Both the position numbers and the translations under genes were made by a program. From Flavobacterium psychrotolerans (GTDB lineage Bacteria; Bacteroidota; Bacteroidia; Flavobacteriales; Flavobacteriaceae): a DNA stretch of 64,000 nucleotides. Location: positions 62,001 through 126,000 of the forward strand of contig NZ_QCZI01000009.1 of assembly GCF_003097635.1 (NCBI RefSeq), given 5' to 3'. This document shows positions 1 to 64,000 of this stretch, one piece after another (position 1 is the stretch's first letter; the number at the start of each line of letters is the position of its first letter). The notes beneath the pieces are model-generated. The model was not told where the DNA came from. It worked only from the letters and a program-made list of their open reading frames with translations, and did no database searches.

Positions 1-1608
1 TACTATAAAATTGTGGTTGATGGCAATTGGATTCCTGACCCTAACAACCCATTGAAGATTAATGATGGAGGCACAAGCTTTAACTCGATCGTAAAGATTG
101 GAAATCCACCCATTCCATTACGTAAAATAAGTAAAGATCCTTTTCCAAAAGAAAAACTTCCAGAACCTATATTAAGTGCTAATCCAGAATTAGTGGAATT
201 GTATTATGAAGCTTGGAAGATGGCTTGGAAAAAAATTGGTTCAGGTACTCCGGAAAATGGCTTTTCAAAAAAATATATGGACGAAGGGTTCAATGAATTA
301 ATTTACCAATGGGATTTGTGTTTTATTACCAGTTTCGGTATGTATGGGCGAAGCGTCTTTCCCGTGATGCCCTCATTGGATAATTTTTACAAAAAACAAA
401 GAGCCGATGGTTATATTCAAAGAGTATATTGGGAAACCAACGGGAAAATTGCAAATGAACCTACCGCAGAGGAACCAATGGTAAATCCACCTCTTTTTGC
501 TTGGTTGGAATGGCGTTATTATGAAATATCTGGCGATGCTACCCGTTTTAAAAAAGTATTACCCGTTTTAGCCACCTATTTTAATTGGATAGAGAAAAAT
601 TGTCGAACAGAAAAGGGAAAAGGACTGTATTACACTTCTGAATTAGGAAGCGGAATGGATAACACACCCCGCAAAAATGTAGGCAAAGCCGCATGGATTG
701 ATTTTTCGTCCCAACAAGCGTTAGCTGCTCTGTATATTCAAAAAATTGCAGAAAAAACGGGAAACAAAACCACCGAAAAAGAGTTTAAAACCCATTATGA
801 GCAAATAAAAGGTTTAGTAAACTCCTTGTTGTGGGACAATAAATCAGGATTTTATTATGATTTGACCGAACAAAACACCTTAAGCCCAACGGTACATATT
901 GGTGCTTTTTGGACGCTTTTTTCAGAAATAGCTCCTAAGCAAAATGTCCCGTTTTTGCTACATCATTTACAAAACCCAAACGAATTTTGGAGAAAACATT
1001 TGGTTCCGACTTTGGCGGCAAATCAACCCGAATATGATAGTAAAGGACATTATTGGCTGGGCAGCGTTTGGTCTCCCACCAATTACATGGTAATTCAAGG
1101 CTTGAAAAAATATGGCGAAAATGATCTTGCGGATACCATCGCATTTAACCATCTCAAAAATGTAGCAAATATTTATTATCATTTTAAACCTGACATCGAA
1201 AAAATTGCATACGAAGAGCGTTATGCTGACTCCTATAAAACCATTTGGGAATGCTATTCCGCAGATTATGAAAGTCCTGCAACCCGTTGGGATAACACCT
1301 TTTACTCCCGTCAGGATTTTGTGGGTTGGTCTGGTCTTGCCCCAATTTCTTTGTTAATCGAAAATGTTTTGGGATTTGAAATTAAAGGAAATCAAAATCA
1401 AATTTGCTGGACTTTAAAGCGAAACGACACTTTTGGGATAAAAAATATCGAATTAAAAAACCAAAAAGTTTCATTGTTATGTGAACCGCAAGGGACAAAA
1501 CAAAAAATCACTATTCATTGTGAGAAACCTTTCGAATTGGGCATTATCAAGGGGGTCAAAAAACAGACCTATAAAATTTCGAAAAAAAATCAAGTCATTA
1601 CAATTTGA
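1..1608 (+). CDS. CBM48-linked (alpha/alpha)6 glycosidase, GH63/MGH1-like (5' partial)
   Basis: The frame is open from base 1 and continues upstream, so the N terminus is missing. The first codons read YKIVVDGNWIPDPNNP, the last strands of a CBM48/AMPK-type glycogen-binding module. About 60 residues later an (alpha/alpha)6-toroid hydrolase begins. It carries a QWDLCF motif like the substrate-binding QWD/WD motifs of GH63, GH37 and mannosylglycerate-hydrolase-like enzymes, and a late GHYWLGSVWSPTNYMV stretch typical of the same clan. The likely role is hydrolysis of a gluco- or mannoside attached to or derived from a glucan; the exact substrate cannot be read from the sequence. Secretion cannot be judged without the N terminus. 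It lies upstream of mlaEFD and is separated from it by a terminator. GH37 trehalase is an alternative, but the order of motifs fits GH63/MGH1 better. Confidence 0.75.
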   Translation, partial: YYKIVVDGNWIPDPNNPLKINDGGTSFNSIVKIGNPPIPLRKISKDPFPKEKLPEPILSANPELVELYYEAWKMAWKKIGSGTPENGFSKKYMDEGFNELIYQWDLCFITSFGMYGRSVFPVMPSLDNFYKKQRADGYIQRVYWETNGKIANEPTAEEPMVNPPLFAWLEWRYYEISGDATRFKKVLPVLATYFNWIEKNCRTEKGKGLYYTSELGSGMDNTPRKNVGKAAWIDFSSQQALAALYIQKIAEKTGNKTTEKEFKTHYEQIKGLVNSLLWDNKSGFYYDLTEQNTLSPTVHIGAFWTLFSEIAPKQNVPFLLHHLQNPNEFWRKHLVPTLAANQPEYDSKGHYWLGSVWSPTNYMVIQGLKKYGENDLADTIAFNHLKNVANIYYHFKPDIEKIAYEERYADSYKTIWECYSADYESPATRWDNTFYSRQDFVGWSGLAPISLLIENVLGFEIKGNQNQICWTLKRNDTFGIKNIELKNQKVSLLCEPQGTKQKITIHCEKPFELGIIKGVKKQTYKISKKNQVITI

Positions 1609-1693
1609 TTTCTAAAATGACTGATACTAATGAAATCAAATTTAGACACAACGATAAGAAAGCTAATTGTGTAAAATTAAAAAAATTTCAAAT

Positions 1694-1740
1694 AAAAAAA
1701 TCGTCTTGTTCTGAAAAAATGAAACGATTTTTTTATTTAT
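1694..1740 (+). terminator. Rho-independent terminator after the glycosidase
   Basis: An 11-bp perfect stem (1694-1704 with 1724-1734, core AAAAAAATCGT) flanks a 19-nt loop and ends in a T-rich tail. It sits 86 bases after the glycosidase stop codon and ahead of the mlaE promoter. The loop is longer than usual. Confidence 0.6.
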
Positions 1741-1832
1741 TAACGCGTACAAATCAAATTGTACTGCCGCCTTTGAGCTTTCAACATGACACTTTTAGAA
1801 CATTAAAAAGCTATAAAACCAAAGAATATTCA

Positions 1833-1840
1833 TATATTTG
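1833..1840 (+). promoter_or_regulatory. Bacteroidota -7 box upstream of mlaE
   Basis: TATATTTG matches TAnnTTTG and lies about 40 bases before the mlaE start at 1880. I could not find a good TTTG -33 element at the right spacing. Confidence 0.45.
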
Positions 1841-1879
1841 ATATACTATTTTCGATTAAAAATTAATTCATCTTTGTTT

Positions 1880-2662
1880 ATGAATAGTATTTTTAAAATT
1901 ATCGAATTGTTCAAATCTTTCTTATTGGAAGTTGGTGAGCTCTCCTATTTTGCCAGTCGCTTTTTTAAAGAAGTTTTTAAACCTCCTTATGAGTTTAAGG
2001 AATTCCTTAGGCAATGTTATAATATGGGAAACCGTTCCCTACTGCTTGTTGCCGTTACGGGATTTATTATCGGATTGGTTTTTACCTTACAATCGCGGCC
2101 TACACTTCAGGAATTTGGCGCTGTTTCCTGGATGCCTTCCATGGTGAGCATTTCAATTATTAGGGAGATAGGTCCAATTATCACCGCCTTAATTTGTGCG
2201 GGACGTATTGGTTCCGGAATTGGTGCTGAATTGGGCTCCATGCGGGTAACCGAACAAATTGACGCGATGGAGGTTTCCGGAACAAATCCTTTCAAATATT
2301 TAGTAGTCACACGAATAATGGCTACTACTTTTATGCTCCCCATTTTAGTTTTTTTTGGAGATGCCATTGCCATATATGGATCCTATCTGGTGGAGAACTT
2401 AAAAGGGAACGTTTCCTTTTTATTGTACTACAATCAGGTCTTTGACGCCTTAGAATTTGGCGATTTAATTCCTGCAACCATCAAGACTTTCTTTTTTGGA
2501 TATGCCATAGGATTAGTGGGGTGCTTTAAAGGGTATAACTGTAAAAAAGGCACCGCCGGAGTAGGTCTTGCTGCAAATTCCGCAGTAGTTTTTACTTCTC
2601 TGCTGCTTTTTATCATTGATTTTGTTGCCGTATTTGTTACTGATATTTTTTATGATTTATAA
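1880..2662 (+). CDS. mlaE: MlaE/YrbE-family ABC transporter permease
   Basis: This is the integral-membrane permease of an MCE-type phospholipid ABC transporter (260 aa). Residues about 95-145 hold the MlaE-family signature, starting REIGPIITAL and containing GRIGSGIGAELGSM and EQIDAMEVSG. Hydrophobic segments flank it on both sides (about 53-72, 147-165, 205-225, 235-257). The start at 1880 is chosen over an upstream TTG in the same frame (1838), because the family begins directly with the amphipathic interface helix and the -7 box overlaps the upstream codon. The gene is followed 3 bases later by mlaF and then mlaD, so the three form a minimal MlaEFD complex in one operon. No mlaB or mlaC is seen, which is common outside Proteobacteria. 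Direction of lipid transport is not deducible here. Confidence 0.93.
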   Translation: MNSIFKIIELFKSFLLEVGELSYFASRFFKEVFKPPYEFKEFLRQCYNMGNRSLLLVAVTGFIIGLVFTLQSRPTLQEFGAVSWMPSMVSISIIREIGPIITALICAGRIGSGIGAELGSMRVTEQIDAMEVSGTNPFKYLVVTRIMATTFMLPILVFFGDAIAIYGSYLVENLKGNVSFLLYYNQVFDALEFGDLIPATIKTFFFGYAIGLVGCFKGYNCKKGTAGVGLAANSAVVFTSLLLFIIDFVAVFVTDIFYDL

Positions 2663-2665
2663 GAT

Positions 2666-3418
2666 ATGAACAAACCCATTTCCAATCAAAAACCAGTGAT
2701 AGAAATCAAAGACTTACGTAAAAGCTATGGTGACAACCATGTTTTAGACGGTTTCAACATGTACTTAAATGAAGGTGAAAATTTGGTAATTATGGGGAAA
2801 TCAGGTTCCGGAAAATCAGTCATGATAAAGTGCTTAATTGGATTGGAAGAACCTGATGGTGGTACCATTATGGTAATGGGTAAAAATATTGGGGAATTGG
2901 AACGCGAGGAGTTAGATGAGCTTCGAACAGAGGTTGGGTTTCTGTTTCAAGGTAGCGCACTCTACGATTCAATGACCGTTCGGGAAAATTTAGAATTTCC
3001 GTTGAGGCGTCACACAAAAAAATTTGGAAAAATTAAGGATACCACACCATTGGTCATGGAAGCCTTAGAAAATGTAGGTTTGGCTCAAACAATAAATTTG
3101 ATGCCGGAGGAGCTTTCCGGAGGAATGAAACGCAGAATTGCTCTTGCCAGAACTTTAATCCTACTTCCGAAGATTATTCTTTACGACGAACCCACCACGG
3201 GATTAGACCCTATAACTGCAAAGGAAATTTTATTATTGATGATGTCCATTCAGAAAAAATACAATACCTCATCTATTATCATTACTCATGATGTGGATTG
3301 TGCCAGAATGATATCCAATCGAATGATTTTATTGGTTGATGGTATTAATTATGCAGAAGGGACTTTTGAAGAGTTATCTACATCAAAAGACCCGAAAGTT
3401 CGTGCCTTTTTTAAATAA
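2666..3418 (+). CDS. mlaF: MlaF-type ABC transporter ATP-binding protein
   Basis: This is the cytoplasmic ATPase that drives the MlaE permease (250 aa). All nucleotide-binding motifs are visible: Walker A GKSGSGKS (about 44-51), Q-loop glutamine near 94, the signature LSGGM (149-153), Walker B ending ILYDEP (about 170-175), the D-loop, and the switch histidine in ITHD (about 207). It starts 3 bases after mlaE. Its stop at 3418 is followed 7 bases later by the mlaD start, so translation is probably coupled. Family members in phospholipid (Mla) or toluene-tolerance (Ttg2A) transporters have this length and layout. Confidence 0.94.
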   Translation: MNKPISNQKPVIEIKDLRKSYGDNHVLDGFNMYLNEGENLVIMGKSGSGKSVMIKCLIGLEEPDGGTIMVMGKNIGELEREELDELRTEVGFLFQGSALYDSMTVRENLEFPLRRHTKKFGKIKDTTPLVMEALENVGLAQTINLMPEELSGGMKRRIALARTLILLPKIILYDEPTTGLDPITAKEILLLMMSIQKKYNTSSIIITHDVDCARMISNRMILLVDGINYAEGTFEELSTSKDPKVRAFFK

Positions 3419-3425
3419 ACAAAAA

Positions 3426-4400
3426 ATGGAAAAAACAGTCCCACAAAAAATTCAACTTGGTCTTTTTGTTATCGTCGGATTAATAATTTTTGTCCTGGCC
3501 ATTTATTTCATCGGAGATAAGCAGAAAATGTTTGGAAAAACAGATCATCTGAGCGCTGTATTTAACAATGTGAACGGCTTGCAAATAGGCAACAATGTGC
3601 GCTATTCCGGGATTAATGTAGGAACGGTTCTGGGTATTGAAATGGTGAGCGACACTATCATCCGAGTGGATATGATTATCGACAAAGCCATTTTACAACA
3701 TATCAAAAAAGATGCCGTCGCCACGATTAGTTCTGACGGATTGGTGGGAAATATGATCATTAGTATTACACCGGGTGATGGGACGCAACCTCCAGTTCAT
3801 CCCGGTGATGAGATTCGGTCTTTGAACCGCATTCGCGGAGAGGATATTTTAAATACACTTAGTATAACCAATAAAAATGCGGCTCGACTTACCACTGATT
3901 TACTTAAAATAACCAATGAAATAACTCTTGGCAAAGGAACTCTGGGTCTATTGGTTAATGATACTGTCATGGGAGATGATTTGAAACAAACCCTAAATTA
4001 TTTGAAACTGACTAGCAAAGGAACTTCGGAGTCCGTGACAAATTTGAACAAAATCATCGTGTCATTGAACAATAAGGACAATGTGGTTGGTGTTCTAAAA
4101 GATTCGGCAATAGCCAATAAAATCAAAACCATTGTTCGTAATTTAGATAAATCGAGCAATGGAATAGACAAGGTAGTTACCAATCTAAACACGACAATCC
4201 TGAACATTAAAGACGGAAAAGGAGCTATAAACTACCTTTCAAACGACCCAAAATTAGTTCGGAAAATAGATTCTACAATGAGTAATATTAACAACGCCAG
4301 TATCCGTTTAAATGAAGATCTCGAAGCCTTAAAACATAACTTTTTATTTAGGGGATATTTTAAAAAACAAGAAAAGGCAAAATTGAAAGAGAAGAAATAG
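3426..4400 (+). CDS. mlaD: MCE-domain substrate-binding protein (MlaD)
   Basis: This is a membrane-anchored periplasmic lipid-binding subunit (324 aa). One transmembrane helix spans about residues 9-29. The MCE domain follows (about 38-116) with the family features LSAVFNNVNGLQIGNNVRYSG split over its start and a GLVGNMIISI stretch at its end. A long helical tail rich in Asn, Leu and Lys follows, which in MCE proteins oligomerises into a ring or tube. The start at 3426 is preferred because the frame upstream overlaps mlaF out of frame and carries no signal. A strong terminator begins 60 bases downstream, closing the mlaEFD operon. Confidence 0.92.
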   Translation: MEKTVPQKIQLGLFVIVGLIIFVLAIYFIGDKQKMFGKTDHLSAVFNNVNGLQIGNNVRYSGINVGTVLGIEMVSDTIIRVDMIIDKAILQHIKKDAVATISSDGLVGNMIISITPGDGTQPPVHPGDEIRSLNRIRGEDILNTLSITNKNAARLTTDLLKITNEITLGKGTLGLLVNDTVMGDDLKQTLNYLKLTSKGTSESVTNLNKIIVSLNNKDNVVGVLKDSAIANKIKTIVRNLDKSSNGIDKVVTNLNTTILNIKDGKGAINYLSNDPKLVRKIDSTMSNINNASIRLNEDLEALKHNFLFRGYFKKQEKAKLKEKK

Positions 4401-4460
4401 ACGACTGTTAAAACACAAAACAAAACTTACAAATAATTGATTACTAATATTTTAAAAGTA

Positions 4461-4499
4461 AAATATTTGAAATTTATAAAATTTCAAATATTTTTTTTT
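4461..4499 (+). terminator. Strong terminator after mlaD
   Basis: A perfect 15-bp stem (4461-4475 with 4479-4493) closes a 3-base loop and runs into a stretch of T residues. The stem is AT-only apart from one G-C pair, as is common here. Confidence 0.75.
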
Positions 4500-4500
4500 G

Positions 4501-4508
4501 TAAATTTG
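4501..4508 (+). promoter_or_regulatory. -7 box for the GH130/GT4 genes
   Basis: TAAATTTG matches TAnnTTTG. It begins one base after the T-tract of the previous terminator and lies about 66 bases before the GH130 start. No convincing -33 box is seen because that region is the terminator stem. Confidence 0.45.
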
Positions 4509-4574
4509 AGTAAGGCGTTGGTTCAAATTACAACAGAAATATAATGCGATAAATAGTATCAAAAAACTCAAGTT

Positions 4575-5609
4575 ATGATAACAATTGAAAAACACGGAAT
4601 TATTCTAAGTCCAACGGAAAAGGAGTTTGAAAACAACGGAGTCCTTAACCCTGGCATCTTTCAGGAGGGAAACACGATACATATCCTATACAGGGCGGTA
4701 CAAGAAGGAAATTTGTCAACTATTGGTTACGCAAAAACCGATGGCCCCCTTAAAATTGTGGAAAGATACAAACACCCCCTAATTACCCGCGATTTCGATT
4801 ATGAGAGCCATGGCGTTGAGGATGCTCGAATTGTAAAAATTGAAGACACTTACTATATCACTTATACCGCTTATGATGGTGTGAATGCTATGGGAGCTTT
4901 CGCTACCTCTAAAGATTTGATCCATTTTGAGAAACAAGGAATCATTACTCCCACCGTTAATTATCAGGAATATGAATCTTTAGTACTATGTTGTGGCGAA
5001 AAATTAAACCCAAAATACCATCATTACTACAGGCTGTTTGCACAAATAGGTTTAGTTGCAGATGAGTTTAGATTGCTTAGAGATAAAGACATCGTATTCT
5101 TTCCAAGAAAAATAAATGGAAAATTTGCCCTTTTGCATCGAATATGGCCAGGCATACAGATTGTCTATTTTGACCATTGGAGGGATTTGACTAAGTCCTT
5201 TTGGGAGGATTATCTCAAACATTTAACCGATTATATTGTCCTTGATCCCAAAGGAATTTTTGAAGTAAACTATATTGGAGCTGGCGGCCCACCCATTGAA
5301 ACTGATGATGGCTGGTTGCTTATTTACCATGGAGTACATGAAACCACAACAGGGAGAACCTATCATGCTAAGGCCGCTTTACTTCAAATAGACAAACCAG
5401 AAAATGAAATATCCAGATTAAATTTACCTCTTTTCTCACCTACAAAACAATGGGAAATAGAAGGCGAGGTCAATAATGTTGTTTTCCCAACTGGCCATGC
5501 CCTCTTTGGTGATGATCTTTATATTTATTACGGAGCGGCAGACAAGCACATTGCAGTTGCCAAAATGAGTTTAAAAGAATTACTTATTGAATTAGTAAAA
5601 CAACCCTAA
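4575..5609 (+). CDS. GH130-family beta-mannoside phosphorylase/hydrolase
   Basis: This 344-aa protein has the five-bladed propeller layout of glycoside hydrolase family 130. Visible marks are the N-terminal NPGIF and ILYRAV strand, the GVEDARI motif (about 80-86) that holds the family's catalytic Asp, an ITYTAYDG strand, and a C-terminal LIYHGVHETT stretch ending with YYGAADKHIAVA. GH130 enzymes cleave beta-1,2- or beta-1,4-mannosidic bonds, mostly by phosphorolysis to mannose-1-phosphate and sometimes by hydrolysis. No signal peptide is present, so it acts in the cytoplasm, which favours phosphorolysis. The next gene, a GT4 fusion, follows after 10 bases, so the two are probably co-transcribed. 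The exact linkage and acceptor are not predictable. Confidence 0.88.
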   Translation: MITIEKHGIILSPTEKEFENNGVLNPGIFQEGNTIHILYRAVQEGNLSTIGYAKTDGPLKIVERYKHPLITRDFDYESHGVEDARIVKIEDTYYITYTAYDGVNAMGAFATSKDLIHFEKQGIITPTVNYQEYESLVLCCGEKLNPKYHHYYRLFAQIGLVADEFRLLRDKDIVFFPRKINGKFALLHRIWPGIQIVYFDHWRDLTKSFWEDYLKHLTDYIVLDPKGIFEVNYIGAGGPPIETDDGWLLIYHGVHETTTGRTYHAKAALLQIDKPENEISRLNLPLFSPTKQWEIEGEVNNVVFPTGHALFGDDLYIYYGAADKHIAVAKMSLKELLIELVKQP

Positions 5610-5619
5610 AACAATTATC

Positions 5620-7872
5620 ATGGAATTTGAAAAAGGGATGAAAATGCTAATTGTCAGCTCCTATCCACCACGGGAATGTGGTATTGCCACCTTTTCTAAT
5701 GACATTGTCAATGCGGTAGAAAATGTATTTGGAAATACACTTCCGATTGAAGTGTGTGCATTACAAAACAACGCTCAACAAGTTGATTATAATGATGAAG
5801 TAACCTATGTTTTAACCACAACTTCTTTAGATGATTACCGCTTAGTGGCAGAAAAAATAAATGACCGAAATGACATTGGGCTAGTTTGTGTTCAACATGA
5901 ATTTGGTCTTTTCGGAGGGGAATTTGGCGATTATATCCTGTCCTTCATTTTAGCGTTAAACAAACCAGTTATTACTGTTTTCCATTCCGTTTTGCCGGAA
6001 CCGGAAGAAAAAAGAAAAAAAGTGGTTCATGCCATAGCTGACCTTTCAAATCAAATAGTGGTTCTTACAAAAATATCCCGAGAAATTTTGGTTGACCATT
6101 ACAATTGTCCAATATCAAAAATAACCGTAATTCCCCATGGTACCCACACTATTCTTTGGGAACAAAAAGAAAATTTAAAAACAAAATATAATTTATCCGA
6201 TAAAATAGTTTTGTCCACATTTGGTTTGATTAATGAAAATAAAAATATAGAAACGGTTCTGTATGCATTGCCGGAAATTGTAGCTAAATATCCTCAAACA
6301 CAATATTTAGTTATTGGAAAAACCCACCCAGAAGTTATTAAACGTGAAGGAGAAAATTACAGAGATCAACTTATTAAAATTGTACAAGAACTTCAATTAG
6401 AAAACAACGTGGTTTTTATTAATGAATATCTTGAATTGTGGCAGTTACTTGAATACTTAACTTTATCAGAAATATATCTATTTTCATCCAAAGATCCCAA
6501 TCAGGCCGTTAGCGGTACCTTTGCTTATGCCATGAGTTGCGGATGTGCCGTTATTTCTACACCAATACCTCATGCTGTTGAATCTCTAACGGATGGCAAC
6601 GGAATATTATTAGATAATTTTGACAAACCAAAAGAATTTGAAAAAGCCATTCTGAAACTTATCAAAAATAAAGAAGCACGTATTACAATGGGAAAAAATG
6701 CATTCTCCTTAGCACACGCTACATCATGGGAAAATATCGCTATTCAATACCGATTGCTGTTCGATCAATTGACGAATAGAGAAGGCGATTTGAGATTCAA
6801 CTCCCCTCCCATAAAACTAGACCACATAGAGAAGCTCACTACGGATTTCGGCATCCTGCAATTTTCTAAATTAAGCGAGCCAGATCCAGAATCGGGATAT
6901 ACATTAGATGACAATGCACGAGCATTAATTGACATGGTAATCTATCATACCCATTACCATGATTCAAAGTCTCTAAAACTAGCAGATACCTATATGGAAT
7001 ATATTGAAGGCATTCAGAAAGATGATGGCTGGTTTTACAATTACAAAAGCTTTGACCATCAATTAACAAAGCAAAATTTAGAAGTAAATCTTGAAGACGC
7101 TAACGGAAGAGCATTATGGAGCTTGGGAACTGTAATTGCTAATAAAGAAACCTTACCTATGTGGCTGGTGTTGCGAGCAGAAAAATGTTGGAACAAAGCT
7201 ATAGAAAGAATACATGACATTACCTCTCCGAGAGCCATCGCTTATGCCTTAAAAGGTCTCTTTCATTATTATTCTAAATATCCTAATGAAGAAATAAAGA
7301 ATCATATTGAAAAACTTGCTAATGAACTATTGCGCCATTATCACATCAATTCTGAAGAAAATTGGTGTTGGTATGAAGACTACATGACCTATGCCAATAA
7401 TGTCCTGCCAGAGGCAATGCTTTACAGTTATATGGTCACTAGAAAACCGAAATATAAAAAAATTGCTCTCATTACGTTTGATTTTCTTTTATCGCAATAT
7501 TTCATGAAAGGGCAGTTAAAAGTAATCTCAAATAGAGGATGGTTCAAAAAACAAAACGAAAGAGTGTTTTATGGAGAACAGCCCATCGAGGTATCCACCA
7601 CCATCATTGCTTTAGATTTGTTTTATGAAGTCACGGGAAATAGTAAATATAAAGATCAGCTAAAATTGGCTTTTAACTGGTTTTTAGGAAACAATCACCT
7701 CAAACAAATCATGTATAATCCAGAAAATGGTGCATCCTATGATGGCCTTGAAGACAAACACGTCAATATTAATCAGGGAGCTGAATCTACTTTATGCTTT
7801 TTTAAAGCACAATTGATTATGGAAAAATACGCTGAAAAACAGAAATTTAAAAAAACGTATGCCCATTCTTAA
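5620..7872 (+). CDS. GT4 glycosyltransferase fused to an (alpha/alpha)-toroid domain
   Basis: This is a 750-aa two-domain protein. Residues about 8-390 form a GT-B glycosyltransferase of family 4 type: an N-terminal SSYPPRECGIATF nucleotide-fold start, GGEFGDY, and a C-terminal Rossmann half with STFGLINENKN. From about 405 to 740 comes an all-helical domain with repeated helix pairs (GYTLDDNARALIDM, DANGRALWSLG, EDYMTYANNVLPEA, INQGAESTLCFF) that resembles (alpha/alpha)6 glycosidase or epimerase-like toroids. The donor-binding E-X7-E motif of GT4 is replaced around SGTFAYAMSCG: the two Glu positions are Gln and Tyr. Other GT4 proteins near GH130 genes share the SGT.AYA form, as far as I recall. 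No signal peptide is seen. It lies 10 bases after GH130, so it may build the glycoside that the neighbour breaks down. Sugar and product are unknown. Confidence 0.85.
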   Translation: MEFEKGMKMLIVSSYPPRECGIATFSNDIVNAVENVFGNTLPIEVCALQNNAQQVDYNDEVTYVLTTTSLDDYRLVAEKINDRNDIGLVCVQHEFGLFGGEFGDYILSFILALNKPVITVFHSVLPEPEEKRKKVVHAIADLSNQIVVLTKISREILVDHYNCPISKITVIPHGTHTILWEQKENLKTKYNLSDKIVLSTFGLINENKNIETVLYALPEIVAKYPQTQYLVIGKTHPEVIKREGENYRDQLIKIVQELQLENNVVFINEYLELWQLLEYLTLSEIYLFSSKDPNQAVSGTFAYAMSCGCAVISTPIPHAVESLTDGNGILLDNFDKPKEFEKAILKLIKNKEARITMGKNAFSLAHATSWENIAIQYRLLFDQLTNREGDLRFNSPPIKLDHIEKLTTDFGILQFSKLSEPDPESGYTLDDNARALIDMVIYHTHYHDSKSLKLADTYMEYIEGIQKDDGWFYNYKSFDHQLTKQNLEVNLEDANGRALWSLGTVIANKETLPMWLVLRAEKCWNKAIERIHDITSPRAIAYALKGLFHYYSKYPNEEIKNHIEKLANELLRHYHINSEENWCWYEDYMTYANNVLPEAMLYSYMVTRKPKYKKIALITFDFLLSQYFMKGQLKVISNRGWFKKQNERVFYGEQPIEVSTTIIALDLFYEVTGNSKYKDQLKLAFNWFLGNNHLKQIMYNPENGASYDGLEDKHVNINQGAESTLCFFKAQLIMEKYAEKQKFKKTYAHS

Positions 7873-7937
7873 CGAGTTCATTTAATTATTATTTTTTTGC
7901 AAAAAAATTATATCTTTATGCTTCTAGACTATAATTT

Positions 7938-9347
7938 ATGAATTCTATCCGAAAAAATGTTGTTTTGTTACTGCTATTCCTCTTATGTAGTTGCAATCAT
8001 TCTGACAAAAAGAACCCTTCTGAATTAAATAGTGATGTACTCTCCAGATACAAACCCAAAAACTATGTGGAAGTAAAACATCCAGAGTGGAGCAAAAACG
8101 CAACAATTTATGAAGTAAATGTACGTCAATTTACTCCAGAAGGCACTTTTAAAGCATTTGAAACTCATTTGCCTAGATTAAAAGCAATGGGGGTTGATAT
8201 TATTTGGCTCATGCCCATAAATCCTATTGGCATCGAAAAAAGAAAAGGCACTTTGGGCAGCTATTATTCCGTGAAAGATTACTATGGCGTCAATCCTGAA
8301 TTTGGAACAAAAGAAGATTTAAAAGCACTTGTCAAAAAAATTCATACCATGGGAATGCATGTTATTGTAGACTGGGTTGCAAATCACTCCTCTTGGGATA
8401 ATGTCTTGGCAAAAGAGCACCCCGATTGGTATTCCAAAACTCCAGAAGGGAATTTTCAACCAACTCCTTGGTACGATTGGGAGGACATTATTGATTTTGA
8501 TTATGACAAACCTGAATTGAGAAAATACATGACCGATGCCTTAAAATATTGGGTGAAAGAAGCTAATATAGACGGTTATCGTTGTGATGTTGCTGGATTT
8601 ATTCCAGTTGATTTCTGGGAAAATGCCAGAGCAGAAATGGATGAAATCAAACCTGTTTTTATGCTTGGTGAATGGGAATCTCGTGATTTACACAGAAAAG
8701 CTTTTGACATGACATATTCTTGGAGCTTATGGGATAAAATGCATTCCGTTACCAAGGATGGGAAAAGTTTGGCCGGCTTGGTTGAATATATGGCACATGA
8801 TGTGAGTACATTCCCAAAAGATGCCTACCGAATGACTTTTACGGAGAACCACGATAAAAATTCCTGGGAAGGCAATCAATATTCTAATTTTGGTGATGGA
8901 CTGGAAGCTTCCATGGTTTTGGCTTGTACTATTAACGGAATGCCACTCATTTATAGCGGACAGGAAGCTGGACTGAATCGCTCCTTAAAATTCTTTGATA
9001 AAGACTTAATTGAATGGAAAAACCATCCCTACGCAGCCATTTACACAAAACTGTTTGACTTAAAACATAAAAACCAAGCATTATGGAACGGGAGTTATGG
9101 AGGCGAAATGATTCGTGTTTTTAATGACAAACCAGAACAAGTTATTTCATTTTCAAGAACTAAAAATGGAGATCAAGTAATTCCAATCATTAATTATAGT
9201 AATAAACCAGTTACTGTAAAACTGAACTCAAAATATCAAAAAGGAACTTACAATGAACTGTTTTCAAACACAATTCATGTATTTATTGGCGATGACATAA
9301 TTACTTTAGCCCCTTGGAAATATTTAATTTTAGTAAAACAGAAATAA
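7938..9347 (+). CDS. GH13 alpha-amylase-family lipoprotein
   Basis: This 469-aa protein has a lipoprotein signal peptide (LLFLLCSCN, lipidated Cys about 19) and a GH13 barrel. The catalytic triad is complete: nucleophile Asp about 217 in GYRCDVAG, acid/base Glu about 245 in MLGEWE, and Asp about 306 in FTENHD. A VDWVANHSS stretch gives conserved region I, and a short beta C-terminal domain ends the protein. It should hydrolyse or transglycosylate alpha-glucans at the cell envelope. It follows the GT4 fusion after 65 bases on the same strand, so co-transcription is possible but not certain. No SusC/SusD pair is in the window, so it is not part of a complete starch-utilisation locus here. Confidence 0.92.
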   Translation: MNSIRKNVVLLLLFLLCSCNHSDKKNPSELNSDVLSRYKPKNYVEVKHPEWSKNATIYEVNVRQFTPEGTFKAFETHLPRLKAMGVDIIWLMPINPIGIEKRKGTLGSYYSVKDYYGVNPEFGTKEDLKALVKKIHTMGMHVIVDWVANHSSWDNVLAKEHPDWYSKTPEGNFQPTPWYDWEDIIDFDYDKPELRKYMTDALKYWVKEANIDGYRCDVAGFIPVDFWENARAEMDEIKPVFMLGEWESRDLHRKAFDMTYSWSLWDKMHSVTKDGKSLAGLVEYMAHDVSTFPKDAYRMTFTENHDKNSWEGNQYSNFGDGLEASMVLACTINGMPLIYSGQEAGLNRSLKFFDKDLIEWKNHPYAAIYTKLFDLKHKNQALWNGSYGGEMIRVFNDKPEQVISFSRTKNGDQVIPIINYSNKPVTVKLNSKYQKGTYNELFSNTIHVFIGDDIITLAPWKYLILVKQK

Positions 9348-9639
9348 CAATTCAAGACCCAATTTATTTATAACTTCTGGATTTTGGTATATGGCAAAAA
9401 ACTAAATAGATTTCCTTTTTTCAAACCGTATCAAAGTATTAAAGAAACTACGAGCAACAACTTCCCATACTTTTTCAAATACATTTTGAGATAATGTACT
9501 GTATTCGGATTTTCATTTTGAACCATTCCATTTTTAAACTAGGTATCCTTAAATCAATCTGGATTCAAAATAATGGAAAACAAACACCAACTTGTTGAAA
9601 ATATTTCCCAATTTGAATTTTTAATACCAATCAAACCCT
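9348..9639. other. Intergenic region without recognised features
   Basis: I see no coding frame with family resemblance, no hairpin and no repeat between the GH13 stop and the rlmD promoter. Short open frames overlapping rlmD on the minus strand are shadows. Confidence 0.5.
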
Positions 9640-9647
9640 TATTTTTG
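9640..9647 (+). promoter_or_regulatory. -7 box abutting rlmD
   Basis: TATTTTTG followed by C is a full match to TAnnTTTGY. It ends four bases before the ATG at 9652, so a transcript from it would be nearly leaderless. A TTTG at 9612-9615 is a possible -33 box, with spacing slightly long. Confidence 0.5.
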
Positions 9648-9651
9648 CGCC

Positions 9652-11067
9652 ATGGCAAAGAAAAATACAGACAAAATCGTTTTTGATCACATAAAAGTCC
9701 TTGATGCGGGCGCAAAAGGTGTTTCGGTGGCAAAAGCGCCAGACGGAAAAGTAATATTCATTCCCAATGTCGTTCCAGGAGATGTGGTAGACGTGCAAAC
9801 ATTCAAAAAGCGCAAAGCCTATTATGAGGGAAAAGCCGTTCGTTTTCATGAATTTTCGGAACATCGAATCGAACCCATTTGCGAACATTTTGGGGTTTGT
9901 GGCGGTTGCAAATGGCAAAACATGAAATACAGCCAACAGTTGTACTACAAACAAAACGAGGTAAAAAACCATTTGCAACGCATAGGAAAAGTGGAACTTC
10001 CGGAATTTGAGCCGATTTTAGGTTCGGAAAAACAATTCTTTTACAGAAACAAAATGGAATTTGGTTTTTCCAATGCCCGTTGGCTTACCGAACAGGAAAT
10101 TGATAGTACCGAAGATTTAGGAAACAGAAATGCATTGGGTTTTCATATCCCAAAAATGTGGGACAAAATCCTGGACATTACCAAATGCCATTTGCAGGAA
10201 GATCCTTCTAATGCGATACGAAACGAAATTAGGGCTTTTGCCAATGACAATGATTTGGCATTTTTCAACCCAAGACACCACGAGGGATTTTTAAGAACAT
10301 TGATGATTCGAACAGCGTCAACCGGAGAAATCATGGTTTTGATTCAGTTTTTTGAAGAAGACAAAACCAAAAGGGAATTATTATTGAATTTCCTTATGGA
10401 TCGTTTTCCGGAAATAACTTCGCTACAATACGTAATTAACGGAAAACCAAACGATACCATTTATGACCAAGAGGTAAAATTATTTAAGGGTCGCGATTAT
10501 ATCCTAGAGGAAATGGAAGGTTTGAAATTTAGCATCAATGCCAAATCTTTTTACCAAACCAATTCTGATCAGGCCTACGAATTGTATAAAATAACCCGCG
10601 AATTTGCCGGATTGACAGGAAATGAGGTTGTTTATGATTTATATACGGGAACAGGAACCATAGCCCAATTTGTTTCTAAAAATGCAAAAAAAGTGATTGG
10701 TGTAGAAAGTGTTCCTGAAGCCATTGTTGACGCCAAAGCAAACGCAAAACGCAACGAAATTACCAATTGTGAATTTTATGTAGGAGACATGAAAGTGGTT
10801 TTCAATGACAATTTTCTTGCCCAACACGGTCAGCCTGATGTCATTATTACTGACCCGCCAAGAGACGGAATGCACAAAGACGTAATCGAACAAATCTTGA
10901 AAATTGCTCCGGAGAAAATCGTTTATGTAAGTTGTAATTCGGCAACACAGGCTAGGGATTTAGCCTTAATGGATGAATTTTATAAAGTAACCCGCGTACG
11001 GCCGGTAGATATGTTTCCGCAAACGCATCATGTAGAAAATGTGGTACTTTTAGAGAAACGAAAATAG
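9652..11067 (+). CDS. rlmD: 23S rRNA (uracil-5-)-methyltransferase RlmD/TrmA family
   Basis: This 471-aa protein has the RlmD layout. An N-terminal TRAM RNA-binding domain spans about residues 5-68. A 4Fe-4S motif follows with Cys about 77, 83, 86 (CEHFGVCGGCKW) and 179. The C-terminal SAM methyltransferase fold shows VYDLYTGTGTIAQF, then DPPRDG and VYVSCNS, the latter holding the catalytic Cys that attacks uracil C6. It modifies a uridine to m5U in 23S rRNA, by analogy U1939; TrmA- or RlmC-like specificity cannot be excluded. The DUF6452 and DUF6048 genes follow on the same strand, an arrangement I recognise from flavobacterial genomes. Confidence 0.93.
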   Translation: MAKKNTDKIVFDHIKVLDAGAKGVSVAKAPDGKVIFIPNVVPGDVVDVQTFKKRKAYYEGKAVRFHEFSEHRIEPICEHFGVCGGCKWQNMKYSQQLYYKQNEVKNHLQRIGKVELPEFEPILGSEKQFFYRNKMEFGFSNARWLTEQEIDSTEDLGNRNALGFHIPKMWDKILDITKCHLQEDPSNAIRNEIRAFANDNDLAFFNPRHHEGFLRTLMIRTASTGEIMVLIQFFEEDKTKRELLLNFLMDRFPEITSLQYVINGKPNDTIYDQEVKLFKGRDYILEEMEGLKFSINAKSFYQTNSDQAYELYKITREFAGLTGNEVVYDLYTGTGTIAQFVSKNAKKVIGVESVPEAIVDAKANAKRNEITNCEFYVGDMKVVFNDNFLAQHGQPDVIITDPPRDGMHKDVIEQILKIAPEKIVYVSCNSATQARDLALMDEFYKVTRVRPVDMFPQTHHVENVVLLEKRK

Positions 11068-11163
11068 TGTTCTGTATTAAGAAAATTACAGGAAGTAGGT
11101 TTCAGTTCACAGATCCTATTTTTAGTTGTTGTCATTGATTTTTGTTATTGAAATTTGAGTTCT

Positions 11164-11685
11164 ATGAAGAAAATACTTTTACTTATTTTCGTACTAACAT
11201 TGTCCTTCTCCAGTTGTGAGAAAGATGATATTTGCGATGCCAATACGCCAACAACACCAAGACTCATTATAGATTTTTATGACATTACAAATCCTACCAT
11301 TACAAAAAACGTAACTAATCTAGGCATTGTAGGAGACGGATTGACAACAGGGATTTTATTTAATGGGGTTCATCAAATTCAGGTTCCGCTAAAATTGACC
11401 GATGATAAAACAAAATTCAGCTTTGTTTTAAATGCAGGAAATACCAATCCTGCTTTAATTTACACTGATATTCTTGAATTTAATTATTCCCGAAAAACAG
11501 TTTTTGTCTCCCGAGCGTGTGGCTACAAAACATTGTTTGACCTGAATAATGATGCTGCTTTGCCCAATCCCTTTGTACTAAACAACAATCCGCTTGCTAC
11601 TCAAGGCATTTGGATCCAAAATATTACTGTCGAAAAATATAATTTAGAAACTGAAAATGAAACACACATCAAAATATATTTTTAG
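11164..11685 (+). CDS. DUF6452-type lipoprotein
   Basis: This 173-aa protein starts with a short lipoprotein signal (FSSCEKDD, Cys about 18) and continues as a beta-rich domain typical of the Bacteroidota family DUF6452. Its function is unknown. The start at 11164 is chosen because it begins the signal peptide; an upstream in-frame TTG adds only three residues. The last 29 bases overlap the start of the next gene, DUF6048, so the two are translationally linked. The pairing of a surface or periplasmic lipoprotein with a predicted outer-membrane barrel suggests a joint envelope role, which is inference. Confidence 0.75.
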   Translation: MKKILLLIFVLTLSFSSCEKDDICDANTPTTPRLIIDFYDITNPTITKNVTNLGIVGDGLTTGILFNGVHQIQVPLKLTDDKTKFSFVLNAGNTNPALIYTDILEFNYSRKTVFVSRACGYKTLFDLNNDAALPNPFVLNNNPLATQGIWIQNITVEKYNLETENETHIKIYF

Positions 11686-12409
11686 TATTTGCTTCGTGTT
11701 GTCGTCATTTTTGATGCAGGCACAAGAAACAAAAAAAGCAGACAGTATTCCCGTAAAAATAAATCGCTATGGACTGCGAGTTGGTATAGATTTGTTCAAA
11801 CTTTCCCGCTCCTTTTATGAAAAAGACTATAAAGGATTGGAAGTTGTTGGAGATTACAGAATCTCCAAAAAATATTATCTAGCTGGAGAATTGGGTAACG
11901 AAAATAAAACGGTTGATGATAATCGGTTAAATTTTACCACAAAAGGCACCTATTTTAGAGCGGGATTCGATTATAATTTCTACGAAAACTGGCTTGATAT
12001 GGAAAACAAAATCTATATCGGAATGCGATATGGCGTAAGTTCTTTTAGCCAAAAACTAAACAGTTATAAAATCTATAACGCACACCCCTATTTTGAAAAT
12101 ACTCCAGTAATTATATCTGGAGAAAAATTTGACGGATTAACGGCACAATGGGTTGAAGTTGTTGTTGGAGTCAACGCAAAAATTTATAATAATATTTATG
12201 TGGGGTTCAGTTTTAGGATGAATAATTTGATTTCAAATAAGAAGCCGGCAAATTTCGACAACCTGTACATTCCTGGTTTTAATCGGACCTATAATGGGAA
12301 TTTTGGCGTAGGATTTAACTATACCGTTTCCTATTTCATTCCTATTTATAAGAAAAAAGCAGACGTAGGAGCAGCAAAAAAGGAAGACAAGAAAAAGAAA
12401 AAATTCTAA
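11657..12409 (+). CDS. DUF6048-family predicted outer-membrane beta-barrel
   Basis: This 250-aa protein has a Sec signal peptide (cleavage after MQAQ, about residue 23). Alternating amphipathic strands follow throughout, such as GLRVGIDLFKLSR, YYLAGELGNEN and YRAGFDYNFYEN-like patterns, ending in a basic tail KKEDKKKKKF. The layout fits a small outer-membrane barrel of family DUF6048. It overlaps the DUF6452 lipoprotein gene by 29 bases. No enzymatic motif is visible. The gene converges on the minus-strand gene ending at 12418 with only 8 bases between them. Confidence 0.75.
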   Translation: MKHTSKYIFSICFVLSSFLMQAQETKKADSIPVKINRYGLRVGIDLFKLSRSFYEKDYKGLEVVGDYRISKKYYLAGELGNENKTVDDNRLNFTTKGTYFRAGFDYNFYENWLDMENKIYIGMRYGVSSFSQKLNSYKIYNAHPYFENTPVIISGEKFDGLTAQWVEVVVGVNAKIYNNIYVGFSFRMNNLISNKKPANFDNLYIPGFNRTYNGNFGVGFNYTVSYFIPIYKKKADVGAAKKEDKKKKKF

Positions 12410-12417
12410 ATTCGTAA

Positions 12418-12654
12418 TTACTTAATTTCCTTAATTCCCTTCAAAAACATCCATTTCATAAACAGTTTTTCGCCATCATTGGTTTTTACAGCTTGAAATT
12501 TTGGGGCTAAAATGGTTCCTATCACAAAAGCAGTCAGTGGAATCCAAAAACCAGACAGATTGGTGTACTTTTCTACTAGGTAACGAAACCCTACAAACAA
12601 AATAATAAAAGAGAGTAGGTTAAAAATAAAGGCTCTTACTTGTAATTTATTCAT
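12418..12654 (-). CDS. Small two-helix membrane protein
   Basis: This 78-aa protein has two hydrophobic segments (about residues 7-26 and 36-50) separated by a short loop, and a charged C-terminal tail ending FLKGIKEIK. I do not recognise a family. It lies 20 bases after the THUMP methyltransferase on the same strand, so it is probably its operon partner. Confidence 0.65.
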   Translation of the reverse strand: MNKLQVRAFIFNLLSFIILFVGFRYLVEKYTNLSGFWIPLTAFVIGTILAPKFQAVKTNDGEKLFMKWMFLKGIKEIK

Positions 12655-12674
12655 GATTTTATAATTTATTACTA

Positions 12675-13877
12675 TTATTCTATTATTGAATTATCCGACT
12701 CTTGGCTCAAATCATTTTCACGAACTTGTGCAAACTTAGTCCTCTTGCTTCCCTCATACATTTCGTATTTAACCAGTCTGGCTTCAATACTCGCATTGAA
12801 AAGTTTAATTTTTCTGGAAGGTTTTAAGCCCACAAATTTTAGTGCTTCAAGATTCCCGGTGATAAACCAAGCATTGGTTCCTGGATAATTTTTCTTAAGC
12901 GTATCGCCAATGTTTTTGTAGAACTCTTCCATGTGTATATCCAAACGCTCATCATAAGGCGGATTGAAAACCATGTGTAATTTTCCTTGAGTAGTTTTCT
13001 CGGTATCAAAAAAGTTTTGTTCCTCAATGGTTATATATTCGTCCAAATTTGCATTTTTAATGTTGTCTTTGGCTTTCATTACGGCACTTGGCGCTTTATC
13101 GTAACCCTTTATGGTATAATGAAATTCTCGTACTTTTTTCAACAAACTATTAGTGATGCTGTCAAACAATTCATTGTCCCAATCGTTCCATTTTTCGAAA
13201 GCAAATTCTTTTCTGTTGATGTTGGCCGGAATATTACACGCAATCATAGCTGCTTCAGCTAAGAAAGTTCCGCTACCACACATGGGATCCAGGAAATCGC
13301 CTTGACCGTCCCAACCTGAAAGCAACAGAATTCCTGCAGCAAGCACTTCGTTAATAGGTGCAATATTGGTTGCGGTTCTATACCCACGTTGATGAAGCGA
13401 ATTTCCGGAAGTATCCAGCGCCACCGAAACTTGGTCTTTATCGATATGGATGTTTATTCTTAAATCAGGAAAAACTTTGTCAATGCTTGGTCGTTGGCCA
13501 GTTCTTTCTCTAAATTGATCTACAATCGCATCTTTACATTTTTGGGACACAAATTCGGAATGATTAAAATAATCCGAATGCACCGTTGCATCAATTACAA
13601 AAGTCTGATTCGCATTGATAAATTTTGACCAGTTTACGCCCGAAACGCCTTTGTATAAAGCCTGTTCGTTATTGGCCTTAAAGAAATAAATGGGTTTCAA
13701 GATTTTCAAAGCCGTACGCAAAGACAAATTCGCCTTGTACATAAACCCTTTATCCCCTTTAAAACTGACCATTCTCACACCCTGTTCAACTTCTTGTGCG
13801 CCCAATTGTTGCAATTCTTTTGCTAATATTTCTTCAAAACCAAAAAAGGTTTTGGCAATCATTTTAAAATTTTCCAT
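12675..13877 (-). CDS. THUMP-domain RNA guanine-N2 methyltransferase (RlmL N-half-like)
   Basis: This 400-aa enzyme has an N-terminal ferredoxin-like/THUMP RNA-binding region (about residues 5-160). A class I SAM-methyltransferase domain follows with FLDPMCGSGTFLAEAA (SAM loop) and VFNPPYDERL (N-P-P-Y, typical of N2-guanine or N6-adenine methylation). It corresponds to the first half of E. coli RlmL, which forms m2G2445 in 23S rRNA; the second, RlmK-like half is absent, as in most non-enterics. The Met at 13862 is an alternative start, five residues later, and also begins well (MIAKTFFG). Confidence 0.88.
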   Translation of the reverse strand: MENFKMIAKTFFGFEEILAKELQQLGAQEVEQGVRMVSFKGDKGFMYKANLSLRTALKILKPIYFFKANNEQALYKGVSGVNWSKFINANQTFVIDATVHSDYFNHSEFVSQKCKDAIVDQFRERTGQRPSIDKVFPDLRINIHIDKDQVSVALDTSGNSLHQRGYRTATNIAPINEVLAAGILLLSGWDGQGDFLDPMCGSGTFLAEAAMIACNIPANINRKEFAFEKWNDWDNELFDSITNSLLKKVREFHYTIKGYDKAPSAVMKAKDNIKNANLDEYITIEEQNFFDTEKTTQGKLHMVFNPPYDERLDIHMEEFYKNIGDTLKKNYPGTNAWFITGNLEALKFVGLKPSRKIKLFNASIEARLVKYEMYEGSKRTKFAQVRENDLSQESDNSIIE

Positions 13878-13882
13878 AGCCT

Positions 13883-13902
13883 CCTAACCCCCAAAGGGGA
13901 AA
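13883..13902. repeat. C-run/G-run intergenic palindrome
   Basis: CCTAACCCCCAAAGGGGAAA contains a CCCC/GGGG stem around AAA. A related but longer C-rich/G-rich stretch occurs at 17147-17181. Such short palindromes are frequent between flavobacterial genes, to my knowledge. Confidence 0.4.
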
Positions 13903-13932
13903 TTGTTATCGTTATATTTGGCAAAAATAGAC

Positions 13933-13940
13933 TAAATTTG
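13933..13940 (+). promoter_or_regulatory. -7 box upstream of the SAM methyltransferase
   Basis: TAAATTTG followed by C fully matches TAnnTTTGY and lies 27 bases before the ATG at 13968. A second match, TATATTTG, lies at 13913-13920. Confidence 0.5.
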
Positions 13941-13967
13941 CATTTTAAATGAAATTCAAAATAATAA

Positions 13968-14732
13968 ATGCCGAATTCAATAAAACCCAAGTCCCAAGAC
14001 CTACAACACAAAACCCACAATTGGTTCGCCTCTTGGTTTGACACTCCATATTATCACATCCTTTATAAGGAAAGAAATTATAGAGAAGCCCAGGTTTTCA
14101 TGGATAATCTGACGCACTATCTCAACCTTCCCGAAAAAGCCAAAGTACTTGATTTGGCCTGTGGCAAAGGCAGGCATTCCATCTATCTAAATCAGTTGGG
14201 CTATGATGTTGTGGGCGCCGATTTGTCTGAAAACAGTATTGCGGAGGCCGATAAAAACAAAAATGCAACCCTTCATTTCCAAGTCCATGATATGCGCGAA
14301 ACTTTTGATGATAAATTTGACGCCATATTTAATTTGTTTACCAGTTTTGGTTATTTTGAAAATGACGAAGACAACTTGACCACTTTAAAGGCGATGAAAG
14401 AGAGTTTGACTGAATATGGTTTTGCCGTAATTGACTTTATGAATGTCAATCAAGTGGTTGATAATTTAGTTCCCGAAGAAATAAAAACGGTTAATGGGAT
14501 TGCTTTTCATATCAAGAGATACATAAGTGAAGGACATATTTATAAAGAAATTGACTTTGAAGACCAAGGCGAAAAATTTCATTTCACTGAAAAAGTAAAG
14601 GCATTAACGCTCAAGGATTTTGAAGCATTAATGGAAGAAGCCGGTATTTTTTTATTGGATATTTTTGGCGATTATAAATTGAAAAAATTCCATAAAACCG
14701 AAAGTGAACGATTAATTATGATATTTAAATAA
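13968..14732 (+). CDS. Class I SAM-dependent methyltransferase
   Basis: This 254-aa protein has a Methyltransf_25-like domain with motif I VLDLACGKGRHS (about 56-67) and motif II GADLSENSI (about 79-87). The target is not identifiable; similar proteins act on small molecules. The stop overlaps the start of the ZIP transporter by one base (TAATG), implying translational coupling, although no functional link between the two is obvious. The promoter lies just upstream, in the gap to the divergent THUMP gene. Confidence 0.8.
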   Translation: MPNSIKPKSQDLQHKTHNWFASWFDTPYYHILYKERNYREAQVFMDNLTHYLNLPEKAKVLDLACGKGRHSIYLNQLGYDVVGADLSENSIAEADKNKNATLHFQVHDMRETFDDKFDAIFNLFTSFGYFENDEDNLTTLKAMKESLTEYGFAVIDFMNVNQVVDNLVPEEIKTVNGIAFHIKRYISEGHIYKEIDFEDQGEKFHFTEKVKALTLKDFEALMEEAGIFLLDIFGDYKLKKFHKTESERLIMIFK

Positions 14733-15400
14733 TGAATTATCTTTTACCGTTATTTTCCGTCCTGATAGGTTACATCATTGCCCTGTTTTTAAAACCGAAG
14801 AATAAAACCAACCTAAAATTACTGTTGGCATTTAGCGGGTCTTTTCTATTGTCTTTGACGGTTATTCATTTATTACCTGAAGTTTACGAAAGTCATAACC
14901 CTTCCATAGGAATTTTTATTATGGTGGGAATCTTGTTCCAAATCATCTTAGAATTTTTCTCGAAAGGAGCCGAACATGGTCACGTTCACGGACACGAAAA
15001 AATGACTCATATTCCTTGGTTGCTTTTCATAAGCCTTTGCATTCATGCCTTTCTGGAAGGATTTCCCGTAAGTCACCATCACAATTTAGCGATGGGAATT
15101 GCCATTCATCATTTGCCCATAGCCATCATCCTAACGACATTTTTTATCAATTCAAGCTTGGATAAAAAAGCCATTTTTGTCTTTATGATAACTTTTGCCG
15201 TTATGACTCCGCTGGGAACACTATTATCAAACTATTTACCAATATTAAACGACTATTACTCTGAAATTACCGCCATCGTGATTGGTATTTTATTCCATAT
15301 TTCATCGACCATAATTTTTGAAAGCAGCGAAGGGCATAAATTCAATATTGCTAAGGTTTCGATGATCATTTTAGGGGTTGGATTGGCGTATTTTTTGTAA
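14732..15400 (+). CDS. ZIP-family divalent metal transporter
   Basis: This 222-aa integral membrane protein has about seven to eight hydrophobic segments. A His-rich loop (HGHVHGHEKMTH, about residues 87-98) is followed by the ZIP helix motifs IHAFLEGFP and MGIAIHHLP. The His, Glu and second His pair in these helices form the binuclear metal site of ZIP transporters. It likely imports Zn2+ or a similar metal. It overlaps the upstream methyltransferase stop by one base. Confidence 0.88.
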   Translation: MNYLLPLFSVLIGYIIALFLKPKNKTNLKLLLAFSGSFLLSLTVIHLLPEVYESHNPSIGIFIMVGILFQIILEFFSKGAEHGHVHGHEKMTHIPWLLFISLCIHAFLEGFPVSHHHNLAMGIAIHHLPIAIILTTFFINSSLDKKAIFVFMITFAVMTPLGTLLSNYLPILNDYYSEITAIVIGILFHISSTIIFESSEGHKFNIAKVSMIILGVGLAYFL

Positions 15401-15432
15401 CCACAAAACCACCAATTTATATTTAATCCATA

Positions 15433-15460
15433 TTTGCTAAAATTTTATTTGCTAAATTTG
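15433..15460 (+). promoter_or_regulatory. Promoter for murQ (-33 TTTG, -7 TAAATTTG)
   Basis: TTTG at 15433-15436 and TAAATTTG at 15453-15460 (followed by T) are 16 bases apart, near the usual Bacteroidota spacing. The expected leader is about 50 bases and carries the 8-base repeats at 15478-15501. Confidence 0.55.
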
Positions 15461-15477
15461 TAAATTATCAAAAACAT

Positions 15478-15501
15478 CTTTGTGCCTTTGTGCCTTTGTG
15501 G
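15478..15501 (+). repeat. Three tandem CTTTGTGS octamers
   Basis: CTTTGTGC is present twice and CTTTGTGG once, back to back, 17 bases before the murQ ATG. From memory, similar CTTTGTG/CTTTGCG runs occur between many flavobacterial genes. Confidence 0.5.
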
Positions 15502-15517
15502 CAAAAAATATAACGAA

Positions 15518-16330
15518 ATGACTTTCACCAAAACCACCGAACAATCCTCAAAACACGAACATTTAGAAAAAATGTCAGTTCAGGAATTACTTTTTAATAT
15601 CAACCAAGAAGACAAAACCGTTCCGCTTGCCGTAGAAAAAGCCCTACCGCAAATTGAAATTGTAGTTGCTGAAATCGTGGCTAAAATGAAATTGGGCGGG
15701 AGATTATTTTACATAGGCGCAGGAACTTCCGGCAGATTGGGAATTGTAGATGCTTCAGAATGTCCACCCACTTTTGGAGTTCCGTTTGATTTGGTCAACG
15801 GAATCATTGCCGGTGGAGACAAAGCCATTCGCAGAGCTGTAGAAAATGCCGAAGATGATGCAAGCCAAGCTTGGATTGATTTAAAAGAACACAATATCAA
15901 TGAAAATGATGTCGTAATTGGAATAGCCGCATCGGGAACAACGCCTTATGTCATCGGTGGATTACAAGCCTGCAATCAAAATAATATTAGCACGGGAAGT
16001 ATTTCTTGCAATGCTGGAAGTCCGCTTTCGCAAACGGCAAAATTCCCAATAGATGTTGTCGTTGGACCAGAATTTGTCACTGGAAGTTCTAGAATGAAGG
16101 CTGGTACTGCACAAAAATTAGTGCTCAATATGATTTCTACAGCTACCATGATCCAACTGGGAAAAGTGAAAGGCAATAAAATGGTGGATATGCAATTGAG
16201 TAATAGCAAACTGGTGGATCGTGGCGTAAAAATGATTATGGGAGAAATTCCCGTTTCCTACGAAGAGGCTTCTGAATTGTTGAAGAAATTTGGTAGCGTG
16301 AGAAATGCAGTTGATAATTTTGAGAAATAA
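15518..16330 (+). CDS. murQ: N-acetylmuramic acid 6-phosphate etherase MurQ
   Basis: This 270-aa SIS-domain enzyme cleaves the lactyl ether of MurNAc-6-phosphate to GlcNAc-6-phosphate and D-lactate in cell-wall recycling. The phosphosugar loop GAGTSGRLG (about 68-76) and catalytic Glu about 81 in DASECPPTFG are present, as is the second SIS signature VTGSSRMKAGTAQK. The start at 15518 is chosen because it matches the family N terminus (MTFTKTTEQS); the upstream in-frame extension is encoded by the octamer repeats. DUF6095 and pentapeptide genes follow closely on the same strand. Confidence 0.95.
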   Translation: MTFTKTTEQSSKHEHLEKMSVQELLFNINQEDKTVPLAVEKALPQIEIVVAEIVAKMKLGGRLFYIGAGTSGRLGIVDASECPPTFGVPFDLVNGIIAGGDKAIRRAVENAEDDASQAWIDLKEHNINENDVVIGIAASGTTPYVIGGLQACNQNNISTGSISCNAGSPLSQTAKFPIDVVVGPEFVTGSSRMKAGTAQKLVLNMISTATMIQLGKVKGNKMVDMQLSNSKLVDRGVKMIMGEIPVSYEEASELLKKFGSVRNAVDNFEK

Positions 16331-16351
16331 ATTCTAAAATCCTAAATTAAA

Positions 16352-16573
16352 ATGGCAACGAACCGAAAAGTTTTATCAAAAGGAATCAATTATTTAGCAT
16401 GGGCCTTGCCTTTGCTGTTCATTGGGCCTTCCGTAATTTATAATGCCTTTATCAATAAACAAAACGGTTGGCATTATTTGGTTTTAGCTGTTGGAATCAT
16501 TGCTTGTTTAGGGGCCGTTTATTTGATGTTTATGGGGTTAAAAACAATTGTCAGAAGTTTATTTAACGATTAA
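16352..16573 (+). CDS. DUF6095-type small membrane protein
   Basis: This 73-aa protein has two transmembrane helices (about residues 11-30 and 41-65) joined by a polar loop. It resembles the flavobacterial family DUF6095, often found next to murQ as far as I recall. Function is unknown. It begins 21 bases after murQ and its stop overlaps the start of the pentapeptide gene by one base. Confidence 0.7.
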   Translation: MATNRKVLSKGINYLAWALPLLFIGPSVIYNAFINKQNGWHYLVLAVGIIACLGAVYLMFMGLKTIVRSLFND

Positions 16574-17145
16574 TGGAAAATCTCATTCACATTCACAAGA
16601 CTTTCGAAAAAGTCGTTTATATCGACAAGAAAATCAACAACAGGGAATTTGACGGTTGCATTTTCAAGAACTGCGATTTCTCGAATAGTGATTTCTCATA
16701 TAATACCTTTATGGATTGCGAGTTTATTGATTGCAATTTGGCCATGACACAATTAGCTGGAACAAGTTTAAAAACCGTGAGCTTTAAAAATTGCAAATTA
16801 CTAGGCATTCAATTCCATACTTGTGATGACTTTTTGTTTGCCGTGAATTTTCAGGATTGCGTTTTGGACTACTCCTCGTTTGCCAACAAGAAAATGCCGA
16901 AAACCCATTTCAATTCCTGTTCCCTAAAAGAAGTTTCTTTTATAGGAACCCATCTTTCGAATTCTGTTTTTGAAAATTGTAATTTAGAAGGAACCATCTT
17001 TAATGACACGCTACTGACAGGCGTTAATTTTAAGTCGGCCTACAACTATAAAATTGATCCCGAGTTTAATCCAATGAAAAAAGCAAAGTTTTCAATGCAA
17101 GGAATCCCGGGGCTTTTAGAGAAATATGATATTAAAATTGAGTAA
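16573..17145 (+). CDS. Pentapeptide-repeat protein
   Basis: This 190-aa protein is built almost wholly of pentapeptide repeats, with phenylalanine or leucine centred every five residues (CIFKN CDFSN SDFSY and so on), broken by a short loop near residue 90. It should fold as a right-handed quadrilateral beta-helix. Some relatives (Qnr, McbG, MfpA) mimic DNA and protect gyrase, but many have unknown roles, and the C-rich repeats here do not prove gyrase protection. It overlaps DUF6095 by one base. Confidence 0.85.
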   Translation: MENLIHIHKTFEKVVYIDKKINNREFDGCIFKNCDFSNSDFSYNTFMDCEFIDCNLAMTQLAGTSLKTVSFKNCKLLGIQFHTCDDFLFAVNFQDCVLDYSSFANKKMPKTHFNSCSLKEVSFIGTHLSNSVFENCNLEGTIFNDTLLTGVNFKSAYNYKIDPEFNPMKKAKFSMQGIPGLLEKYDIKIE

Positions 17146-17146
17146 T

Positions 17147-17181
17147 CCTCACCCCCCAACCCCTCTCCAAAGGAGATGGGA
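17147..17181. repeat. C-rich/G-rich intergenic palindrome
   Basis: A run of C-rich sequence passes through CTCCAAAGGAG into GGG. It is related in style to 13883-13902 and directly precedes the structured repeat at 17211. Confidence 0.4.
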
Positions 17182-17210
17182 GCCGAACCGTCGAAATGAA
17201 TAATTCAAAC

Positions 17211-17333
17211 CTTAGCCCTGATTACTTCACTTTTTTTCTATTTTCATCGGAGTTCAGTGAACTTCGTTTGCAGTGGTAATCCTTTTTTGAGGAACGAAAA
17301 AAAAGATTGAAACGAATAGCAGGAAACAGCTCC
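17211..17333 (+). repeat. Structured intergenic repeat, copy A (candidate ncRNA/leader)
   Basis: This segment shares with 61889-61956 the 12-base block CTTAGCCCTGAT at its 5' end and the AGCAGGAA block near its 3' end, with GATTG-AACG between. In copy A a hairpin AGTTC-AGT-GAACT (17250-17262) is enclosed by GATTAC/GTAATC and CACT/AGTG pairings, and a second arm pairs TTTTTT with AAAAAA. The element ends five bases before the ATG of the next gene, so it makes up that gene's leader. Confidence 0.6.
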
Positions 17334-17338
17334 AAAAA

Positions 17339-17710
17339 ATGAAAAAAAATATACTACTTCCTTCACTCCTATTGCTCTTTTCGTGCTACAATGTAGAACG
17401 CAATTGCAAGGATTTTAAAACTGGAAAATACCAATCTGAAATTTTGATTGATGGCGTAAAAAAACAGAGCACTTCTATTAGAACCGATTCGATGGTCATA
17501 GAAACCTATGAAGGAAAAACGGATACGGCTTCGATTCGGTGGATTAATGATTGCGAGTATGTTTTGCAGAAATTGAATCCTAAGAATATGGCTGAAAAAA
17601 AGGCAATTGACATTAAAATTTTGACAACATCAAAAAATTCCTATACCTTTGAATTTGGAAGTATAGGAAGTAATGCCAAACAAAAAGGGACTGCAACCCG
17701 AATCAACTAA
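17339..17710 (+). CDS. Small lipoprotein of unknown function
   Basis: This 123-aa protein has a lipoprotein signal (LLLLFSCYN, Cys about 16) followed by a beta-rich domain with RWINDCEY and a C-terminal EFGSIGSNAKQKG. It is a small family that I recall from flavobacteria and have seen mislabelled as DNA topoisomerase IV; no topoisomerase domain is present. Its whole leader is the repeat ending at 17333. The terC gene starts 10 bases after its stop. Confidence 0.75.
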   Translation: MKKNILLPSLLLLFSCYNVERNCKDFKTGKYQSEILIDGVKKQSTSIRTDSMVIETYEGKTDTASIRWINDCEYVLQKLNPKNMAEKKAIDIKILTTSKNSYTFEFGSIGSNAKQKGTATRIN

Positions 17711-17720
17711 AATCAACTAA

Positions 17721-18497
17721 ATGGAAGTTTTTTTAAACCCGAATGCCTGGATTGCCTTATTAACATTGACTTTTTTAGAGATTGTTTTAGGAATAGACAA
17801 TATCATTTTTATCTCTATTGCTACTGGGAAATTACCCGAAGAAAAACGAAAAAAAGCCACGAAAATCGGAATGTTCTTAGCCATGTTTATGAGAATAGCA
17901 TTGCTGTTGGGGATTACGGTGTTAATTGCAATGAAAGAACCCTGGTTTAGTATTGACTTGAATTGGATTAGCGCGCAAATTTCCGGCCAAAGCATTATTT
18001 TATTTCTTGGAGGATTATTTTTAATTTACAAGAGCACCAAGGAAATCCGCGAGAAAGTGGAAGAAAAAGGGGAAGAGGAAAAGGAACTAAAAAAATCAGC
18101 GGCAAAATCTTTTGGGAATGTCATTGTGCAAATTATTTTAATTGATTTGGTTTTCTCATTTGACAGCATTCTTACTGCCGTAGGAATGACCAATGGAGTT
18201 GAAGGTGCTATTTATATTATGATTACCGCGGTAGTTATATCAGTATTGATTATGATGCAATTTGCCGTTCCTGTAGGAAATTTTGTAAACAAACATCCCT
18301 CGATTCAAATTTTAGGGTTGTCCTTTTTGATCTTAATTGGATTTATGTTAATTACCGAAAGTGCCCACTTAGCGAATGCTTCCTTTTTTGGCAATCATGT
18401 TGATGTGGTCCCTAAAGGCTATTTGTATTTTGCCATTTCATTTTCACTTTTAGTGGAGGTTTTGAATATGAAAATGTCTAAAAATAAAAACAAATAA
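17721..18497 (+). CDS. TerC-family membrane protein
   Basis: This 258-aa integral membrane protein has about seven helices. The TerC marks are the two inverted-repeat motifs LEIVLGIDNIIFI (about 19-31) and IDLVFSFDSILTAVGM (about 140-155), whose Asp residues are thought to bind metal. A charged cytoplasmic loop (EKGEEEKELKK) separates the halves. Members export Mn2+ or act with tellurite-resistance proteins; Mn2+ export is the most likely role. I see no yybP-ykoY-like riboswitch before it. Confidence 0.9.
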   Translation: MEVFLNPNAWIALLTLTFLEIVLGIDNIIFISIATGKLPEEKRKKATKIGMFLAMFMRIALLLGITVLIAMKEPWFSIDLNWISAQISGQSIILFLGGLFLIYKSTKEIREKVEEKGEEEKELKKSAAKSFGNVIVQIILIDLVFSFDSILTAVGMTNGVEGAIYIMITAVVISVLIMMQFAVPVGNFVNKHPSIQILGLSFLILIGFMLITESAHLANASFFGNHVDVVPKGYLYFAISFSLLVEVLNMKMSKNKNK

Positions 18498-18525
18498 CTA
18501 GGCGTAATTTAGGGGAAGAACGAAA

Positions 18526-19827
18526 TTATAAATTCTGTATCACCTCTAAAACATCCTTAAAATCTGGCCGTTTTTTATAATCCTCATCCAGACAGGAATT
18601 CATAATGGAGGAAATTTTTTGAAATTTATTTTCATCAGAATAGGTCGTTCTGGTTAAAATATCCTCCATAAAACATCCAAAAGCACGCACATCAAGACGT
18701 TCAATTCCTTTTGAAAACGAACTGTTTTTGTCGTAAAAAGAAGCAGCTCCAAAATCCCCTAAATAGCCGTATCCATCAATCCTATATAATGTATTGTGGG
18801 CGTATAAATCACCATGAAGGATTCCTTTGTTGTGCAGGTGTTTTGCTGCCGAAGCAATGCTGGTTATCAATTCTATTGCTTCTAGCCATTCGAATTTTTG
18901 ATCTGAAGCAAAAACATCTCTGGAACAGGTTTCCAAACTGGGAGGATTACCAAGATTTGTAAACTCCGGAGCGATTAATTCCATTACAAAACCCTGCTTA
19001 TTTTCTGGATGTTTTTGTATTTGAGCTAAAAGCGGCACTAAGTTGGGATGATTCCCTGTTGCTAAGCACGTTGCCAATTCGTCGCTGGGATAGCCATCGC
19101 TAGTAACCTTCCCTTTAAACAATTTAATTGCAACAGATTTTTGTCTTGTTTTCCAAAATGCTTTGTAGATAAACCCTGAAGCTCCTTCTCCCAATTGTTC
19201 TTGTAGCTCCAGTTCTTCCCAAGAGATAAATTCTATTTCAGGATAATCCATAACTTTTGATGAGCAGGGATTTCCGGAAAATGCTAACCAGGATAATCGG
19301 GGCAATTCAATGAGCCATTGCGGCAATTCTTGTAATTGATTTGCTGAAATTCTTAAAAGTTCTAAATTTCTACAATTTGCCATTTCTGAAGGCAAGTGCA
19401 TAAGCTGATTCCCTGCTAAAGCACATTTTTGTAGTTGCACGCACTTTCCTATTGAATTTGGAAGGCAAGCAATTTTATTGTCCGTTAGGATCAACCATCG
19501 TAATTTTTTGGGGAATGCATTTTCTGGAATGAATGCTATTTTGTTTGATTTGAAGCCAACCATGCTTAATTCGGGGCAATCGGCTAGTACTTTTGGAAAT
19601 TCTCTAAATTCATTGTTCGCGAAAAATACAATTTTTAGTTTTTTAAATTTTCCGAAATCAGCAGGTAAAGCACTTAGTTTATTATTCGATAAATCTAAGA
19701 TTTCTAGGGTATCGCACCATTCAAATAATTCTCTTGGAAATTCAGTCAAGCCTTCGGCTATTTCAATATGTTTTACTTCAGACAAGGAATTATTTTGAAC
19801 ACAATTTTTTATAATATTCGATTTCAT
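18526..19827 (-). CDS. Leucine-rich-repeat protein kinase
   Basis: This 433-aa fusion has LRRs at about residues 20-185 (repeated LxxLxLSNNKLSxLP units) and a eukaryotic-like kinase domain at about 207-433. The kinase is catalytically complete: G-loop GEGASGF (213-219), Lys about 235 in VAIK, a Glu near 250, catalytic loop HGDLYAHN (Asp 340, Asn 345) and GDFG (Asp 358). The HRD Arg is Gly, so it is a non-RD kinase. No signal peptide or transmembrane helix is visible, so it is cytoplasmic. It follows parC by 111 bases on the same strand and converges with terC. Targets are unknown; the LRRs probably sense or recruit a protein partner. Confidence 0.88.
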   Translation of the reverse strand: MKSNIIKNCVQNNSLSEVKHIEIAEGLTEFPRELFEWCDTLEILDLSNNKLSALPADFGKFKKLKIVFFANNEFREFPKVLADCPELSMVGFKSNKIAFIPENAFPKKLRWLILTDNKIACLPNSIGKCVQLQKCALAGNQLMHLPSEMANCRNLELLRISANQLQELPQWLIELPRLSWLAFSGNPCSSKVMDYPEIEFISWEELELQEQLGEGASGFIYKAFWKTRQKSVAIKLFKGKVTSDGYPSDELATCLATGNHPNLVPLLAQIQKHPENKQGFVMELIAPEFTNLGNPPSLETCSRDVFASDQKFEWLEAIELITSIASAAKHLHNKGILHGDLYAHNTLYRIDGYGYLGDFGAASFYDKNSSFSKGIERLDVRAFGCFMEDILTRTTYSDENKFQKISSIMNSCLDEDYKKRPDFKDVLEVIQNL

Positions 19828-19938
19828 AAATGGTAAATATTCTAATCCCTTGTCTTTTTTATTTGGTCAATAAACGGCCAAAATTCTAAAAAACACAATA
19901 AAAATTTCGAAAGTGGATTTTGTTTTTTGCTACTTTAA

Positions 19939-22647
19939 TTATTCTAATGACAAGGTAATTTGACCGTCATCATCGAGTTGAATATCACCATCATTTAATT
20001 CAATTTGGGTATTACCATGCACTTCTAATTCTTCCGGCACAACTTCTTCAGGAATCTCATAAGGCAATGACTCCAACAAATTAACCTGCTTTAATTTATC
20101 GGCAGTCAACTGGTTGCCTAATGCCTTGAACCCTTTTACGGTGATGAAAGATTCTATATCTACTGTTACATTTTCTTTTTGCACGCCCTTAACTTTTGCA
20201 AAAACCAATTCTGCTACAGGTCGATAATCCGTGGCGACAATTTCCAGTTGCGAGTTGGGATGTTCGGTTATAAAACTTTCTTCCTTATTTTCAGTTTCTA
20301 CCAAGAATCTTTTAATGTAATAGCGTTCTTTCTCTCCGTCATAATATATGGCTGAAATCGGTTTTTTCGGAATCCATTTTTCTAAAACTACCATGTCTTC
20401 GTCAAAATGAGTCGTCAATTCTGGCGTTATCACTTTTAGTTTACCTGATTGCGAAATCACTAAAATTTTATCATTCGGTCTGAATTCTCCAAGCAATTCT
20501 CCCCTCGCATCAACGTTCAATTTTTGAACCGTGTCGTCAAACCAAACTTTTCTTGGCAGTAAAGTGGAGATTCCTTTTTCTTTGATTTCGATTTTTTTGA
20601 TTGGATATTTCGTCACCAAATTCCCTTTGGATGCGCGTCCTTTAATCGCTAAACTGGCAAAATCAATGTCGAATTTCAATTTTTTAACACTGCCCACTTG
20701 GCGCAATAAAATAGTAATTACTTCGGCTTCCCCGTTTGGATTGCAGGTGAAATATAAAATTTGTGAACCCGCAGTCTCATTCGTCAAATCATAAAGTTTA
20801 TCCCGAGTTACTCCGGAAACATTGAAACGTTTGATATAAGTGGGGCCTGATTTTCCATCTCGGTAAATCATGTTGTAAATCGTTCGTTTATCGCTTTTGT
20901 CAAAAATGGCGATATGAATAATGTCTTTTCCGATGAATTTTTTTTCGTCTACTTTACAAATCATCATTTTACCGTCACGCAGAAAAACAATCACGTCATC
21001 AATATCAGAACAGTCAGTAACGTATTCGTCTTTTTTCAAGCCCGTACCCACAAAACCTTCTTCCCTATTGACATACAGTTTTGTATTTCTTAAAGCTACT
21101 TTTGTCGCTTCGATATTATCGAAACTTCGCAATTCCGTTTGGCGTTCCCGACCTTTCCCGTATTTCTCTTTTAATTTTGCAAAAAAAGCAATGGCAAAAT
21201 CGATTAGATGTTCCAAGTCGAATTTTACTTGTTCGATATCGCCTTCCAGAGCCTCAATCTTATCTTGGGCTTTGTTGCTGTCAAATTTAGAAATACGCAT
21301 AATCCGAATATCCAACAACCTAAGAATATCTTCTTCAGTAACGGCTCGTTTCAGGTGTTTTATGTGCGGTTTCAAACCTTTATCTACGGCATTGATTACG
21401 CCCTCTCTGCTAGTTTCTTCTTCAATATCACGGTATATTTTATTTTCGATAAAAATACGTTCCAAAGACAGGAAATGCCATTGTTCTTCAAGTTCCCTCA
21501 ATTGGATTTCAAGTTCGCTTTTTAGTAATTGTACGGTTCTGTTTGTCGAAATTTTCAACATATCCGAAACGCCAATAAATAGGGGTTTATTGTCTTCAAT
21601 CACGCAACCCAATGGTGCGACCGAAGTTTCACAACCCGTGAATGCAAACAATGCATCAATGGTTTTATCTGGAGAAACCCCTGGAAAAAGATGGATTAAG
21701 ATCTCGACATCGGCAGCGGTATTGTCTTCTATTTTCTTGATTTTGATTTTCCCTTTTTCATTGGCTTTCAAAATACTGTCAATCAAAGTGGTTGTATTGG
21801 TCGAAAACGGAATTTGGGAAATCACCAACGTGTTTTTGTCCAATTGTGCAATTTTTGCGCGAACACGAACGCGTCCGCCACGCATTCCGTCATTATAATT
21901 GGAAACATCAGCAATACCTGCGGTCATGAAATCTGGAAAAATCTGGAAGGGTTTTCCTTTTAATATTTTTATGGAAGCATCAATCAATTCATTAAAATTG
22001 TGGGGCAACACTTTCGTAGATAGTCCAACAGCAATCCCTTCAGCTCCTTGTGCCAAAAGCAATGGAAATTTAACAGGAAGGTTATTCGGTTCCGCACGAC
22101 GACCATCATAAGAAACGCCCCAATCGGTAATTTTTGGAGAATACAGAACCTCCAAAGCAAATTTAGACAAACGTGCCTCGATGTAACGGGAAGCCGCAGC
22201 GCTGTCGCCCGTTAAAATATTCCCCCAGTTTCCCTGGCAATCAATCAATAATTCTTTTTGTCCAATTTGCACCATGGCATCCCCAATACTCTGATCTCCG
22301 TGTGGATGGTATTGCATGGTATGACCAACAACATTGGCTACTTTGTTGTACCGACCATCATCTAACTCTTTCAAAGAATGCATAATTCGGCGTTGCACCG
22401 GTTTAAATCCGTCCTCGATAGCAGGTACAGCACGCTCTAGAATTACATAGGAAGCATAATCCAGAAACCAGTCTTTGTACATTCCGGTGACTTTGGTAAT
22501 GGTGTCGGTGCTGTCTTCGTTATTTTCGTAAAAATGTTGCATTCCTCCCGAAGTTTTTATGTCTTCGAATCCTTCTTCGTTCGTTGACTCGAACGCTTCA
22601 TTGTTTTCGTCTTCGTTGGGGATGATGTTATCTTCTTCGTCTTTCAT
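19939..22647 (-). CDS. parC: DNA topoisomerase IV subunit A
   Basis: This 902-aa subunit cleaves and rejoins DNA in type IIA topoisomerase IV. The active-site Tyr is about 155 in AAASRYIEAR, inside the winged-helix region with HPHGDQSIGDAM at about 114-125. A long coiled-coil and a beta-propeller-like C-terminal domain follow. Its acidic N-terminal extension (about 50 residues of D/E/N) and acidic C terminus are unusual but low-complexity. Its partner parE is upstream on the same strand, with the HEPN and MNT genes between them. It could also be called a GyrA homologue, but pairing with the adjacent ParE-type B subunit supports topoisomerase IV. Confidence 0.93.
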   Translation of the reverse strand: MKDEEDNIIPNEDENNEAFESTNEEGFEDIKTSGGMQHFYENNEDSTDTITKVTGMYKDWFLDYASYVILERAVPAIEDGFKPVQRRIMHSLKELDDGRYNKVANVVGHTMQYHPHGDQSIGDAMVQIGQKELLIDCQGNWGNILTGDSAAASRYIEARLSKFALEVLYSPKITDWGVSYDGRRAEPNNLPVKFPLLLAQGAEGIAVGLSTKVLPHNFNELIDASIKILKGKPFQIFPDFMTAGIADVSNYNDGMRGGRVRVRAKIAQLDKNTLVISQIPFSTNTTTLIDSILKANEKGKIKIKKIEDNTAADVEILIHLFPGVSPDKTIDALFAFTGCETSVAPLGCVIEDNKPLFIGVSDMLKISTNRTVQLLKSELEIQLRELEEQWHFLSLERIFIENKIYRDIEEETSREGVINAVDKGLKPHIKHLKRAVTEEDILRLLDIRIMRISKFDSNKAQDKIEALEGDIEQVKFDLEHLIDFAIAFFAKLKEKYGKGRERQTELRSFDNIEATKVALRNTKLYVNREEGFVGTGLKKDEYVTDCSDIDDVIVFLRDGKMMICKVDEKKFIGKDIIHIAIFDKSDKRTIYNMIYRDGKSGPTYIKRFNVSGVTRDKLYDLTNETAGSQILYFTCNPNGEAEVITILLRQVGSVKKLKFDIDFASLAIKGRASKGNLVTKYPIKKIEIKEKGISTLLPRKVWFDDTVQKLNVDARGELLGEFRPNDKILVISQSGKLKVITPELTTHFDEDMVVLEKWIPKKPISAIYYDGEKERYYIKRFLVETENKEESFITEHPNSQLEIVATDYRPVAELVFAKVKGVQKENVTVDIESFITVKGFKALGNQLTADKLKQVNLLESLPYEIPEEVVPEELEVHGNTQIELNDGDIQLDDDGQITLSLE

Positions 22648-22667
22648 TTACCTTAAATCGATGCTAT

Positions 22668-22970
22668 TTATTTTTTATAAAATACTTTACCCACTCTATT
22701 TATATGATCTTCCAAACTCGGAGCATTAAGCAATTTATAAATTGAAATGTCAAACAAATAAGGAGTATTTAAATCGTCAATTTCAGAAGTTATTTTTCCA
22801 ATTAAATCATATTTCAAATCATTTCCGAATAATGTTAAATCAATATCTGAACCTGTTCTATAATTGCCTTTGGCTCTTGAACCATAGATAATTACTTTTT
22901 CAATTTCAGGATGTTTCTTGAAAGCAGAATTGATTTTATCGATAGTTTCTTGGTTTAGTCCAAATTCCAT
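22668..22970 (-). CDS. mntA: MNT-type nucleotidyltransferase (antitoxin-like)
   Basis: This 100-aa minimal nucleotidyltransferase carries the defining motif GSRAKGNYRTGSDIDL (G30-S31-X10-D42-X-D44). In MNT-HEPN pairs the MNT protein neutralises the HEPN toxin, in characterised cases by adding AMP to a tyrosine of the toxin. Its ATG overlaps the HEPN stop (TAATG). It ends 20 bases before the parC start. The gene symbol follows the MntA/HepT naming of characterised pairs. Confidence 0.88.
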   Translation of the reverse strand: MEFGLNQETIDKINSAFKKHPEIEKVIIYGSRAKGNYRTGSDIDLTLFGNDLKYDLIGKITSEIDDLNTPYLFDISIYKLLNAPSLEDHINRVGKVFYKK

Positions 22971-23374
22971 TATAAAAAGGTTTTCATTTTAGTATAAAAT
23001 TTTTCGATTAAAGGAAAATATATATCTTTAATTTTATAATATTCCACATCTAAAATATTTCCGTGATAAGTATGTACTGTCTTGTTTCTACTTTCAATCA
23101 TATCCATCCAAATTTGTCCTTCTTCAATTATTTCATTCTGAAAAGCCATTCTTGTTGCATCTTTTGAACCTATAATCCCCAACAATCCTTTATCCAGTAG
23201 GAAATCTTTCATTACTTTCCAAGCTAATTCATGTGTGAATTCAAACCGTTGAACCGTTCCTTCCTTTTCTAAATCGGAAGGGTTTTCGTAATCTTTTATA
23301 GCGATTTTAAAAACTTTAAAGGCGTTTTCAAAATTAGCAAACCTTTGTTCCCAACGTATATCTTGATTTTCCAT
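22970..23374 (-). CDS. hepT: HEPN-domain protein, HI0074 family (HepT-like toxin)
   Basis: This 134-aa all-helical protein belongs to the HI0074/HEPN family. It carries R96-X4-H101-X-Y103 (SRNKTVHTY), the RX4HXY ribonuclease motif, and the Tyr is the residue AMPylated in characterised HepT. The start at 23374 (MENQDIRWEQR) is preferred to one 24 bases earlier, which would run into parE. The order HEPN then MNT, with an ATG/stop overlap, is the usual one. It begins 10 bases after the parE stop, so it is likely co-transcribed with both topoisomerase genes. Confidence 0.87.
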   Translation of the reverse strand: MENQDIRWEQRFANFENAFKVFKIAIKDYENPSDLEKEGTVQRFEFTHELAWKVMKDFLLDKGLLGIIGSKDATRMAFQNEIIEEGQIWMDMIESRNKTVHTYHGNILDVEYYKIKDIYFPLIEKFYTKMKTFL

Positions 23375-23384
23375 AGTTTTTAAT

Positions 23385-25247
23385 TTAACTTGCTTCAATC
23401 GTATCTAATTCCACCTTCAAGTTCTTAATGATAAATTCTTGTCTGTCGGGCGTGTTTTTACCCATATAAAATGACAACAACTGCTCTATTGACGTGTTTT
23501 TATCCATCATAATGGGGTCGAGCCGAATAGTTTCCCCTATGAAATTCTTGAACTCGTCAGGAGAAATTTCTCCCAGTCCCTTAAATCGGGTGATTTCCGG
23601 TTTGGGTTTCAGTTTTTCTATGGCCGCTTTTCGTTCGTCATCCGAATAACAATAGATGGTTTCTTTCTTGTTTCGAACCCTGAAAAGTGGTGTTTGCAAA
23701 ATGTACAAATGTCCTTCTTTTATTAATTCCGGAAAAAATTGCAGAAAGAACGTTATCAATAACAATCGAATGTGCATGCCATCAACATCGGCATCGGTGG
23801 CAATTACAATGTTGTTGTAACGCAGTTTTTCCAAACCGTCTTCAATATCCAAAGCCGCTTGCAACAAATTGAACTCTTCGTTTTCATACACAATTTTTTT
23901 GCTCATTCCATAACAATTCAGTGGTTTCCCGCGAAGGCTAAAAACGGCCTGCGTATTCACATCCCGAGATTTAGTAATGGATCCCGAAGCAGAATCTCCC
24001 TCGGTGATAAAAAGCGTACTGTCCAGATTTTTTGGATTCTTGGTATCAGGAAGGTGTGCGCGACAATCTCTTAATTTTTTGTTGTGCAAATTGGCTTTTT
24101 TGGCTCGATCTGTTGCCAATTTTCGAATACCGGAAAGTTCTTTACGTTCCCGTTCCGCTTGCAAAATTTTTCGCAAAAGCGCATCAGAAGTTGCGGGATT
24201 TTTATGCAAGTAACTGTCTAATTTATTTTTTACGAAATCGTTCACAAAAGTACGAACAGACGGCATTCCGGGTTCTGAACCCATATCGGTAGAACCTAAT
24301 TTGGTTTTGGTTTGCGACTCAAAAACAGGCTCCATTACTTTTATACTGATGGCCGTTACTACGGATTTTCGTACATCTGACGCTTCAAAACCTTTGTTGT
24401 AAAACTCCCGTATCGTTTTTACAATGGCTTCCCGATAAGCCGCAAGGTGCGTTCCTCCTTGCGTTGTATTCTGTCCGTTTACAAATGAGTGGTATTCCTC
24501 GCTGTATTGAGTTTTGCTGTGCGTTAAGGCAATCTCAATATCATCGCCTTTAAGGTGAATGATGGGATATTCCAAATCATCGGCGTGAATAGTTTCTTCC
24601 AATAAATCTTTCAACCCATTTTCAGAAAAATATTTTTCGCCGTTGAATAGTATCGTCAACCCATTATTCAGATAACAATAGTTTTTGAGCATTTTGATCA
24701 CATACTCATATCGGTACTTATAATTTTTAAAAATCGTTTCATCAGGAGTAAAAGTAACTTTGGTACCTTTTCGTTTGGTGGTTTCGATGACGTCTTCTTC
24801 AAGAACCAAATTTCCTGCCGAGAATTCAGCTACTTTCTGTTTGTCATCACGAACGGATTCCACGCGAAAATAATTAGACAACGCATTAACCGCTTTGGTA
24901 CCAACTCCATTCAAACCAACGGATTTCTTAAATGCCAAGGAATCATATTTTCCGCCTGTATTCATTTTAGAAACTACATCAATGACTTTTCCTAACGGGA
25001 TTCCTCGACCGTAATCCCTAACGGAAACGGTTTTGTCTTTGATGGTCACTTCAATTGTTTTTCCCGCACCCATAACGAACTCATCGATGCAGTTGTCCAA
25101 AACTTCTTTCAATAAAATATAAATTCCATCATCAGACGAAGAACCATCACCTAGTTTGCCAATGTACATTCCAGGACGCATCCGGATGTGTTCTTTCCAG
25201 TCGAGTGAGCGAATATTGTCTTCAGTGTATTGATTTTGATCTGACAT
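23385..25247 (-). CDS. parE: DNA topoisomerase IV subunit B
   Basis: This 620-aa ATPase subunit has a GHKL ATP-binding domain ([31 protein letters not shown]), a transducer domain with QGGTH, and a TOPRIM domain with EGDSASGS and DADVDGMHI. It pairs with parC downstream in the same operon. An upstream -7 box at 25312-25319 probably serves the whole parE-HEPN-MNT-parC run. GyrB is the main alternative, but the adjacency to the A subunit and the length fit the ParE-type subunit of flavobacteria. Confidence 0.93.
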
Positions 25248-25311
25248 TTTGAAATTTATCGAATTTCTGCTAATATAAGGCTTATCGGCAGATTTTAAAA
25301 GAATCAGTCGC

Positions 25312-25338
25312 CAAAGTTATTAAGAATGATATTGACAA
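25312..25338 (-). promoter_or_regulatory. Promoter for parE operon
   Basis: On the minus strand, TAACTTTG (25312-25319) is a -7 box, followed by G. A TTG (25336-25338) 16 bases upstream could be the -33 box. The leader would be about 55-60 bases. Confidence 0.45.
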
Positions 25339-25372
25339 CGAATTTTAGATTTCTGACTGCAAATTTAGGATT

Positions 25373-25900
25373 TTAGATTCCGAAATTTGCAACGATTTCC
25401 CTGAGTTGCTTATCCAATTCTGGATTTGAAATTCTTCCTTTTTCAATATCAAAATTATTATCAAAACTAGGTAATGAAAAAGTAGCTATTACATTTCCGC
25501 CATAAAAAGGAAAGGCATTTTTGGCTATTCCTAAAACGCTTGCTCCACCCTTGGCTCCGGGTGAAGTTGCCATGAGTAACATGGGTTTTTGTTGAAATAT
25601 TTTACCCGTGATTCTGGAACACCAATCAAATATATTCTTGAAAGCAGCCGAATAGTTGCCATTATTTTCCGCCAATGAAATAACCAAAACATCGGCACTG
25701 GCAATTTTAGCCAAAAAAACTTTTGCCAATTCATGTTGTCCGATTTTTTTTTCTATATCTACACTAAATAAAGGCATTTGAAAATCATTCAAATCCAAAA
25801 CCTCTACTTCGGCATTTTCAAAAAGATTTGCGGCATACGTTGCTAATTTTTTATTGATGGAGTTTTTACTGGGACTTCCGCCAAAGGCTATGATTTTCAT
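25373..25900 (-). CDS. NADPH-dependent FMN reductase family protein
   Basis: This 175-aa flavodoxin-fold protein begins MKIIAFGGSPSKNS, the FMN-phosphate loop, and carries the loop SLAENNGNYSAAFKN and ATSPGAKGG near residues 115-125. Members reduce FMN, quinones or azo compounds with NAD(P)H. The start at 25900 is chosen because it begins the flavodoxin strand; the longer upstream frame (to 25939) has no signal. ychF's terminator lies between the two genes, so this gene is probably transcribed separately. Confidence 0.85.
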   Translation of the reverse strand: MKIIAFGGSPSKNSINKKLATYAANLFENAEVEVLDLNDFQMPLFSVDIEKKIGQHELAKVFLAKIASADVLVISLAENNGNYSAAFKNIFDWCSRITGKIFQQKPMLLMATSPGAKGGASVLGIAKNAFPFYGGNVIATFSLPSFDNNFDIEKGRISNPELDKQLREIVANFGI

Positions 25901-25953
25901 AATAATTTCTTTTTTTAAAAGTAATGAAAATTCGAACATAAATTATAAAACAT

Positions 25954-25983
25954 AAAAAAACCTGTAAAATTACTTTACAGGTT
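25954..25983 (-). terminator. Terminator after ychF
   Basis: On the minus strand, a perfect 10-bp stem (25974-25983 with 25959-25968, core AACCTGTAAA) has a 5-base loop and is followed by a T-tract at 25954-25960. It lies 34 bases after the ychF stop. Confidence 0.8.
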
Positions 25984-26017
25984 CTATCTTAACTTGATTC
26001 CTAAATATTAATCCTAA

Positions 26018-27112
26018 TTACACATTAAATCTAAAGTGCATTACGTCTCCATCTTTTACTATGTATTCTTTTCCTTCTACCTTGAATTTTCCAGCTTCTT
26101 TACATTTGGCTTCTGAACCATAATGAACATAATCTTCGTAAGCAATTACTTCGGCACGGATGAATCCTTTTTCGAAATCAGTATGAATTACACCTGCCGC
26201 TTGTGGTGCTGTTGCTCCAATATTGATAGTCCAAGCACGAACTTCTTTAACACCTGCTGTAAAATAGGTTTGTTGTTTCAATAATTTATAGGCTGCACGT
26301 ATCAAAACTGATGCGCCTGGCTCACTTAAACCCATATCTTCCAAGAAAACCTGACGTTCTTCATAACTTTCTAATTCTGTAATATCAGCCTCTGCACCAA
26401 CTGAAAGTATTATAACTTCAGCATCTTCATCTTTAACCAATTCCCGAACCTGATCTACGTATTTATTTCCGGTAACCGCTGAATTTTCATCGACATTGCA
26501 AACATACAAAACTGGTTTTGCTGTAATCAATTGAAAACTTTCCATCAAAACTACTTCATCATTGTTTTGGGGAATTATTGTTCGAGCTGATTTTGCCTGA
26601 AGTAACGTTTCTCTAATTCTATCCAAAAGGGCTTTTTCAGCCTGCGCTTCTTTATTTCCAGTTTTGGCAGCACGATTTACTTTTTCTAACCGTTTTTCCA
26701 CGTTCTCCAAATCTTTCAACTGCAATTCGATATCAATGGTTTCTTTATCACGAATTGGATTTACATTCCCGTCAACGTGAACAATATTATCATTATCAAA
26801 ACAACGCAAAACGTGAATTATAGCATTACATTCCCTGATGTTTCCAAGAAATTGATTTCCTAAACCCTCGCCTTTACTGGCTCCTTTTACCAAACCTGCA
26901 ATATCTACAATATCCACAGTTGCCATTTGAACACGTTCTGGTTTTACTAATTCCTCCAATTTTGCCATTCTCGAATCTGGAACATTCACAACTCCTATGT
27001 TAGGCTCAATGGTACAAAAAGGAAAGTTGGCACTTTGCGCTTTTGCATTAGACAAACAATTAAACAACGTCGATTTTCCTACATTTGGCAATCCTACAAT
27101 TCCTGCTTTCAT
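26018..27112 (-). CDS. ychF: Redox-regulated ATPase YchF
   Basis: This 364-aa Obg-like NTPase has the G1 loop GLPNVGKST (about 7-15), G3-like VDIAGLVKGASKGEGLGN and a C-terminal TGS-like domain ending VMHFRFNV. YchF hydrolyses ATP rather than GTP and binds ribosomes; it is involved in stress and oxidative-stress response. The gene stands alone with its own promoter and terminator. Confidence 0.95.
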   Translation of the reverse strand: MKAGIVGLPNVGKSTLFNCLSNAKAQSANFPFCTIEPNIGVVNVPDSRMAKLEELVKPERVQMATVDIVDIAGLVKGASKGEGLGNQFLGNIRECNAIIHVLRCFDNDNIVHVDGNVNPIRDKETIDIELQLKDLENVEKRLEKVNRAAKTGNKEAQAEKALLDRIRETLLQAKSARTIIPQNNDEVVLMESFQLITAKPVLYVCNVDENSAVTGNKYVDQVRELVKDEDAEVIILSVGAEADITELESYEERQVFLEDMGLSEPGASVLIRAAYKLLKQQTYFTAGVKEVRAWTINIGATAPQAAGVIHTDFEKGFIRAEVIAYEDYVHYGSEAKCKEAGKFKVEGKEYIVKDGDVMHFRFNV

Positions 27113-27172
27113 TTTTTATAAGTTGACGATTAACATTTTAGTTAACGGTTAGTATTTTATTTTAAAAGTGTG

Positions 27173-27180
27173 CAAATATA
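27173..27180 (-). promoter_or_regulatory. -7 box for ychF
   Basis: On the minus strand this is TATATTTG followed by C, a full TAnnTTTGY match about 60 bases before the ychF start. No -33 box was found. Confidence 0.5.
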
Positions 27181-27275
27181 AGGTTTCTATATCATTAAAT
27201 ATATTATTAAGTTTTCGCATGTGAATTATGTAAGTGTTTTTAATAATTACATAAACTTCCCGAAACTTAATTATC

Positions 27276-27283
27276 TAAATTTG
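27276..27283 (+). promoter_or_regulatory. -7 box for the exported protein at 27313
   Basis: TAAATTTG followed by T, 29 bases before the ATG. It is divergent from the ychF promoter. Confidence 0.5.
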
Positions 27284-27312
27284 TAATGTATTAAATTCTA
27301 AATCAAAATGTT

Positions 27313-27852
27313 ATGAAAACTATTATCTTAGGAATGTCGGCTTTTATATTTTCTTTAAATATTCAAGCTCAAAATCAAAATGTGAAATCAGAAGTAAAAA
27401 CCACGATTACTACTACTAAAGATTCAGACGGTGAAAAAAAATCAGTTAAAAGCGAAGAAGTTCGTGAAGTCCAAAATATAGAATTAAAAGATGCTGAGTC
27501 TAATACTCTGAATAAGGAAATGAAGGAAACTCCTATTCAAGTAACCTCAGTAACAAAAATAACAAATCCAGACGGAAGCACGCGGACAGTTGATATTGAC
27601 AGATCGTCTTATTATATGTCGAATAATAAAACATACAAAGTAGATTTAGATACCTACGGATATAAAGTAATTTCCAGTGACAATAGACATACTGGATTAC
27701 TAAGAAAAACCTCGACCAATAGCTATATTTATAGAGCAAAAGGGAAAACCGCGATAGGCTATTTTGACACCAATGGAAATTTGATTTTGGAAACGTATAA
27801 TCCAAAATTAGATAAAGTAACCGTTGAAACGTTTACTGTCGTAAAAAAATAA
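27313..27852 (+). CDS. Exported protein of unknown function
   Basis: This 179-aa protein has a Sec signal peptide (MKTIILGMSAFIFSLNIQAQ) followed by a Thr-, Ser- and Lys-rich region with many charged residues and a C-terminal beta-rich part (SYIYRAKGKTAIGYFDTNG). I do not recognise a family; it is likely periplasmic or outer-surface. A clean bidirectional terminator follows, and the divergent ychF promoter lies upstream, so it is a monocistronic unit. Confidence 0.7.
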   Translation: MKTIILGMSAFIFSLNIQAQNQNVKSEVKTTITTTKDSDGEKKSVKSEEVREVQNIELKDAESNTLNKEMKETPIQVTSVTKITNPDGSTRTVDIDRSSYYMSNNKTYKVDLDTYGYKVISSDNRHTGLLRKTSTNSYIYRAKGKTAIGYFDTNGNLILETYNPKLDKVTVETFTVVKK

Positions 27853-27871
27853 TTTATATTTATATAAATAT

Positions 27872-27899
27872 AAAATCCTGAACGAGAGTTCAGGATTTT
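27872..27899. terminator. Bidirectional terminator between the exported protein and sucC
   Basis: A perfect 12-bp stem (27872-27883 with 27888-27899, core AAAATCCTGAAC) has a GAGA loop. T-rich flanks exist on both strands. It serves the gene ending at 27852 on the plus strand and sucC on the minus strand. Confidence 0.75.
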
Positions 27900-27938
27900 A
27901 TGTATAGTATAGAGACGCTTTGCAATGCTTCCCAACTA

Positions 27939-29135
27939 TTATTTATTCAATGCAGCCTTAACCTGATCTGCCGCTTCTTGAAATTCAACAGCAGATAAAA
28001 TTGGCATGCCCGAATTATCAATTAATTCTTTCGCTATTTCAGCATTTGTCCCTTGAAGACGAACGATAATAGGTACTTTAATAGCATCCCCCATGTTTTT
28101 GTAAGCATCAACAACACCTTGGGCTACACGATCACAACGAACAATACCTCCGAAAATATTAATCAAGATTGCTTTAACGTTTGGATCTTTCAAGATGATT
28201 CTAAAAGCTAATTCCACACGTTTTGCGTCAGCTGTTCCTCCAACGTCTAAGAAATTTGCAGGTTCAAAACCTGCATATTTTATTAAATCCATTGTTGCCA
28301 TAGCTAATCCCGCACCATTAACCATGCAGCCTACGGTTCCATCAAGATCCACATAGTTTAAGCCTGCTTCTTTCGCTTCCACTTCGATTGGGTTTTCCTC
28401 ACGAACATCACGCATATCAGCATATTTTTTTTGTCTGAATAAAGCATTATCATCTATATTTACTTTAGCATCCACCGCAATAATTTTATTGTCAGATGTT
28501 TTTAAAACTGGATTGATTTCAAACATGGAAGCATCACAACCAATGTAGGCATTGTATAATGAAGTCACAAACTGTGTCATTTCTTTAAACGCATTTCCAG
28601 AAAGGCCTAAATTAAACGCAATCCTTCTAGCTTGAAAACCTAATAAACCTGTAGTCGGATCAATTTCTTCTGTAAAAATTAGATGTGGGGTATGTTCAGC
28701 AACTTCTTCAATATCCATACCACCTTCGGTTGAATACATAATCATATTGCGCCCTTTCCCTCTATTTAAAACAACAGACATGTAAAATTCGGAAGTGTCA
28801 CTTTCACCAGGATAGTACACGTCTTCAGCAACTAAAACTTTGTGCACTTTCTTCCCTTCAGCAGAAGTTTGAGGTGTAATCAATTGCATTCCGATAATTT
28901 GTTCCGCCAATTCCTCAACTTGCTGTAAATTTTTAGCCAACTTCACTCCTCCACCTTTTCCACGACCACCTGCATGAACCTGCGCTTTTATAACATACCA
29001 ACCGGTTCCCGTTTCGGCAGTTAATTGTTTTGCGACAGCAATCGCTTCTAGTGGGTTGTTTGCAACATAACCACGTTGAATTTTAACACCATAACTGGCT
29101 AATATTTCTTTTCCTTGGTATTCGTGTATATCCAT
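27939..29135 (-). CDS. sucC: Succinyl-CoA synthetase (ADP-forming) subunit beta
   Basis: This 398-aa ATP-grasp protein begins MDIHEYQGKEILASYGV. It contains the ATP-binding stretch VHAGGRGKGGGVKL and, near its end, the CoA-ligase-like half (GCMVNGAGLAMATMD, FGGIVRCDRVA). It forms the TCA-cycle enzyme with an alpha subunit (sucD), which is not next to it. In Bacteroidota sucC and sucD are often unlinked. A divergent promoter region and the gltBD operon lie upstream. Confidence 0.96.
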   Translation of the reverse strand: MDIHEYQGKEILASYGVKIQRGYVANNPLEAIAVAKQLTAETGTGWYVIKAQVHAGGRGKGGGVKLAKNLQQVEELAEQIIGMQLITPQTSAEGKKVHKVLVAEDVYYPGESDTSEFYMSVVLNRGKGRNMIMYSTEGGMDIEEVAEHTPHLIFTEEIDPTTGLLGFQARRIAFNLGLSGNAFKEMTQFVTSLYNAYIGCDASMFEINPVLKTSDNKIIAVDAKVNIDDNALFRQKKYADMRDVREENPIEVEAKEAGLNYVDLDGTVGCMVNGAGLAMATMDLIKYAGFEPANFLDVGGTADAKRVELAFRIILKDPNVKAILINIFGGIVRCDRVAQGVVDAYKNMGDAIKVPIIVRLQGTNAEIAKELIDNSGMPILSAVEFQEAADQVKAALNK

Positions 29136-29184
29136 ATTGAAGTTTTTGACAAGATCCCGAATCTATTTCAGGATTACAGTGGCA

Positions 29185-29201
29185 CAAAAATAGCAAAATT
29201 A
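29185..29201 (-). promoter_or_regulatory. Two overlapping -7 candidates for sucC
   Basis: On the minus strand TAATTTTG followed by C (29194-29201) and TATTTTTG followed by T (29185-29192) both match TAnnTTTGY, 50-66 bases before the sucC start. Confidence 0.45.
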
Positions 29202-29501
29202 AACATAACTGTAATTTTTTTTTGTTTTAAATGGAATTAAATTTGTTTCTTTTAAAACATTGAAAATTAAATTATATAAAAATTAATCCCAAATTTGTTA
29301 TAATTTTCAAACTGAATTCCATAATATACCATTTGATACAAAATCAGAAACTCACACCATCTTTTTTTAGTTTATTATTATCAATTCATCAATTAGGATA
29401 CATTTAAACAACATTATCGTCAATTATTAAACCTTTTTTTATTATTACTGTAAAAATTCAGCCTTTAAGGCTTTTCAATTCATTATATGTTATGAAATCT
29501 T
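29202..29501. other. AT-rich divergent intergenic region
   Basis: The 390-base gap between sucC and gltB holds only the -7 candidates listed for each gene. I saw no conserved hairpin or riboswitch-like structure. It may hold the regulatory sites for gltB, which is usually nitrogen-controlled. Confidence 0.4.
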
Positions 29502-29509
29502 TAATTTTG
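29502..29509 (+). promoter_or_regulatory. -7 box for gltBD
   Basis: TAATTTTG followed by T, 17 bases before the gltB ATG, implying a very short leader. Confidence 0.45.
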
Positions 29510-29525
29510 TAAAAAATTATCAAGA

Positions 29526-34043
<4,518 letters not shown>

Positions 34044-34045
34044 TC

Positions 34046-35500
34046 ATGGGTAAAATAGGTGGATTTAAAGAATTTAATAGAACCGACGAAAGTAATATAA
34101 CTGTTCTAGAACGAGTATCGAATTATAATGAATTTACGGTTCCGTTATCCAAAGATAAAATTAAGGAACAAGGGTCGAGATGTATGGATTGTGGGATTCC
34201 TTTTTGCCACAGCTCCTGTCCGTTAGGGAATTTAATACCTGATTTTAATGACATGGTGCATCAGGAAGAGTGGCAAAGTGCTTTGGAGATTTTGCAATCT
34301 ACCAATAACTTCCCTGAATTCACGGGTCGTTTATGCCCTGCTCCATGCGAAAAATCATGTGTTTTGGGTATTATCGCAGAACCGGTCGCTATAGAAAACA
34401 TTGAAAAAAGCATCATAGAAAGAGGATTTGCCGAAGGCTGGATTAAACCACAACCACCAGAAATCCGAACAGGAAAAACGGTAGCTGTAGTAGGTTCTGG
34501 TCCTGCGGGATTGGCGGCAGCACAACAATTAAACCGTGCGGGTCATACCGTTACCGTTTTCGAAAGAGACAATGCCATAGGCGGATTGTTGCGTTATGGA
34601 ATTCCGAATTTCAAATTAGAAAAAGGAATCATTGACCGACGTGTAAAAATTTTGGAAGCTGAAGGTATTGTTTTTAAAACCAACGTAAACGTAGGCATAA
34701 ATTATAGTGTGGAAGAATTGAACACTTTTGATTCTATCGTATTGTGTGGTGGAGCAACCGAAAGTCGAAGCTTGCCCACCAAAGGAATTGAAAGCAAAGG
34801 CGTGGTTCAGGCCATGACATTCTTAACACAACAAACCAAATCGTTATATGGTGAGGCTATCCCTGACCAAATAAAAGCAACCGGCAAAGACGTCATCGTA
34901 ATTGGTGGTGGAGATACTGGTTCCGACTGTGTGGGAACCTCCAACAGACACGGTGCGAAATCCGTGACCAATTTTGAGATCATGCCAAAACCACCCGTTG
35001 GAAGAAGCGAATCAACTCCTTGGCCCTACTGGCCTTTGCAGTTAAAAACCTCTTCCTCACATGAAGAAGGTTGCGACAGAAACTGGTTAATTAACACCAA
35101 AGAATTTATTGCCAACGATAAAGGAGAACTTACCGGTTTGAAAACCGTGGAAGTGCAATGGAAACTGACTCCGGGACAAAGACCGGAACTCATAGAAAAA
35201 GCGGGCTCCGAAAAAATATGGCCTTGCGATTTGGCATTATTGGCACTTGGATTTACAGGTCCTGAAAAAACGTTAAGCACCCAATTGGGACTAGAAATTG
35301 ACATGCGCAACAACTATAAAGCAACGAATTACAAAACGAACGTTCCTCACATTTTTACCGCTGGTGATATGCGAAGAGGACAATCCCTAATTGTTTGGGC
35401 TATTTCTGAAGGCCGAGAAGCTGCCAGAGAAGTCGATTTGTATTTGATGGGAACTACTAATTTACCTACTAAAGGGAGAGGCGATTTGCCCAGTTTGTAG
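34046..35500 (+). CDS. gltD: Glutamate synthase small subunit
   Basis: This 484-aa flavoprotein passes electrons from NADPH to the large subunit. Two N-terminal 4Fe-4S Cys clusters are visible ([17 protein letters not shown] and [15 protein letters not shown]). A FAD-binding [12 protein letters not shown] and an NADPH-binding [13 protein letters not shown] follow, and [14 protein letters not shown] ends the FAD domain. It starts two bases after gltB and is closed by the terminator at 35519. Confidence 0.95.
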
Positions 35501-35518
35501 TGTCATTATAAATATTTC

Positions 35519-35552
35519 AAAGCCCTTAAATTGATTTTTAAGGGCTTTTTTT
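35519..35552 (+). terminator. Terminator after gltBD
   Basis: A perfect 12-bp stem (35519-35530 with 35537-35548, core AAAGCCCTTAAA) has a 6-base loop and ends in a T-tract. Confidence 0.85.
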
Positions 35553-35573
35553 GTTTTATTGGTAATAGAAAAC

Positions 35574-35599
35574 TACCTCTGGGTAGAGCCCACGAGGTA
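35574..35599. other. Hairpin of unknown role
   Basis: TACCTC-TGGG pairs with CCCA-(C)-GAGGTA around a TAGAG loop, a 10-bp stem with a one-base bulge. It lies just after the gltD terminator and has no T-tract, so it is not a terminator. Between it and the protease promoter I see only a weak inverted repeat (35712-35719 with 35740-35747). Confidence 0.35.
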
Positions 35600-35781
35600 T
35601 TAATCGGAAAAAGTTAATTTTTGTTTTATGGAAATTGCTTTTTTTTTAAAAAAAAATACAAATGTGAGTACTATTAGGAGGTGTTTTATTTCAAAATAAA
35701 TGGATTTAATTAATTTTTAGTGAGTACAGTAAAATATTGCTAAAAATCAAGAAACTACACTAAAATATTAAAGCAATCAGT

Positions 35782-35789
35782 TATTTTTG
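35782..35789 (+). promoter_or_regulatory. -7 box for the C10 protease
   Basis: TATTTTTG followed by C fully matches TAnnTTTGY and ends 11 bases before the ATG, giving a leader of only a few bases. Confidence 0.55.
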
Positions 35790-35800
35790 CAAAAAAAATT

Positions 35801-38800
35801 ATGATGAAAAAACTCATTAAATTAAATTGTTCCGCACGGAGCAGAATTAAGAATTTTGTAGCACTTATTGTATTGGTCTTCGGTTCTTTATTCCATCTGC
35901 ATGCTCAAACTGTTTCGGAGGAAGTAGCCCTAAAAGTAGCTAAGAATTTTTACGAAATGAATGTCAATCCTGAGATTAAAAAGGAAGTAGCAAAGGGAAA
36001 AAGTTTTGTTTTTAAAAACATCACTAAAGAATTGAAGGAAAACAACGACACCTATTTTGTTTACGACGTAAACGAAAATGATGGGTATGTAATTGTATCA
36101 AACGAGTATGGCATCAATCCAATTCTGGGATATTCAGATAAAGGACACCTAAGCAACGCTAAGAAAGCCATTTCTCCTGAGTTCGCCTATTTATTGGAGG
36201 ATTTTCAGAAAAAAATTGAATACGTAAAATCGCATTCCAAAAAAACAGACAGAACCATTAATAACAAATGGTCATCATTGACAGGTAAAAGTGCAGTAAC
36301 CCTTGTTTACAGCACAGCAGTTGCACCATTAATTAAGACTAACTGGAACCAATCACCTTATTACAACGCTTTGTGTCCAAGTGACGCAGGCGGCCAAGCC
36401 ATAACAGGTTGCGTTGCCACTGCCATTGCACAAGTTATGAAGTTTTGGAACTATCCAACAACCGGCACAGGATCCCACTGTTATACTGAAAATGGATATG
36501 GAAGAGGAAGTTACGGTAATTTATGTGCTGATTTTGGTGCGACGACATACAAATGGTCAGATATGCCAAATGAGTTGAACAGCACTAGCACTCCTACACA
36601 AATTAATGCAGTTGCTACACTAATGTACCATGTGGGTGTGGGTGTAAACATGGGATACAGTCCTAGCGCTTCAGGAGCTTGGCCAACCACAAACAATGCA
36701 TTAGTTGCTTACTTTAATTATGCCCCAGACACCAATTTTTTAAATAGAAACCAAACCCCAAATGCAGAGTGGAGTGCACTAATGAAAAATGATTTAGATA
36801 AGGGATATCCTGTTCTATACACTGGGTTTTATGTAGGTGGAGCAGGTCACGAATGGGTTTGCGACGGATACGATCAGAACGGATTATTTCACATGAATTT
36901 TGGATGGGGTGGCGGTGCAAACGGTTATTTTAACTTAGACAATCCAAATGGATTTGTAAGTTCCCAGGCCTGTTACTTTAATTTACGCCCAGCAGTTTCA
37001 AACTCCTATAATGTATATGTAAAAAGAGAAGGAAGCACACAAGTACCTAAGATTCATTCTTGGACAAACGATACAGGGACAGATGTTTCCTTAACTCCAT
37101 GGGCAAATTCTCCATCTATGACAGCTGATACTGACGGTTGGTACAAATCAACTAACTACACGGCTAAATCATTAGGAACATTATTTAAATATACTGACAA
37201 ACAAACTCAAGATTTTAAATATTACAGCAAAGATGTTTGGATTTTATTGGATGCTAGTGGAAATCAAAAACAGATATACAACACAGATCCAAGAACATCA
37301 AGTGCTTATCCTATTATATCTTTCATTTCTCCAGAATTGTTAGTTTACAACGAAGGCCAATCGATAAATGTGGACGTTACTTCTGCAATGGTTGGCGGCA
37401 CAGGAACACCAAAAATATACTATACGAAAAGTGAAGGTGGCGTACCTGCAGATCCTACATCGAGTTCAACTCTATATACAGGCCCAATCACCACTATCAA
37501 AACAACTACTTTTAAGTTTGTAGCTATACAGGATGCGAAATCTTCAGTTATTAAATCAGTTACTTATACCTTTAATCCGGTACAAACTGAATTTACGATT
37601 TTCGTAAAAAGACTGTCCAGTACAGAAAACCCAAGAATTCATGCTTGGTCTAAAGAAACCGGAACAGATGTCGCAATAACTAATACTGCCAATTGGCCCA
37701 ACAACCTTCCATACATGGTTGCACAAAGCACTTGGTACACCTACACCACATCAAAAAAATCATTAGGAGTGTTGTTTAAATATACTGACAAACAAACGCA
37801 GGATTTCAAATACTACTCTTCTACAAAATGGATTCTTTTGGATGCCAGCGGTAACTTAAAATCTGTTACAGACACTAATCCAGAACCAAGCGGACTTGCT
37901 TTTTACAAAAACAAACAACCTAACGCAAACGGTAAATACACATCCGGAATAACCGTAACTGCAGGTGTTAACAGGACAATTGGTTGTGCGGTATGTCCGT
38001 ACCTGGATTTTTACACCCTTGACGGTTCTGATCCAAAAACAAGCACAACAAAAGTGAGCTTCAATAGTTCTATTGATTTTTCGGTAATCAAAGACACCCG
38101 TTTAAGAGCCATTTCTTCTATAACCAATCCTACAACTGGTACTATAGAATATACCAATGAAGTAGACGAGTCATTCGTTTTTGAAACTGTGGCAACTCCA
38201 AGAGTTAAGATAACCACTAGCCCTACACCAAATTCAGCCGGAAAATACACAACAGGCCAAACGGTAACGGTTACATTAACAGTTGAAAACCAAACACCTG
38301 ACAATCCCAAAAGCATCAAATACAATACGGACGGAACAGATGTTTATTATACGAATTCTACAACTTATACTTTGCCTTTGCTAATAACTACAAATACAGT
38401 AATTAATGCTAAAGTAGTGTTAGAAGACAATGGTTACAGATATTCTATTTTTTCCGAACAAGCTACTAAAACCATAGAATTCGAGACCATAGCCCCAATA
38501 ACTATTTACGTTAAAAAAGGTGCTATTCCATTCGGACAAGAACCAAAGATTCACGTTTGGTCAAAACAAACCAGTACAAATGTAGCAATTACAAACACGG
38601 CAAACTGGCCCAGTAACTTACCAGTTGTAACCCCTGTAGGAAATCAAAATTGGTATAAATACACGGTTCCAAACAACAGTAGAGCATTAGGTTGTTTATT
38701 TATTTTTGGGACTGCTCAAACGAAAGATTTTACAGGAATAAATGCAGATACATGGATAGAATTTAATTCAGACGGAACCGTAAAAAACATATCAAACACA

Positions 38801-39109
38801 GCTCCATACGCAGCAACATTAGCTACTGCTAAAAATATGGAAGAGATTAATAACGACTCATTAACTCTTTATCCAAACCCAACCAACAACTTCTTAAATG
38901 TAAATTATCCGTTTGTAGGTTCAGAGCAAATTGAATTGAGTATTTTTGATATAAGAGGAACAACTCTTTATTCTAAAAAAGAGAATTCCGTAAACGGATT
39001 TAATAAAGAATTGAATGTTTCAAATCTTAATCTAAGCCCCGGTACTTATATTTTATCTTTGACATCAAGTAAAGGAAAAGAAACAAAACGTTTCATAGTG
39101 TCACAATAA
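35801..39109 (+). CDS. T9SS-secreted C10 (streptopain-like) cysteine protease with starch-binding-like modules
   Basis: This 1102-aa secreted protein has a signal peptide (ending HLHAQ, about residue 36), an inhibitory-propeptide-like region (about 37-150) and a C10 peptidase domain. The catalytic Cys is about 204 in TGCVATAIAQVM and the His about 350 in GAGHEWVCDGY, with HMNFGWGG just after. Three similar modules (from about 403, 594 and 900) resemble CBM26-like starch-binding domains (IFVKR..PRIHAWSKETGTDV). Between them lie chitobiase-C-terminal-like segments. A T9SS type A sorting domain ends the protein, beginning LTLYPNPTNNFLNV and closing GKETKRFIVSQ. It is the only window gene that joins a protease to carbohydrate-binding-like repeats. 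Confidence 0.88.
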   Translation: MMKKLIKLNCSARSRIKNFVALIVLVFGSLFHLHAQTVSEEVALKVAKNFYEMNVNPEIKKEVAKGKSFVFKNITKELKENNDTYFVYDVNENDGYVIVSNEYGINPILGYSDKGHLSNAKKAISPEFAYLLEDFQKKIEYVKSHSKKTDRTINNKWSSLTGKSAVTLVYSTAVAPLIKTNWNQSPYYNALCPSDAGGQAITGCVATAIAQVMKFWNYPTTGTGSHCYTENGYGRGSYGNLCADFGATTYKWSDMPNELNSTSTPTQINAVATLMYHVGVGVNMGYSPSASGAWPTTNNALVAYFNYAPDTNFLNRNQTPNAEWSALMKNDLDKGYPVLYTGFYVGGAGHEWVCDGYDQNGLFHMNFGWGGGANGYFNLDNPNGFVSSQACYFNLRPAVSNSYNVYVKREGSTQVPKIHSWTNDTGTDVSLTPWANSPSMTADTDGWYKSTNYTAKSLGTLFKYTDKQTQDFKYYSKDVWILLDASGNQKQIYNTDPRTSSAYPIISFISPELLVYNEGQSINVDVTSAMVGGTGTPKIYYTKSEGGVPADPTSSSTLYTGPITTIKTTTFKFVAIQDAKSSVIKSVTYTFNPVQTEFTIFVKRLSSTENPRIHAWSKETGTDVAITNTANWPNNLPYMVAQSTWYTYTTSKKSLGVLFKYTDKQTQDFKYYSSTKWILLDASGNLKSVTDTNPEPSGLAFYKNKQPNANGKYTSGITVTAGVNRTIGCAVCPYLDFYTLDGSDPKTSTTKVSFNSSIDFSVIKDTRLRAISSITNPTTGTIEYTNEVDESFVFETVATPRVKITTSPTPNSAGKYTTGQTVTVTLTVENQTPDNPKSIKYNTDGTDVYYTNSTTYTLPLLITTNTVINAKVVLEDNGYRYSIFSEQATKTIEFETIAPITIYVKKGAIPFGQEPKIHVWSKQTSTNVAITNTANWPSNLPVVTPVGNQNWYKYTVPNNSRALGCLFIFGTAQTKDFTGINADTWIEFNSDGTVKNISNTAPYAATLATAKNMEEINNDSLTLYPNPTNNFLNVNYPFVGSEQIELSIFDIRGTTLYSKKENSVNGFNKELNVSNLNLSPGTYILSLTSSKGKETKRFIVSQ

Positions 39110-39133
39110 ACACTACAACAAAATTATTCCAAG

Positions 39134-39170
39134 AGAGAGGTTGTCCGAAAAGACAGCCTCTCTTGTTTTT
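39134..39170 (+). terminator. Terminator after the C10 protease
   Basis: A 12-bp stem with one G-T wobble (39134-39145 with 39152-39163, core AGAGAGGTTGTC) has a 6-base loop and ends TGTTTTT. Confidence 0.8.
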
Positions 39171-39310
39171 AGTACTTGTTTGAAAACACACTTTAATCAG
39201 AGCTGATTGTTAAACCCAAATCAGCATTAGATATTTGCTTTATCGAGGTTAACCTCATAGAATCATTAGTTCGTTATGCCATAAATTCTAACGATTAATT
39301 CGGGTTAAAA

Positions 39311-39515
39311 CTATTTATTCAACCACCAAATGCTAACATTCAATACAGTTGCAAAACCTACCCAAAGCAAATAAGGGATAAAAAGACAAACTGATATTTT
39401 ATTGATTTTGGCAAACTGAATATAGGTTTTATAAATCATCAAGCAAAACGATTTCCATACCTGCCAACATTAGATTTTTTAATCCAAAAAAATAAGTGCG
39501 ACCATACTTATACCA
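39311..39515 (-). pseudogene. tspO: Decayed tspO (TspO/MBR family) remnant
   Basis: On the minus strand, the frame ending at TAG 39311-39313 translates to a TspO C terminus: LFIPYLLWVGFATVL followed by NVSIWWLNK, the hallmark last helix of the family. Further upstream, in a different frame (39483-39515 and on), YFFGLKNLMLAGMEIVLL matches the preceding TspO helix. The two parts are in different frames, the upstream part ends in a stop, and the N-terminal half is missing. It is thus a frameshifted, truncated pseudogene of a tryptophan-rich sensory protein. It fills most of the gap between the protease and lysA. Confidence 0.7.
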
Positions 39516-39546
39516 TTAAAAATTTACTAAAGCCTAAAAAACCTAT

Positions 39547-39562
39547 TGTTATATATATAACA
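39547..39562. promoter_or_regulatory. 16-bp perfect palindrome upstream of lysA
   Basis: TGTTATATATATAACA is its own reverse complement. It starts about 95 bases before lysA and about 50 before its -33 box, and is followed by two more TTGTTAT copies (to about 39583). It could be an operator, but AT-rich palindromes also occur by chance here. Confidence 0.35.
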
Positions 39563-39595
39563 CATTGTTATATTTTGTTATTTTAAGATATTTAC

Positions 39596-39626
39596 TTTGA
39601 TGTCTCACTTTAGTATAATAAATTTG
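39596..39626 (+). promoter_or_regulatory. Well-formed promoter for lysA
   Basis: TTTG (39596-39599), then 19 bases, then TAAATTTG (39619-39626) followed by T. Both boxes and the spacing fit the Bacteroidota sigma-A consensus. The ATG is at 39642. Confidence 0.7.
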
Positions 39627-39641
39627 TAAAAAATTAGCGAA

Positions 39642-40862
39642 ATGCAACCAAAAGATTTAGTACAATTAGCAGAACAATTCGGTAGTCCATTATATGTGTA
39701 TGATGCCGCAAAAATAAAATCACAATACCATCGTTTAACGGCCGCTTTCTCTAAAGTGGAGCGTTTGCGCATTAATTATGCCACAAAAGCCTTGTCTAAT
39801 TTGGCTATTTTGCAATTGCTCAGACAAATTGGGTCTAATCTGGACACGGTTTCCATTCAGGAAGTGCAACTTGGTTTGCACGCCGGTTTTCAACCAGAAC
39901 AAATTATTTATACCCCAAACGGTGTTTCTTTTGAAGAAATAGAAGCTGTGGCACAAATGGGCGTACAAATTAATATTGACAATCTTTCCGTATTGGAACA
40001 TTTTGGGACCAAACATCCTAGCGTTCCGGTTTGCATCCGCATCAATCCGCACGTAATGGCGGGTGGAAATTCGAATATTTCGGTGGGGCACATCGACAGT
40101 AAATTCGGAATTTCCATACACCAAATGCCGCACATACTTCGCATTGTAGAAAATACCAGAATGCACATTAACGGGATTCACATGCACACGGGGTCAGATA
40201 TTTTAGACATTGAGGTGTTCCTTTATGCTGCAGAAATTCTTTTTGATGCCGCAAAAAATTTTAAAACACTAGATTTTCTGGATTTCGGAAGCGGATTCAA
40301 AGTCCCTTACAACAAAGGCGATATTGAAACGGACATTGAAGAATTAGGGAAAAAATTGTCGAAACGCTTTTTGGCTTTCGAAAAAGAATACGGTCGTGAA
40401 CTGACTTTGGCATTCGAACCCGGTAAATTCTTGGTAAGCGAAGCTGGTTTCTTTTTGGCAAAAGTAAATGTAGTAAAACAAACTACTTCTACGGTTTTTG
40501 CCGGAATTGATAGTGGTTTCAACCATTTGATTCGCCCAATGTTATACGGTTCGCAACATCACATTGAAAACATCTCTAATCCAAAAGGTAAAGAACGTTT
40601 CTATACCGTGGTGGGCTACATTTGTGAAACGGATACTTTTGCGAACAACCGTAGAATTGCCGAAATTAATGAAGGTGATATTTTATGCTTCAGAAATGCC
40701 GGCGCCTATTGCTTCTCGATGTCCTCTAACTACAACTCCAGATACAAACCCGCTGAAGTTTTATGGAAAGACGGCCAAGGCATCTTAATTCGCGAACGGG
40801 AATCGTTTGAGGATTTGTTAAAAAATCAGATTATGTTACCCTTAGAAGTAGCTACTGCATAA
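39642..40862 (+). CDS. lysA: Diaminopimelate decarboxylase
   Basis: This 406-aa fold-III PLP enzyme decarboxylates meso-diaminopimelate to L-lysine. The PLP lysine is about 49 in INYATKALSN. Further marks are HMHTGSDI, GSGFKVPY and EPGKFLV. The C-terminal CETDTFANNR holds the active-site Cys contributed across the dimer. It is a single-gene unit with its own promoter and a bidirectional terminator. Confidence 0.94.
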   Translation: MQPKDLVQLAEQFGSPLYVYDAAKIKSQYHRLTAAFSKVERLRINYATKALSNLAILQLLRQIGSNLDTVSIQEVQLGLHAGFQPEQIIYTPNGVSFEEIEAVAQMGVQINIDNLSVLEHFGTKHPSVPVCIRINPHVMAGGNSNISVGHIDSKFGISIHQMPHILRIVENTRMHINGIHMHTGSDILDIEVFLYAAEILFDAAKNFKTLDFLDFGSGFKVPYNKGDIETDIEELGKKLSKRFLAFEKEYGRELTLAFEPGKFLVSEAGFFLAKVNVVKQTTSTVFAGIDSGFNHLIRPMLYGSQHHIENISNPKGKERFYTVVGYICETDTFANNRRIAEINEGDILCFRNAGAYCFSMSSNYNSRYKPAEVLWKDGQGILIRERESFEDLLKNQIMLPLEVATA

Positions 40863-40884
40863 CTAAACTACAACAACACCAACT

Positions 40885-40920
40885 AAAAAATCCCGATCAC
40901 TGAATCAGTATCGGGATTTT
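40885..40920. terminator. Bidirectional terminator between lysA and pafA
   Basis: An 11-bp stem (40887-40897 with 40910-40920, core AAAATCCCGAT) has an inner ACTG/CAGT extension. A- and T-rich flanks allow it to work on both strands. Confidence 0.85.
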
Positions 40921-40941
40921 GCATTTTATAAAACAGTATGG

Positions 40942-42552
40942 CTATTTATCTAAAATCTCTAACAAAACATTAGACTCCGTTCCGTTAGGAAAAGGAATTT
41001 TAAGCAGTTGCGAAAGTGTTGGAGCAATTTCCGTAATCACTTTTCTATCGTGTGTTTCACCTTTTTTGATGTTACATCCATAAAAAAGGAGTGGCACATG
41101 GGTATCATAGCTATATGGAGTACCATGTGAAGTACCCGTTCCTTGGTATTCAATATACCCAGGTTTGTCTAATAGTACCAAATCTCCACCCTGGGCATAT
41201 CCTCTTGCAATGCAATTGAGATAAAAATCATTACCCGATGCCGCTAAAATGTCTTCTTCGCTATAGACCCTTTTCACGTGTTCCTGTGACATCAAAAAGG
41301 TTGTAAAACTTTGTTTCACTTTAGACAATTCCAACCCTTTACTTTTAATAATATCTTTATTGAAAAAGAGATTAAAACTAGAATAATTCAATATCAAATC
41401 ATCCCCAAAAGTAGCTACAGAATACTTTTTTAGTGACGTTACCAAATCTTTAGGGCTAACACTTTTTACATCGTATTTATTGTCTTTAAGAAAATTTACA
41501 TTTTCTGCTCCGGCATGGTCTGCCGTAAGGAATAGTAAATAATTATCTTTCCCAACCGTTTTATCCAAATAAACCAGAAAATCAGCGATGGTCTGATCCA
41601 AACGCAAATAGGTGTCTTGCAACTCCATGGAACGCGGCCCGAGAAGATGCCCTATGTAGTCGGTTGAAGAAAAACTTACCGTAAGAAAATCTGTGTTGTC
41701 ATCTTTTCCTAATTCTTCTTTTTCAATGGTTTTCATGGCAAAATCAGCCAAAAGATTGTTGCCAAACGGTGTAGATCTTAAAACTCCCGCATCATTTTTA
41801 TCATACATTTCTTTTAAATTATATGGAAAAACTGGCGCTGTACTGTTATATAATTTCCCTTCATATGGATTTTCATCGGTAAGACTTTCATTGTAAGTTG
41901 CTATAGGTTTAAACAAATCCCAACCTTTGGTAATATAGGGTATGTATCTTTTTTCTTGATTGAATTGTGTTACCCAATCCGGCAATGCCGAGCCATAAAA
42001 AGTACTAGATATAAAAGCTCCCGTTTTGCTATACCAGAAAGCCCAATTGGCAAAATGTCCCGCAGGTAAAATGGCTCCGCGATCTTTAAGACTTATCCCG
42101 ATGACTTTTCCTTTAAAGTTAGTTGCCAAACGCAACTCATCGGTAATGGTGGTACTTTTCAAATTTTTTGGAGACATTTGTCCTTCTTTATCTGTTCCGT
42201 CCCCAATTGTTTTTACAGAAGCGTCTTCGGTACAATAAATTTCTTTACCCAATGTCTTGTCAAACCAATCATTACCCACAATTCCGTGTGTAGATGGTGT
42301 AGTTCCCGTATAAATGGAAGCATGCCCAGGAGCTGTATAAGTTGGCACATAATTGTAATGCATGTTATGAAAGGTATATCCCTTTCCCATCAGTTTCTTG
42401 AAGCCATTGGCAGAAAAATCATCTGAAAAACGGTATAGATATTCCATTTTCATTTGATCGACCACGATACCCACCACAAGTTTTGGGCGCTGTTGTTGGG
42501 CCTGAACATTCAGAATCATTGTAAGTGCAAAAAACAAAATTAACTTTTTCAT
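40942..42552 (-). CDS. pafA: PafA-type alkaline phosphatase
   Basis: This 536-aa secreted phosphatase resembles PafA, the phosphate-insensitive alkaline phosphatase of flavobacteria. It has a signal peptide (to about QAQ, residue 19). The nucleophile Thr is about 73 in YTAPGHASI, in the PafA position, and Lys 156 and Arg 158 (SLKDRG) match the PafA catalytic pair. The metal-binding VDQM Asp (about 32) and ADHAGAENV are also visible. It hydrolyses phosphomonoesters outside the inner membrane. It is transcribed alone, converging with lysA. Confidence 0.92.
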   Translation of the reverse strand: MKKLILFFALTMILNVQAQQQRPKLVVGIVVDQMKMEYLYRFSDDFSANGFKKLMGKGYTFHNMHYNYVPTYTAPGHASIYTGTTPSTHGIVGNDWFDKTLGKEIYCTEDASVKTIGDGTDKEGQMSPKNLKSTTITDELRLATNFKGKVIGISLKDRGAILPAGHFANWAFWYSKTGAFISSTFYGSALPDWVTQFNQEKRYIPYITKGWDLFKPIATYNESLTDENPYEGKLYNSTAPVFPYNLKEMYDKNDAGVLRSTPFGNNLLADFAMKTIEKEELGKDDNTDFLTVSFSSTDYIGHLLGPRSMELQDTYLRLDQTIADFLVYLDKTVGKDNYLLFLTADHAGAENVNFLKDNKYDVKSVSPKDLVTSLKKYSVATFGDDLILNYSSFNLFFNKDIIKSKGLELSKVKQSFTTFLMSQEHVKRVYSEEDILAASGNDFYLNCIARGYAQGGDLVLLDKPGYIEYQGTGTSHGTPYSYDTHVPLLFYGCNIKKGETHDRKVITEIAPTLSQLLKIPFPNGTESNVLLEILDK

Positions 42553-42666
42553 ATAGGTATAATTTAATTTTTATCTGTTATATATGATATCGTCCTTGTA
42601 TATATTGCTGTTTGTTTGCAAAAAATTAATGTTGGTGGCGATTTCATGTATTCGTTAAAATTTAAA

Positions 42667-42674
42667 CAAAAATA
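42667..42674 (-). promoter_or_regulatory. -7 candidate for pafA
   Basis: On the minus strand TATTTTTG followed by T, about 115 bases before the pafA start, leaving a long leader. Confidence 0.35.
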
Positions 42675-42766
42675 GGTGTTTAATATGATGTAAATAAAAG
42701 AACTATAAGAATTAACAATAAAGCAATACCGTTATGTAAAAAACACTTTTTATGTTAACCTGGAGC

Positions 42767-42798
42767 AAAAAAATGCCATTGTTTCCAATGGCATTTTT
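42767..42798 (-). terminator. Terminator after the OmpA-family gene
   Basis: A 13-bp stem (42769-42781 with 42786-42798, core AAAAATGCCATTG) has a 4-base loop. On the minus strand it is followed by a T-tract, 14 bases after the OmpA stop. It ends the adhesin-sprF-ompA operon. Confidence 0.85.
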
Positions 42799-42812
42799 CT
42801 TCATCAACGTTA

Positions 42813-44693
42813 TTATCTTAAAATAATAAACTCGCAACGTCTATTAATGGAATACTCTTGTTCGGTGCATGGTTTAGATTTACCACAATTTATTAATGGA
42901 ACTGATTCTCCATATCCTTTTGATCGGAGTCTTTTACGACTTATTCCGTTTTTGACTAAATACTCTAAGGTGGATGCGGCACGCTTGTTTGAAAGTAATA
43001 AGTTGTATGTGTCAGAAGCTTGGGAATCCGTATGTGCTCCCAATTCAATTTCCATTTCGGGATACTTATTTAGCAAGTCTAAAAGTACATTTAAGATTTT
43101 TGCCGCTTCTGGTTTGATTTCCCATTTATTCAAATCGAAATAGATATTTTCAAGTACAATCTGTACTTTTCCATCCTGACGTTTCGAAACGATTTCTTCG
43201 GCATCATCATAACATTCCATAAACAATTCAATGGTATATTCTAATTTACCATCTTCATTTGTAGTGAATTCTTCACTATGTGGAATGTAGAAATCCTTAG
43301 CTGCTTCAATTCTGTATTTTTTATTTGGTTCCGTAGTAAAAGTATATTTGGCATCGGCCCCAACTAGCATTTGTGTTAGCAAAACTTCTTTATCGTCATA
43401 CAAAGACACTAAGGTTCCTGGCAATAAATATTGAGTGTTTTTATCTTTTACTTCACCTTCAATTACAAATCTTTTTTCATTTTCAATTCTGGTAAAACTG
43501 TACAAATTATCACATCCTTTTCTATTAGATGAAAAATAACCTTTATTATTTTTCTCATCAAACAGGTAAGCAAAATCATCTAAGTTGCTATTAATATTTT
43601 CTCCAAGGTTTAAAGGCTTACCAAAAACTCCTTCTTTGGATTTACTCATGAAAATATCCAGTCCGCCTAATCCCTGATGGCCATCGGAAGCAAAATAAAG
43701 AATTGATCCGTCATCAGAAATGACTGGAAATTGTTCTCTATGAATTGTGTTAATGACATTACCCATATTTTGTGGCGTACCAAAAGTACCATCTTCATTT
43801 ACATCAACCACAAAAATATCAAAAGACCCTACTGATCCAGGCATGTCACTGGCAAAATATAATTTTTTGCCATCTTTGCTTAATGCAGGATGTTCAGTAG
43901 AGTAAAAATCACTGCAAAATGGCAACGATTTTATATTCTCCCATTTCCCATCAATGAATTCGGCTTTATAAATTTTAATTCCGGCAACTTTTACTTCGCC
44001 AATTTTAACTTTTTTGTCATTCGTTCTATTAAAGTACATAAAGCGCCCATCGGGACTAAATGTGGCAGAACTTTCATGGGTTTTGGTATTGATTTCTTTT
44101 GGAAAAGGCGCTACATTGGTCAACATTCCTTTGTCATTTATTTCGGCACTAAATAGATCCAAATAAGGCATATCATTCCAAGTACTCGACTTAGAATCTG
44201 TATTTCTTGATGACGCGAATGCCACTTTTCCTCCATTTAATGACAACCCAAAATCACAGTTTGTCGTGTTTTTTGTCATGGGTTGAATTACGTAATTGAA
44301 AGGAATACTTGTGGCAAGATTAGCAATAAAATTTGTCGTGCTCACATTGTATTTTAAATATTCACTCATGATGACATCCGCTTTGGGATAGTCTGCAATT
44401 CCTAATAATGATTGGGCGTATTTAAAATAAAATTCGGGATTTATATGTTCTTTAAAGGTCAAAAATAACTTCCCATAAACCCGAACGGCATCTTTCATTT
44501 GAGAATTATTGTAGTAACAATCCCCTAGATTTTGCAATACGTTTTGGTTTTCTTTGACTTGTTCATACATTTCCGCAGCTTTCACATACGATTTCTTTTC
44601 GAATAAAATATTCGCTTTCTTTTCACTTACTTTTTGACCAAAAATAGTGAGGCTAAAACAAAATATAAAAAGGATATAGGTGTATTTTTTCAT
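42813..44693 (-). CDS. TPR-PD40-OmpA domain protein of a T9SS adhesin locus
   Basis: This 626-aa envelope protein has a signal peptide (to about FGQ, residue 20), TPR-like helices (about 22-120), PD40/WD40-like beta-propeller repeats such as FSPDGRFMYFN and LYFASDMPGS, a carboxypeptidase-regulatory-like domain near 410-480, and a C-terminal OmpA domain. The latter has NIYFDLNKWEIKPEAAK and ELGAHTDSQASD, the peptidoglycan-binding residues. The start at 44693 begins the signal peptide; a longer upstream frame would overlap the sprF gene. It likely anchors the adhesin and SprF-like protein to the cell wall. Similar triples occur with SprB-type adhesins. Confidence 0.85.
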   Translation of the reverse strand: MKKYTYILFIFCFSLTIFGQKVSEKKANILFEKKSYVKAAEMYEQVKENQNVLQNLGDCYYNNSQMKDAVRVYGKLFLTFKEHINPEFYFKYAQSLLGIADYPKADVIMSEYLKYNVSTTNFIANLATSIPFNYVIQPMTKNTTNCDFGLSLNGGKVAFASSRNTDSKSSTWNDMPYLDLFSAEINDKGMLTNVAPFPKEINTKTHESSATFSPDGRFMYFNRTNDKKVKIGEVKVAGIKIYKAEFIDGKWENIKSLPFCSDFYSTEHPALSKDGKKLYFASDMPGSVGSFDIFVVDVNEDGTFGTPQNMGNVINTIHREQFPVISDDGSILYFASDGHQGLGGLDIFMSKSKEGVFGKPLNLGENINSNLDDFAYLFDEKNNKGYFSSNRKGCDNLYSFTRIENEKRFVIEGEVKDKNTQYLLPGTLVSLYDDKEVLLTQMLVGADAKYTFTTEPNKKYRIEAAKDFYIPHSEEFTTNEDGKLEYTIELFMECYDDAEEIVSKRQDGKVQIVLENIYFDLNKWEIKPEAAKILNVLLDLLNKYPEMEIELGAHTDSQASDTYNLLLSNKRAASTLEYLVKNGISRKRLRSKGYGESVPLINCGKSKPCTEQEYSINRRCEFIILR

Positions 44694-44706
44694 TTTCTTT
44701 TTGTTA

Positions 44707-45651
44707 TTAGAAGAACCTAGGTGATTTTTCATATCCTTTTGAAGATAGAATAGACGTGTCTATATCAAACAATAAAAATATTTCGTGTGATCCAGAATTG
44801 TATTTTCCAAGATTAGATAATGTATAATCGTATGAATATCCAATTCGTAAAGTAGGTGTAACATAAAAATTAACCAAGCCACTAACCGAATCATCTAAAC
44901 GATAACCAGCACCTAGTCCTACCAGATTATTTATCAAAAAATTTGCGGTTAAATCTAAAGACAAAGGAGCTCCTGAAACGCCTTTCATCATAAATGCCGG
45001 CTTGAATTTCAAATTCGGATTCAATTCGAATACATACCCTCCAGTAAAAAAGTAATGAATGGCTTCAACTCCAGTATAATTAATTCCGTTTTTACTTTCC
45101 ATATGCTTTGTCGTCAGCAAGTTAGGAACAGACAACCCTAAATAATAGTTATCACTGAAGAAAAATGTTCCAGCACCAACATTGGGTAACGTTTTGTTGA
45201 CGTTATCAAAAGCATTATCGGGCAAATTATCAGTGTATTTAAAACCTGCAAAATCCACATCATAAATAGTGACTCCGCCTTTTAATCCGAAGGACAATTT
45301 ATTCTTGTCTGAAATTGGCAACACATAGGCAAAATCGACATAGATATTATTCTCATGCACAACGTCACCAATAACATCATTAACAAAAGACAACCCCATT
45401 TCTACTTTCTTCGCGATAGGTGAATGAACAAATAAACTCCCTGTTTTTGGAGCTCCCACTGCACCAACCCATTGTGTTCTATACAATCCTCCCAAATTAA
45501 CCACCCCCTCAGTATCTGTAGCGTATGCCGGATTTATCACACTCATATTATACATATATTGTGTAACCTGTGGATCTTGTTGGGCTTTTGCTAGAGTGGA
45601 AACTAGAAAAACGCCAATAAAAACTAAATATCTATTTCTTCCTTTTTTCAT
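44707..45651 (-). CDS. PorP/SprF-family type IX secretion outer-membrane protein
   Basis: This 314-aa protein has a signal peptide (ending AKAQ, about residue 24) and begins QQDPQVTQYMYNMSVINPAYA in outline, the PorP/SprF family opening. Strands of a 14-stranded beta-barrel follow. SprF-type proteins are dedicated partners that let T9SS deliver or hold an adjacent adhesin at the surface. It lies 12 bases after the giant adhesin and 13 before the OmpA gene in the same operon, fitting that role. Confidence 0.9.
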   Translation of the reverse strand: MKKGRNRYLVFIGVFLVSTLAKAQQDPQVTQYMYNMSVINPAYATDTEGVVNLGGLYRTQWVGAVGAPKTGSLFVHSPIAKKVEMGLSFVNDVIGDVVHENNIYVDFAYVLPISDKNKLSFGLKGGVTIYDVDFAGFKYTDNLPDNAFDNVNKTLPNVGAGTFFFSDNYYLGLSVPNLLTTKHMESKNGINYTGVEAIHYFFTGGYVFELNPNLKFKPAFMMKGVSGAPLSLDLTANFLINNLVGLGAGYRLDDSVSGLVNFYVTPTLRIGYSYDYTLSNLGKYNSGSHEIFLLFDIDTSILSSKGYEKSPRFF

Positions 45652-45663
45652 CTTGTATTTGAT

Positions 45664-48600
45664 TTATCTACTTAAATAGATTCGGCCTTGTTTTGGACTA
45701 TTAACTCCATCGTTGAATTCTAAAATATAGAAATAAACACCTACTGGAAGTAAAGAGTCTCCTAATTTTATTCCACCTTCTGAAGTAGTTCCATCCCAAA
45801 ATGGCGTATTTATATTCCCTTTATAGAGTACATTTCCGTATCTGTTAAAGATTTCTAATTTAAAATTCGGATAAGCATCTGCTAAATTTTTAATTTCAAA
45901 CGTATCGTTAACATTATCATTGTTTGGCGAAAAACCATCCGGAATCAAGAGGTCTTTACATTTTTTCAAGTCCGTAGTCACTTGCAAACGAATTAAACTT
46001 TCACAACCATAAGTTGATTTTAGAGCGGCATAATAAACCTTTGCGTCTTCCAGTAAATCGGTGGTATTATATGCAGTACCTCCAGTAGCCGCATCATACC
46101 AAACTACTGTTTCTGAAGTTGAAATATTGCTTGATAAATTCGCAATTGTAGGTTTTTCATAGTCACAGAATTCATTTCCTTTTGAAACAAGAATTGGAGT
46201 ATCTAATTGAGTTACCACAAATGCAAATGGAATTAAAGTACTACCTGATGTTCCACAAGAACTTACTTGAGATTTAATTTCGGAAATAGTAACGGTTACA
46301 TTCCCAGAGTTATTTAAATCCGTACCTGGAATCATGAAACTTCCCTTTCCACTACTAAAGAGAACAGGAACTGTCGCTGTTGCAGTACTTGCATCCGATA
46401 ATTGATAAATAATGTCATAATATCCATCACTCAAACTATTGGCTCCAGAGATGGTTACTTCATTTGAAAAATTGATACAGGCTGTTGCTGCATTAAGTGT
46501 TGCGCCTGAAGCATTTGGTATTGGAAACACTTGGAAATCTACATTAGCATCTTCACTTAAATTATTACATCCAGAAGAAAGACTGGTAATTGCATTGATT
46601 GAAAAATTAAAATTCGTAGCAGTTAACAAATAAGAAGCTGGAATTGTAAAGGGCGATACCGAAGAACCACCTAAAACATTAACTATTCCTGTAATCCCTG
46701 TGCTTGGTGTGCCTGGAGGAATCGTATTAACCGTATAATTGAATTGGTAATCCCCATCAGGCAAACCAACAGCATTACTAATCGAAACTGTAGCATCACT
46801 TCCTATACAAATATTAACTATGCTCAAATTGGTATTTTCCAAATTAGAACTTGGGCGTATAATAATCTGAGCGGTTATATTTGGATTGACAATAGTCGTA
46901 CATCCAGATAATACATTTGTGATTCTAGAAATTGTAATTGTTGTAGTCCCATCATTAGGTACAGCCGAAGCATTAATAGTAAAGAAACCTGTTCCTTTAT
47001 TATCAATTGATACACTTGCACTTTGATTGAGTAACTCATTAGGTATTGATAGATAATAATCTATAATATAACTGCCCTCAACCATATTAGACAAGGATAC
47101 TGTTACATTATTCCCTTTACAATTAGCAGAACTAACCGCAATATTCGAAGAATTTAATACCGGATTAGGCAGTACCGTAAATTGTACGGTTTCAAAATCG
47201 CTTCCACATAAGTTGGTAACCGTGTAAGTATAACTATAGGTATTTGGAGTAAACGTTGAAATAGTAATGGTACTTGATGTTAAAGGTAAATTTGCACCAT
47301 CAGTCCAAACTCCACCGGATTGATTATCCTTCAACAAAGTAAATAAATCAAATGTTCCCGCTGAAGTACAAACCTTTTGAACACCAACAAAAGTTCCTGC
47401 ATTGGGTATCGGATCTACAGTCACTGTTACCGTTGCGGTATCATTATCGCAAGGTTGATTTCCGCTAAGGGTGTACGTATAAATTCCCGCTGGATCTACT
47501 GCTGGATTAAAAATTCCTGAACCACTAGCAAGCGCAGGAGACCAAGTTCCACCCAAGTCTGGAGCTCCTTTTAAACTTGCAAACAAATCTTGTGTTCCAC
47601 TTGTCTTACATAAAGTTAGGGTTCCTGGCAATCCGGCATCTGGACCGTGGGTAATATTTATGGTTAATTCTGCAGAATCCGTTGTGCAAAATGTGCTTCC
47701 AACCGTATAAGTATATTTTCCTGCCGTGTCAATCTTTGGATTAAACATACCTGTTCCACTATCTAAAGCAGGTGTCCAAGTTCCTCCTGATTGTGGTGTC
47801 CCAAGAAGGTAAGAAAATAAATCTACAGGATTTACATTTGAACATATCGCTACGGTATTATCAATACCTGCATCCGGAATTGGGTTGATTGTCACGGTCA
47901 CAGTAGCGGTATCTTTATCGCAAGGTTGAGTTCCGCTAAGGGTATAGGTATAAACTCCAGCCAAATCTACTGATGGGTCAAAAATTCCAGAACCGCTTAC
48001 CAAAGCAGGAGACCACGTTCCTCCCGATTGTGCAGTAGTACCTAAAAGTGAGAATAAATCTTGTTTTGCACTATTTTGACAGAAGACAACATTTTGAGAT
48101 GTTCCAGCCTCTGGACCAGGTGTAATTGTCATTGTAATGGTAGCGGTATCATCTCCGCAAGGTGCAACACCACTAATAGTATAAACATATGTACCTGCCA
48201 AATCAATTGAAGGATCAAAAACGCCAGTACCACTCTTCAAAGCAGGAGACCATGTTCCACCTGTCTGAGGTGTCCCACCAAGAAAAGTAATTAAATCTAC
48301 AGGAACTGCGTTCGAACATAAATTTGCAGATCTGTCAATTCCTGCATCGGAAGCCGGAAGAATTGTTACTGTTACTAAAGCGGTATCATTCGCACAAGGC
48401 GGAGTTCCTGATACGGTATAAATATAATCACCCGATACATCTACCTTTGGATCAAACATTCCAGTACCACTTGCTAAAGCGGGTTTCCATGTCCCACCTG
48501 CTTGTGCAGAAGATCCCAATAACAAATATAAATTTTGCTCCCCCCCTCCACTGCATATAGAAAGGTTAGCGTTGCTTCCCGCTTTTGGAGGTTGCGTCAC

Positions 48601-51600
48601 GTTGATTGTTGTAGATCCAGATTGAACCTGACTACAACTTGGTGGACCATCTAGAGCAATACTTACTAAGTCAAATTTAGATGTAGCAATCAATGCAATA
48701 TTTAAAGTGGCAACTCCAGAAGAGCCGATATTTATAGTAGAACTATTCGCTCCATTAATGGTATAGGTAACAATTGAATTCGGAGTTCCAGTAAAAGTTA
48801 TACTTGCATTATTACCAGAACAGATTGCAGTATTGGAAGAAGAAATTTTAACTGTTGGTAATGGATTGATGTTTATGGTAACCGCTTTATTTAATGGATT
48901 ACTACAACTTGGCGATCCAAAAGAATCAACCTTTACTAAAGCATAAGTAGTGGTGGCTAATAATGCAGTAGTAATTACGGCAGTTCCCGCTCCATCTAAA
49001 ACAATTGATTGATCACTTCCTCCATTTACTGTATACGTAACGGTCGCATTTGGTGTACCCGAAAAAGTAATAGTTGCATCTGAACCCAAACAAATATTTG
49101 AGGCAGTAATAAGATCAGCGGTTGGCAAAGGTAAAACAGCAACTGTAATGGAACCTGAACCCGTTAGCAATTTACTACATCCTGGTGTACCTGAGGAAGT
49201 TATACTAACGAGATCAAACGTTGTTGGTGAAGCATATGAATTAGTTATAGTCGCAACACCCAAGTTATTTAGAAGTATTGTTTGACTACCTCCTCCGTTA
49301 ATAGTATAAGTTACTGTGGCATCCGGAGTACCTGTAAATGTAACTGTGGCATTAGAGCTTGAACAGATGGTTGAATTATCAACACTCATACTTGCCGTTG
49401 GATCTGCTACTGTTATCGTGATACTTTGGTTCAAAAGTTTACTACAACTCGGAACACCTGTTGTCGCTACACTTACTAAAATTATGGTCGTGTTTAAGGC
49501 GTAATTCGTTGCCAATGTCTCAGTACCCGAACCATTAAGTGTAATCGTTTGGTTTAAACCACCATTAACCGTATATGTAACTATTGCATTTGGTGTACCC
49601 GTAAAAGTTATTGTAGAATTCCCTGACGAACAAATTGTGGTATTATCAACACTCATGCTTGCCATCGGATCTATTACTGATATCGTAATACTTTGGTTCA
49701 AAAGTTTACTGCAACTCGGAACACCTGTAGTCACTACGCTTACTAAAGTTATTGTAGTATTTGCACCATATTTAGTTGCTAACGTCGCTTTTCCTGAACC
49801 ATCGAGTGTAATCGTTTGGTCTGCACCTCCATTAACTGTATAAGTAACTATGGCATCTGGCGTACCTGTAAAAGTTACTGGAGTATTGTCTGACGAACAA
49901 ACTGTCGTGTTGTCGACAGTAACACTTGCGGTTGGGTCTACCACCTTTATAGTGATGCTTTGATTCAAAAGTTTACTGCAACTCGGAACACCTGTTGTCA
50001 CTACACTCACTAAAGTTATTGTAGTATTTACGGAGTAACTTGTTGCTAAAGTTGCTTTTCCCGAGCCATCTAGTACTATTGTTTGATCTGAACCACCATT
50101 GATTTTATAGGTAACGATTGCATTTGGCGTACCCGTAAAAGTTACCGGAGTATTATCCACAGAACAAACTGTGGCGTTATCAACACTCACGCTTGCCGTT
50201 GGATCTATTACTGTTATCGTGACACTTTGGTTCAAAAGTTTACTGCAACTTGGAACACCTGTAGTTGCCACACTTACTAAAGTTATTGTAGTATTCGCAC
50301 CATATTTAGTTGCTAACGTCGCTTTTCCCGTACCATCAAGTGTAATCGTTTGGTTTGCACCTCCATTAACTGTATAAGTAACTATGGCATCTGGCGTACC
50401 TGTAAAAGTTACCGGAGTATTATCTGACGAACAAACAGTCGTGTTGTCGATACTAACACTTGCAGTTGGGTCTATCACTTTTATGGTGATACTTTGATTC
50501 AAAAGTTTGCTACAAATTGGGGCAATAGTTGTCGCCACGCTCACTAAAGTTATTGTGGTATTTACGGAGTAACTTGTTGCTAATATTGCTTTTCCTGAGC
50601 CATCTAGTACTATTGTTTGATCTGAACCACCATTGATTTTATAGGTAACGATTGCATTTGGCGTACCTGTAAAAGTTACTGGAGTATTATCTACCGAACA
50701 AACTGTTGCGTTATTAATGCTCACGCTTGCGGTTGGATCTATTACCGTAATCGTAATACTTTGGTTCAAAAGTTTAGTACAACCTGGAACACCCGTTGTC
50801 ACCACACTTACTAAGGTTATTGTAGTGTTTGCACCATATTTAGTTGCTAAAGTTACTTTTCCTGAACCATCAAGAATAATTGTTTGATCTAGACCGCCAT
50901 TGACTTTATAGGTAATTATTGCATTTGGCGTACCCGTAAAAGTTAATATGGTATTATTATCCGCCGAACAAACAATTGGTTTATCTACACTTACATTTGC
51001 CGTTGGATCTATTACCGTTAATATGATACTTTGGTTCAAAAGTTTACTACAAATTGGAGCAACAGTTGTTACCACACTAACCAAAGTTATTGTAGTGTTT
51101 AAAACATAATTCGTTGGCACTGCTGCTTTTCCTGAATTATCGAGCTGTATCGTTTGATCTAAACCACCATTGACTTTATAGGTGACTATTGCATTTGGCG
51201 TTCCTGTAAAATTTAGTGTAGGACTTGCTGATGAACAAACTGTTGTATTGGGAACACTTACACTTGCAATTGGGTCAACCACCGTTATAGTAATGCTTTG
51301 AGCTAAAATTTTAACGCAACTTGGCATACCTGCTGTTGCTATACTAACCAATGTAAAAGTAGTTGTCGCGGCATAAGTGTTTACTATTGAACCTAAACCT
51401 AAACTATTCAAAACTATAGTTTGATTGCTTCCCCCATTTATTGTATAAGTTACCGTTGCATCCGGTGTTCCTGTAAAAGTTACAGTAGCACTTGAGCTAG
51501 CACAAATTGTGGTACTAGGCGAAATAACAACTGTCGGCAGTGGCAAAACTTTTATCACAATACTTTGCGGCTGTACCTGACCACAACTCGGCAGGATACC

Positions 51601-52863
51601 TGAAGCTACGCTAATTAAGTTATAAGTAACATCTGCAAGTAATACTGGAGTCACCAAGGTTGCATTACCTCCTGCATCCAACACAATTGTTTTGTTTGCT
51701 CCACCACCCACGTTATAGGTCGCGGTAGCATTTGGCGTTCCGGTAAAATTCACAACAGTACTTGATCCTGAACAAACTGTAGGATTGGCAGCTATAGAAG
51801 CCACAGGTAATGGCACAACAGTAATCGTAACTGTTTGTGGAGCTTGCGGACAAACCCCATCTCCAACTACGGTGTAGGTGAATTTATAATCCCCAGGAAG
51901 AGTTAAAGTAGAAACATCTACCGTTCCTAAATTCCCGTTAATCGTGGGTAATGGACCAGTCCAAGACCCCGTATTATCTGGAGTTCCTCCAAGTAGATTA
52001 AACAAATTAAAAGGAGCCGTCGCAGCTACATCAGTGATACAAATATTTTTTGTTCCAGCTGTTCCTGCTTTATTGATCTTTCCTAAAGAAACAGTAACCT
52101 GAAAACGAGTTGCACTCTCACAAGGAAGAACAACTGTGGTGGCATAATAATCTTTTCCATCAACTAATAGCGCCGTTGTTGGCAATGGGAATCCTCCAGA
52201 GGGAGCGGAATACCAATTATTACTCCCACTGGCAACTAAATTAGCCACAGTTGGTGGACTTGAGGGATCATTACAAAATTTTTGTAATGGATTCCCCGTA
52301 GGAACAGGAACCAAACTAACCGTTGCTCTTACTGCATACCTAGAAGTTTCGCAACCTGTATTCGGATTTGTTTGGCTTGCCCAATATATATTATCATTAA
52401 CCAAAACCTCAGTTAAAAGCTTGGGAGATCCTCCAGCAGGTCCTGAATACCATTTTATATTATTCCCAACTAGGGTAAAATTTGCAATTGTAGCTTCATT
52501 TAAATCTGACACGCACGGCCCTTGAAGAGAATTTCCGGTTGGAGGTAAATAAATAGTCACAACTACTTTTTGTCTTACGCCACAACTTCCTGAGTTGTCA
52601 TCTGCAAAATAATCCTCTCCATTTATTAAATCGGCTGAACTTAACAATGGCGTTACCGAAGTTGCCGTATCATACCAAACTACACCATTACCATTAGGCG
52701 TAGCAACAAGATTGCCAATTGTAGGTAATTGTAAATCACAAAAGGTCTGATTTGAATTTGCAACTGTGGGACATTGCGCAGATATACTTGTCAGGCTAAG
52801 AAAAAATGCCGAAAAAGAGAAGATCTGAAATATTTTTTTTCTACTAAGAGTAATAATTCTCAT
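45664..52863 (-). CDS. Giant T9SS adhesin with two families of tandem repeats
   Basis: This is a 2399-aa secreted protein with a signal peptide (ends ISAQ, about residue 30). Four N-terminal Ig-like or HYR-like units precede a block of 12 repeats of about 89 residues (48590-51805), each with a conserved Cys pair, TVCS and PSCS. Next comes a second block of five units of about 79 residues (47398-48589) that resemble SprB repeats (GGTWSPAL-SGTGxFDP and AGxYTYT). Several more beta domains and a T9SS type B sorting domain (SPNNDNVNDTF, ending GRIYLSR) follow. The start at 52863 begins the signal peptide. It should be a surface adhesin of the SprB type used in gliding or attachment. The operon partners are the SprF-like and OmpA genes. 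Confidence 0.88.
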   Translation of the reverse strand: MRIITLSRKKIFQIFSFSAFFLSLTSISAQCPTVANSNQTFCDLQLPTIGNLVATPNGNGVVWYDTATSVTPLLSSADLINGEDYFADDNSGSCGVRQKVVVTIYLPPTGNSLQGPCVSDLNEATIANFTLVGNNIKWYSGPAGGSPKLLTEVLVNDNIYWASQTNPNTGCETSRYAVRATVSLVPVPTGNPLQKFCNDPSSPPTVANLVASGSNNWYSAPSGGFPLPTTALLVDGKDYYATTVVLPCESATRFQVTVSLGKINKAGTAGTKNICITDVAATAPFNLFNLLGGTPDNTGSWTGPLPTINGNLGTVDVSTLTLPGDYKFTYTVVGDGVCPQAPQTVTITVVPLPVASIAANPTVCSGSSTVVNFTGTPNATATYNVGGGANKTIVLDAGGNATLVTPVLLADVTYNLISVASGILPSCGQVQPQSIVIKVLPLPTVVISPSTTICASSSATVTFTGTPDATVTYTINGGSNQTIVLNSLGLGSIVNTYAATTTFTLVSIATAGMPSCVKILAQSITITVVDPIASVSVPNTTVCSSASPTLNFTGTPNAIVTYKVNGGLDQTIQLDNSGKAAVPTNYVLNTTITLVSVVTTVAPICSKLLNQSIILTVIDPTANVSVDKPIVCSADNNTILTFTGTPNAIITYKVNGGLDQTIILDGSGKVTLATKYGANTTITLVSVVTTGVPGCTKLLNQSITITVIDPTASVSINNATVCSVDNTPVTFTGTPNAIVTYKINGGSDQTIVLDGSGKAILATSYSVNTTITLVSVATTIAPICSKLLNQSITIKVIDPTASVSIDNTTVCSSDNTPVTFTGTPDAIVTYTVNGGANQTITLDGTGKATLATKYGANTTITLVSVATTGVPSCSKLLNQSVTITVIDPTASVSVDNATVCSVDNTPVTFTGTPNAIVTYKINGGSDQTIVLDGSGKATLATSYSVNTTITLVSVVTTGVPSCSKLLNQSITIKVVDPTASVTVDNTTVCSSDNTPVTFTGTPDAIVTYTVNGGADQTITLDGSGKATLATKYGANTTITLVSVVTTGVPSCSKLLNQSITISVIDPMASMSVDNTTICSSGNSTITFTGTPNAIVTYTVNGGLNQTITLNGSGTETLATNYALNTTIILVSVATTGVPSCSKLLNQSITITVADPTASMSVDNSTICSSSNATVTFTGTPDATVTYTINGGGSQTILLNNLGVATITNSYASPTTFDLVSITSSGTPGCSKLLTGSGSITVAVLPLPTADLITASNICLGSDATITFSGTPNATVTYTVNGGSDQSIVLDGAGTAVITTALLATTTYALVKVDSFGSPSCSNPLNKAVTININPLPTVKISSSNTAICSGNNASITFTGTPNSIVTYTINGANSSTINIGSSGVATLNIALIATSKFDLVSIALDGPPSCSQVQSGSTTINVTQPPKAGSNANLSICSGGGEQNLYLLLGSSAQAGGTWKPALASGTGMFDPKVDVSGDYIYTVSGTPPCANDTALVTVTILPASDAGIDRSANLCSNAVPVDLITFLGGTPQTGGTWSPALKSGTGVFDPSIDLAGTYVYTISGVAPCGDDTATITMTITPGPEAGTSQNVVFCQNSAKQDLFSLLGTTAQSGGTWSPALVSGSGIFDPSVDLAGVYTYTLSGTQPCDKDTATVTVTINPIPDAGIDNTVAICSNVNPVDLFSYLLGTPQSGGTWTPALDSGTGMFNPKIDTAGKYTYTVGSTFCTTDSAELTINITHGPDAGLPGTLTLCKTSGTQDLFASLKGAPDLGGTWSPALASGSGIFNPAVDPAGIYTYTLSGNQPCDNDTATVTVTVDPIPNAGTFVGVQKVCTSAGTFDLFTLLKDNQSGGVWTDGANLPLTSSTITISTFTPNTYSYTYTVTNLCGSDFETVQFTVLPNPVLNSSNIAVSSANCKGNNVTVSLSNMVEGSYIIDYYLSIPNELLNQSASVSIDNKGTGFFTINASAVPNDGTTTITISRITNVLSGCTTIVNPNITAQIIIRPSSNLENTNLSIVNICIGSDATVSISNAVGLPDGDYQFNYTVNTIPPGTPSTGITGIVNVLGGSSVSPFTIPASYLLTATNFNFSINAITSLSSGCNNLSEDANVDFQVFPIPNASGATLNAATACINFSNEVTISGANSLSDGYYDIIYQLSDASTATATVPVLFSSGKGSFMIPGTDLNNSGNVTVTISEIKSQVSSCGTSGSTLIPFAFVVTQLDTPILVSKGNEFCDYEKPTIANLSSNISTSETVVWYDAATGGTAYNTTDLLEDAKVYYAALKSTYGCESLIRLQVTTDLKKCKDLLIPDGFSPNNDNVNDTFEIKNLADAYPNFKLEIFNRYGNVLYKGNINTPFWDGTTSEGGIKLGDSLLPVGVYFYILEFNDGVNSPKQGRIYLSR
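47398..48589 (-). repeat. Five SprB-like units of about 79 residues in the adhesin
   Basis: Five tandem units of about 237 bases share GGTW, SGTGxFDP and AGxYTYT. They are more diverged than the 89-residue repeats and cover the second repeat block of the adhesin. Boundaries are approximate. Confidence 0.7.
48590..51805 (-). repeat. Twelve 89-residue (267-bp) repeats in the adhesin
   Basis: Twelve tandem units, each about 267-270 bases, encode TFTGTPxAIVTYxxNGG and LVSVxTTGVPSCSKLLNQS. Units 3-9 are close in sequence. Units 5 and 7 match each other, as do 6 and 8, more than their neighbours, so a two-unit block of about 534 bases has been duplicated. Boundaries are approximate. Confidence 0.8.
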
Positions 52864-52899
52864 AAGCATACAAATTGACAAATTAGGAAATTTAAAAGG

Positions 52900-52926
52900 C
52901 AAATATATAACGTTTTCGAAAACAAA
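52900..52926 (-). promoter_or_regulatory. Promoter of the adhesin operon with a palindrome
   Basis: On the minus strand TATATTTG followed by C (52900-52907) is a -7 box; TTTG (52923-52926) may be the -33 box, 15 bases upstream. The 12-bp perfect palindrome GTTTTCGAAAAC (52912-52923) lies between them, where an operator would act. The leader is about 30 bases. Confidence 0.4.
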
Positions 52927-52950
52927 AAATTTATTATAATAATTCAACAA

Positions 52951-53570
52951 AAGCGATCAATTATTTTAGGAATTAAACAAAAACATAGCAAGTGTTAAAA
53001 AATAACAACATTATATACACTATTACAAAAATGCAACTTTTTTTATTATTACAATCAATTTTACTAAAAATATTTTAATATTTGGCAATTTAAACCCTTG
53101 CCAACCATGAAAAGTATAAAAATAATACCGCTCCGATGTGTAGAAAAAAATTTGTATCCATTTTACAAAATAGCCTTAAATAACCGTTAAAAAATTAACA
53201 CTTGTTTAAATGCTTGATTATTTGAATATTGCAATACCAAAAGAAAATAAAACTAATGCCATTTCGACTTTATTGACACGATATTATTACATTTTCTAAA
53301 TAAATGCAATGGGCAATCATTTTAGAAAAATTTAAGCTAAGGATTGATACAAACTATTTCATTATAATTTTTGAAATAAATATCGTACCTTAAAAAAAGG
53401 ATTAATGCTATTTTAAAGACAAATTAAGCATTTTAGCATAATAATTCAAAATGAAAAAGTCATTTTGAGCGGCAATATTCTATTCTTTTTAAATAATTTT
53501 CAATTTTATTTAAGATTAAAATAACAAAAAATGAGTTAAACGTAATCTAGAAGTTTAGAAAAAAAAGTCC
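52951..53570. other. Gene-free AT-rich region
   Basis: About 600 bases of very AT-rich sequence upstream of the adhesin operon hold no supported gene. The only structure I see is a 7-bp inverted repeat TTGGCAA/TTGCCAA (53082-53088 with 53098-53104). A 27-codon frame starting at 53107 has no support. Confidence 0.5.
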
Positions 53571-53572
53571 GA

Positions 53573-53603
53573 TAAAAGGAATCTATCTACCGGTAGTGAT
53601 TCC
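53573..53603 (-). terminator. Candidate terminator after the gene at 53638
   Basis: GGAATC/GATTCC (53578-53583 with 53598-53603) enclose the palindrome CTACCGGTAG. On the minus strand the hairpin is followed by TTTTATC. It lies 34 bases after the stop of the minus-strand gene. Confidence 0.55.
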
Positions 53604-53637
53604 ATAAAATTTACGAATAACTAAAATAATATAAAGT

Positions 53638-54066
53638 TTATTTTTTAATTGTATCGATAAAATTTACAATATTATATACAATGATAACCTTTTTTTGATT
53701 GATATAAAGCTGCTTTCTATTTCCTTGATTTTTTCTGGTAATAATAGAAATCACAAAAGGCTCCCCATCATCATTGCTACAGGTAAAAGCATTAATTTCA
53801 TTATCCCCACTCACCTGTTTGGTTTCATAATTTACAATTTTGTAAAGTTGAATTTCTTGAGAATATATGATAATTCTGTTTTTATTTGTATCTAGTGTAA
53901 TGATTAAGGACGTATTTTGTAAATCAGACCATTTTCCCCAATCTCCCTTATCATTTTTTTCCAAAACGCTAAAACCTGTCGATTGGAATTTATAAATTTG
54001 ACAATATGAATATTGCATTCCCACTATTAGGAATAAAATCAAAAATATTTTTTTTAGGCGCATCAT
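53638..54066 (-). CDS. Exported protein of unknown function
   Basis: This 142-aa protein has a Sec signal peptide (to about SYCQ, residue 22) and a beta-rich mature part of about 120 residues without a recognised domain. A -7 box lies about 20 bases upstream, so it has its own promoter. It stands alone between the AT-rich region and the FabK-like gene. Confidence 0.65.
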   Translation of the reverse strand: MMRLKKIFLILFLIVGMQYSYCQIYKFQSTGFSVLEKNDKGDWGKWSDLQNTSLIITLDTNKNRIIIYSQEIQLYKIVNYETKQVSGDNEINAFTCSNDDGEPFVISIITRKNQGNRKQLYINQKKVIIVYNIVNFIDTIKK

Positions 54067-54085
54067 TTTTTAAATAATTTGGCTA

Positions 54086-54093
54086 CAAAAGTA
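54086..54093 (-). promoter_or_regulatory. -7 box for the exported protein at 53638
   Basis: On the minus strand TACTTTTG followed by T, 19 bases upstream of the start, giving a short leader. Confidence 0.5.
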
Positions 54094-54098
54094 GTCAA

Positions 54099-55043
54099 TT
54101 AAAAATTCATGTTTTTTATATCTGTTTTCGAAAATTCAAATTCACGGATTATCTCATTTACAATTTCACTAACAGGTTTGATTTCGTGAATCATTCCGGC
54201 TATTTGCCCGATTTCTAATTCCCCTTCAATCAAATCCCCTTCAAACATTCCTCGTTTTGCCCTTGCTCTTCCGAGTAAGGTTTTTAATTCGTCAATTGTT
54301 GGACACTTTGCATACAAATCCTGAACGTCTTGATAAAATTTGTTCTTAATCAAGCGGACAGGTGCCAACTCTTTTAAGGTTAATTGCGTATCCCCTTCTT
54401 TAGTTTCTGTTATCTTTTTTTTGAAATTTTCATGAGATGAGGACTCAACGGAAGCTGCAAAACGGCTTCCGACTTGAATTCCATCGGCACCTAAAATCAT
54501 GACGGCTAACATGCCTTTCCCTGTGGCAATTCCTCCAGCGGCTATTAACGGAATCTTAATTTGTTCCTTAACCATCGGGATTAAAGTCAGCGTAGTTGTT
54601 TCATCCCTTCCGTTATGCCCTCCAGCTTCAAAACCTTCCGCTACAACGGCATCTACCCCCGCCTCTTGTGCCTTTAATGCAAATTTAGAACTACTCACTA
54701 CATGAACAACCGTGATATCATTTTCTTTTAATAGCGCAGTCCAAGTGTTTGGATTTCCAGCCGAAGTAAAAACAATTTTCACCCCTTCTTCAATAATGAT
54801 TTTAATGATTTCTTCTACATTTGGATACAACATGGGTACATTAACCCCAAAAGGTTTATCCGTAGCTTTTTTACATTTAAGGATATGCTCCCTTAAAACT
54901 TCGGGATACATAGACCCAGCCCCAATCAACCCTAAACCACCGGCATTACTAACGGCACTTGCTAATTTGTACCCGCTATTCCAAATCATTCCACCCTGAA
55001 TTATTGGATATTTTATTTTGAAAAGTTGCGTGATTTTATTCAT
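54099..55043 (-). CDS. NAD(P)H-dependent flavin oxidoreductase (FabK/nitronate monooxygenase family)
   Basis: This 314-aa TIM-barrel FMN enzyme begins ITQLFKIKYPIIQGGM and carries KPFGVNVP, EAGGHNGRDETTT and IAAGGIATGKGM, then GIQVGSRF, which together bind FMN phosphate. The pattern resembles FabK-type enoyl-ACP reductases as much as nitronate monooxygenases, with the same length and EAGGH motif. Which reaction it performs cannot be decided here. It follows mnmA after 107 bases on the same strand. Confidence 0.88.
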   Translation of the reverse strand: MNKITQLFKIKYPIIQGGMIWNSGYKLASAVSNAGGLGLIGAGSMYPEVLREHILKCKKATDKPFGVNVPMLYPNVEEIIKIIIEEGVKIVFTSAGNPNTWTALLKENDITVVHVVSSSKFALKAQEAGVDAVVAEGFEAGGHNGRDETTTLTLIPMVKEQIKIPLIAAGGIATGKGMLAVMILGADGIQVGSRFAASVESSSHENFKKKITETKEGDTQLTLKELAPVRLIKNKFYQDVQDLYAKCPTIDELKTLLGRARAKRGMFEGDLIEGELEIGQIAGMIHEIKPVSEIVNEIIREFEFSKTDIKNMNF

Positions 55044-55150
55044 TATTTTTTCAGGATTTTTCGGTCAGAGGATAACAGTTTCATTGTATATAAATGAATA
55101 TATTCCGCGATTAAGCTTTAATGAATTGGCGATTTTCTATCGAAGTAAAA

Positions 55151-56338
55151 TTATGAAATCACTCCTGAACCTAACAATTCCTCTCTATGGTACCATGCCA
55201 CAAATTGACCTTGAGTAATTGCCGATTGGGGTTCATCAAAAGAAACATATATCCCGTTTTCATATTGATATAAAGTGGCACTTTGCAAAGGTTGACGGTA
55301 TCTGATTCTTGCCATCACTTTCATGGTTTCCATATTAGCAATCGCCAAATCCTTACGAATCCAATGCACTTCTGATTGGGCAACAAAAAGTGCTTTTTTA
55401 AACAATCCAGGATGTTGACTTCCTTGGCCTGTATAAATCGTATTGGTTTTTACATTCGTCGCTATTACAAATAATGCTTCCTTAGTTCCTCCTACATTGA
55501 GTCCTTTTCTTTGCCCTGTTGTAAAATAATGAGCTCCTTGATGCTTGCCTACCACTTTTCCCATTTCAGGAGTATAGTCAATAGAAGTAGATTCGTAAAC
55601 GAGTGCTTCTTCTTGGTTTTTATGAGTGGGTTTTTCCAAAGTATAGATTTCTTGATTGGGATCAATTTCGAAAATCAACCCAGCTTTAGCTTGTAATTTT
55701 TGTTGTAAAAATTCTGGCAGACGCACTTTTCCAATAAAACATAATCCTTGAGAATCTTTCTTATCAGCGGTGACCAATTCCATTTCGGCAGCAATTTCGC
55801 GCACTTCTGGTTTTGTTAATTCTCCAATCGGAAATAATGATTTAGCCAATTGTTCTTGGGACAGCTGACAGAGGAAATACGATTGGTCTTTGTTCTCATC
55901 AACCCCCGCCAACAATTGATAAACTGGCATTCCATCAACTTCAATTTCTCCTTTTCTGCAATAATGGCCTGTAGCAACATAATCGGCACCAAGACTTAGT
56001 GCAATTTTCATAAAGACATCGAATTTAATTTCACGGTTGCACAAAACATCCGGATTTGGAGTGCGCCCCTTTTCATATTCGCTGAACATGTAGTCAACGA
56101 TTTTTTCTTGGTATTGCTTGCTTAAATCAACCGTTTGAAAAGGAATCCCAAGTTTTTCGGCAACAAGAAGGGCGTCATTGCTATCTTCCAACCAAGGACA
56201 CTCATCAGATATGGTTACGGAATCATCATGCCAATTTTTCATAAAAAGGCCAATAACTTCATACCCCTGCCGTTGCAATAAATAAGCAGCAACACTAGAA
56301 TCTACACCTCCCGAAAGCCCAACAACTACACGTTTCAT
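55151..56338 (-). CDS. mnmA: tRNA 2-thiouridine(34) synthase MnmA
   Basis: This 395-aa PP-loop enzyme thiolates U34 of tRNA-Lys, -Glu and -Gln. The P-loop is SGGVDSS (about 9-15). The two catalytic Cys are about 100 ([12 protein letters not shown]) and about 200 (GLCFIGKV). Further marks are ATGHYCRK and the C-terminal beta domain. It is probably separate from the MORN gene upstream, as a promoter lies between. Confidence 0.95.
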
Positions 56339-56355
56339 TTACAAAAATTTACCTG

Positions 56356-56363
56356 CAAAAGTA
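56356..56363 (-). promoter_or_regulatory. -7 box for mnmA
   Basis: On the minus strand TACTTTTG followed by C, 17 bases upstream of the start, so the leader is short. It is a full match to TAnnTTTGY. Confidence 0.5.
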
Positions 56364-56374
56364 CAATTTAAAAT

Positions 56375-57094
56375 TTATTTGGTTTTAGGTTTTACGACTT
56401 TCTTAACCTTTGACATATTTTCTTCACTTACCAGTTTTCCATTTTCAAAGAATTGCCAGATTCCTTTTTTCTTTCCATTCACATATTTTCCCTGAGCCAC
56501 TATATTCCCAAGCGGATCTTTATAAACTGCCAGACCATCAAATTCGTCGTTTTTATAATTCGATTCTTCAAGAACCACACCCTCTTTTTCGGAATATTTT
56601 TTATATTTCCCTTGTTTAACACCATTCACATAATTGGTTTCTTCTGCAATTTTTGTACTTGGGTAAAAAACACTGCGCAACTTATCAAGTTTTCCTTTTT
56701 TATAATTTTCAATGGTCATAACTTCTTTTGAGGATTCGTGGTAATATTTCCATTGTCCTTCGTACAATCTGTTGACTTGTTTCCCTTCACTTACCTTATT
56801 CTTTTTTTGATCATAAAAAATAGTATACACTGAATTATCTTTACTATTAAATTCTCTAGTGGCAATTATGGATTGTGCTTTTGTATCATCAAAAAAATTA
56901 AAAATACCAATTTCTTTTCCGTGGTCAAAAGTCCCCTCATATCTTAGTCTTTTGGATTCCGGATAAATGCCTTTCCAAACACCTTGTTTTTTCCCTTTAT
57001 CATCTAATTTATTGATATCCGTTTGCGCCAAAATAGCTTGACTGATAAGAAATACCACAAAAACAGTAAAAAAACAAAACTTAATCTTTTTCAT
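56375..57094 (-). CDS. Secreted MORN/YwqK-type repeat protein
   Basis: This 239-aa protein has a signal peptide (to about LAQ, residue 23) and at least six MORN-like repeats of about 23 residues with YxxGxxxGxWxxY patterns, such as GQWKYYHESSKE and GKYKKYSEKEG. It ends in a lysine-rich tail. Databases label such proteins YwqK-type antitoxins, but no toxin partner is here, and MORN repeats alone do not show that role. The start at 57094 begins the signal peptide; a longer upstream frame lacks one. Confidence 0.8.
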   Translation of the reverse strand: MKKIKFCFFTVFVVFLISQAILAQTDINKLDDKGKKQGVWKGIYPESKRLRYEGTFDHGKEIGIFNFFDDTKAQSIIATREFNSKDNSVYTIFYDQKKNKVSEGKQVNRLYEGQWKYYHESSKEVMTIENYKKGKLDKLRSVFYPSTKIAEETNYVNGVKQGKYKKYSEKEGVVLEESNYKNDEFDGLAVYKDPLGNIVAQGKYVNGKKKGIWQFFENGKLVSEENMSKVKKVVKPKTK

Positions 57095-57150
57095 TCTAAA
57101 TAATTTATTGGATCCTTTTATATAACTATTTTTTGGAGTTTTTATTTTGA

Positions 57151-57158
57151 CAAAAATA
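57151..57158 (-). promoter_or_regulatory. -7 box for the MORN protein
   Basis: On the minus strand TATTTTTG followed by T, about 57 bases upstream of the start. Confidence 0.4.
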
Positions 57159-57270
57159 CATTTTAAAATTTCATCCTCCTTTCTATTAACTTTTGATTTA
57201 GAAAACATTTCTTCTATTTACATCTCTTTGATAAAAATTTACCTAATTTTACTAAACTAAAATTAAATTC

Positions 57271-58659
57271 ATGAAATTTATTTCTTTATCCCTTACATTA
57301 CTCGTATACCAATTTACTATCTGTCAGGTAACTATTAATATAACTTCTATTCCTAGCAATACACCCGCCAATGCTCCTATATATTTGGCCGGCGATATTA
57401 ATACTTGGAATCCTGGAGATGCAAATTACCTTCTTCAATCGGATGGCTTAGGCAGTTGGCAAATTATAATTCCTGAAGGCAAAGGAACCGTAAATTTTAA
57501 GTTCACAAGAGGCAGTTGGCCAACCGATGAAGGAAACGCTTCTGGTGGATTCTTACCCAATAGAACATTTACTTTTACTGGTTTACCACAAACACTAAAT
57601 TTTACCATTCTTTCCTGGGAAGACATCAGCGGAAGTAATTCTGTCAGCACAGCTGCATCCAATGTACAGATTCTGAATCCTACTTTTTTTATGCCACAAT
57701 TGAATAAATCGCGAAAAATTTGGCTCTATCTTCCACCAGACTATTACACTTCAACAAAAACCTACCCCGTTTTGTATATGGAAGATGGACAAAATCTCTT
57801 TGATAATGCCACCTCATTTTCTGGAGAATGGCAAATAGATGAAACCTTAAATACGTTATTTAACCAAGGGGATTATGGGGCCATCGTAGTAGGAATTGAC
57901 AACGGCGGTTCAGAACGTTTAAACGAATATTCACCTTGGATAAATACGAGTTATAACGCTGGAGGAAAAGGTGATGAATACATCCAATTTATTGCCGAAA
58001 CTTTAAAGCCCTATATCGATTCTAATTTTAAGACAAAAACCCAACCACAATTTAATGCCTTAATAGGAAGTTCTATGGGTGCCTTTATTTCTGTATATGG
58101 AGCATGTGAATTTCCAGATAAATTTGAGAAAGTTGGAGTATTCAGTCCTGCCTTTTGGTTTGCACTAACAGATTTAAACAGCTACATTACCAATAACAGC
58201 AATATTGTAAATAACTTAAGGCTATATTTTGTTGCCGGACAAAAAGAAACTACATCTATCGTTTCAGACATCAATTCGGTAGAAAGTAATTTAATTGCTA
58301 AAGGAGTAATTAATTCAAACGTGTTTACAAAAATTGATTCCTACGGAACCCATACCGAAAGTTATTGGAGAGGAGAATTTAAAGCCGCGTACCAATGGCT
58401 TTTTGCCCAAACCGATTTGGCAACGGACAATTTTATAAAGTCGGACTTTGATATAAAACAGATTGGTAACCGCGAAGTTTGGGTAAAAGGATTATTAGAA
58501 GAGACTTGCTTTGACCTCATTTCAATGACTGGTCAAAGTATAAAAAACATCAAACTTATTGATGGGAAAAATCAGTTGCCAGAATATATAGCATCTGGTT
58601 TGTATCTTTTAACATCCAAAAAAGCATCTATCAAACCAGTAAAAATTTTCATTGAATAG
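57271..58659 (+). CDS. Secreted alpha/beta-hydrolase esterase with an N-terminal carbohydrate-binding-like domain
   Basis: This 462-aa protein has a signal peptide (to about TICQ, residue 19). An N-terminal beta domain (about 20-115, with YLAGDINTWNPGD) resembles CBM20/CBM48 starch-binding or early-set folds. The esterase domain (about 135-390) has nucleophile Ser about 268 in GSSMG and a late His in GTHTES. A C-terminal 60 residues (IASGLYLLTS, ending KIFIE) look like a short T9SS type A sorting domain. It probably removes acyl groups from a sugar polymer. The substrate is not clear. Confidence 0.8.
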   Translation: MKFISLSLTLLVYQFTICQVTINITSIPSNTPANAPIYLAGDINTWNPGDANYLLQSDGLGSWQIIIPEGKGTVNFKFTRGSWPTDEGNASGGFLPNRTFTFTGLPQTLNFTILSWEDISGSNSVSTAASNVQILNPTFFMPQLNKSRKIWLYLPPDYYTSTKTYPVLYMEDGQNLFDNATSFSGEWQIDETLNTLFNQGDYGAIVVGIDNGGSERLNEYSPWINTSYNAGGKGDEYIQFIAETLKPYIDSNFKTKTQPQFNALIGSSMGAFISVYGACEFPDKFEKVGVFSPAFWFALTDLNSYITNNSNIVNNLRLYFVAGQKETTSIVSDINSVESNLIAKGVINSNVFTKIDSYGTHTESYWRGEFKAAYQWLFAQTDLATDNFIKSDFDIKQIGNREVWVKGLLEETCFDLISMTGQSIKNIKLIDGKNQLPEYIASGLYLLTSKKASIKPVKIFIE

Positions 58660-58735
58660 TAATCCCCAAAAATAGTGTCTGCTTTTTTTGGGGGCAGTCT
58701 ATTCTAGAAGCGGGATTTCTTATGATCTAAGTAAT

Positions 58736-59032
58736 CTACCTCAAAACAACGGCCGTAACAATATCCCTCCGAAGTTCGTCGTTTATCATTTTGATTATTT
58801 TGTCTTTCCCATAACTTAACTCTTCACGTAAAACAGCCGAAGTTAGCTCTACATATAATGTACCTCCTTTAAGGATTACGTTTTTAGTATAACTGTTAAC
58901 TCCATTGCCCATTAAGGAAACCCAAGCTTCTTTAACTGAAATTTGATCCATTCCGGGTTGTAATTTATTGACTTGGATGATTTCTTTCAAAACGTCTCCA
59001 ATGGAACTCTCGTTATTTAGTCTTTTTGCCAT
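58736..59032 (-). CDS. DUF721/DciA-like protein
   Basis: This 98-aa protein matches the DUF721 family (AWVSLMGNGVNSYT, LYVELTSAVLREEL). DciA-type members bind DNA and help load the replicative helicase; other members have unknown roles. It overlaps the upstream lipoprotein gene by 20 bases, so the two are translationally linked, although no link in function is evident. Confidence 0.85.
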   Translation of the reverse strand: MAKRLNNESSIGDVLKEIIQVNKLQPGMDQISVKEAWVSLMGNGVNSYTKNVILKGGTLYVELTSAVLREELSYGKDKIIKMINDELRRDIVTAVVLR

Positions 59033-59453
59033 CTCCTAAAATAGTTATTGGTGCTGCTCTTTTATAATGATATTCATTTTTAGCTTCATTTATCAAAACC
59101 AGTTTTTCATCTGAAATAAAAGACAATTCCTCTTTCCACTTGGTGTAAAAAGTGCTATAATAGAGATAGTGTTTTCCATTTTCTTCTTTTATGACTACTT
59201 TCTCAGAATCGTCATTTACCAAAAAAGTCCCGTCCAATTGTGGCGTCACTTTTTTTCGAATTCCAACATTGTTTTTTACGCCAAAATAATCAAAGGTTTC
59301 ATTTATTGTATATTCCTTATGAGTTCCATCAGGGAAAATTACCTTTTCAATTTCCCAATACCCATTAATCTTAGATAGATCTGAAGAATTAATTTTAGAA
59401 TTGCAAGCAATAGAAAGGAACGAAATAAATGCAATTAAAGCTGCTTTTTTCAT
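59013..59453 (-). CDS. Lipoprotein of unknown function (lipocalin-like)
   Basis: This 146-aa protein has a lipoprotein signal (SFLSIACNS, Cys about 17) and a beta-rich domain beginning NGYWEIEKV, a pattern shared with small lipocalin-like proteins. The start at 59453 begins the signal peptide; the extra upstream codons add only six residues. It overlaps the DUF721 gene by 20 bases. Confidence 0.7.
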   Translation of the reverse strand: MKKAALIAFISFLSIACNSKINSSDLSKINGYWEIEKVIFPDGTHKEYTINETFDYFGVKNNVGIRKKVTPQLDGTFLVNDDSEKVVIKEENGKHYLYYSTFYTKWKEELSFISDEKLVLINEAKNEYHYKRAAPITILGDGKKTK

Positions 59454-59556
59454 AATGCGTTTTAAAAACATAAAAATACTACTATTTTGATTGATAAAAA
59501 AATGAATCGATTAAACTATTTCATACTTTTAAAGTCTTACTTCCAAATTTGATAAA

Positions 59557-60624
59557 ATGAAAAAAACACTACTCCTCTTTCTAATTTTCTTTCCCATTAT
59601 TAGTTGCGGTTCTTCAGATGAAGAAAAACCAACCTCCAATGAAAATATGTATTTCCCGCCTTTAACAGGTGATATTTGGGAATCAAAAACAATTTCCAAT
59701 ATGAATTGGAACCCAACTGCAGTGCAACCTTTATTGGATTATTTAGAATTGAAACATTCCAAAGGATTCATCATACTTGTGAATGGAAAAATCATATTGG
59801 AAAACTATTTCAACGGCCATTTGGCAACTACAAATTGGTATTGGGCGAGCGCAGGGAAAACGCTAACATCTACCGTAACCGGAATTGCGGAACAGGAAGG
59901 TTTTTTGAATATAAACAATAAGGTTTCTAATTATTTGGGAACCGGCTGGACAAGCTTGCCTTTAGCCAAAGAGAATTTGATTACCAATAAAAACCTGCTT
60001 ACCATGACTTCAGGTATAGAAGATATTGCCAATGGAGATTGTGTCACACCTGATTGCCTGACTTATAGTGCTGATGCAGGAACTCGTTGGGCATACCACA
60101 ATGTTTACGTAAAGCTACAGGATGTAATTGCCAAAGCTACCGGACAAACCTATAGTAACTATTTCAACACAAAATTAAGAGATAAAATTGGAATGAATGG
60201 AAGTTGGTTTGTGTTAGACAACAATAGTGTTTATGCGAGTACTACAAGAAGCATGGCGCGTTTTGGGCTATTGATGCTCAACAAAGGTAAATGGAATTCG
60301 GAACAAATCGTGAATGAAAATTATTTTAATGCCGCAACAACTACTTCACAATCTATTAATCTGTCTTATGGATATTTATGGTGGCTGAACGGAAAATCAA
60401 GTTATCATTTACCACAGTCGCAATTACAGCTTCCGGGAAGTATCATTCCGTCAGCGCCAAATGACATGTTTATGGCTTTGGGAAAAAATGACCAAAAAAT
60501 ATATGTGGTACCGAGCAAGAAAATGGTTGTCATCAGAATGGGCGATGCTGCCGATAATGTGAATTTGGCTTTGTCAGATTTCGATGAAACTTTGTGGCAA
60601 AAAATTAATGCTTTATACCAGTAA
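59557..60624 (+). CDS. Serine hydrolase lipoprotein (class C beta-lactamase-like)
   Basis: This 355-aa protein has a lipoprotein signal (PIISCGS, Cys about 17) and a penicillin-binding/class C fold. The SxxK motif is S98-A-G-K101 (WASAGKTL), and Y180-H-N182 is the YxN motif. Family members cleave peptides, esters or amides; beta-lactamase activity is not implied. It stands alone on the plus strand. Confidence 0.88.
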   Translation: MKKTLLLFLIFFPIISCGSSDEEKPTSNENMYFPPLTGDIWESKTISNMNWNPTAVQPLLDYLELKHSKGFIILVNGKIILENYFNGHLATTNWYWASAGKTLTSTVTGIAEQEGFLNINNKVSNYLGTGWTSLPLAKENLITNKNLLTMTSGIEDIANGDCVTPDCLTYSADAGTRWAYHNVYVKLQDVIAKATGQTYSNYFNTKLRDKIGMNGSWFVLDNNSVYASTTRSMARFGLLMLNKGKWNSEQIVNENYFNAATTTSQSINLSYGYLWWLNGKSSYHLPQSQLQLPGSIIPSAPNDMFMALGKNDQKIYVVPSKKMVVIRMGDAADNVNLALSDFDETLWQKINALYQ

Positions 60625-60807
60625 ATTATTTATTTCTGAATTTATTTAGAACCGCAAATAGAAATAATACCAAACCAAGTCCCAATAATACAAAGTAAAA
60701 AAGAATCGTTCGGTTGTCTTAAACAATTAGCCAAAACAAGACTTAGAAGACTCGCAAAGTAAAGATAAATAATTTTATTTTTTTTATGGAATAAAATTTA
60801 TAACTTA

Positions 60808-61761
60808 TTACTTGAAGAAACTATCCACAAATTCATATTTATTAAAAACTTGCAAATCCTCAATTCCTTCCCCTACTCCAATATATTTTACCGGAATTTG
60901 GAATTGGTCAGAAATACCAATAACCACTCCGCCTTTTGCGGTTCCGTCGAGCTTGGTCACGGCAAGAGAAGTCACTTCTGTTGCAGCGGTAAACTGCTTG
61001 GCCTGCTCAAAAGCATTTTGTCCGGTAGAACCATCCAAAACTAATAATACGTCGTGAGGTGAATCAGCGACTACTTTTTGCATGACTCTTTTTACTTTTG
61101 TCAATTCGTTCATTAAATTGACTTTGTTGTGCAAACGTCCTGCTGTATCAATAATTACAATATCCGCATTTTGAGAAACGGCAGATTGAAGCGTATCAAA
61201 AGCTACTGATGCCGGATCACTTCCCATTTGTTGTTTTACTAAAGGAACTCCAACTCTATCAGCCCAAACTTGCAATTGGTCAATGGCAGCAGCGCGAAAA
61301 GTATCTGCGGCACCCAGAACTACTTTATATCCTTGCTTTTTGAATTGATATGCCAGCTTGCCTATTGTGGTGGTTTTACCAACGCCATTTACACCAACAA
61401 CCATGAGAACATAAGGTTTAACATTTATGGGAATTACGAATTCTGTAGCTTCCCCTAAATTAGTTTCTGAGAGCAATCCCGAAATTTCTTCGCGTAGAAT
61501 TTGATTGAGTTCATCCGTTCCCAAATATTTGTCTTCAGAAACTCTTTTTTCTATTCGAGTGATGATTTTAAGAGTCGTATTGACGCCAACGTCGGATGAG
61601 ATGAGAATTTCTTCTAAGTTATCGAGAACCTCAACATCGACTTTCGATTTTCCCGCTACCGCTTTTGTTAGTTTGGAGAAAAAGGAAGCTTTTGATTTTT
61701 CCAACCCTTTGTCTAATGTCTCCTTTTTATCGGATGAAAATATTTTTTTAAAAAAACTCAT
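60808..61761 (-). CDS. ftsY: Signal recognition particle receptor FtsY
   Basis: This 317-aa SRP GTPase has an N domain followed by the G domain: GVNGVGKTTTIGKLA (G1), DTFRAAA, IDTAGR (G3), VTKLDGTAKGG (G4 region) and a C-terminal FGVGE-like motif (here GVGEGIEDL). It docks SRP-ribosome complexes at the membrane. rpmB-rpmG-DUF4295 lie upstream on the same strand, a familiar Bacteroidota order, but here a 307-base gap with repeats splits them from ftsY. Confidence 0.96.
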   Translation of the reverse strand: MSFFKKIFSSDKKETLDKGLEKSKASFFSKLTKAVAGKSKVDVEVLDNLEEILISSDVGVNTTLKIITRIEKRVSEDKYLGTDELNQILREEISGLLSETNLGEATEFVIPINVKPYVLMVVGVNGVGKTTTIGKLAYQFKKQGYKVVLGAADTFRAAAIDQLQVWADRVGVPLVKQQMGSDPASVAFDTLQSAVSQNADIVIIDTAGRLHNKVNLMNELTKVKRVMQKVVADSPHDVLLVLDGSTGQNAFEQAKQFTAATEVTSLAVTKLDGTAKGGVVIGISDQFQIPVKYIGVGEGIEDLQVFNKYEFVDSFFK

Positions 61762-61762
61762 T

Positions 61763-61821
61763 TTAATTTACGATTTTGTCATTGTGAGAAACGAAGCTAT
61801 CTTATTATTAATTTACGATTT
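61763..61821. repeat. REP-like segment between 14-bp direct repeats
   Basis: TTAATTTACGATTT occurs at 61763-61776 and again at 61808-61821. The 31 bases between them carry a degenerate GTCATTGTGAGAAACGAAG sequence of the GTCATTGCGAGGAACGAAG type that is widespread in Bacteroidota. The arrangement looks like an insertion with target duplication, 2 bases upstream of the ftsY start. Confidence 0.55.
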
Positions 61822-61888
61822 CCAATATCATTAGACTTTTATTTTCCTTAAAAAAATAAAAATTTATAAACTTGCCAAAAAAACTATC

Positions 61889-61956
61889 CTTAGCCCTGAT
61901 GGAAGTAAAAATCCCATTCGCTGGGGCGAATGGATTGTAACGTACAGCAGGAATTA
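61889..61956 (+). repeat. Structured intergenic repeat, copy B
   Basis: This shares CTTAGCCCTGAT and AGCAGGAA with 17211-17333. A hairpin CATTCGC-TGGG-GCGAATG (61914-61931 or so) is extended by AATC/GATT outside. It is shorter than copy A and lies on the plus strand, opposite to the flanking minus-strand genes. Confidence 0.6.
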
Positions 61957-62068
61957 CATAAGTAAAAAGAGCCCAAACATTTTGCTCCTACTTTTTCAAG
62001 TGGTAAATGTAGAAAATAAAAAAGCTACTTCCGAATGAAAGTAGCTTTTCTATATAGTTCAATTGTAA

Positions 62069-62221
62069 TTATTTCTTTTTCAAGAATCCATCTACTTCTT
62101 CAGGAGTCATAATAGATTCTACGAATGTATATGCACCTGTTTTAGGAGATTTCACCATCTTGATGGCTTTTGATAATCTCTTTGAAGATGTCTGTAACGA
62201 TGCTACGGTTTTCTTTGCCAT
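62069..62221 (-). CDS. DUF4295 small basic protein
   Basis: This 50-aa protein reads MAKKTVASLQTSSKRL and ends DGFLKKK. It matches DUF4295, a small family found in Bacteroidota between the ribosomal proteins and ftsY. It lies 13 bases after rpmG and is probably ribosome-associated, which is inferred only from its neighbours. Confidence 0.85.
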   Translation of the reverse strand: MAKKTVASLQTSSKRLSKAIKMVKSPKTGAYTFVESIMTPEEVDGFLKKK

Positions 62222-62234
62222 GACTAATTAATTA

Positions 62235-62417
62235 TTATTTAATTTCTTTATGAACAGTTACACGTTTCAAGATTGGATTAAATTTTTTAATCTCTAATCT
62301 GTCTGGAGTATTTTTTTTGTTCTTTGTTGTTATGTATCTTGAAGTCCCTGCAACACCTGATGTTTTGTGTTCAGTACATTCTAAAATTACCTGTATTCTA
62401 TTGCCTTTCTTTGCCAT
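62235..62417 (-). CDS. rpmG: 50S ribosomal protein L33
   Basis: This 60-aa protein matches L33 ([32 protein letters not shown]). It contains one Cys only, so it is the zinc-free form. It lies between rpmB and DUF4295 in the same short operon. Confidence 0.95.
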
Positions 62418-62440
62418 CTTTATATTTATTTAGGAATGGA

Positions 62441-62677
62441 TTATTTAATAAATCCGCCTGCTTGTGCTTTTTTCAAAACTGCAGCGATTCCATTTTTATT
62501 GATTGTTTTTATTGTAGATGCAGCCACTCTAAGAGTAATCCATCTATCTTCTTCCGGAAGATAAAAACGTTTTTTAAGTAAGTTTACAGAAAACTTTCTT
62601 TTGGTTTTATTCATCGCATGAGAAACATTATTTCCCACCATCGCTCTTTTACCTGTTAGGTCACAAACTCTTGACAT
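62441..62677 (-). CDS. rpmB: 50S ribosomal protein L28
   Basis: This 78-aa protein starts [21 protein letters not shown] and ends [10 protein letters not shown], the L28 family. One Cys is present, so it lacks the zinc-ribbon of the Cys-rich type. It is the first gene of the rpmB-rpmG-DUF4295 run; 72 bases separate it from cinA. Confidence 0.95.
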
Positions 62678-62749
62678 TATGCTTATCTTTTATCGTTATT
62701 CAAAATCAGGGTGCAAAGAAAAGAAAAATAAACCTTTAAACCAAAATAA

Positions 62750-64000
62750 TTAGGACAGATTTTTTAAAATTTCTTTCTGTAGTATTTCAAGGCTTTTGTT
62801 TACGGCTCTATCAATCACTTTATCACGGGGTTGACCAAAATTATATTCATGAACCATTACTTCTGTAGGGGTTGCTAAAGCGATAAAAACCGTCCCGATT
62901 TCAGCTGGCGAATCCCCTTTTGATGGTCCTGCATTACCCGTTGTGGCAATCGAATAATCCGTTTTCATGATGTTTTTTATGTTAATTGCCATTTGCCTCA
63001 CCACGGCCTCACTTACTACCGAATACTCTTTTATTAAGGCTTCGTCAATTCCTAAAACGTCAATTTTTATATCGGTCGCATAGGAAACTACACTCCCTTT
63101 AAAATATTTTGACGCTCCGGAAACTGATGTTAAAACTTGTGCAATTTTCCCACCTGTACAACTTTCTGCCGTAGAAATGGTCATTTTTTGTTGTTTCAAT
63201 AACCTTCCAATAACGACCTCTATTGTTTCGTCATCGTCAAAACCAACAATGACATCACTAATAATTTTTGTCAAGGAAACCACATTTTCTTCAATAGCAT
63301 TTTCCAGCACGGCCTTGTCCGTTCCTCTTGCTGAAAGACGTAATCTTACTCTTCCTGGATTAGGCAAATAAGCCAATTTAATGAATTGTGGTAAATTATT
63401 CTCCCAATCCTCTATGCGTTCAGCTAACTTGCTTTCACCTTCACCGTAGGTCAGTATGGTTTTATGGATAATATAAGGGCGTTTGTATTCTTTGACGATT
63501 TTCGGAATGATTTCATTGGTTACAATTCCCTTCATTTCATAAGGAACTCCGGGCAAGGAAATAAAAACAGTTTCCTCCTTTTTCATCCACATTCCGGGAG
63601 CCGTGCCGTTTTCATTTTTCAGAATTGTACATTGTGATGGAACGAGCGCCTGATCTTTATTGAGTTGCGTTATTGGTCGCTTGTAAAAGCCTTCTATCAT
63701 TTGGGTCACATGAGCAAGAACTTCTTCATTGACAACCAAGTGATCTCCAAAATATTCACAAAAAGTATGTTTTGTAATGTCGTCTTTTGTAGGCCCCAAG
63801 CCTCCGGTAATAATGACCAAATCGACCTTGTTTTGAAGTTGGGCAAAGGTGTTTAGAATGTGCTGCTTGTCATCTGAAATAGAAATCATTTCGTTGATTT
63901 CTATTCCGATTTTATCTAATGATTGGGCTATAAAACCCGAATTGGTGTCGATGATTTGACCTATAAGAATTTCGTCACCAATGGTAACTATAGTTGCTTT
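62750..64000 (-). CDS. cinA: CinA family nicotinamide-nucleotide amidohydrolase/ADP-ribose pyrophosphatase (3' end present, 5' partial)
   Basis: This gene enters from the right edge; its start lies beyond base 64000. The frame runs unbroken from [20 protein letters not shown] at the edge, the CinA N-terminal MoaB/MogA-like domain ([13 protein letters not shown]). The C-terminal amidase domain holds [13 protein letters not shown], the PncC catalytic Ser region, and [13 protein letters not shown]. CinA recycles pyridine-nucleotide by-products such as nicotinamide mononucleotide. The Met at 63889 is internal. Confidence 0.94.

Follow-up and report, generated by a model that had tools for sequence, protein, structure and literature searches.

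In the genome of Flavobacterium psychrotolerans, a GH130 enzyme and a fusion of a GT4-like domain with an (alpha/alpha)6 toroid form a conserved pair, which we infer to be a two-gene operon, the version found in Flavobacteriia of a cytosolic mannoside module with a wide distribution. Their predicted activities would make and recycle an intracellular mixed alpha/beta mannoside, a reading to which we assign a probability of roughly 40%. The pair lies within a 64,000-nucleotide stretch of contig NZ_QCZI01000009.1, referred to here as the window, and the features of the locus are listed below.

Table 1. Features of the GH130/GT4-toroid locus and its neighbours, in window coordinates.
Feature	Position	Strand	Basis
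CBM48-GH63 (MGH1-like) glycosidase, C-terminal part; judged outside the system	1..1608	+	Pfam
mlaE, mlaF, mlaD (lipid-transport genes)	1838..4400	+	PF02405, PF00005, PF02470
GH130 propeller enzyme, clade F (Flavobacteriia type), 344 aa, no signal-like start	4575..5609	+	PF04041
Asp83 of the GVEDAR motif, invariant	4821..4823	+	Alignments A2 (24 rows) and A5 (20 rows, three GH130 types)
GH130 insert between F118 and K171	4929..5084	+	Row comparison
Tyr233 of GH130	5271..5273	+	Comparison with GH130 types and solved relatives
GT4-toroid fusion, 750 aa	5620-7872	+	Open frame list
GT4-like GT-B domain of the fusion	5620..6783	+	PF00534 and fold matches
Q295-x7-Y303 in place of GT4 E-x7-E	6502..6528	+	93-row comparison
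C-terminal (alpha/alpha)6 toroid domain of the fusion, no Pfam family	6784..7872	+	Model and fold matches
GH13 alpha-amylase-like lipoprotein, 469 aa; judged outside the system	7938..9347	+	PF00128

Open frames and Pfam matches bear out the gene order of the initial annotation: a GH130 lacking a signal, the fusion starting 10 bases after the GH130 stop, and then the GH13 lipoprotein. The mlaEFD genes separate the GH130 from the GH63-like gene (Pfam), which begins 2 bases after an esterase gene. The latter product had been described as a CBM48-bearing glycosidase; its GH63/MGH1-like nature holds, while most of the CBM48/AMPK1_CBM match falls outside the window, before its first position (L002). 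The fusion is the largest open frame of positions 1-16,330, and the larger frames in the 8 kb upstream encode two type IX-sorted proteins, the esterase and the GH63 protein. Across both stretches no gene of SusC/D size or type was seen (by frame size, profiled frames excepted), in agreement with the earlier statement that SusC/D genes are absent. A promoter and terminator scan of positions 4300-9700 was uninformative (18 and 3 sites vs 22.8 and 3.2 in shuffles).

Conserved GH130-GT4 fusion neighbourhoods proved to recur in Bacteroidota, and the pair is a real unit. The fusion was found in 74 of 395 sampled genomes, and a closely related GH130 (E <= 1e-75) occurs in 74/74 of these vs 13/321 genomes without the fusion; this E cut was set after viewing the list (at 1e-30 the counts are 74/74 vs 61/321), and the Fisher test on the co-occurrence ignores kinship. 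The window GH130 is the sole GH130 match in its genome. Of 60 wider Bacteroidota loci, 50 have a GH130 no more than about 8 kb away from the fusion (the 60 being 59 stretches around 76 match rows from 74 genomes and one from a separate search, some of them repeating loci sampled elsewhere in the analysis: L192/L051, L193/L048, L194/L061), and the genomes of the other ten all have a GH130 elsewhere. A further set comprised 31 close loci, 7 of which span less than the full 8 kb per side (contig end). In 37/37 measured pairs, the window included, the GH130 stands directly upstream of the GT4 part and the gap is between -14 and +13 bases (starts were picked by alignment, and three additional values belong to extra upstream GH130 copies of L045). 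The pair is present in Bacteroidota, Pseudomonadota, Fusobacteriota and Deinococcota. Genes that are neighbours within a lineage may just stay together, but a chance or inherited neighbourhood with no functional link is hardly credible: 50/60 far exceeds what would be expected of genomes of 3-5 Mb with a few GH130 genes each, the co-occurrence is complete in the fusion genomes, the pair spans four phyla, and the association persists while GH130 type, gene order and strand vary, which argues for a common job and not an inherited order.

The initial annotation had placed the GH13 and GH63 genes in one glycan cycle with the pair. GH13 membership is clear from PF00128 (123.7 bits vs 22) and the Asp/Glu/Asp set, as the protein keeps GYRCDVAG, LGEWE and TENHD, which we take to hold the catalytic residues; its N-terminus is by eye lipobox-like (LLLFLLCSC). 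We rejected both genes as members of the system, since neither a GH13 match above 90 bits nor a GH63 match above 60 bits occurs in the 31 close or 60 wider loci. Weaker GH13-family matches (53 bits in L035; 65-85 bits beside distant GH130s in the Bacillota loci L067-L074 and L082) are read as other GH13 proteins. The cycle as first written, in which a single mannoside is made by GT4 and degraded by GH130 and the pathway also includes GH13 and GH63, draws on the adjacency of these genes on one strand of the window; it is very unlikely, given that GH13 and GH63 are unlinked in relatives and given the stereochemistry. GT4 enzymes retain configuration, and GDP-alpha-mannose yields an alpha product. 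GH130 enzymes act on beta-mannosides (PMC4264767, PMC4599007), and the pair therefore cannot simply build and break one bond; among the parts of that proposal that survive is the conserved pairing.

The window GH130 matches PF04041 with 158.5 bits (cut-off 26). The GH130 tree groups it with all 30 F rows in a single clade (support 100/99), and the sister of that clade is the long L type (96/86). Types F, L and S were assigned by a single residue, at position 233, but the clade has independent confirmation from the tree and from the insert: the F118-K171 spacing is 49-55 residues in clade F vs 11-13 in types S and L (50 F, 22 S and 29 L rows). Asp83 is the putative catalytic residue by analogy with Asp142 of BT3780 (PMC4599007); of the two alignments in which it is invariant, A5 was drawn from loci beside the fusion and so favours linked GH130 types. 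At position 233, clade F has Tyr or His, type L has Gln and type S has Lys or Arg; the five relatives of solved structure that were viewed (9fj8, 7fip, 5b0p, 1vkd, 9eqq) have Arg or Lys. The basic residue of the motif E..[RK][VI]G.G..P, presumably phosphate-binding, is thus missing from the window enzyme (Y233) and from its whole clade, and phosphorolysis by this GH130 is consequently not assured. K171 and R189, two further basic positions with a presumed role in GH130 mannoside phosphorylases, are kept in the window enzyme and the F rows, except in the extra L045 copies, two of which have lost R189 and one of which has Arg for K171. The match to NF052550, the NCBIfam model for beta-1,2-mannobiose phosphorylase, reaches 201.2 bits and stays below 450. 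Incomplete retention of the phosphate-binding basic residues is also described for the beta-1,2-mannosidases BT3780 and BACOVA_03624 (PMC4599007), but those enzymes carry glutamates and belong to yeast-mannan loci, whereas here Tyr/His occupies one site and K171 and R189 are kept. When solved structures were searched with the A2 profile (up to E 10), the GT108 structure 6Q50 was not among the matches; GT108 is distant by sequence, so this carries little weight.

The first half of the fusion belongs to GT4 by its GT-B fold and PF00534 (GT group 1, 70.5 bits vs 26.4), with matches to sucrose-phosphate synthase (6kih, Z 32.6), MshA (31.7) and the phosphatidylinositol mannosyltransferase PimA (30.4), all obtained with the whole-fusion model at pLDDT 76.9. 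E-x7-E, the hallmark of most GT4 members, was absent from all 93 rows of this domain, being replaced by Q-x7-Y in 91 and Q-x7-D in 2; a separate neighbouring GT4b keeps it in 11/12. The residue before the conserved Lys, usually Arg, is Leu, Phe or Ile. For these two reasons the use of a nucleotide sugar by this domain is not assured. H122, H173, T235-H236-P237, Y247-R248, Q295 and S298-G299-T300 are invariant in 93/93 rows.

The likeness to PimA could point to envelope assembly, with the pair building or editing a mannosylated glycolipid or surface glycan and mlaEFD as a functional neighbour. The mla genes are frequent neighbours in Flavobacterium, and 32 of 47 F-type loci have an mlaE somewhere in the stretch that was fetched, on either side of the pair or on the opposite strand. 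We consider this quite unlikely: the other 15 (L140, L146, L147, L149, L150, L153 and others, some on short contigs) show no mlaE, the gene tables of the plasmids do not name one either, and PimA is only one among many similar GT4 folds.

That the second half of the fusion is a toroid was borne out by a model with a mean pLDDT of 94; among solved structures, those most similar to it in fold are (alpha/alpha)6 enzymes. The closest is 7tem, Yersinia YPO2471 (Z 39.9 over 337 residues, against 29.9 for the match after it, in a realignment covering Foldseek's top 1000 chains), a putative exported protein, but one of a single domain; the open-licence literature searched yielded no functional paper on it. 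The window's toroid has no Pfam match, and a PHROGs search gave a single match (E 0.084). Its residues D431, E586 and E722 show complete or almost complete conservation. Cellobiose and mannobiose 2-epimerases of the AGE superfamily share its (alpha/alpha)6 fold (Z about 29.8); they work with GH130 in mannan catabolism and carry a conserved catalytic His pair. The toroid, by contrast, has one well-kept His, H402 (88/93 rows and all 43 rows of A4), and no second among the 93 rows (next best H693, 49/93), which lowers a mannobiose-epimerase role. GH76 is similar in fold (Z 27.6) and the toroid has an Asp-Asp pair (D430-D431), yet no Pfam match.

Genomes lacking the fusion tie the toroid to mannoside breakdown. 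In 12 of the 13 genomes that have the GH130 but no fusion, the GH130 locus includes a toroid that stands alone; wherever its start is visible, it looks by eye like that of a signal-bearing protein or a lipoprotein (the toroid of L239, about 6 kb from the GH130, is truncated by the stretch end and could conceivably be part of a fusion). ABC sugar permeases and a binding protein like those of L236 occur in 11/13 of these loci, and the one profiled in full encodes a GH2 mannosidase-type protein. In fusion loci, such importer genes were found in 0/31 close loci, 2/60 wider loci (L180 and L187, which also contain a free toroid) and 0/15 plasmid regions, using phmmer with three L236 proteins, a comparison that other importer families would escape. 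The earlier view that this is not an ordinary import locus is thereby strengthened, and the missing importer fits a glycan of the cell's own. Other transporters lie several kb off in L203 and L205 (tricarboxylate type; solute-binding protein and MFS protein).

The nearest known system is the Thermoanaerobacter cluster Teth514_1786-1789, where GH130s without signals stand beside a mannose-1-phosphate guanylyltransferase and a GT4 called a GDP-mannose-dependent alpha-mannosyltransferase, and for which an intracellular role was proposed (Chiku et al. 2014, PMC4264767). It differs in having an ABC importer, a GH5 and two characterised beta-1,2-mannoside phosphorylases, and the account of the cluster mentions no toroid (PMC4264767); the locus described here has no importer, a GT4-toroid fusion and another GH130 clade. 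Close to the proposal of Chiku et al., in which GH130 feeds GDP-mannose synthesis, would be a pair that only salvages: GH130 and toroid would degrade the cell's own or an external mannoside, and the mannose 1-phosphate or mannose set free would go into GDP-mannose or glycolysis, the GT4 domain being altered or non-transferring. Import loci do have toroid and GH130 with no GT4 attached, and the loss of E-x7-E agrees with this, but the domain keeps its own invariant residues in every row, unlike a decaying domain, and hardly any fusion locus has import genes. Salvage alone is somewhat unlikely.

Plasmids point to the sugar involved. Of 31 matching plasmid records, 17 are predicted to be conjugative; 15 regions, picked for variety with near-copies dropped, were fetched, and their gene tables are incomplete. 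A GH130 lies near the fusion or fusion remains in 15/15. Genes for mannose-6-phosphate isomerase, mannose-1-phosphate guanylyltransferase and/or phosphomannomutase are near the pair in eight regions and adjoin it in seven, four of which also have chaperone genes. The incomplete tables of the other seven regions show none of the three genes; two of these have an AGE epimerase and one is unannotated. In L200 the small isomerase (55 of 116.2 bits) and the mutase (172.5 of 439) fall below the NCBIfam cut-offs. The window's genome has guanylyltransferase-like and isomerase genes on other contigs. The adjoining GDP-mannose genes support the earlier suggestion of mannose, which is likely the sugar handled by the pair.

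A mixed alpha/beta mannoside would accommodate both enzymes, and the GH130 Uhgb_MS, listed with beta-1,2- and alpha-1,2-linked products and with alpha-1,2-mannobiose as acceptor (PMC8950772), offers a precedent for such a product. In our preferred reading, the GT4-like domain would move mannose from GDP-mannose to an acceptor to give an alpha product, GH130 would add or take off a beta-linked mannosyl on that product via mannose 1-phosphate, and the toroid would trim the same glycan; a small intracellular mannoside could thus be made and remobilised as a reserve or stress protectant. A bolder version, which we hold to be unlikely, is that several phyla keep a mannogen-like internal mannoside via two enzymes of non-standard chemistry, with the GT4-fold enzyme lacking E-x7-E perhaps a retaining phosphorylase acting on sugar 1-phosphates, the new-clade GH130 perhaps transferring rather than phosphorolysing, and the fused toroid processing the product; some plasmids would carry the module in stress islands together with chaperones. 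The invariant Gln of the GT4 domain agrees with the Gln/Asn to which stabilisation of the transition state is ascribed in phosphorylases of GT4 and GT35 (PMC8950772). Mannogen in Leishmania is comparable in that the GT108 dual transferase-phosphorylases, GH130-like propellers, turn over a beta-1,2-mannan energy reserve (PMC8950772), but that system is eukaryotic and of another CAZy family, and the reserve in the bacteria studied here is putative.

Searches of open-licence titles on GH130, GT4, GDP-mannose and stress showed no account of the GT4-toroid/GH130 pair, an earlier mention being possible. GH130 enzymes have mostly been treated as catabolic tools for outside mannans, and here they may be used on the bacteria's own mannoside. 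The pair also sets apart one group within GT4 and two within GH130 whose active-site motifs are altered and which are annotated at present just as 'GT4' or 'GH130'. The module is compact, occurring in 74/395 Bacteroidota genomes and on plasmids, which makes the question of an own mannoside directly testable. Taken with its position beside activated-mannose genes in some bacteria, the conserved pair suggests an undescribed route for an internal mannose sugar.

The GH130 gene and the GT4-toroid fusion adjacent to it form, judged from sequence, a unit that is a variant of known GH130-GT4 mannose clusters. Frames, Pfam matches and the toroid model agree with the initial annotation of a GH130, the fusion and a GH13 lipoprotein in a row. 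A Pfam profile search found no family for the fusion's second half; folded alone with an alignment of 43 sequences, it gave a confident (alpha/alpha)6 toroid model (pLDDT 94). In structure comparison, the top solved match was Yersinia YPO2471 (Z 39.9 over 337 residues), ten Z units above the next group of exo-glucosidase/glucosaminidase (29.9) and cellobiose 2-epimerases (at most 29.8), with GH76 at 27.6. In the organism's own genome, GH130 and the toroid were each matched once, by the pair in the window. The DNA upstream of the window (L002) encodes the large protein listed in the table and a second type IX-sorted protein.

Features of the window (plain coordinates) and of fetched loci (L-handles)
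Feature	Location	Strand	Evidence or remark
mlaEFD	1838-4400		
GH130	4575-5609	same as next two frames	open frame, Pfam match
GT4-toroid fusion	5620-7872	same as GH130	open frame, Pfam match; 750 residues
GH13 lipoprotein	7938-9347	same as GH130 and fusion	open frame, Pfam match
1712-residue protein	L002:102-6851		domains for IgGFc binding and type IX sorting
Four tandem F-type GH130 genes, then one GT4-toroid	L045:5808-10129		
~640-residue GH130-matching protein	L063:3225-5135		PF04041 >340 bits, two stretches
~640-residue GH130-matching protein	L064:6960-8927		PF04041 >340 bits, two stretches
His-Xaa-Ser (Hxs) radical SAM genes	L203:14924-17993		rhizobial plasmid, few kb from pair
His-Xaa-Ser (Hxs) radical SAM genes	L204:19623-20217		rhizobial plasmid, few kb from pair

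In 29 of the 31 close loci, all taken from named genomes, a GT4 open frame stands behind GH130, cut by a contig end in two (L034, L049); L044 has a GT4 stretch with interruptions in every one of the three frames, and the L056 contig stops before a GT4 could appear. The gap between the genes is -14 to +13 bases in 37/37 pairs. Across Bacteroidota, the fusion was found in 74 of 395 sampled genomes (E <= 1e-30), and GH130 lies within ~8 kb of it in 50 of 60 fetched wider loci, on either side of it or on the opposite strand; for all ten loci lacking a nearby GH130, one occurs elsewhere in the genome (12/12 genomes searched, those ten and two more). At E <= 1e-75, GH130 is present in all 74 genomes with the fusion against 13 of the 321 without it. 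The GH130-GT4 linkage raised in the initial annotation is thus conserved, while the membership it gave the GH13 and GH63 genes in a glycan cycle is not upheld: strong matches to either were absent from the 31 close and 60 wider loci. An esterase gene ends 2 bases ahead of the GH63 gene, which therefore belongs to another unit. The fetched stretch includes mlaE in 32 of 47 loci with the window's GH130 type (F), and in Flavobacterium mlaEFD stands near the pair in several layouts, upstream, downstream or on the opposite strand (window, L143, L145, L148, L196-L198). A Ferritin/Dps-like gene lies near the fusion in 5/60 Bacteroidota loci (L145, L148, L174, L175, L188), matching PF00210 in all five, once below its cut-off.

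Fusion-linked GH130s comprise three types, F, L (open frames of ~420-560 residues) and S (~300-370), named by a single position that is Arg/Lys in five solved relatives and that we take to be phosphate-binding: Lys/Arg in S, Gln in L and Tyr/His in F. The types are confirmed by a 103-row tree, in which F (100/99) and L (100/100) each form one clade and are sisters (96/86) and S is not one clade, and by an insert of ~40 residues before K171 in F alone. GH130 enzymes are described as binding phosphate through three basic residues, replaced by carboxylic residues in mannosidases (PMC4599007); with Gln or Tyr/His at that position, L and F fit neither the phosphorylase nor the mannosidase pattern. 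Two of the four tandem copies in L045 lack the equivalents of R189, H252 and D323, as if they were inactive partners. The ~640-residue proteins of L063 and L064, possibly double-propeller enzymes, each adjoin another GH130, and one is from a candidate phylum genome.

GT4 enzymes usually carry an E-x7-E motif and an Arg ahead of a conserved Lys. In an alignment of 93 rows (66 from the window and wider set), the fusion has Q-x7-Y (91 rows) or Q-x7-D (two) at the first site and Leu, Phe or Ile at the second; the separate GT4b gene beside fusions in 12 Bacteroidota loci has E-x7-E in 11 and GR...K in all 12. By its residue pattern the fusion domain is not decaying, because it has invariant residues of its own; its donor may be GDP-mannose, bound in a changed site, or a sugar 1-phosphate. 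In plasmid operons L200, L207, L211 and L212, no transferase gene other than the fusion is named beside the guanylyltransferase gene, which favours GDP-mannose as donor.

A retaining GT4 acting on GDP-alpha-mannose forms an alpha bond. GH130 substrates are described as beta-mannosides (PMC4264767, PMC4599007), and therefore the two enzymes cannot simply be forming and cleaving the same bond. Of the earlier view that GT4 builds a mannoside and GH130 breaks it down, the mannoside gains from the mannose context on plasmids and the single shared bond is weakened. A mixed alpha/beta product would resolve the conflict: the GT4 domain would transfer alpha-mannosyl, GH130 would transfer or remove beta-mannosyl, and the toroid would trim the product, with donor, acceptor, linkage and role being what we infer. 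A precedent is the GH130 Uhgb_MS, reported to give beta-1,2 and alpha-1,2 linked products with alpha-1,2-mannobiose as acceptor (PMC8950772). The closest published proposal we found concerns a Thermoanaerobacter cluster, which its authors interpret as salvaging GDP-mannose from oligomannan taken up by the cell (PMC4264767).

Of the 13 genomes that have GH130 but lack the fusion, 12 (all except G424) carry a free-standing toroid in the GH130 locus fetched from them, counting that of L239, ~6 kb from GH130 and cut by the stretch end. Free toroids tried from these loci (L235-L247) had no Pfam or NCBIfam name, and where visible their starts, judged by eye, were signal- or lipoprotein-like. In L236 there are genes for a solute-binding protein, a GH2 mannosidase-type protein and two permeases of ABC type; a binding protein is encoded in L238, and an ATPase of MalK type in L241. 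With L236's permeases and binding protein as queries, and all three required, the trio was matched in 11/13 of these loci, against 2/60 wider fusion loci (L180, L187, both also with a free toroid), 0/31 close fusion loci and 0/15 plasmid regions. L235-L247 look like a Bacteroidota locus for mannoside import. The toroid therefore accompanies GH130 in two settings: apparently exported, in import loci, and GT4-fused, apparently intracellular and without an L236-type importer.

The fusion also matches 31 plasmid records, mostly of Alphaproteobacteria; those examined include one record from Fusobacteriota and one from Deinococcota. GH130 lies near the fusion or its remains in all 15 regions fetched (annotation, frames checked), in L214 ~4.5 kb away on the opposite strand. 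Genes for mannose-6-phosphate isomerase, mannose-1-phosphate guanylyltransferase or phosphomannomutase occur in 8/15, adjoining the pair in L200, L204, L205, L207, L210, L211 and L212 and nearby in L214; in L203 and L213 an AGE epimerase takes their place. L200 is annotated with all three around the pair, its small isomerase and mutase scoring below NCBIfam cut-offs, and in L207 and L214 HAD proteins encoded several kb off scored as phosphomannomutase of the eukaryote type. The organism's own genome has an isomerase gene and a guanylyltransferase-like gene (below the cut-off for the two-domain model) on other contigs. Four plasmid regions carry chaperone genes close to the pair: GroESL in L200, Hsp20, GrpE and DnaK in L207 and L211, and GrpE and DnaK in L212. 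L207, L211 and L212 look like one kind of island. A mannoside module beside GroESL or (Hsp20-)GrpE-DnaK genes suggests a mobile island of sphingomonads for tolerance of heat or stress.
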